Source: a virus
Length of the DNA stretch: 25,834 nucleotides
Virus record (IMG/VR): IMGVR_UViG_3300020473_000736
Location: 1 to 25,834 of that record
Direction: 5' to 3' (one strand)
The notes under the pieces are model-generated. The model made no database searches and had not been told where the DNA came from. It saw nothing but the letters and a program-made list of their open reading frames with translations. The position numbers were made by a program, and so were the translations under genes. Shown one piece after another: positions 1-25,834 of this stretch (positions are counted from its first letter, which is position 1; every line of letters begins with the position of its first letter).

Positions 1-129
1 CGTAAGACATCCAAGGTAGTATACAGCGTAAAGGTTGTACCAGATTCGCATATTAGTGTAGATCACGCTCATATCGAGCAGATTGATGATATACACGGTG
101 ATCTAACTACTCATCCTAGAAAATACTGA
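1..129 (+). CDS. C-terminal fragment of an unidentified gene (5' end outside window)
   Basis: An open frame runs from the first base to a TGA at 127-129 and gives 42 residues ending in HPRKY. The residues are mostly polar, with several His and Asp (for example SVDHAHIEQIDD) and no recognisable motif. The stop overlaps the next start as TGATG, which fits a real, translationally coupled upstream gene in the same operon. By position next to baseplate genes it could be a small tail or baseplate accessory protein, but that is inference and I do not recognise the family. Too little is visible to judge its length or function. Confidence 0.6.
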   Translation, partial: RKTSKVVYSVKVVPDSHISVDHAHIEQIDDIHGDLTTHPRKY

Positions 130-416
130 TGTATCAGGCTTTACCTGAAGGAATATTTATTGGCCATAGTCCCATTGCTGGTCAAGGGGTTTTTGGCACT
201 AAGGATATTCCTTTGGGCACTGAATTAGGTATGTCCCATCTTATAATAGGGGAAGAGATTATTAGAACCCCTTTAGGAGGATTTTTAAACCATTCGGATA
301 ATCCAAATTGTGAAAAGTATAGGAAGAAAGATAGGTATTATATCAGAACAATAAAACCAATTGGACCTATGGAAGAATTGACTTTGAAGTATACCTTTTA
401 CGAAGTCGCTAAATAA
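129..416 (+). CDS. Small SET-domain protein, putative protein-lysine methyltransferase
   Basis: This 95-residue protein carries the hallmarks of a minimal SET domain. Seen in the sequence: a GQG turn at residues 18-20 (IAGQGVFG), matching the GxG SAM-binding loop; an NHSDNPN segment at 54-60, matching the NHSxxPN pseudoknot motif; and EELTLKY at 82-88, matching the ELTxDY motif whose Tyr is catalytic. SET proteins transfer a methyl group from S-adenosylmethionine to lysine side chains. At 95 residues it has little or no variable SET-I insert and no pre- or post-SET cysteine cluster. The start is fixed by the one-base overlap TGATG with the upstream gene, and no strong Shine-Dalgarno is visible. 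It lies directly before gp25, so it is probably expressed late with virion genes. The substrate, which could be a virion, ribosomal or host chromosome protein, cannot be inferred. Family assignment is firm; enzymatic activity is inferred. Confidence 0.85.
   Translation: MYQALPEGIFIGHSPIAGQGVFGTKDIPLGTELGMSHLIIGEEIIRTPLGGFLNHSDNPNCEKYRKKDRYYIRTIKPIGPMEELTLKYTFYEVAK
409..416 (+). promoter_or_regulatory. Weak late-promoter-like motif upstream of gp25
   Basis: The stretch GCTAAATAA overlaps the stop codon of the SET gene and ends about 25 bases before the gp25 ATG. It keeps TAAATA of the T4-type late -10 element TATAAATA but differs in the first two bases. A start six or seven bases downstream would leave a leader of about 18 bases. 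This is a weak call: in AT-rich DNA such a hexamer arises easily by chance, and the overlap with TAA is partly forced by the coding sequence. Confidence 0.25.
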
Positions 417-440
417 AGTGACGAACTAGTAATTTTGTAG

Positions 441-839
441 ATGCCTACGAAGGTAGACTTCAAGGATCTATCCATTTCGATGGGTATGAACCCAGTTACA
501 GAAGACGTTCTTATAACCACCGATGAAGATGCGGTTAAAAGAGCGTTATATAATATTGTGATGACCAGGAAGGGAGAAAGATTCTTCAAGCCTGATCTAG
601 GTAGTAATGTTGCAGATTTGTTATTTGAACCTCTTGATGCTGCGACTGCATCTCTTTTAAAAGAAGAGATTGAATATGTAATAAACAAATATGAACCGAG
701 AATTAATTTACTCCGTTGTGATGTAAATCCTGATTACGATGGTAATGGTTTTGAATGTTCTATTTCGTTTGAGATTATTGGTATACCTACTGATGTCCAA
801 GTTCGTGATGTAGAATTCTTTCTAGAAAGAACCCGATAA
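441..839 (+). CDS. 25: Baseplate wedge protein gp25 (GPW/gp25 family)
   Basis: This is a 132-residue protein, the same length class as T4 gp25. It has the family's core motif RKGERFFKPDLGS at residues 43-55, followed by LLFEP, and a C-terminal KYEPRI segment preceding the last beta strands. These correspond to the conserved GER.F.P..G...LFE and YEPRI signatures of the GPW/gp25 family. gp25 is a structural component of the baseplate wedge that sits with gp6 and the inner baseplate. It resembles the small wedge protein of contractile phage tails, R-type pyocins and type VI secretion baseplates. It follows the SET gene after a 24-base gap and its TAA (837-839) directly abuts the gp6 ATG, which implies translational coupling. 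No in-frame ATG lies upstream within the gap, so 441 is the natural start. The assignment is secure. Confidence 0.95.
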   Translation: MPTKVDFKDLSISMGMNPVTEDVLITTDEDAVKRALYNIVMTRKGERFFKPDLGSNVADLLFEPLDAATASLLKEEIEYVINKYEPRINLLRCDVNPDYDGNGFECSISFEIIGIPTDVQVRDVEFFLERTR

Positions 840-2654
840 ATGTCTTACGTTCAAGTTGCCAATTTAGACTTTACAGAGATTAAATCCTCTCTGAAGGAAT
901 ACCTGCGTAGTAATAGTGATTTCACTGATTACGATTTTGAAGGTTCGACTCTTTCTACCATATTAGATGTATTAGCGTATAATACGTACTACACGGCGTT
1001 TAACGCCAATATGGTAGTAAATGAGGCGTTCCTCGAATCAGCGACCCTCAGAGACAATGTGGTGTCTCTGGCTAAGCAAATAGGGTATCTTCCCAAGTCA
1101 TCTGTGTCTCCAACAGCAGTTATTGATATTGCTGCTGATTTTAGTACTCAGCAAAATGTTCCAGAGATTGTTAAACTTCCTAGAGGATCACAATTTCTCA
1201 CCAGAATCAATGGTACCACATATTCTTTCATTACTGCTAAAGATTATGTTGTTGGATTGAATACTCAGAGTATTGCTAACTTTAGCGGTGTAGAAATAAA
1301 GGAAGGAAATTATGTTCTCGAAACTTTTACATTCAATGCAGGGGTTCCCCAAAGGTTTATCCTTCAGAATCCAGGAATCGATACAAGTTCTCTCAAAGTT
1401 ACTATTAGACCAACATTTAGTAGTACTAGTGTGGCTGAGTATCGCCTAGCAGATAATATTATTGGATATGACGGTACATCTCAAGTATTCTTCTTACAAG
1501 AAGGTGAAGATGAACGTTATGAGATCATTTTTGGTGATGGTATCTTGGGTGCAAAATTAGATACAAACAATTATATCGAAGTATCATATATTACAACTAA
1601 TGGTGATGCTGCAAATAACGCTAAGGTCTTCTCATACGGTGCTGTATTAGAAGATAGCACTGGTGCTAGTGATTATGCACCAACAGTTACATTAGTAACC
1701 ACTACAGCAGCATCTGGAGGAGAAACTCTTGAGTCGATTGATTCTGTCAAAAGAAATGCTCCGAAGTTTTTTAACGCACAAAATAGAGCAGTTACAGCAG
1801 ACGACTACGAATCCATTATCCGTCGTATTTTCCCTGCAATTGCTGATATCGTTTGTTATGGTGGAGAAGACGCTAGCCCACCAGAATACGGTAAAGTCAA
1901 AATCGTAATAAAACCGTCTTATTCTGCTAAATTATCACAGTATACTAAAAATTTAATTTCCACTGATCTTAAAAAGTATGCTGTAGTTTCAGTTACACCT
2001 GAAATTGTTGATCCTTCGATTACATATGTTGAATTGCAATCAAACGTATACTATAACAAGTCTAAGACAACTTTAAATGAGTCAGAGTTGAAAGCAGAAG
2101 TTGTATCTTCACTTACCAAGTATAGATCCACATCAGATTTAGAAAAATTTAATGGTAGGTTTAAATACAGTCGTATTGTTGGTATTATTGATGCGACAGA
2201 TGATGCAATTACTTCCAATGAGACTAGTGTTAAATTAAGAAAGGATTTTACACCAGTATTGAATACAATTACTCAATATGAGGTCTGCTATCAAAATGTA
2301 GTGAAGAGTGGATGCACAACACCTGCTGTTCAAAGTAGTGGATTTGTTGTTGCAGATTATCCTGCTGATGTTGTTTACTTGGCCGATGATCAAGTAGGTA
2401 ATGTTTACCTTTATAAAATCGATTCTACCACTCAAAACCGATTTATCCTTAATTCACAGCAAGGAACAATAGATTATGAGAAAGGAGAGGTAATGTTGAA
2501 TCGGTTAAATATAATCAAAGGAACTTATGATGATGAAAGGATCGAACTTCGTGTTACTCCTTCCAATAAAGATATTTACGCTTATCGTGAGGCATATCTA
2601 AGTTTAGATTTGCAATCTAGCGTATTCCTGATCACCCAAGAAGCACTAATCTGA
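840..2654 (+). CDS. 6: Baseplate wedge subunit gp6 (Baseplate_J-like)
   Basis: This 604-residue protein is close in size to T4 gp6 (about 660). Diagnostic segments are the N-terminal helical region around residues 30-85 (DYDFEGSTLSTILDVLAYN, then NMVVNEAFLESATLRDNVVS and GYLPKS) and the loop YGGEDASPPEYGKV at 340-353, which matches T4-like gp6 proteins almost word for word. gp6 dimers link neighbouring wedges into the continuous ring of the baseplate, and their rearrangement accompanies the change from the high-energy to the sheath-contracted state. The ATG directly follows the gp25 stop. The gene ends TGA TAA and the next ATG follows at once, giving two in-frame stops before the giant gene. 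Weak purine-rich sequence (AGAAAG) precedes the start. The C-terminal 150 residues are more beta-rich and lack recognisable motifs. The assignment is secure. Confidence 0.95.
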   Translation: MSYVQVANLDFTEIKSSLKEYLRSNSDFTDYDFEGSTLSTILDVLAYNTYYTAFNANMVVNEAFLESATLRDNVVSLAKQIGYLPKSSVSPTAVIDIAADFSTQQNVPEIVKLPRGSQFLTRINGTTYSFITAKDYVVGLNTQSIANFSGVEIKEGNYVLETFTFNAGVPQRFILQNPGIDTSSLKVTIRPTFSSTSVAEYRLADNIIGYDGTSQVFFLQEGEDERYEIIFGDGILGAKLDTNNYIEVSYITTNGDAANNAKVFSYGAVLEDSTGASDYAPTVTLVTTTAASGGETLESIDSVKRNAPKFFNAQNRAVTADDYESIIRRIFPAIADIVCYGGEDASPPEYGKVKIVIKPSYSAKLSQYTKNLISTDLKKYAVVSVTPEIVDPSITYVELQSNVYYNKSKTTLNESELKAEVVSSLTKYRSTSDLEKFNGRFKYSRIVGIIDATDDAITSNETSVKLRKDFTPVLNTITQYEVCYQNVVKSGCTTPAVQSSGFVVADYPADVVYLADDQVGNVYLYKIDSTTQNRFILNSQQGTIDYEKGEVMLNRLNIIKGTYDDERIELRVTPSNKDIYAYREAYLSLDLQSSVFLITQEALI

Positions 2655-2657
2655 TAA

Positions 2658-5600
2658 ATGGCGGGTCCAAGTTTAGCAGCACTGATTGAAAGTCAGTTAC
2701 CAGATTTCATTGTCGAGGATTACCCCCTCGTAACGAATTTTCTGTCGAAATACTATGAGGCTCTGTCCATAAGTGAAGGTCCGCAAGATGTAATTAATAA
2801 TTTTGAGAAATATCTTGATGTAGATACATTCTCACCTGAGATTCTTGTTAAGACAGCAAGTTTAGAACTAGAAATAACTTTAGGTACTGATAATATTGAT
2901 ATTACAGTAGATAATACTGATGGATTCCCAAACAGTAATGGGATGATAATGATCGATCAGGAAATCTTCTTATATACGTCTAAAACCCAGACTCAATTCA
3001 AGAATTGTATTCGTGGTTATAGTGCAAAGACAGAACTTGGCGATTTATACAACGATATTAAATTTGTTAACTCTGCAGCTGCTGTACATAAGCAATATGC
3101 TGTTGTTAATAACCTAAGCAACCTTCTATTGGCTGCTTTAATCAAGAATTACGAAGAACAGTATACTAGTGGTTTCCCATATCCTTATCTTAGAGATCAA
3201 ACGAATAAGAACCTCTTAGTTAAGAGGATAAAGGACTTTTATAACGTCAAAGGTACACCACAGTCACTGGAGTTCATCTTCCAGATGCTGTTTAGTGTCA
3301 AACCCGACATCATCTATCCAAAAGAGAATGTTTATAAGGCATCTGAGTCTGGATGGAACAATAAAGAACTTTTAGTTGTAGAAGCTATATCTGGTGATAT
3401 TAGAAAGGTTGTTGGTAACCCTGTAGTACAGACTCCAGATCCATATAACCCTGAATTAACTGCTGCTAATGCAATTATCGACAATATAGTCGGTGAACCT
3501 TATCAAGGTAGTTTACAATACACTTTAACCATCTCACCTGGTTCTAAAGAGGGTGAATTTGCTATAGCAAGACGTACATTCTTAATGAATGAACTTTCTA
3601 GCAATGCTGGACCTGGAGATCGTATAGATGTCTTCTCTACGATTGGTTTTCCAGAAAGAGATGGTCGAGTTATCATAGGAGTTGAAGAAATTACCTATAG
3701 TAACAAAACTGCAACTCAATTTATCATAAAAGAGAGGGATGCTGTTAATAGTCAGAACAAACAGGAGTATACACATAAGAAATTAGTTAGAGCCTTCACT
3801 AAAAACAACTTAGTTGGTCATTGGAACGAAAATGGAGTTTCTGGTGAAGTACATCTCCGTATATACGGTCTTGTATCTGGATTAAAGTCTAAAGGTATTG
3901 AACCAGAGGCAAGTGCTGGTCTAGAATATGATGAAACAGCAGATAACTACTTCGATGTCTCATCAGGTGGTATTCCATACGTTAATTTCAACAATATGGT
4001 CGAATTTAGGTCATCTGGATTTTCTGATGACTTACCATTATCTAACGAATGGATTATTAACGAAAATTTCTCAAAATTAAGTGGTTCAGACCCAAGTAAC
4101 GTAGGAACTAACAATATTAAGGATAAACTTCTTTCGGATGTCTCTGCAATCTATAGAGATGCTGAAAATTACTATATTGCGTCTTCTGGATTCCCATCTT
4201 ATGCTATTGGCCCATTTGATAACATTGAAACACCTCAAGATCAAGAATATCTTAAGATTTTACCTAGAAAACCAATAGAGGCTAGTTCTAAGAATATTAC
4301 AACCTCAAAAGAGGTTGGTGTTTTGGTTAATGGTGTTCCTATACTCAATCATAAGTCAGAAAGAGGTTTAGATTACGGTGCACTCGAAAAAATCACTATT
4401 ACTGACCCAGGAAGGAATTATAGTGTTCCACCTACTGTTAATATCGAAGGTGATGCAACTGCAACTGCTGAAATCAATGGGTTAGGTGAAATTACTGCTG
4501 TTAATGTTACAAATCCTGGAACTGGGTATACCAGTGCTCCAGCTGTCACATTTACTAGTGGATCAGGAGGTCAATTCACTGTTTTGATCCAGCAAGGTGA
4601 AATTGCCAACATTTATCTCTCTGTTAATGCTCAAGCACAAATAATTGATGCTGGTTCTGATTATACAGAGGCACCAGACGTTTTTATCTACGATGCTAGT
4701 GGAAAAGGTGGTGGTGCATTCTTTACCTGCCAAATAGATGCTACAACAGGTAAGATTACTGGATTTACTAAGCAATCTGGTGGTTTTGACTATGTGGACA
4801 GTTCTACAACTGTCACATTGGTTCCTAAGTCTAGAATGGCATCTGCAACTGCTGTTTTGACTAGATGGCAGTATAACAGATACTTAGAGATGTCTGTTGA
4901 CAATGGAAATGCTTCTGGTATCGTAGAAGACTCTAATGACCCTAATTATGGTTATGCATATGGCCATATCATTGCTCCTTCTTCTTTAAAGGTGCAAAGA
5001 GTAGATAATGTTGATGGTCAGGGTAACCCTTTATCGAATAAGAGTCATTCTCCAATATTAGGGTGGGCTTATGATGGAAATCCCATATATGGTAGTTTTG
5101 GATACGAAAATGCTTATCAGGACGTTACTGCTGCCAATCCTACTGTAAAAAGGATGGGATCTAGTTGGAAACTCAAAACAAGTAGAATATCCGATGCACC
5201 AAGCATAACAACTTACTCATTAGGTCGTTTTACTAATGATTATGAATTTGAAGAGCGTTTAGGTGATCTAGACGCTAATAATGGACGTTTTTGCACAACA
5301 CCAGAATTTCCCAATGGTGTATATGCATATTTTATGACTACTGATGATACGGAAGCACCTACCTTCCCATATACAATTGGTGAGTCATTTTATAACGTTC
5401 CTATCGAAGAAAACTGGAAACCTAAGTCTAGACAAGCATTTTTACCAGATGGAGTTCGTAGAAGGACTGTTAGTGCAAATGATAAGACAGGAGAACTATT
5501 AACTTCTAGAGTTAGTGGTATTGAGTATGGGCCAATTACAAATGTTGAGGTTCATCAATCTTCTTACAATTTTACGAATGAAGACGTTCTATACATCGAT

Positions 5601-8600
5601 AATTCCATTAATGATAATGGAGATGGACTATTTGCTGCTGTAGACCAAATTCAAGGTCAGGAAGTTGCATCTTTGTCCTGTAACACTCCTAAGAACCTTT
5701 ATCTTACTTGTAATGATAATGTATACCTAAACCATAATACTGTCCTTACACAGGATAATAGCGGTGCTACAGGAACGGTTATAGGTAAGATCGAAGAAGA
5801 TAATAAATTTGTAGTAAAAAATGTTACAGGAACGTTTAATAAAATTGATCCAGTTCAATCAACTACAGAAATTTACAATATAACCTTTGACGATACTGTT
5901 GTAGCAGATGTTGGATCTTTCATTGTTTATGCTGTTAATAGTGGTGGTGTATCACACGAAGCTGCTATTGGTAAGGTCTTACGTAACGTATTTGATAAAA
6001 ATACTGTTATTGTAGAATTGCAGAATGCTAACCCAGATTTAGAAACTACTGTTGTAGATGGTAATACTGTTACTATCCCTAGTACATCTTACAATAAACT
6101 TGGATTCTTTGCTGATGGTAATGGTTGTGCTATTGGTGAAGATTCAGCAACTATTGTAAATGTTAGAGCTCTATCTAAAAACTTTACATTACTTGATGTA
6201 GAAGATAATATTGCTGTTCTTAGAACTGCTAGTAAGAGACACGGTTTAGCAGTTGGTGATGATGTTATTGTTACCGTTCAACCTGACTCTAGTATTTCTA
6301 CACAGAAGTATTATGTAGAAACTAAGAAATATAATACAATTAAATTAAACCCACCCACAAAAGTCACTGATATCAATGGATCTGGGATAGCTAGATTAAC
6401 CTTGGTTAATGCTGGTAGTGGATTTACTCCATCAACTACTTTTGCTGGACTTACCCTTACCAATGCTTCTGGTACTGGTCAAAGTGCAACAGTTACCCTT
6501 ACCACAAATTCTGGTGGCCACGTAGAGTCATTTATTATAGCAAATAAAGGTGATGGGTATGGTTATGGAAATATCTTAACTATACAATCTAGTTTACTAG
6601 GTGGTAACGTTAATAGTCAGGAGTGTTCATTCTTTGTTGATGCTGCTGGTTGTGCCAAAGGTGATACTGTCATATTAACTACTAGTGCAGCTGGTTTTTC
6701 AGCAGGTGATATAGTTCAGATTACTGATGAGTTCTGTGAAATTGATAGTGTTTCAGGTAACGAAATAACTGTAGTACGTGGTGTCAATGGATCGGAAGCA
6801 GAAGATCATATAGAAGGTGTATCTGTAACATTAGTATCTAATGTTTATAGGTTTGAAAAAGATGCTAGTATATCCTTTGGTGGAAATACTGCATTTGTAG
6901 ATTCTTACAATTCTGAGACTCAAGACCTTACTGTTTATTATCAAAATGAAGGTGATACAGTAATTACTACATCATCTACATTTTTAGATGGTAGTACTCC
7001 TGCTAAACAGGTTTCTATAGCAAGTGCTCCAGATACTTCTTTGAAGTTTAGGTTTAGAAAGGATGGAGAGACAGAATGGAATAAAAATATTACATTAGAT
7101 ATTCAAAGAACATATCGTTACCTATTTGACACTAGTGATACCTCTTTACTCAATAGGAATCTTAAATTCTATGAGAATGTCTATAAAACTACAGATTTAA
7201 TACAGGCTTTTGAATCAGATACTAAACCAGGTGCTAACGGATCGTTTACTACATTCCAATTAGGATATGGTATACCTATAGATGGATCTACTTGGAATAG
7301 TACACCTGTACTAGATATTCCTCCTAAAATTTATTATGGAGAGGTATCTAATAAGATTGATAGTGAAGCACAGTTCTTTACTCTTGTAGAAGACCCATTT
7401 GCAGGTAAACACCCTGTATTTTATGGATATGAGATGGAGTTTGCTTATAGGCTTACTACTACTCCTCAAAATGAAGGATTTACAAATGTTCAATACTATA
7501 CAGACTCTCTATACGCTGTAGGAGCGATTAAGAGGGTTAAAGTCATTAGTGGTGGTAAAAACTACACAATGCCACCTTTAGTTCCTGGTGTCTTCTTAAA
7601 TAAGCGTTTTAGAGGTGCTTTTACTCCAAATATCATCGATGGTAGAATTGTATCAGTTACAGTCACTGATACTGGATTAAATTACTCAAAACCCATTGTT
7701 TTGCTTGAAAATATCGGAAATGGAGCAAATGCTAAGTTTAATGTTGAATTAAGACCAGATGGAAGTGTAGGACGTATTATTCCTACAGTTGAAGGTATTG
7801 ATTACCCCGATACAACTACTTTACGTCTTTATGAGTCTGATGTCAAGTTATTTGCTCACGGAGACGATATTGGTAAGTTGGCAACCCTAGAAATCATTTC
7901 TTCGGGTAAAGACTTCAATAACGATCCAACATTGACTCCACAAGTCAATCCACCCATTGTAATGACTCTAAACAATATGCCAGATAAGGCATTCTTGAAT
8001 GGAGAGCTAATTACGCAAAGAAACCTAGGTGGAGACGTAATTGCTTCTGGTAGAGTCGATTATTGGGTTGACGGTATTAATATTCTTCGTTTGAAGGGTA
8101 TTTACGGAAACTTCGATTCTAGGTATCAAATCTATGGTGAAACACTTCGTAGTTATGCAAGTATTCAAAAAATCTTTGTAGCAGACATTGTTCCCGAAAT
8201 TGGACCTACAAGTACTTCAGTTGGTTCATATTCAAGTGATAGAAGTAAATTAAGTGCAGTTTCTCAAAAAGTCCAAGATGGAGTCTATTATCAAGATTAT
8301 TCTTACGTAGTTAAGTCTACAGTCTCTATTAACGACTGGAGAGACTTTGTTAAGCGTTTTACCCATCCTGCTGGATTTAACCTCTTTGGAGAGGTCTTAA
8401 TTGAGTCTGAAGGTGATGGAACGCAACCAGAGACTATTGACACTCCACAATCGGGTATTAAGGATAATGGCTTTGGTGCTGTCCTTAGTATTCTAGAACC
8501 AGGCGTTTTGGGTGTTACTTGTTCTCATAAGTCGAGAAAGATTACTCAATCCCACGTTAGAGTCGATTCTATGTCGAAACAACGTGGTAAGGGAACTATT

Positions 8601-11600
8601 AACTATAGTGAACAAAATAACGTTGAAATTGAAGTATTTGACTTAGATCTATCACCAGAATTTGATGGTGCTATTCAGGCTGATGGTACAATCACTGGTA
8701 CGACTCAATTTACATTATTCAAGAAAGATATAAACGAAGTACTATCTCCATATAATGCAAGACAATTAATTGTTACTTTAGATGGTGTTTTACAGGATCC
8801 TGATACTGCTTATACAATTAGTGGATCAACAATAACATTTGCTTCACCTCCATTAGGACCATATATTGATACTCGTACTGGTATTGCTGTTCCTGGTGTG
8901 ACTTTCTATGGAAAGTCGATGAAATTCCAGGATGATACTAATAATGCTGAATGGATGCTAGAAGCGACTAATATTACTTCTCAGTTTGATGGTACTACTA
9001 AAGAATTTGATCTTGGTATTACTATTGCAGAAAATGATCATTTATACGTTTCTTTAGATGGTGTTATTCAGGAACCAGATGTAGCGTTTACATTAACACC
9101 AGGTGGTATTGGTACTAGTAAGATTACCTTTAGTGAAGCACCAAGACAAGTTGGTAAGATTGTAGAATTAGATATTGGTGATGCAACTAATTGGTTGGTA
9201 AATGACTTTGTTGTTGGCCAAACTTCTGGAGCAAGAGGTGAAATTGTTGCTAAGAGATATTTCCGAGGTAACAAGTACCTAGATGCTGCTAATATCATTA
9301 AAGATAATGCTTCTGTATTAGCAGAAGAATCAGTTGGTATATTAGATGATACTAGTAAATTTAAACCTGAATATTTCCAATATCCAGGTCTAGGAAGAAA
9401 TCAGTGTATTGTTGACCTTAAGTCTGTTCTTAGGGCAATGTCAGATGACCTTATACAAGGTGGTAACAGTAATACATTTGATGCTGCTAAAGAGTATCTA
9501 CTAGATCCTTCAGATCCTAATTCCGATATTAAGCATATTGAGGGAGAAGTAGAAGCAACTTTATGGGCTATGAAGTATCTTAAGGATATGACTATCCTTG
9601 CGGTACGTAATAAGTTTGGTATAGACAATCTATACGACTTCCAGAGAGCAGCAGCATCTGATTTTAAATTAACACCTTCTAATGCAGTATACACTCCTTC
9701 TAATGGTACATTTGTACTAACTATACCAAATCACGAGCTTACTACAGAAGATTACATAACCATTGCTGATAATGCACTAAAATTTAGTTGCACAATGGGA
9801 ACTGGGGATAAGACTTATCCAAGACAAGGTGATCCTGCTTACAGGTCAACTTTGGCCATTACAAATGTAACAGGTGATGATGTTACTGTTAATGTAGGTG
9901 CTACAACCAATATTACTCATACTCCTACTGCTGGTTCCTATGATCCTGCTACAGGTTTATTAGAACTAACTATTGGATCTCATAACCTTAAACCTAATAC
10001 TGCTGTTAAGATTGCTCCTAACTCACTATCATTCAGTTGTGAGATGGATGATCAGGCTACAGTCAAGACATATCCTAGAACAACCGATCCTTACTTCGAC
10101 ACTGCTGTTAATATCGTAAGTACTGGATCTACTTTCCATACTGCTACTGGTGCAATTTATAGTGGTACTACAGGTATTATGACTGTTACCGTTCCAGATC
10201 ACGGATTTGAGAATGGAGATAAAGTTAAAATTGCTGATGGTGGAATAACATTTAGTTGTACCTATGGTGCTGGAGTTCACAACTATGTTGGTGGTACTGC
10301 AACCAATGCTATAACTGTCACAGGTGGTTCTCAAATGAATGTCACCAATGCTCAGTATACTCCTAGCACTGGCGATTTAATATTGACTATTGGTGCTGGC
10401 CATAATCTTACACTTGTAGATACAATTACTATTGCTGCTGGATCATTAACTTTCCAATGTGATTTGGATAACTTTGGTTCTGATCACTCTTATCCACGTT
10501 CTACTGACCCTGTATACAACAAAGCAATTGGAATTAAAGCAGTAGGTAGCACAACTATTACAGTTGATGTTGGTGTAAGTTCTCCTGGTTCTGCATATCC
10601 ACGTTCTACTGATGCTATCAGTGGCAAGTTTATGCCAATTTCAAATGTAACTGATAACACATTTGATATATCAGTATTAGATACAATTCCTTCTACTAAC
10701 ACTGATGTACACACTTATGTAAGTTCAGTACCTAATGCTATTGAGTTAGAAAAGGGTAGGATTACACTTCAAGTTGGTTCTTCTCCTTTAGTAAGTCATA
10801 ACGTTAGTAATGCTCAATATGACCCTCAAACGGGTGATATGGTTTTAACTATTGGTACCCATAGTTTAAACACAAATGAAAGTATTAAGTTATTAGATAA
10901 TTCTATAAGATTTAGTTGTACAGAGGGTAGTGGAGAGTATTCATATCCTAGACCAGATACAATTCCATTAACTGCAACTACTGGCACCACATACAATCCA
11001 ACGACAGGTGTTATGAGTGTTACCACAACTGGTAACCACGGATTAGTAGATGGTGACTGGATTAAATTTGCTGATGGTTCATTATCACTTAGTTGTGATT
11101 ATGGTACTACAAACCACACATATGTTGGTGGAACTTCTATTGATGCTCTTTCTTCTGGTGGAACTAACTACAATGTCATTGGTGCAAATTATAATTCTGC
11201 TAATGGAGAGATGGTTCTTACAATTGGAACTCATTCTCTATCAACCAGTGATACTGTATTAATTGCTGCAAATGCTATAGCATTTACTTGTGATGCAGAT
11301 AATAATGCTACTACTCACACATATCCTCGTATTGGAGATCCTGCTTATAATACAGCAATTGATATTGATGCTGTAGATCAAGGTGCTGGTACTATTACAG
11401 TTAATGTTGGTGCTGCATCTGGTGGTCAGACAAAAACATATCCTAGAGAAACGGATTATCCACACGATAGATGGTTAAAGGTTTCTAATACTCAGGCTGA
11501 TACTACAGTATTTGAAGTTACTGTTTTAGATGCAATTCCTTCTACAAATACTAATACTCACGTATTTGTTTCAGCAGTTGCTGATGGTATTAGTAAGAAG

Positions 11601-14600
11601 AAAGATCCATTCCACGATACTGCAATTAATATCAAGGGCTCTGATCAAAGTGCTGGTACTATTACCATTAACGTATTGAATACAGCTCCTTCTACTAATG
11701 TAACACCACATACCTATCTCGGATCACTTCCTGGAGCAGTAATTAGTGGTGGAGGTTACACTCACAGATTCATTGGTGCTGCTAATGATGCTATTATTTC
11801 TGGTGGTGACTATACACATACATTCGTAGAATCAACACAAAATTCAATTGGTGTATATGCTGATCCTTATAATATTGATAATCCTGTAGCAAATACCTTT
11901 ATTGATGCTGCAAAACTAATATCAGATAACAAGACTTTCGTTGCTGAAGAAGCAGTAGCAAGAATGGCTACTGGTACATTACAAACTGTTAGTGATGCTA
12001 CTTACACACCAGTAACAGGTATTCTAGAATTGAATATTGGAGCTCATTCTTACACTACTGGTCAATTTGTTAGAATCCCAGACAATTCATTAATATTCAG
12101 TTGTACAATGGGTTCTGGTAATAAAACCTACCCACGTCCATCCGATCCTATTAGTGGTGAAACAGTTCAAATTAAATCTGTAGACCAGTCAGGTGGAACA
12201 TTTACTATTGATGTAGGTGCATCACCTATTGTAAATTATGATGTATCAAATGCTACATATGACCCTGCATTGGGTGATATGGTACTAACTATTGGTTCTC
12301 ATAATTTATCTACAGGTACAAGTATTAAACTTGCTACTGATTCATTAAAGTTTGAGTGTCCTGCTGCTGTTGGAACTCACATTTATAGCGGTGGTACAGT
12401 AACAAATGCAGTTACAATTGATGGTGTTCAAAAAGATATAACTGACGCTGATTATAATCCAGTAACAGGTTTATTAGAATTAACTGTTGGATCTACTACT
12501 GGATTAGCTGCTGCTACTTCACATCAAGCAGGATCGGGCACTACTTATAATCCAACTACAGGTATTATGACCTTGGAGGTTACTGGTCATACCTTCTCTA
12601 ATGGTGATCTAGTTTATCTTGATGATGGTGCAGTTACATTTAAATGTCAATATGGTGTAGGTTCAGCACATACGTGGGTTGGTGGAACATCAACTAATGC
12701 TATTACAATTACTGCTGGTAGTGTCCAGAAAGATGTAACATCTGCTACATATGATCCTAATACTGGTCTTTGTGTAATGACCATTGGAGCACATAGTTTT
12801 ACAACTAGCGACACAGTAACTATTGGTGCTGATAAGTTATCATTTACTTGTACTGCTGACGGTAACGTCAAGACTAAGACATATCCTCGTGCAACCGACC
12901 CTGCATATAATACTGCTATTGCAATTGATGCTGTAGATCCTTCTGGTGGTACTATTACTTGTAATGTTGGTGTTGTAAGTGGTAATGTAACAACTGCATA
13001 TCCTCGTGCTACTGATCCTATTAGTAATAAGTGGGTTGCAATTTCTAATGTTCAGACAGATACATTTGATATCCAAGTATTAGATACAATCCCTTCTACA
13101 AATACAGATGCACATACATTTGTAAGTAGTGCACCAGGTGCTATTAAGAGAGCATCAAATACTATAACTATTGGTGCTGGTAAGGTAACCTTTACTTGTG
13201 ATGCAGATAATCACGCTACTGATCATCCATATCCAAGAACAACTGACCCTGTATACAATACTCCAATTGGAATTATTGCTGTAACAGGAACTACAGTTTC
13301 TTGTAACGTTGGTATAGCATCAGCCACTAGTCAAAGTACATATCCAAGAGCAACTGGAGCAGCGACATCTAATGGTTCTGACTATGCTTACGATACCCCA
13401 TTAGAAATTACAGCAACCACTGGAACTACTATTACACTTAACGTTAATGGTGGTCAAGGTGCTATTAGTGTTAATTCTGCTCATACATTCGTTGAGGCTA
13501 CTGCTGGTGCAGTAATTAGTGGTGGTAATTATACTCATACATTCCAAGGATCATCTGCACCAATAGAAGTTGGTGTTGGTACTATAGCTGATCCATATTA
13601 TGATGATGCTGCTTATATCAAGTATGAAGGTACACCTCTTACTGCTACTAATGCTGCATATGCTCCTGATACTGGAATAGTAACTCTAACAGTACCTACT
13701 CTCCAATTTACACCATCAGATGCTGCATATAGTCCTGCATCTGGTGATATGCAAATAACTTTAGGTGCTGGCCATAATCTCACTACTTACGATAGTATTA
13801 AGATCGCTGCCAACTCATTATCATTCAGTTGCGAGTTTAATGGCGTAACTCAAACTAAGACATATCCAAGAGCAACAGGTGCTGCTACAACTAATGGTGC
13901 TGATTATGCTTATGATGTATTCTTACCAATACTTAAAGTAGATGATACTACTGTAACTGTTAATGTTAATGGTGGACAAGGTGTTATTAGTCATAATGTT
14001 CCTCATACATTCCAAGGTGCTGGTCCTTTGTGTATTACATCTCAAGGTCACGGTCTAGCATCTGGAGATAAGATTAAGATTGTAGATGGATCATTAACCT
14101 TTACTTGTGCTGAAGATGGTAACTTAACTAATCACGCATACCCTAGAGCAACAGATCCTATTAGTGATAAGTGGATACCTGTATCAAATGTTACACCTAA
14201 TACTTTTGATATACAATGTTTAGAGACTTTACCATCTACTAACGAGACTGTTCATACATTTGTTTCTGCTTTAGTAAATGGTATTATTAAGCAAGATGGT
14301 GTTATTGTAACAAATGTTGGTAAATCTTCAAATACAACTCCTCATCTATTCTCACCTCAGGTAGGTCAGACACCAACTAATGCAACTTATACCCCATCAA
14401 CGGGTATTATGGAAGTCACTATCACCAGTCACGGATTTGATAATGGAGATTATGTACAATTTGCTGATGGTGCTGTTATATTCCGTTGTGATGAAAATGG
14501 ACAGGCTGATGATCACGCATATCCTAGAGCGATAACTGATTCCTTTACTGCTGGTACTGGTACTTCATATGATGGTAGTACAGGTGTACTAACAGTAGAT

Positions 14601-17600
14601 GTTGGTGTTACACACAACTTATCTGATGGTGATTGGATTAGATTCAAAGATGGTGCACTTACATTTACTTGTACAGAAGACACGAATCAGACACAACACT
14701 CATATCCTAGGTACACGGATTACCCAAGTAATAAGTGGTTAGAAATTTCTAATGCTTCAGGACAAACATTTGATGTTACTGTATTAGATATTATTCCTTC
14801 TACTAACACCACAGCACATAGTTTCGTAGCAAATCAGGCTATGACTGATGGTATCGAGCACAAGAAAGATCCTGCATCTGGTTCTTGGTTGAAGATACTG
14901 AATAAGACAAGTGATACCTTCCAAGTACAAGTTAATACTACAGTACCTTCAAGTAACGTTACTACTCACGTATATCAAGGTTCATTACCAAATAGTGTTA
15001 AGAGAGCAGTAATTCTGACAGGTGGTGATTATCAGCATACATTTGATAGAGCATTAACTAATTCAATTACTGCTAATACAGGTGCTAAGTTTACTCCAAC
15101 TAATGCAACATTTGCACCTGACACTGGTATTCTTGTTCTTACAATTGGGTCTGGACATAGTTTAACTACTTCTAATACCATCACAATAGATCCTAATGCT
15201 ATTGTAATGAGATGTGAGATGGATGCAAATGAGACTCCTCATTCTTATCCTAGACCTACTGATCCTGCATATGGTAGAACATTAAGTCTACAATCAGTAG
15301 ACGATGGTGCTGGTACAATTACATTATTTGTAGGTAAATCACTTCCATTAGCATATGAACCAACTGTAGGTAGATATGATCCTATTACAGGTGATTTGAT
15401 AATGGATATTGGAGAGCATAGATTGTCTAGAGGAACTGGATTTAAGTTCTTCCGTGATGCTCTTTCATTGACTTGTTCAATGGACAATCACGAAACTGTC
15501 CATACCTATCCTCGTGCTTCTTCACACGATGCACTTGGCGATTGTGTTGACGACGTTAAAGATATTCTTAAGGCTATTGTATGGAACCTTAAGTATGGTG
15601 GTAATAACAGGGTATGGGATGCTGCTGATCTATTCATTGATAGAAGGGGATATTTAGAGCATATCCAACACCAAATACCAGAAGTCTTAAATGTAATGGG
15701 ACATTTGAAGACTATCCTTGCAAACGTAATACGTAGTAATGATGTTAATGTAGTTGGATCTCACGGTTTAATACAAGTTAAAGATCCTTCTATTACTAAG
15801 GAATCTAATGAATGTGCTGCTGTAGAATCTGCTGTTAATACATTTGTTACTTTAATCGAAGATGCAGTACAAACTCCAAATACATTCGAGTCTAATGTAG
15901 CAAGAACTATCCCAGAAAGATGGCCTATTGTTCATAGTTCATTAACTGCTAATAGAGATCTTACTATTACTGTTGATTCACTTCCTCAGTGTGCTCAAGT
16001 TGAATCCGCTATTAATACGTTGTTTAGTATAGTTACTACAACTATTCAGGAGACTGCTTATAATAACACTAACTATTTGATGACGATAACTCAGGACTTC
16101 CCTAATCCCAATAAGATTCAGGTAGAAATGTCCGAGAAGGAATTTATTGCTGGTGAAGATGTTCAAAGTGAAGCTACTTTAACTACTGTTACTGCTACTA
16201 GTACTGATGTTATTGCTCCAGGTATTCAACAGAAATTCTTTGGATATAAGCACGGTAAGTACTACAAGTTAGATTCTATTGAACCTCAGTTTAATAGTGC
16301 TCAAACTATATTTGAATTAGAACGTAGTGGTGTTCCTTTCTATGCAGAAAGAAATCAGAATATTGTAATTGTATTGAACGGTGTTATTCAGCAAAATAAA
16401 GTAGCGTATAGGATAGAAGATAACTATGTAATCTTCAACGAACCTCCTTCAACAGGATCTGCTTGCTTTATTCTGTACTACTTTGGTTTAGATCCAGAAC
16501 GTATTCTCTTAGGATATAATATTGAGCCACCTGGCACATTTAAGAAGTTCTTTAAGTTAACTTTGGATACACAAGTTATTATTCCTGTTGAAGGTGCTGA
16601 TTGTTGGGTATCAACTGATGCTAATTCTGATACGCATACCTATGAGTATTCGTATGCTAGAGGTAGAATTTATAAGCAGAACTGGGAACCTGGTTCTAGA
16701 AACCTTGTATTCGTCGAAGGTGTTACAGCACAGAAAGTTAACTGGGAAGGTGGTACTATAAGCATCACAAGAGATAGAGGAGCTAGTGCTTCTTTACTTG
16801 ATGCTAATGTTACAGCAGTAGAAGAACTAGTTAACGTTGATCTTAGAGAAAGATTATTTAATAGACAAGATAGATTAGAATCTAATTTGAAACCAGGAGA
16901 TCTTATTCAGATTGACGGTGAGGCAGATACACGTTCAATCATACGTGCTGCTAGAGAAGCACTTGTAACCTCTGGTTATGACAGTGATACTACCGTTGGA
17001 TCGTTCTTCAGATCTTATGAATATGAAGTTGTAGTTAACGTTGGTCCTTATTCTGGACAGATTGAAGGTGATGGTGGACAAGCTGTTGCTCGTATTGACG
17101 CAGAATTGAGATACCATACACTTGTTTCTAGTAGACAATTAAATCAAGAATATCTACCAGGTGATATTCTAGTTCAGTATGCTGATCAAAATAATACTAG
17201 TTCTGCTATAGTATGGCAGGCTACAGTCAAGAACTACGTTCCTGCTAGAAAGACTATAGAATTGTATAGTAACTACCTAGATGGTAATCCTTACACTGAT
17301 CCAGTAGAGGCTAATTTCCGTCCAGGCGAAAAAGTTTATATTGATGGTACTGTTGGTACTGAATCTATTGGTCTTCAATACCTAAAACCAGGTGGTGTTA
17401 ATAGTCTTGTTGTTTCTAAGAGAGATAATAGTACTTACTTCACCAATCAGTTTAACTGGAGAAATGATAACGTATTGAATAAAGGTGAAGATCGTCTTGG
17501 TGGAGCATTTGTACCTGCTAATGCAAGTGCTAACAACATATCACAAGAATATGGTTTTACTTCATCAATATACTCAGATGATTTAGAAGATCAAATTTCC

Positions 17601-19292
17601 AAGAATTATCGTGAACCACCAGTACTAGTTTTCCGTAGTGCTTCCTTACTTGATGAAAATGGTGTTGCTATTGGATCACCTACAGGTGGTGGTGCACGTG
17701 CAAATGCTATCGTCACTAGAGGTGAAGTAACTGATATTGAAATTATTTCATCAGGATCAGGATATAAAGTACCACCTCAAGTTTTATTCACTAGAGGATA
17801 TTTCGTTATTCGTAAGGATCCTATTAATATTAAGAACCTTACTACTTTCGGTATTAACAGACAGATAGATCTTCGTTGTGGTCTTAGATCATATATTGAC
17901 ACTATCTTTAAAGGTGGTTCTGCTCCTCAATGGAGATCGATGTTACCTCTTGGTACCACATTGGTATTTGGTAATGCTGGTAGTCCTTCGTATATGATTA
18001 ATAGGACTTCTGATCCTAGAGTTATCATTAGAAAGATTCTTCCTCTGAGTGATATTACCACAAAACCTCAACCACAAATTCTATTTGAATTAGGACCAGA
18101 AGATCTTAAGTGTCAGCATAGAGGAACTAAAGTTACACAAACTCAGTGTACTGGTGGTGTACAAGGTATCTCAGTTGCTTTATCGAAATATAAGAAGACA
18201 GAAACTAAGCTTAGTGCTCAGTCAGGTTGTATTGAGAGACAAGCTGGTAATTTAGGTGATTCATTGATTGGTAAGGATACATTCAGTCCTGGACTTCTTG
18301 GTCCTCATCTACAGTATCTACAAGACTTTAAGTTTGAAATTCAACCTCAAAGTAGCACTAATAACACTGGTTCTTATGTAGATGGTAAAGGAAATACTAT
18401 TAACTACGTTATGGGTGATATGACTATTGGATTCTTCTCTGATTACTATCCTACCCTTGCCGTTGGTGATTTTGAAAATCCTGAAATTGCTGGTTCTAAA
18501 GTTGTAGCTCCTGGTGATACCAATGACTTCAACTTTATGCAAGGATCAAAAATACATTTTGGTACAACTTTGAAGTATTCTGCTTTGGATAATCCAAATG
18601 GTACAGATACATTACTTGTTACATCTACTGCTGGATTCCCTGCTAGTGGAGGTAGTTTAATTATTGGAAGTGCCAGTGATCAAGATAAGAGAGAGAAGAT
18701 TACGTATACACAAGCATTTGCCGATCGTTTTGTTGGGTGTACACGTGTCAATCCAATAGGTGTAGTCGAAAAAGGATTTAGTGCTTATGATTTCGGTACT
18801 ACCAATGTAGGGGCATCAGTCGTTGCAGGTGGTACAGGCACAGGCACAGGAGGTTTTGCTTCCAACATAAATTATCTCTTATTCTCAGGTGCAGGTGGAG
18901 CTAGATCCGCAACATTTGCTCCTACTGACTTGACTACATACAATACGGTAACATTTAGTGCGATTCGTGGTAACGGTAGCAATGGTGGTAATGCACCTTC
19001 TGCTGGAATACACGATTTGAACGTGAGTTACAGTATTGATGGTGGAACTACATTCTATGATATTGGGTCAGTTGCAATCTATTCAGACACTACGTTTGAT
19101 AATTGGCATACAATTACTCAAAATATCCCATCGAATGCTCAAACTGCCTCAACAATACTCCGTATCTATATGGCTGACTCCACGAATATGACATCAGAAC
19201 AGTATGGTGTCCGTTTAATGTGGTTCGATGATGCCAATACTGACTCCTATGTCGCAGGTGACTATATAATCACCGCAGATTTAGATCTATAA
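2658..19292 (+). CDS. 7: Giant modular gp7-like baseplate wedge protein, 5544 aa
   Basis: A single uninterrupted frame of 5544 codons (roughly 0.6 MDa) lies between gp6 and gp8, where T4-like phages carry gp7, the baseplate wedge initiator (1032 aa in T4). The N-terminus, with PDFIVEDYPLVTNFLSKYYE near residues 15-34, resembles marine-phage virion proteins at this position. Modules in order: GFP/YTS beta modules (about 76-124 and 315-365), a GxGYT-rich region (577-735), a YHYH domain (797-816), more GxGYT modules (1241-1316, 1624-1728), two LDGV modules (about 2013-2163), a helical module (2207-2338), the YPR repeat array (2339-4290), half a helical module (4296-4362), paired CAxVESAxNT helices (about 4386 and 4445), a third LDGV module, a fourth GxGYT module (about 5005), a third GFP module (5313-5368) and a C-terminal beta-sandwich-like domain (5378-5544). 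There is no signal peptide or obvious transmembrane segment. It presumably starts wedge assembly through its N-terminus and projects the rest outward. The gp7 name rests on synteny and the YHYH domain; I see no clear alignment to T4 gp7. It could also be a fibre fused to a gp7 equivalent. Confidence 0.8.
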   Translation: MAGPSLAALIESQLPDFIVEDYPLVTNFLSKYYEALSISEGPQDVINNFEKYLDVDTFSPEILVKTASLELEITLGTDNIDITVDNTDGFPNSNGMIMIDQEIFLYTSKTQTQFKNCIRGYSAKTELGDLYNDIKFVNSAAAVHKQYAVVNNLSNLLLAALIKNYEEQYTSGFPYPYLRDQTNKNLLVKRIKDFYNVKGTPQSLEFIFQMLFSVKPDIIYPKENVYKASESGWNNKELLVVEAISGDIRKVVGNPVVQTPDPYNPELTAANAIIDNIVGEPYQGSLQYTLTISPGSKEGEFAIARRTFLMNELSSNAGPGDRIDVFSTIGFPERDGRVIIGVEEITYSNKTATQFIIKERDAVNSQNKQEYTHKKLVRAFTKNNLVGHWNENGVSGEVHLRIYGLVSGLKSKGIEPEASAGLEYDETADNYFDVSSGGIPYVNFNNMVEFRSSGFSDDLPLSNEWIINENFSKLSGSDPSNVGTNNIKDKLLSDVSAIYRDAENYYIASSGFPSYAIGPFDNIETPQDQEYLKILPRKPIEASSKNITTSKEVGVLVNGVPILNHKSERGLDYGALEKITITDPGRNYSVPPTVNIEGDATATAEINGLGEITAVNVTNPGTGYTSAPAVTFTSGSGGQFTVLIQQGEIANIYLSVNAQAQIIDAGSDYTEAPDVFIYDASGKGGGAFFTCQIDATTGKITGFTKQSGGFDYVDSSTTVTLVPKSRMASATAVLTRWQYNRYLEMSVDNGNASGIVEDSNDPNYGYAYGHIIAPSSLKVQRVDNVDGQGNPLSNKSHSPILGWAYDGNPIYGSFGYENAYQDVTAANPTVKRMGSSWKLKTSRISDAPSITTYSLGRFTNDYEFEERLGDLDANNGRFCTTPEFPNGVYAYFMTTDDTEAPTFPYTIGESFYNVPIEENWKPKSRQAFLPDGVRRRTVSANDKTGELLTSRVSGIEYGPITNVEVHQSSYNFTNEDVLYIDNSINDNGDGLFAAVDQIQGQEVASLSCNTPKNLYLTCNDNVYLNHNTVLTQDNSGATGTVIGKIEEDNKFVVKNVTGTFNKIDPVQSTTEIYNITFDDTVVADVGSFIVYAVNSGGVSHEAAIGKVLRNVFDKNTVIVELQNANPDLETTVVDGNTVTIPSTSYNKLGFFADGNGCAIGEDSATIVNVRALSKNFTLLDVEDNIAVLRTASKRHGLAVGDDVIVTVQPDSSISTQKYYVETKKYNTIKLNPPTKVTDINGSGIARLTLVNAGSGFTPSTTFAGLTLTNASGTGQSATVTLTTNSGGHVESFIIANKGDGYGYGNILTIQSSLLGGNVNSQECSFFVDAAGCAKGDTVILTTSAAGFSAGDIVQITDEFCEIDSVSGNEITVVRGVNGSEAEDHIEGVSVTLVSNVYRFEKDASISFGGNTAFVDSYNSETQDLTVYYQNEGDTVITTSSTFLDGSTPAKQVSIASAPDTSLKFRFRKDGETEWNKNITLDIQRTYRYLFDTSDTSLLNRNLKFYENVYKTTDLIQAFESDTKPGANGSFTTFQLGYGIPIDGSTWNSTPVLDIPPKIYYGEVSNKIDSEAQFFTLVEDPFAGKHPVFYGYEMEFAYRLTTTPQNEGFTNVQYYTDSLYAVGAIKRVKVISGGKNYTMPPLVPGVFLNKRFRGAFTPNIIDGRIVSVTVTDTGLNYSKPIVLLENIGNGANAKFNVELRPDGSVGRIIPTVEGIDYPDTTTLRLYESDVKLFAHGDDIGKLATLEIISSGKDFNNDPTLTPQVNPPIVMTLNNMPDKAFLNGELITQRNLGGDVIASGRVDYWVDGINILRLKGIYGNFDSRYQIYGETLRSYASIQKIFVADIVPEIGPTSTSVGSYSSDRSKLSAVSQKVQDGVYYQDYSYVVKSTVSINDWRDFVKRFTHPAGFNLFGEVLIESEGDGTQPETIDTPQSGIKDNGFGAVLSILEPGVLGVTCSHKSRKITQSHVRVDSMSKQRGKGTINYSEQNNVEIEVFDLDLSPEFDGAIQADGTITGTTQFTLFKKDINEVLSPYNARQLIVTLDGVLQDPDTAYTISGSTITFASPPLGPYIDTRTGIAVPGVTFYGKSMKFQDDTNNAEWMLEATNITSQFDGTTKEFDLGITIAENDHLYVSLDGVIQEPDVAFTLTPGGIGTSKITFSEAPRQVGKIVELDIGDATNWLVNDFVVGQTSGARGEIVAKRYFRGNKYLDAANIIKDNASVLAEESVGILDDTSKFKPEYFQYPGLGRNQCIVDLKSVLRAMSDDLIQGGNSNTFDAAKEYLLDPSDPNSDIKHIEGEVEATLWAMKYLKDMTILAVRNKFGIDNLYDFQRAAASDFKLTPSNAVYTPSNGTFVLTIPNHELTTEDYITIADNALKFSCTMGTGDKTYPRQGDPAYRSTLAITNVTGDDVTVNVGATTNITHTPTAGSYDPATGLLELTIGSHNLKPNTAVKIAPNSLSFSCEMDDQATVKTYPRTTDPYFDTAVNIVSTGSTFHTATGAIYSGTTGIMTVTVPDHGFENGDKVKIADGGITFSCTYGAGVHNYVGGTATNAITVTGGSQMNVTNAQYTPSTGDLILTIGAGHNLTLVDTITIAAGSLTFQCDLDNFGSDHSYPRSTDPVYNKAIGIKAVGSTTITVDVGVSSPGSAYPRSTDAISGKFMPISNVTDNTFDISVLDTIPSTNTDVHTYVSSVPNAIELEKGRITLQVGSSPLVSHNVSNAQYDPQTGDMVLTIGTHSLNTNESIKLLDNSIRFSCTEGSGEYSYPRPDTIPLTATTGTTYNPTTGVMSVTTTGNHGLVDGDWIKFADGSLSLSCDYGTTNHTYVGGTSIDALSSGGTNYNVIGANYNSANGEMVLTIGTHSLSTSDTVLIAANAIAFTCDADNNATTHTYPRIGDPAYNTAIDIDAVDQGAGTITVNVGAASGGQTKTYPRETDYPHDRWLKVSNTQADTTVFEVTVLDAIPSTNTNTHVFVSAVADGISKKKDPFHDTAINIKGSDQSAGTITINVLNTAPSTNVTPHTYLGSLPGAVISGGGYTHRFIGAANDAIISGGDYTHTFVESTQNSIGVYADPYNIDNPVANTFIDAAKLISDNKTFVAEEAVARMATGTLQTVSDATYTPVTGILELNIGAHSYTTGQFVRIPDNSLIFSCTMGSGNKTYPRPSDPISGETVQIKSVDQSGGTFTIDVGASPIVNYDVSNATYDPALGDMVLTIGSHNLSTGTSIKLATDSLKFECPAAVGTHIYSGGTVTNAVTIDGVQKDITDADYNPVTGLLELTVGSTTGLAAATSHQAGSGTTYNPTTGIMTLEVTGHTFSNGDLVYLDDGAVTFKCQYGVGSAHTWVGGTSTNAITITAGSVQKDVTSATYDPNTGLCVMTIGAHSFTTSDTVTIGADKLSFTCTADGNVKTKTYPRATDPAYNTAIAIDAVDPSGGTITCNVGVVSGNVTTAYPRATDPISNKWVAISNVQTDTFDIQVLDTIPSTNTDAHTFVSSAPGAIKRASNTITIGAGKVTFTCDADNHATDHPYPRTTDPVYNTPIGIIAVTGTTVSCNVGIASATSQSTYPRATGAATSNGSDYAYDTPLEITATTGTTITLNVNGGQGAISVNSAHTFVEATAGAVISGGNYTHTFQGSSAPIEVGVGTIADPYYDDAAYIKYEGTPLTATNAAYAPDTGIVTLTVPTLQFTPSDAAYSPASGDMQITLGAGHNLTTYDSIKIAANSLSFSCEFNGVTQTKTYPRATGAATTNGADYAYDVFLPILKVDDTTVTVNVNGGQGVISHNVPHTFQGAGPLCITSQGHGLASGDKIKIVDGSLTFTCAEDGNLTNHAYPRATDPISDKWIPVSNVTPNTFDIQCLETLPSTNETVHTFVSALVNGIIKQDGVIVTNVGKSSNTTPHLFSPQVGQTPTNATYTPSTGIMEVTITSHGFDNGDYVQFADGAVIFRCDENGQADDHAYPRAITDSFTAGTGTSYDGSTGVLTVDVGVTHNLSDGDWIRFKDGALTFTCTEDTNQTQHSYPRYTDYPSNKWLEISNASGQTFDVTVLDIIPSTNTTAHSFVANQAMTDGIEHKKDPASGSWLKILNKTSDTFQVQVNTTVPSSNVTTHVYQGSLPNSVKRAVILTGGDYQHTFDRALTNSITANTGAKFTPTNATFAPDTGILVLTIGSGHSLTTSNTITIDPNAIVMRCEMDANETPHSYPRPTDPAYGRTLSLQSVDDGAGTITLFVGKSLPLAYEPTVGRYDPITGDLIMDIGEHRLSRGTGFKFFRDALSLTCSMDNHETVHTYPRASSHDALGDCVDDVKDILKAIVWNLKYGGNNRVWDAADLFIDRRGYLEHIQHQIPEVLNVMGHLKTILANVIRSNDVNVVGSHGLIQVKDPSITKESNECAAVESAVNTFVTLIEDAVQTPNTFESNVARTIPERWPIVHSSLTANRDLTITVDSLPQCAQVESAINTLFSIVTTTIQETAYNNTNYLMTITQDFPNPNKIQVEMSEKEFIAGEDVQSEATLTTVTATSTDVIAPGIQQKFFGYKHGKYYKLDSIEPQFNSAQTIFELERSGVPFYAERNQNIVIVLNGVIQQNKVAYRIEDNYVIFNEPPSTGSACFILYYFGLDPERILLGYNIEPPGTFKKFFKLTLDTQVIIPVEGADCWVSTDANSDTHTYEYSYARGRIYKQNWEPGSRNLVFVEGVTAQKVNWEGGTISITRDRGASASLLDANVTAVEELVNVDLRERLFNRQDRLESNLKPGDLIQIDGEADTRSIIRAAREALVTSGYDSDTTVGSFFRSYEYEVVVNVGPYSGQIEGDGGQAVARIDAELRYHTLVSSRQLNQEYLPGDILVQYADQNNTSSAIVWQATVKNYVPARKTIELYSNYLDGNPYTDPVEANFRPGEKVYIDGTVGTESIGLQYLKPGGVNSLVVSKRDNSTYFTNQFNWRNDNVLNKGEDRLGGAFVPANASANNISQEYGFTSSIYSDDLEDQISKNYREPPVLVFRSASLLDENGVAIGSPTGGGARANAIVTRGEVTDIEIISSGSGYKVPPQVLFTRGYFVIRKDPINIKNLTTFGINRQIDLRCGLRSYIDTIFKGGSAPQWRSMLPLGTTLVFGNAGSPSYMINRTSDPRVIIRKILPLSDITTKPQPQILFELGPEDLKCQHRGTKVTQTQCTGGVQGISVALSKYKKTETKLSAQSGCIERQAGNLGDSLIGKDTFSPGLLGPHLQYLQDFKFEIQPQSSTNNTGSYVDGKGNTINYVMGDMTIGFFSDYYPTLAVGDFENPEIAGSKVVAPGDTNDFNFMQGSKIHFGTTLKYSALDNPNGTDTLLVTSTAGFPASGGSLIIGSASDQDKREKITYTQAFADRFVGCTRVNPIGVVEKGFSAYDFGTTNVGASVVAGGTGTGTGGFASNINYLLFSGAGGARSATFAPTDLTTYNTVTFSAIRGNGSNGGNAPSAGIHDLNVSYSIDGGTTFYDIGSVAIYSDTTFDNWHTITQNIPSNAQTASTILRIYMADSTNMTSEQYGVRLMWFDDANTDSYVAGDYIITADLDL
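2883..3029 (+). repeat. GFP/YT beta module, copy 1 (coding)
   Basis: This encodes the pattern TDGFPNSNGMIMIDQEIFLY followed by TSKTQTQFKNCIRG. The same pattern, a GFP turn, G.(I/V)(I/M)I, a glutamate, YT/YS, then TQF and a charged end, recurs at 3600-3750 and near the C-terminus at 18594-18760. It is a short beta module used three times in this protein. It is common in marine-phage virion proteins, and its function is unknown to me. Confidence 0.65.
3600..3750 (+). repeat. GFP/YT beta module, copy 2 (coding)
   Basis: This encodes IGFPERDGRVIIGVEEITYS followed by NKTATQF. It lines up with copy 1 over the GFP turn, the VIIG strand and the Y(S/T).KT.TQF end. The similarity is clear in protein but low in DNA, so the duplication is old. 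Confidence 0.6.
4386..4862 (+). repeat. GxGYT-type beta repeats within the gp7-like gene, block 1
   Basis: The block holds tandem beta units with the pattern (I/V)T(D/N)PG.(N/G)Y(S/T)..P.V....G.GA.(A/F)......G.I. Seen copies include ITDPGRNYSVPPTVNIEGDA, VTNPGTGYTSAPAVTF and IDAGSDYTEAPDVFIYDASG, with a degenerate SGGFDY copy at the end. Similar units recur at about 6380-6604, 7527-7840 and 17670-17810 in this gene, and also in the gp8 gene downstream. They look like structural spacer or decoration domains. Confidence 0.7.
5046..5105 (+). other. YHYH-domain core motif within the gp7-like gene
   Basis: Residues 797-816 read HSPILGWAYDGNPIYG followed by SFGY. This is the characteristic HSPI.GWAYDG.PIYG.(Y/F)GY core of the YHYH domain family. 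Marine T4-like phage proteins at the gp7 position often carry this domain, and it also occurs in unrelated secreted bacterial proteins. Its biochemical role is not established. Here it is the best single marker linking this giant protein to marine phage gp7. Confidence 0.85.
6380..6604 (+). repeat. GxGYT-type beta repeats, block 2 (coding)
   Basis: The encoded units VNAGSGFTPSTTFAGLTL and ANKGDGYGYGNILTI follow the same (V/I).(N/A).G(S/D)G(F/Y)....... plan as block 1, with a linking segment GTGQSATVTLTTNSGGHV. They flank a run rich in Thr and Ser. This is a second use of the module in the same protein. Confidence 0.55.
7527..7840 (+). repeat. GxGYT-type beta repeats, block 3 (coding)
   Basis: Three units are visible: VISGGKNYTMPPLVPGV, VTDTGLNYSKPIVLLENIG and PTVEGIDYPDTTTLRLYES. 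They are separated by DGRIVSVTV and DGSVGRIIPTV strands, the same strand that follows the glycine-aromatic turn in block 1. The regular alternation suggests a row of small beta domains. Confidence 0.6.
8694..8856 (+). repeat. LDGV beta module, copy 1 (coding)
   Basis: This encodes TTQFTLF, then LIVTLDGVLQDPDTAYTISG and STITFASPPL. The plan is a TQF-type strand, a (L/I)(I/Y)V.L(D/N)GV(L/I)Q(D/E/Q)...A(Y/F) core, then a (I/V).F..(P/A)P end. Copy 2 follows at 8970-9147, and a third copy lies beyond the repeat array at about 16290-16488. The module is shared among marine phage virion proteins. Confidence 0.6.
8970..9147 (+). repeat. LDGV beta module, copy 2 (coding)
   Basis: This encodes TSQFDGTTKEFDLG, then LYVSLDGVIQEPDVAFTLTP and KITFSEAPR. 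It is tandem with copy 1 and shares the LDGV(L/I)Q(D/E)PD.A(Y/F)T core. It is followed directly by a GQTSGARGEI turn and the helical module. Confidence 0.6.
9276..9671 (+). repeat. Helical DAA/AEEAV-GGN module, complete copy (coding)
   Basis: Residues about 2207-2338 form a predicted helical module in an otherwise beta-rich protein. The N half reads DAANIIKDNASVLAEESVG. The C half begins at NQCIVDLKSVLRAMSDDLIQ and continues GGNSNTFDAAKEYL, with HIEGEVEATLWAMKYLKDM after it. It runs straight into the first array unit (TPSNAVYTPS). An N-half fragment recurs at 11862-11975 inside the array and a C-half fragment at 15543-15743 just after it. This type of module occurs in other marine phage structural proteins, and its function is unknown. 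Confidence 0.65.
10135..10746 (+). repeat. Higher-order super-unit, copy 1
   Basis: About 610 bases encode, in order: a TG..Y...TGIM unit ending in YVGG, an A.Y.P.TGD unit ending in SYPRSTDPVYN, a short half-unit ending in AYPRSTDAISGKF, an ISNV strand and DTIPSTNTDVHTYVSS. The same order and nearly the same length recur at 10970-11595 and 12523-13149. This copy has the GAGHNL form of the LTIG.H motif and lacks the DAVD.(G/S)(A/G)GTIT segment of the other two. Confidence 0.6.
10970..11595 (+). repeat. Higher-order super-unit, copy 2
   Basis: The block order matches copy 1: GTTYNPTTGVM, HTYVGGTS, MVLTIGTHSLSTSDTV, TYPRIGDPAYN, IDAVDQGAGTITVNVG, TYPRETDYPHDRWLKVSN and DAIPSTNTNTHVFVS. It resembles copy 3 more than copy 1, with GTTYNPTTG(V/I)M, TIG.HS.(S/T)TSDTV and DPAYNTAI.IDAVD in common. 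It is preceded by a VSNAQYDPQTGDMVLTIG unit, as copy 3 is preceded by a similar unit. Confidence 0.65.
11862..11975 (+). repeat. Orphan N-half of the helical module inside the array
   Basis: The encoded segment reads DPYNIDNPVANTFIDAAKL followed by ISDNKTFVAEEAVARM. It matches the N half of the complete module (DAANIIKDNASVLAEES) at 9276, but the expected C half with Cys and GGN does not follow. The next residues are an array unit (SDATYTPVTGILELNIG). The matching C half appears only after the array, at 15543. A shorter possible remnant, DPYYDDAAYIK, lies near 13590. Confidence 0.6.
12523..13149 (+). repeat. Higher-order super-unit, copy 3
   Basis: About 627 bases encode GTTYNPTTGIM, HTWVGGTSTNAI, CVMTIGAHSFTTSDTV, TYPRATDPAYN, IDAVDPSGGTITCNVG, AYPRATDPISNKWVAISNV and DTIPSTNTDAHTFVSS, the same order as the other two copies. 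The YPR-to-YPR spacing of 117 bases (12882 to 12999) equals that in copy 2 (11322 to 11439). A truncated unit (ADYNPVTGLLELTVGSTTG) immediately precedes this copy. Confidence 0.65.
15543..15743 (+). repeat. Orphan C-half of the helical module after the array
   Basis: Residues 4296-4362 read CVDDVKDILKAIVWNLKYGG, then NNRVWDAADLFIDRRGYLEH and further helical sequence. This matches the C half of the complete module (CIVDLKSVLRAMSDDLIQGG, NSNTFDAAKEYL) at 9400-9655. It is joined directly to the last, partial array unit (YPRASSHDALGD), with no N half before it. Confidence 0.65.
15813..16110 (+). repeat. Paired CAxVESAxNT helical segments (coding)
   Basis: Two similar helical stretches follow the C-half helical module: CAAVESAVNTFVTLIEDAVQ starting at 15813 and CAQVESAINTLFSIVTTTIQ starting at 15990. 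Both begin with Cys, keep VESA(V/I)NT and end in an amphipathic run to (V/I)Q. This is a local duplication of about 59 residues. In related marine phage proteins such segments commonly follow the GGN helices, so the complete module upstream of the array may have lost its tail to the array. Confidence 0.55.
16290..16488 (+). repeat. LDGV beta module, copy 3 (coding)
   Basis: This encodes AQTIFELERSGVPFY, then IVIVLNGVIQQNKVAYRIED and YVIFNEPPS, ending FILYYFG. The L(D/N)GVIQ...A(Y/F) core and (V/I).F.(E/S).P end match copies 1 and 2 at 8694-9147. One pair lies before the array and one copy after it. Confidence 0.6.
17670..17810 (+). repeat. GxGYT-type beta unit, block 4 (coding)
   Basis: This encodes TGGGARANAIVTRGEVTDIE followed by IISSGSGYKVPPQVLFTRG. 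It keeps the G.GA.A.A.(V)..G.(I/V)T.I.I...GSGY..PP.V plan of the earlier blocks and is the clearest single consensus copy in the C-terminal third of the protein. Confidence 0.65.
18594..18760 (+). repeat. GFP/YT beta module, copy 3 (coding)
   Basis: This encodes TDTLLVTSTAGFPASGGSLI, then IGSASDQDKREKITYTQ and FVGCTRV. It repeats the GFP turn, (L/V)IIG strand, ITYT strand and aromatic-plus-Arg end of the two N-terminal copies. It immediately precedes the C-terminal beta domain. Confidence 0.6.
18790..19289 (+). other. C-terminal beta-sandwich-like domain of the gp7-like protein
   Basis: Residues about 5378-5544 contain a Gly-rich lead (GGTGTGTGGF) and a GARSATF strand. These are followed by TVTFSAIRGNGSNGGNAP, LNVSYSIDGGTTFYDIG and a series of alternating strands ending YGVRLMWF. 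The N-G-G-x-x-P and L.V.YS.DGGT.(F/W) features recur in terminal domains of marine phage structural proteins and resemble jelly-roll or carbohydrate-binding folds. A peripheral, possibly host- or glycan-contacting role is inference. Confidence 0.5.
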
Positions 19293-19301
19293 ATATAAAT
19301 A
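19288..19301 (+). promoter_or_regulatory. Two overlapping T4-type late promoters upstream of gp8
   Basis: The sequence TATAAATATAAATA contains two complete copies of the late element TATAAATA, at 19288-19295 and 19294-19301, offset by six bases. It overlaps the stop codon of the giant gene (19290-19292) and lies in the only real gap between the large structural genes. In T4-like phages this element is recognised by the late sigma factor gp55 with gp33 and the gp45 clamp, and it works without a -35 box. Initiation six or seven bases downstream would leave a leader of about 30-38 bases before the gp8 ATG. Confidence 0.8.
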
Positions 19302-19339
19302 ACTTTCGGATCCAGTCTCAGAAACCCTTTTAGAAAACA

Positions 19340-21157
19340 ATGTCTGCTATTATCACTGATCTGTTCAGGATACATAATGCCCAACAGTTCGTCGAGGCAT
19401 TATCTGAACCCACAACCTCTACTCCTGCTGAAGAAGCAGCAGCTGAGGCAGGTACACAACGTACACGACTCTACTTCTTTATTGGTAGACCACAAGAATG
19501 GAAAGCATATCTTGAACTTTATGCAATTAACAACACCTTTCAAGTAGGTGAGGTTGTATATCAAGGTACTTCATATCCTGGTGGTGCTTCAGTATATGGA
19601 ACTGTAGAAAAAGTATTTCCAAATTCTGTCCTACTATCTGGTGTAAATGGTACACTAGGTCAGAACTCTAATTTCGTTGCTGGTACTACTGTCACTGGTA
19701 ATTCAAGTGGTGCTACTGGTAAAGCTGGTGTGTGGAGGACTGGATCCGAGAACGTTCCTACATCACCTTTTGACTCTCAAGAAGAGAAGTTCGAGATCTA
19801 TGATGATATGATCTCTCTTAAAAGGGTTAAGAAAGACGATTTAACATTCGTGGTTAAGCGTTATAACTTCGGTGCTAACACAGTGTACGATATGTACAAG
19901 CCCGATTATTCTAGTGCTAAGACTGCTGCTACTGGTGCCACCTCATTATTTGCTTCCACATTCTATGTGATGAACAGCAACTATGAGGTCTTTAAGTGTT
20001 TATATAACGGTCAAACTCCTACAGATCCTAACGGTGTAGTATCAGTTACAGAACCTACTAAGGTTCAGTCTATCTCTGGTATCTTTATCGAACCAGAAGA
20101 TGCTGGTAACCCAGGATTCAGAACTGATGGTAAGCGTCCATATGTATGGAAGTATATGTATACTATCCCTACTGACAGTGTATTGAAGTTCTTGTCAACT
20201 GACTTCCTTCCAATTATTGAAGAAACTGCTGTTACTTCTGCTGCTGTTAACGGTGCTATAGATACTATTCTTATTACCGATGCAGGTTCTAACTATGATG
20301 CTGGTACATACTACACTCCAATTAAGGGTGATGGTTCTGCTGGAATCGCTAAACTTGTAGTTGATTCTGGTTCTATTGTCGAGGCAAGTCTACAGGCTGC
20401 TGGTACTGGATACACATATGCATCTATCAACTTTGGAGATGTTTATAGTGATAGTGGATTAACAACTGGATCTGATATTGACGCTAACAGTGACGCAACT
20501 GGTGGTGCTGTAGAAGTTATCATTCCTCCTCAAGGTGGACACGGTGCTGACCCTGTAGAAGAATTGGGTGGTAAAAGAGTTATGGTCAACACTCGTTTGA
20601 CCTATGATGAAGGAGAAGGTGACTTCCCAACAGATAATGACTTCCGTCGTATTGGTCTACTTCGTGACCCATACAACTTCGGTACTACAGACTTTGCAAC
20701 TGCTGATAACCTAAGTGCAACTCCTGCATTGAAGGTTCAGAGTCCTTCTGGTGATTTCTTCGTTGATGAAGAGATTTCACAGACATATACTTCTGGTGGT
20801 TCATCTGTAACTGCTAAGGGTACAGTTGTTTCTTGGAAGGGAACTGTTGATGGTGTAACATACAACATCCTTAAATACTTCCAGTCTCCTGATCGTCATA
20901 CACATAATGGCGTTGTTTACCCATTTACCAACACAGCTGATGTTGTTTCTGGTGCAGGATCACTTTCTACTGCTACGGTAAATAGTTCATATAATACACC
21001 TGGTGGACAGACAGATGGCGGTGTAGTTTTCGCAAGCGGTGCTTCTAATGCAGAGATTGCGAAAAACTCAGGCGATATCATTTACATTGAGAACCGTCGT
21101 GCTATCTCTCGTGCTTCTGACCAGATTGAAGATATCAAGCTCGTAGTCGAGTTCTAA
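19340..21157 (+). CDS. 8: Baseplate wedge subunit gp8, enlarged (605 aa)
   Basis: The ends match T4 gp8. YFFIGRPQEW at residues 45-54 corresponds to T4 gp8's FITFGRSEPW. RPYVWKYMYTIPTDS corresponds to its GYVWEYLFEIPPD. The C-terminal GDIIYIENRRAISRASDQIE corresponds to GEMIYMENRPPIIMAMDQTE. gp8 is a wedge protein that joins gp7, gp6 and gp10 in the T4 baseplate. T4 gp8 has 334 residues, so about 270 extra residues are present. One insertion near residues 59-130 contains a VGEVVYQG.....A.GTV and GNSSGATGKAG pattern. Another, near 310-365, contains two GxNY/GxGYT units (ITDAGSNYDAGTYYTPI, LQAAGTGYTYASINFGD) of the kind found in the giant gene. The start is the first ATG after the tandem late promoter, with only a weak purine run (TAGAAAA) before it. 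The TAA is 17 bases before the next ATG. Confidence 0.92.
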   Translation: MSAIITDLFRIHNAQQFVEALSEPTTSTPAEEAAAEAGTQRTRLYFFIGRPQEWKAYLELYAINNTFQVGEVVYQGTSYPGGASVYGTVEKVFPNSVLLSGVNGTLGQNSNFVAGTTVTGNSSGATGKAGVWRTGSENVPTSPFDSQEEKFEIYDDMISLKRVKKDDLTFVVKRYNFGANTVYDMYKPDYSSAKTAATGATSLFASTFYVMNSNYEVFKCLYNGQTPTDPNGVVSVTEPTKVQSISGIFIEPEDAGNPGFRTDGKRPYVWKYMYTIPTDSVLKFLSTDFLPIIEETAVTSAAVNGAIDTILITDAGSNYDAGTYYTPIKGDGSAGIAKLVVDSGSIVEASLQAAGTGYTYASINFGDVYSDSGLTTGSDIDANSDATGGAVEVIIPPQGGHGADPVEELGGKRVMVNTRLTYDEGEGDFPTDNDFRRIGLLRDPYNFGTTDFATADNLSATPALKVQSPSGDFFVDEEISQTYTSGGSSVTAKGTVVSWKGTVDGVTYNILKYFQSPDRHTHNGVVYPFTNTADVVSGAGSLSTATVNSSYNTPGGQTDGGVVFASGASNAEIAKNSGDIIYIENRRAISRASDQIEDIKLVVEF

Positions 21158-21159
21158 TT

Positions 21160-21165
21160 AAAGAG
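21160..21165 (+). promoter_or_regulatory. Ribosome binding site of the DUF4815 gene
   Basis: AAAGAG lies three bases after the gp8 stop and nine bases before the ATG at 21175. A second purine run, AAGAG, touches the start codon but is too close to act as a Shine-Dalgarno. The position supports the chosen start. Confidence 0.45.
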
Positions 21166-21174
21166 TCTTAAGAG

Positions 21175-24100
21175 ATGCCACAAAATACTAACCTGAATAG
21201 AACCCCGTATTTCGACGACTTTGATGCGGGGAAGAATTTCTATAGGATTCTATTCCGTCCAGGATATTCTATCCAAGCAAGAGAACTAACTCAACTACAA
21301 TCAATGTTGCAAGGGCAACTTGAATCAGTTGGTAATAGTATGTTTAAGCAGGGTCAGATGGTGATCCCTGGTGAAGTATCTTATTCGGATACCTATGAAT
21401 ATGTTAAGTTAAGTAGCGTCTCTCAAATTGCTCAGAATGTTGATGGTGAAATTAACTTCGTTAAATATGACATTTCTCAATTGGTTGGCAAGGTTATGGT
21501 CGGCCAGACTTCTGGTGTTAAGGCATATATTGATAACTACTCCTACGAATCGACTCTGGATTCTGATACCGTTTTCGTTAAGTATATTAGTTCAGGTGCT
21601 GATAATTCAGATAGTAGATTCCGTCAAGGGGAGTCACTTAAGTTAGAAAATGAGACTACAGACGATAATCCTACTTTAGTTGTAGGTTCTGATGGTATTA
21701 AACCTTCAAGTAGCCCTGCAATGGGTTATGGATCTGCTGTAAACGTCCAAAGAGGTATTTACTTTATTAATGGTCATTTCGTTCAGAACGATGCTCAGAC
21801 ATTGATTTTAGCAAAGTATGCTACTGATACTTCATATAAAGTTGGTTGGACTATTACAGAAACAATTATTACTCCTGAAGATGATGTATCTCTTAAGGAT
21901 AATGCACAAGGATATTCTAATTTCTCTGCACCAGGTGCACATAGATTAAAGATTACTCTTCATCTAGAGAAATTTGATGTTGATTCTCCTTCAAATAAGA
22001 ATTTTGTACAGTTACTATATCTTCAACAAGGTAGGATACAGAGACAGATTAAGCAAACTGCACCTAGCCAGATAGAAGAAATATTAGCACGTAGAACATA
22101 TGATGAATCTGGAGACTATGTTGTCAAGCCATTTACATCAGATATTAAGGAATATTACAATAAGAATGGTTCAGGATTCTATAATGTTGGTCCTGACGGT
22201 ACAGTTAATGGTCATACTACTGATGAGGCTGCTGATAAGTTAGTATTGAATGTTGGTCCAGGTAAAGCATATATTCGTGGTTATGAGGTAGAGAATACAG
22301 ATCCTAAGTACATAGATTTAGATAAAGCCAAAGCAACACAAGATAGACAAAATACAAGAATATACGGATCTCCTTTATCTCGTATTCCTCTTCGTTCTGT
22401 AAAAGGTAGTGTTCCTATTAGTTCTACTCCTGATGGTGAAGCTACTCCATTCAAAAAGTTAGATTTATATCGTAAGTTTATTGATTCCCATTTTGGAACT
22501 AATCCTGATGGTCAAAATATAGTAAATGGAGAATATTTTGAAACAGAAAGGCCCCTTAGTTCTGGAAATGCGACTGGTGCTTCAGTAGTATTTTCATCGA
22601 ATACATTAAGAGGAGAAACCTACGCTAATGAAGATTCTATAATGAGTGTTTGGGTATACCAAGGTACTAGTACTACTAGTGGTGTACCAATTACAGCAGA
22701 ACCTTTTGGTAGTATTACCGATGTAGTATTCACAGACTTGAAAGATGGTACTCCAAAGACAATGTATGTCTGGGATGGAGCTAATCATTCAGCAGTAAAG
22801 GTAATTGCTGGTCGTACAAATGTAGTATTTAATGATGATGTTAAAGGAACATCAGCTTGGGCAGAAGATAGTGCTATGACCACTGGTAATCACGTTGTTC
22901 AAGAGTTGATTCTTAGAGGTCCGATTAAGACTCTTACTAATATTCATATAGCACAACAAGCACAAGGCCCTTGTGAAGCAGATGTAGCGATTGGTGGTAC
23001 TCCTGCCAATACAAATACTTGTATGTTATATGCAACCAATAATGGTAGTATAGTATATGGTGTTATTATTGATTACACAATGCCAATGTCACCTATCATT
23101 GGTCGTGCAATTGGAAGAGATTTTAAATTTAAGAATAAGCCTAATGGATTTGATAAAACAAAGAATGTACTTTCTAATGCCGCTAATCAAGATTGCACAT
23201 TTGATTTGTCATACACAAACCCAATCTTATTCACAAGAATCAAATTAGTTGGAAATCATTCTTTCGATACAGGAGCTAATGTCATTGGTTCTATTAGTGG
23301 TAGTACTGGTGTTGTAGAAGGTGGTCTTTCTGTGGGTAATAATGATCCATCAATTGCTACCTTATCGTATGGAACAAATCTTACTTTATCTAAAGTAATT
23401 GGTTCTTTTGTTGAAGGAGAAGAAATATATGATGCAGATGATAGTGCGAAGACAGCTGTTATAGCAGTAAATGGACGTATTAGTCACTTTACTGTTCCTT
23501 ATGGTGGGCAAAATTATGCTTCCACTGCACAAGACATATCTTTAAAGATTGGTAATAGACCATATCAAAGTAACTATATTACTTGTACTTCTTCACCTAC
23601 AAATGGTATAAATGGACAAACAAATTATATTCAAAAGGTAAGGTTTACTGATCTAGGATACAGACAGATTCTTGATAGATTTGATGTACCTCCTATATGT
23701 CAAGTTACAGATAGTGGAACTCATAGTGCTAGTGATCCAGATGCTTATGTAAAAGCTGTATTATTCAAGGATGTAATTCAGACTTATGGTATAGAGGATG
23801 TCCGTTCCATTGGTATGACACACGGAAGTCAAGGTAATAAGAAGTTAACTGGTGATATTCAATTCTCAGATTCTGATTCTACAGATCTTTATACAATTAC
23901 TAATAATTTGCAGTGGTCTGGTAAAGCAGATTGTGATTATATTCAGGCAACAAACTATGGTGCAAGACCATCTACTGATTTGACTGAAGATGATCTTATT
24001 CAAGTTACTATAGATGGTAACACTTATAAGTACGAAGTTGCTAAAGTATGCGATCCAGCAACAGATAAACCTGCTCGTATATACTTAAAGCAACGTTTAT

Positions 24101-25834
24101 GTAAGGGGTTTTCATCCAATACGGTGACACGTGTTAGAGCTAAAATTGAAAATTCTGGTAAGGCAACACTTGTAATTCCTTTACCAAATTCAAAAATTGC
24201 TGCAACAATTAAGAGTGATGACGATAGCGGTATTACTTACTATTCTAGAAAACAGTTTATTGAAAGTGTAACTATTGATGGTGTTGATAATACAGTTAGT
24301 ATTGCTGCACAATTAGATTATGGTCAGCAGCAATTTGCTCCATTTAGTCCAGAAGATTATGTTCTAGAAGTATATACTGTAGGGTCAAATACAATAAGAT
24401 ATGGCGGTTCAGGTGGAGAAGTTGTAATAGAAGGAGATATCTTGTACATAGATTCTTCTATGGTATCTGTTACTAGTGGAGCATCTGAGAATAATGCTGG
24501 TGCACTAACTGTTAAGCTACCACTTAATTACTTCTGGCAATCTGGTGGACTACAATTAACAGGTGTGAAGTTGAAACTTACCGCAACTATAGAAACTTCT
24601 AAGGCTAAGCCAAAACTTAAAACATCTGTTATTAATAAGAGAATCTCTATCAATGCTGACTTAGACAACGACATTATTCCTTTGAGAGGTGATGATTATG
24701 ATAATCCTACAGGTCAAGTTAAATCATACTCTGATGTATATAAGCTTCGTTATGTATATGAGGGTACTCCTGGAATTGCACCTACAGTCGATGAGAATGG
24801 TGACTTATTAGGAAATACTGGTACAAATATCACAGACCTCTTCTTATTCGATGATGGTCAAAGAGATAATTTATATGATACTGCAACCTTAGTTAGAAAA
24901 CCAGGTGTAAGAACTCCAACTGGTACAATGGTTATTGGTTTTGACTATTTCCAGCATTCAGAAGGTGATTTCTTTACAGTTGATTCATATCTACACGAAA
25001 ATGGTGTGACATATGATGAGATACCATCCTTTACTTCACTTGTACACGGTAAAAAGAGTCTTGGTGATCTGATTGATTTCCGTCCTTTGGTTGGAACTTC
25101 GGCTCAGATTCCTGGGTATGTTAACGCTTCTGTAATGGATAATAACTCCAATATCTCGGAAGTGTTTACTCAAGGTGGTGTTAGTGCTGCTCTTCCTTCA
25201 GATACTAAAACTAGTATTGGAACACCCTATACTTTTTCGTGTTCCTATAGTTATTATGTTGATCGTATCGATACTATCTACTTGAAAAAAGATGGTACAT
25301 TTATTGTCAAGAAGGGTGCTGGATCTACAAACCCACAGTCTGCTGAGACTGTAGATGAGGCTATTAAAGTATTTAAGATTTATATCCCTGCTTACACTGA
25401 TAACACTAAGAAGATTAAAACCTTCCCAATAGAAAATAAGCGATTCACGATGCGTGATATCACTAAATTGGAGAAGAAAGTTGAACGTTTAGAAAGATAT
25501 ACTATGCTTTCTGTTCTAGAACAGGGTGCTTTAAATACACAAATTAAAGACATCGCTACTGGAATGGACAGATTTAAATCTGGTTTTGTAGTTGATAACT
25601 TTGAAAGTTTTAGTTTATCTCATATTAATTCTGTTGATTATAAAGCAGCATTAGATTTAACACGTGGTACTTTAAGACCAGAATCCAAAGAAACAACTGT
25701 TTCTTTAATGGAGGAGGATTCTTCTGAGACTGCACGTACTTTATCAAAGTATGTTGTCAATCACGGTGTAGTAACCCTTCCATTTACAGAAGCTATTCTC
25801 TGTCAAAATATATTTGCTACAAATACTACTTCTG
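21175..25834 (+). CDS. DUF4815-type virion structural protein (3' end outside window)
   Basis: The frame is open from ATG 21175 to the last base, giving at least 1553 codons. Family features seen: an N-terminal PYFDDFDAGKNFYRILFRPG and QARELTQLQSMLQ (residues about 11-45), KAYIRGYEVE at 364-373, FDYFQHSEGDFFTVDSY at 1256-1272, SLGDLIDFRPLVG at 1295-1307, and a coiled-coil-like TMRDITKLEKKVERLERYT near 1425-1443. These are the usual landmarks of the DUF4815 proteins that follow gp8 in marine T4-like phages and are annotated as virion structural or tail proteins. A VGQTSGVKAYI element (about 107-117) matches the VGQTSGARGEI element of the giant protein. By position it stands in for T4 gp9/gp10, peripheral baseplate proteins that connect fibres. 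That equivalence is inference, so no symbol is given. The gene follows gp8 by 17 bases and probably shares its late transcript. Confidence 0.88.
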   Translation, partial: MPQNTNLNRTPYFDDFDAGKNFYRILFRPGYSIQARELTQLQSMLQGQLESVGNSMFKQGQMVIPGEVSYSDTYEYVKLSSVSQIAQNVDGEINFVKYDISQLVGKVMVGQTSGVKAYIDNYSYESTLDSDTVFVKYISSGADNSDSRFRQGESLKLENETTDDNPTLVVGSDGIKPSSSPAMGYGSAVNVQRGIYFINGHFVQNDAQTLILAKYATDTSYKVGWTITETIITPEDDVSLKDNAQGYSNFSAPGAHRLKITLHLEKFDVDSPSNKNFVQLLYLQQGRIQRQIKQTAPSQIEEILARRTYDESGDYVVKPFTSDIKEYYNKNGSGFYNVGPDGTVNGHTTDEAADKLVLNVGPGKAYIRGYEVENTDPKYIDLDKAKATQDRQNTRIYGSPLSRIPLRSVKGSVPISSTPDGEATPFKKLDLYRKFIDSHFGTNPDGQNIVNGEYFETERPLSSGNATGASVVFSSNTLRGETYANEDSIMSVWVYQGTSTTSGVPITAEPFGSITDVVFTDLKDGTPKTMYVWDGANHSAVKVIAGRTNVVFNDDVKGTSAWAEDSAMTTGNHVVQELILRGPIKTLTNIHIAQQAQGPCEADVAIGGTPANTNTCMLYATNNGSIVYGVIIDYTMPMSPIIGRAIGRDFKFKNKPNGFDKTKNVLSNAANQDCTFDLSYTNPILFTRIKLVGNHSFDTGANVIGSISGSTGVVEGGLSVGNNDPSIATLSYGTNLTLSKVIGSFVEGEEIYDADDSAKTAVIAVNGRISHFTVPYGGQNYASTAQDISLKIGNRPYQSNYITCTSSPTNGINGQTNYIQKVRFTDLGYRQILDRFDVPPICQVTDSGTHSASDPDAYVKAVLFKDVIQTYGIEDVRSIGMTHGSQGNKKLTGDIQFSDSDSTDLYTITNNLQWSGKADCDYIQATNYGARPSTDLTEDDLIQVTIDGNTYKYEVAKVCDPATDKPARIYLKQRLCKGFSSNTVTRVRAKIENSGKATLVIPLPNSKIAATIKSDDDSGITYYSRKQFIESVTIDGVDNTVSIAAQLDYGQQQFAPFSPEDYVLEVYTVGSNTIRYGGSGGEVVIEGDILYIDSSMVSVTSGASENNAGALTVKLPLNYFWQSGGLQLTGVKLKLTATIETSKAKPKLKTSVINKRISINADLDNDIIPLRGDDYDNPTGQVKSYSDVYKLRYVYEGTPGIAPTVDENGDLLGNTGTNITDLFLFDDGQRDNLYDTATLVRKPGVRTPTGTMVIGFDYFQHSEGDFFTVDSYLHENGVTYDEIPSFTSLVHGKKSLGDLIDFRPLVGTSAQIPGYVNASVMDNNSNISEVFTQGGVSAALPSDTKTSIGTPYTFSCSYSYYVDRIDTIYLKKDGTFIVKKGAGSTNPQSAETVDEAIKVFKIYIPAYTDNTKKIKTFPIENKRFTMRDITKLEKKVERLERYTMLSVLEQGALNTQIKDIATGMDRFKSGFVVDNFESFSLSHINSVDYKAALDLTRGTLRPESKETTVSLMEEDSSETARTLSKYVVNHGVVTLPFTEAILCQNIFATNTTS

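Follow-up and report, generated by a model that had tools for sequence, protein, structure and literature searches.

A minimal SET-domain protein encoded in an exchangeable slot before gp25 in T4-like marine phages

The DNA analysed here, a 25,834-nucleotide stretch of viral sequence (IMG/VR record IMGVR_UViG_3300020473_000736, positions 1 to 25,834; hereafter the window), raises the question of why a gene with the hallmarks of a protein lysine methyltransferase should lie beside the baseplate wedge genes of a T4-like phage. The gene (129–416, + strand) starts with ATG and encodes a minimal SET-domain protein of 95 residues. The motifs picked out by the first-pass annotation, GxG, NHSxxPN and ELTxxY, are all intact (G18-Q-G20, N54-H55-S56-D-N-P59-N60 and E83-L84-T85-L-K-Y88), and the family searches agree. 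Pfam SET (PF00856) is matched with an E-value of 7.4e-11 (42.8 bits; cut-off 22.4), and PHROG 28741 with an E-value of 6.5e-33, residues 1–94 aligning on positions 2–99 of the 100-position profile and hence over its full length. NCBIfam returned no family (best E-value 0.12), and neither Pfam nor PHROGs gave a match to a T4 baseplate protein family. The SET-domain identity of the ORF is confirmed and is not a product of chance.

The surroundings are also as first annotated, both in the window and in a second IMG/VR contig (L006) whose SET, gp25, gp6 and giant-protein N-terminus are 100% identical to those of the window at the protein level. The upstream ORF overlaps SET by one base: in the string TGATG, its stop codon (TGA, 127–129) and the SET start codon share base 129. 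The left end of the window cuts this ORF, leaving its 3′ end (1–129, + strand; partial matches to PHROG 9048 and 35332), and in L006 it is whole (80 residues, 5759–6001) with the same overlap. After a gap of 24 nucleotides, SET is followed on the same strand by genes for a gp25-like baseplate wedge protein (441–839; Pfam GPW_gp25, E = 2.7e-15; PHROG 261, E = 1.3e-51), a gp6-like wedge protein (840–2654; PHROG 219, E = 3.4e-198; Pfam Gp6-like_1st), a giant protein of 5544 residues that is virion structural or baseplate-wedge-like and occupies the gp7 position, with gp6 before and gp8 after it (2658–19292; matched in four pieces by PHROG 4406, 2885, 701 and others), and a gp8-like wedge protein (19340–21157; Pfam Phage-Gp8, E = 4.3e-12; PHROG 438, E = 5.2e-168). 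Repeated matches of the giant ORF to several virion-structural and tail-fibre PHROGs suggest internal repeats. The last part of the window (21175–25833) is an ORF of at least 1553 residues, open at the right end, that matches PHROG 358.

Is the protein likely to be an enzyme? An AlphaFold2 model (m4b0fcc7b4660, from 81 sequences; pLDDT 91.5, pTM 0.80) confidently predicts a SET fold. The top Foldseek match in the PDB is the chlorella virus protein vSET (3kma; E = 9.2e-6, TMq 0.75), and the best 50 rows are all SET or PR/SET methyltransferases by title. A second structural comparison (VIA) gave vSET a Z-score of 11.8 (85 residues, rmsd 2.0), level with MLL1 and others (Z up to 11.9). We aligned 81 relatives from both phages and bacteria after de-duplication, leaving aside four isolate records and short rows; all 81 match Pfam SET (E = 0.01 or better). 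Thirteen residues are invariant across the whole alignment (Y2, S14, G20, G34, R46, G50, G51, F52, N54, H55, N60, E83 and Y88), and L5, P6, G18, F22, H37, T47, P48, L49, S56 and I78 are at least 90% conserved. The family is under purifying selection: of 18 pairs chosen by hand, 17 gave a finite dN/dS, ranging from 0.05 to 0.27 with a median of 0.12.

The insert before the NHS motif in SET enzymes shapes the substrate groove. Between the two conserved blocks the phage protein has 17 residues and vSET 35, such that most of the usual groove insert is absent. This reduction, together with the very short chain, would be in keeping with a SET fold that had lost catalysis and served as a small module for binding or assembly. 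We consider such a module improbable, since Tyr88, Asn54-His55 and Gly20 are kept without exception in relatives from phages and bacteria alike, and since selection is purifying. The predicted core, the retained catalytic residues and the low dN/dS instead make a functional enzyme likely: the gene would encode a minimal, catalytically competent protein lysine methyltransferase, which would rank among the smallest SET-type enzymes that methylate proteins.

We looked to promoter elements for when the gene might be expressed. The heptamer CTAAATA, described as the late-promoter motif of the T4-like phage Aeh1 (PMC1524935), occurs at 409–415 (+ strand), within the last codons and the stop codon of SET and 25 nucleotides before the gp25 ATG. 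It is the only + strand copy in the window, where both strands together hold two copies against 8.7 expected by chance. Across SET-bearing loci, CTAAATA was found in 26 of 61 distinct gp25 upstream regions, mostly with a spacing of 25–28 nucleotides (shuffle mean 1.9, maximum 8), in 9 of 63 distinct SET upstream regions (shuffle mean 0.9, maximum 3), and in none of 57 gp6 upstream regions. When ATAAATA and TTAAATA are added, an element lies 14–36 nucleotides before the start codon in 18 of 60 distinct SET upstream regions by raw count, uncorrected for chance. The SET gene of the window itself has none of these three elements at the usual spacing, and a scan of L006 for sigma-70-type promoters around SET found two sites, fewer than the shuffle mean of 5.0.

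These putative elements suggest that SET is late-associated and closes an upstream gene group, rather than opening the wedge operon. The first-pass annotation had placed the gene inside the baseplate operon and had it expressed late with the wedge genes. It does adjoin those genes, but 'inside' is too strong because the putative gp25 late promoter overlaps the SET stop codon, which puts SET at the boundary. Late expression is plausible, because in some relatives SET is immediately preceded by a late-promoter element, but from outside the wedge operon: transcription would run late from upstream of the gp25 promoter, with a late promoter of its own in some relatives.

A survey of related loci showed that the place before gp25 is a conserved slot which holds swappable versions. 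Among 142 fetched gp25 relatives with usable gp6, the slot contained SET in 83 and, in 53, an unrelated gene of about 45–70 codons that we call pvd after its PVDKS motif; the remaining six were cut off upstream. No locus among the 136 that could be classified had both genes there, and none had neither. These figures pool loci retrieved with SET and with gp6 queries, and are therefore enriched for SET; they include near-copies or the same contig twice (e.g. L139/L160, L128/L178 and L100/L189), and the loci are phylogenetically dependent. The 80 loci of the gp6 query alone comprise 19 with SET, 53 with pvd, none with both or neither, five cut off upstream, two without gp25 and one (L061) that nearly duplicates the window contig. 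The pvd proteins (loci L076–L085 and L088–L138) share the pattern PVDKSxEFIxSGMTLIT and match PHROG 1414, 1336 or 12480; their AlphaFold model is of low confidence (pLDDT 65).

Far from being a constant companion of the wedge genes, SET is missing from the slot in 53 of the 136 loci, including close relatives with gp6 about 76–80% identical, and is absent from the entire 187-kb and 149-kb records G006 and G007. Mapped onto the gp6 tree, slot occupancy changed at least eight times, seven of these changes being forced by starred branches. Mutual exclusion might be taken as proof that SET and pvd are functionally equivalent. We reject this because one contig (G005, locus L175) carries SET together with a pvd elsewhere, and because no pvd was found in the SET-bearing records of P-RSM6, P-SSM7 and AG-345-P14 (a 67-kb record). 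Isolates such as S-RIM2, moreover, have a pvd match near 159 kb, and in records of that species gp25 lies near 53 kb.

The SET gene of the window has itself been swapped in. Three loci (L062, L063 and L064) have gp6 and gp25 proteins 97–98% and 98% identical to those of the window, but SET proteins only 58–59% identical. At the DNA level the flanks of L062 and L063 are mostly 91–100% identical to the window, falling to 57–70% over the first two thirds of SET and rising through 82% at its end to 99% where gp25 begins. L064 drops in a similar way (54–64% within SET), its PAAR region being somewhat more diverged. The window SET is nearer (about 70–72%) to those of L007, L018 and others, despite gp6 proteins only about 35–50% identical. 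The gp6 tree groups the window with L062–L064 with 100* support, and the SET tree rejects this grouping (AU p = 0.00024, a value that is somewhat optimistic because the group was picked after the identities had been seen). Further discordant pairs are L020/L148 (gp6 95%, SET 72%) and L192/L206 (gp6 98%, SET 76%), and the converse is seen for L009/L142, where SET is near-identical (dN 0.014) and gp25 diverged (dN 0.255). The drop in identity and the discord between trees show that SET has been exchanged at its own site and has not co-evolved with the wedge genes. It would thus be an exchangeable accessory gene, housed in a slot that tolerates recombination, with the PAAR-spike gene cluster on one side and the wedge operon on the other.

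The family extends well beyond this slot. A single-sequence scan of IMG/VR with the window SET gave 54 loci, and an alignment-based scan at least 594 relatives among the 600 matches listed; PHROG 28741 is a large family, common in marine phages. Annotated phages contributed eight records from five phages (three of them twice), labelled, where annotated, only as hypothetical protein: P-RSM6, P-SSM7, AG-345-P14, Kolga and P26218. The first four encode proteins of the same family as the window SET at 46–56% identity. P-RSM6 and Marine virus AG-345-P14 share its place directly before gp25, whereas in Prochlorococcus phage P-SSM7 the gene lies two genes past nrdB and in Pelagibacter phage Kolga after a gene for an AAA protein. 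Other neighbours, judged from the sequence by eye rather than by family searches, we take to be terminase, portal, DNA polymerase and UDP-sugar dehydrogenase. In Rhodoferax phage P26218 (L005, 4404–5297) the SET domain forms the C-terminal part of a 297-residue protein in a head/ejection gene cluster; 14 loci related to this fusion were fetched, and Pfam gave no match to the fused product at an E-value of 0.001. The family is also found on 25 bacterial genome contigs, some perhaps phage-derived and some clearly operonic, and no common functional theme emerged among the neighbours in the contexts inspected. In three flavobacterial/Bacteroidetes MAGs (L216, L223 and L227) SET lies 3–4 nucleotides after an argC-like gene and closely before a proC-like one, in an arginine gene cluster, and seven Porticoccaceae/HTCC2207 contigs (L228, L229, L232–L234, L236 and L237) conserve a beta-ketoacyl synthase gene followed by SET. 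The position beside gp25 is therefore anchored within this T4-like lineage but scattered at the level of the family (P-SSM7, Kolga and bacteria), and the occurrence of the family in unrelated phage contexts means that it has no fixed baseplate partner.

What, then, would the enzyme methylate? The main alternative to our own reading is a virion protein produced alongside SET, such as the giant protein, the PAAR spike or the lysine- and arginine-rich protein krr, with methylation serving to adjust assembly, stability or resistance to modification. The retention of the slot beside structural genes and the late-promoter elements both favour it. Potential substrates were examined for lysines that track SET within the window clade, comparing 16 SET loci with 10–11 pvd loci (14 with 10 for the giant N-terminus). 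Lysine accounts for none of the two residues fixed in the SET group in gp25, none of 15 in gp6, one of seven in the giant N-terminus and three of 15 in PAAR, the last three being absent from the sister group. The comparison covers one clade split only, so it is at most a lead, and the three PAAR lysines would point weakly towards a virion target. The krr gene lies outside the window, upstream of the slot (5482–5622 in L006, and in relatives). It encodes about 45 residues (PHROG 516) with near-invariant lysines, the core PKKTRQG..TK..ATSRN..KK.YRGQG and a composition that recalls a histone tail, and is found in SET and pvd phages alike. Lysine occupies alignment columns 9 and 31 in every distinct row (52/52 with SET, 35/35 with pvd), which speaks for krr as a virion substrate, and column 20 in 50/52 and 30/35. 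At column 10 the values are 43/52 and 19/35, uncorrected for relatedness. Overall, lysine conservation in krr is much alike with and without SET in the slot.

That similarity counts against a virion substrate, as do the movement of SET alleles independently of gp25 and gp6, the want of any SET-specific lysine in these two proteins, and the presence of the family in Kolga and other non-baseplate contexts. We regard a co-produced virion target as possible but unlikely. The tie to the baseplate or the neighbouring giant protein that was first proposed is not supported by these observations: SET is exchanged independently of gp25 and gp6, is lacking from the slot in close relatives and occurs elsewhere too. 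A more specific scheme, in which the slot is a late-transcribed host-tuning socket refilled by recombination with SET or pvd, and SET acts on krr, is a long shot. If krr were the substrate, phages would have their own version of the lysine methylation of histone tails, directed at a basic peptide of phage origin that binds phage or host nucleic acid or shields tail-protein lysines from host modification.

The evidence suggests an accessory late-acting enzyme that is not part of the baseplate itself. On the basis of the intact predicted core, the late motif, the allele-independent exchange and the unrelated contexts, we infer a trans-acting accessory lysine methyltransferase, and with it that the protein is active as an enzyme, is expressed late in this phage and has a host or shared target. 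The enzyme would use SAM to methylate lysine in trans on a target independent of the phage's own gp25 and gp6 alleles. The target is more likely to be a protein of the host, or a short lysine motif common to many phages, than the baseplate neighbours; a virion target conserved across phages, such as krr, would also tolerate allele exchange. Taken as a whole, the reading of SET as a late, exchangeable accessory methyltransferase that acts in trans on a host protein or shared short motif has, in our estimate, about an even chance of being correct.

SET proteins are already annotated in tailed phages, and PHROG 28741 is catalogued without a function label. In the open-access literature we found no account of this minimal SET family of marine phages, of the slot ahead of gp25 or of the replacement of its alleles in place, and lysine methylation of proteins by phages seems to have gone almost without description there. 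The enzyme family presented here is common in marine phages and combines a retained slot, late-promoter surroundings and the exchange of alleles; the Prochlorococcus phages P-RSM6 and P-SSM7 are cultured carriers. Other SET domains in tailed phages include ORF62 of Stenotrophomonas phage Ps15, mentioned in a single printed sentence, and proteins of uncultured Caudovirales in BFVD. The catalytic core fold and motifs of the phage protein are those of the eukaryotic SET methyltransferases (MLL1-4, EZH2, SET7/9 and SMYD), whose chains are longer; the inserts for substrate binding and the flanking domains of the eukaryotic enzymes are missing from the phage protein.

The closest solved structure by Foldseek, vSET (PBCV-1 A612L; PDB 1n3j/3kma), is likewise a minimal viral SET domain. 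The two share the NHS motif and the terminal Tyr, and differ in length (119 residues against 95), the phage protein being about 18 residues shorter ahead of the NHS motif. vSET is reported to be packaged in the chlorella virus particle and to trimethylate Lys27 of histone H3, a eukaryotic substrate (PMC7019647). By analogy, and given the place of the gene among virion genes, the phage SET protein might also travel in the particle and act on the host right after injection. The hosts are expected to be bacteria that lack histones, however, and members of the family lie in non-structural contexts, as after nrdB in P-SSM7. We judge a packaged effector to be quite unlikely and, like the inactive module, less likely than a virion target.

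Follow-up and report, generated by a model that had tools for sequence, protein, structure and literature searches.

Judged from gene order and profile matches, the giant ORF described here, from an ocean cyanobacterial virus, probably encodes the gp7-type wedge protein of a T4-like cyanophage baseplate, a known kind of protein whose domain make-up is undescribed. It carries a long array of small YPR-bearing units, predicted to fold as β-barrels and marked by a near-invariant cysteine, and this array is bracketed and interrupted by helical domains related to phycobiliproteins. Few proteins of abundant ocean viruses are as large as these giants of the gp7 slot. The recurrent barrel unit is now defined, and the evidence favors an autonomous domain over a cross-linked stack.

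A giant protein in the gp7 slot

The window, i.e., the whole 25,834-nucleotide stretch of DNA that was analysed, encodes gp25, gp6, the giant ORF, gp8, and then a DUF4815 protein. The features of this neighborhood and of the giant ORF outside the array region are:

441..839, + strand: baseplate wedge gp25 (PF04965, 2.7e-15; PHROG 261)
840..2654, + strand: baseplate wedge gp6 (PF21379, 1.9e-18; PHROG 219)
2658..19292, + strand: giant ORF of 5544 aa in the slot of gp7, the baseplate wedge initiator (ORF list, synteny, PHROG matches)
2685..3332, + strand: N-terminal region, Pfam phage baseplate wedge family (PF23786, E=5.7e-5, 23.1 bits, under the curated cut-off of 27)
4965..5348, + strand: YHYH domain (PF14240, E=7.7e-28)
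18861..19208, + strand: C-terminal Reelin subrepeat-B-like domain (PF21471, E=1.3e-11, 44.8 bits, over the cut-off)
19340..21157, + strand: baseplate wedge gp8 (PF09215, 4.3e-12; PHROG 438)

By ORF order and synteny with P-SSM2, the giant ORF lies between gp6 and gp8, as gp7 does in the gp25-gp6-gp7-gp8 cluster. It strongly matches PHROG 2885 and 708 (baseplate wedge) and also matches a PHROG annotated as 'virion structural protein', and its N-terminal region has a weak match to the TIGR02242 phage tail domain.

Relatives of the array were recovered by tblastn in 320 of 50,697 phage records, all of them Synechococcus, Prochlorococcus, cyanophage or 'Marine virus' single-cell records, with the best isolate matches about 27-38% identical over the array; the collections were searched with single proteins, as the array alignment is too variable for pattern scans. 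P-SSM2 has the same gene order, and its gp7 (PSSM2_111; 5,195 aa), annotated as the baseplate wedge initiator, bears the same units. Annotated coordinates give still larger counterparts in P-SSM4, P-RSM6, and S-P4 (about 7,300, 8,570, and 7,040 aa, respectively). The examined records of cyanophage gp7-slot proteins are labeled structural, hypothetical or baseplate, and none is annotated with the repeat or the domain described here. The gp7-slot protein of S-SM1 (SSM1_102), with two array units, is T4-GC969, which mass spectrometry of purified S-SM1 virions is reported to have detected (PMC3037559), so that one homologue is located in the virion. S-WAM2 and P-HM1 have the array as well, in genes that resemble those of tail fibres, and hence its role may not be baseplate-specific.

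Composition and layout of the YPR array

The original prediction, made from the sequence of the window, was of a roughly 1950-residue array of single-cysteine YPR repeats at 9672-15527, and this has been borne out in its essentials, with several corrections. The interval corresponds to residues 2339-4290 (1952 aa) of the 5,544-residue ORF, and the repetition is far beyond chance because a 153-aa piece of it retrieves 16 more copies from the same ORF, to E=1.4e-35, in a self-similarity search. The counts of 18 YPR motifs and 18 single-cysteine strands (canonically [LF]xC) are exact, and the 22 units originally counted are also recovered. The idea that every full unit joins a cysteine to a YPR motif holds for 14 of these; the two sets of 18 differ otherwise, with four units in which the cysteine is followed by an H.(Y/W).GG variant and four YPR units devoid of a canonical cysteine. 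The regular spacing attributed to the cysteines is not seen, the distance from one to the next across the 18 canonical strands ranging from 59 to 271 residues, and five of the 23 cysteines in the region lie outside such strands. Nor does the array constitute an isolated phage fibre, as had been presumed, being part of the giant gp7-slot protein. Half of a helical domain breaks into it at residues 3079-3110, and the other half (residues 4281-4336) comes after the array, giving the following layout:

9270..9536, + strand: helical domain 1, phycobiliprotein-like and intact (residues 2205-2293), immediately preceding the array (69 bits with the family HMM)
9663..11882, + strand: YPR array block 1, with seven cysteine units (residues 2378, 2461, 2534, 2601, 2754, 2813, and 2878) and YPR-only units
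11892..11987, + strand: first half (residues 3079-3110) of the split phycobiliprotein-like domain 2, scoring 21.7 bits with the family HMM over profile positions 1-32
11988..15497, + strand: YPR array block 2, with 11 cysteine units, residues 3149-4273, within the split helical domain (split-domain analysis)
15498..15665, + strand: second half (residues 4281-4336) of the split phycobiliprotein-like domain 2, which contains the C..D motif and scores 49.5 bits with the family HMM over profile positions 33-85

The array is thus real, but it falls short of the first description in uniformity, regularity, and continuity.

Predicted fold of the array unit

Two further segments of the array are relevant to the fold:

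10332..10592, + strand: single unit taken for the structure model, cysteine at residue 2601
14577..14648, + strand: best sub-threshold match to E1 FCCH (PF16190) within the array

The AlphaFold2 model of this single unit, computed with 64 aligned sequences, has six strands arranged as a small β-barrel (pLDDT 92.0, pTM 0.80). A model of the first four cysteine units, computed with an alignment of 49 related stretches (pLDDT 87.6, pTM 0.45), shows repeated barrels, with little certainty about how they are placed relative to one another. Structure prediction had been put forward as a check on the repeat, and both models agree on the same repeated fold. When profiles are compared, the whole array matches the E1 FCCH domain (PF16190) with E=7.5e-6 and 26.4 bits, where the cut-off is 29.5; single-unit matches to this domain are found in five of the 64 units (best E 0.011), and matches to the endosialidase β-barrel (PF12195) in six of the 64 (best 2.6e-4). 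Foldseek searches with the single-unit model gave TM-scores of 0.48-0.49 to the FCCH regions of UBA1 and UBA6, 0.37 to the isolated FCCH domain 2v31, and 0.51 to a phage head-tail protein, none at E<=0.001, and the unit had no credible PDB match by sequence. These comparisons point weakly to an FCCH-like small β-barrel, nearest to the E1-FCCH and endosialidase barrels, and we do not claim membership in either family.

Certain other matches were set aside. Profile matches to TAL effectors in the PDB (E about 1e-10) proved to be many 1-bit alignments of a short 'aHglt' stretch added together, and a match to iota-carbonic anhydrase (6e-4) had no single stretch that passed. A Foldseek comparison of the four-unit model with the PDB yielded poor whole-chain superpositions (rmsd mostly ~20 Å or more), and the single-unit model was used for this reason.

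Conservation of the cysteine

Conservation of the cysteine in homologous arrays had been set beforehand as a point on which the original prediction could fail, and the residue is kept. Using a profile with the cysteine column masked, we found Cys43 in 940 of 941 nonredundant units, among which those from related phages are not independent, and the lone exception is an edge alignment. A half-profile limited to the first 38 residues, and thus free of the cysteine, gave 813 nonredundant matches, 802 of which have the cysteine, 794 at the same offset; the remaining 11 are mostly truncated barrels entering the next unit or different barrels. Some of the peptide patterns used to fetch the loci themselves contained the cysteine, a bias to be read alongside the many units that each array adds and that were chosen otherwise. 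The cysteine is the most conserved residue of the unit (C43 99.9%, D59 98%, H24 96.5%), and it is encoded by both TGT (725) and TGC (112), which implies that the constraint acts on the residue.

Phycobiliprotein-like domains around and within the array

Intact domain 1 is matched over residues 2202-2271 by an HMM of host phycobiliproteins, built from 53 sequences from genomes related to a Prochlorococcus genome. Domain 2 is split, and 11 of the 18 cysteine units of the array sit inside it. A scan for such split copies gave 23 first-half/second-half pairs, several from overlapping or closely related loci and hence representing fewer independent cases, with array units between the halves in 17 of the 23 and as many as 28 units in one protein.

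Several profile comparisons converge on the affinities of these domains. The profile of 20 helical domains has phycocyanin as its best match in the PDB (E=7.5e-6), these being single-stretch matches with the bilin-attaching cysteine aligned, and among the matches listed 60 of 60 are phycobiliproteins or related bilin proteins. HHalign pairs the helical-domain and phycobiliprotein families over 106 columns (probability 96%, E 4.3e-9; reversed control 0.1%). Conversely, when the host phycobiliprotein profile was searched against phage proteins, all 36 domain matches fell in the helical-domain family, which makes up 4% of the residues, and the reversed-sequence control of this search gave nothing under E=2. 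The Pfam family PF00502 matched 10 of the 20 members (best 2.3e-4), the window copy scoring 0.0067, under the cut-off. Three divergent members used as queries found matches only in cyanophage (and 'Marine' virus) records. Hence, we consider it likely that the helical domains bracketing the array are homologous to phycobiliproteins. The homology being well supported, a globin of the phycobiliprotein type may have been acquired by T4-like cyanophages from the light-harvesting lineage of their hosts and reused as a recurring module of giant baseplate and fibre proteins, with barrel arrays inserted in one of its loops.

One motif of bilin-binding globins is given as CxRD (PMC10151467). The C..D pair is kept in 179 of 203 nonredundant helical domains and the full CxRD in 69, and the window copies have CIVD and CVDD. 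Bilin binding by these domains is the speculative step, to which we give only a small chance: with the bilin-site Cys and Asp kept, they would carry a bilin that phage-encoded enzymes (heme oxygenase, PebS/PcyA, CpeT) make and attach, and the virion would be its acceptor. If a bilin is bound, the genes for making and attaching bilin that some cyanophages carry would have an acceptor in this domain; if none is bound, it would still be unusual for a light-harvesting fold of the host to be reused in building a virion.

Proposed architecture of the protein and role of the cysteine

We propose, as the reading with a better than even chance, that the array is a string of FCCH/SH3-like barrels that lengthens a gp7-type wedge protein, with the cysteines in the barrel cores and the strings acting as spacer arms that probably bear host contacts. 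The analysis shows the sequence architecture, the conservation of the cysteine, the predicted fold, the gp7 slot, and the restriction to cyanophages, and the literature gives the virion location of one homologue; the burial of the cysteine, the spacer role, the loop geometry, and the host contact are inferred. Each small barrel would fold independently, its single cysteine closing strand 4 and pointing into the core beside Leu and Phe, where it would most likely stabilize the barrel rather than link units. The helical domains would form nodes, and the barrel strings the spacer arms between them. The arm of block 1 would follow the intact domain 1, whereas block 2 would leave and re-enter the split domain 2; since it starts and ends in one domain, a very long loop is expected rather than a free end. 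Such arms would probably extend outward from the edge of the baseplate, or brace that edge, and hold host contact surfaces, and their length changes by the loss or gain of whole segments. One relative (L012), 95-96% identical, has 215 fewer array residues, and another (L013) has 533 fewer; such a change in array length between close relatives is what one would expect if the array forms spacer arms or an adhesin.

The placement of the cysteine in the core is suggested by the alternation along its strand, in which L39, F41, and C43 are hydrophobic, with polar, variable residues at positions 40, 42, and 44; C43 thus keeps step with Leu and Phe, which face inward, and would lie on the core-facing side. 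Of the roles originally entertained, that of a buried core residue fits best. A generic buried position normally tolerates Val, Ala or Ser, and the conservation in 940 of 941 units suggests a role more specific than generic burial. The originally suggested disulfide or metal links along a stack find no support. The former would join the cysteines of adjacent barrels, or of separate array copies around the six-fold baseplate, after the particle enters oxic seawater. One near-invariant cysteine per unit is what such a ladder needs, and disulfide networks in a phage tail are known, for example from the Agrobacterium phage Milano (PMC10811340). However, the spacing is irregular, the cysteine is in phase with core residues, and, among 753 assessable units, 17 (14 proper units and three spurious matches) have no other cysteine of any kind within 150 residues; proper units whose nearest other cysteine is beyond 150-344 residues still keep their own, as do the lone units of the single-unit phages S-RIM2 and ACG-2014a. 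As isolated and single units retain it, a ladder along one chain is not the general reason for its conservation, and the evidence favors a per-domain core role; we regard the ladder, links between chains included, as improbable.

A metal site within each barrel, formed by Cys43, a conserved His (that of LTIG.H or that preceding YPR), and an Asp, could draw on the high conservation of C43, D59, and H24. Yet the His preceding YPR, whose approach to the cysteine had been proposed as a check, is Lys in 26% of the units. Some cysteine-bearing units have another residue in place of H24, a His that belongs to an HG..GD.V motif common to the FCCH barrel. We regard this as the least probable of the alternatives. 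Somewhat more credible, if still unlikely, is an adhesin array in which each barrel is a weak carbohydrate-binding site and many weak contacts are made with host surface glycans. Some units are weakly similar to the endosialidase β-barrel and to a carbohydrate-binding family, the strongly conserved YPR..D residues are candidate surface residues, and Reelin-type and YHYH domains are present in the same protein; against this, the similarity is weak and touches only a few scattered units, and some units have GG variants in place of YPR. We retain spacer arms built of core-cysteine barrels as the preferred reading.

Comparison with known systems

At the level of titles and abstracts, in a search that covered few subscription journals, we found no published description of the YPR unit or of a phycobiliprotein-like domain in a virion protein. 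A PDB sequence match of the window protein to T4 gp7 was likewise not found. T4 gp7 has about 1,030 aa. The likeness to it lies in the gp25-gp6-gp7-gp8 order and the weak N-terminal wedge match, whereas the arrays are an addition in the window ORF. The closest counterparts are the giant gp7-slot proteins of P-SSM2, P-SSM4, P-RSM6, S-P4, and S-SM1, which share the slot, the giant size, and the same YPR/Cys units but differ from the window ORF in unit number and order. The array unit resembles the E1 FCCH and endosialidase β-barrels in being predicted as a small barrel with the HG..GD.V motif and in its weak profile matches, and departs from them in adding an SLxFxC...YPR.TDP hairpin with the near-invariant cysteine. 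The helical domains are akin to the phycobiliproteins (PF00502; phycocyanin, phycoerythrin) and bilin-binding globins, with which ~106 columns align, including the bilin-attaching Cys and the Asp. In contrast to phycobiliproteins, the phage domain is fused into a giant virion protein, is split by array insertions, and has CxRD in only 69 of 203 cases.

Genomic setting and relatives of the giant tail ORF

The giant ORF, which carries the array of YPR/Cys beta-barrel units, also contains, toward its C-terminus (18861-19208), a match to Reelin subrepeat-B that exceeds the cut-off. Upstream of the baseplate wedge gene gp25, a 95-aa ORF (129-416) shows similarity to the final part of the SET domain (PF00856, 7.4e-11) and to PHROG 28741, a family of unknown function. 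At the other extremity lies an ORF (21175-25833) that is cut off by the edge of the window; its matches are DUF4815 (4.6e-45) and PHROG 358, likewise of unknown function.

The giant ORF is also encoded by a second IMG/VR contig, 3300020467_000043, the two versions differing at a single residue (residue 3300) across the 5,357 residues compared. A relative of the array units is encoded on a Rhodobacteraceae MAG contig, possibly a misbinned phage contig.

Phycobiliprotein-like helical domains

The array is bracketed by phycobiliprotein-like helical domains, one of which it splits:

9270-9536 (+), phycobiliprotein-like helical domain 1
11892-11987 and 15498-15665 (+), phycobiliprotein-like helical domain 2, split by the array

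Every match that three members of this domain gave in the searched phage records was to a cyanophage or 'Marine' virus entry. The S-WAM2 locus has, at 4488-5012, a gene for a CpeT-like chromophore lyase; it is situated some 1.3 kb upstream of the gene for a tail protein that contains several phycobiliprotein-like domain copies. The helical domains are very likely homologues of phycobiliproteins, and the bilin site's C..D motif is conserved in them.
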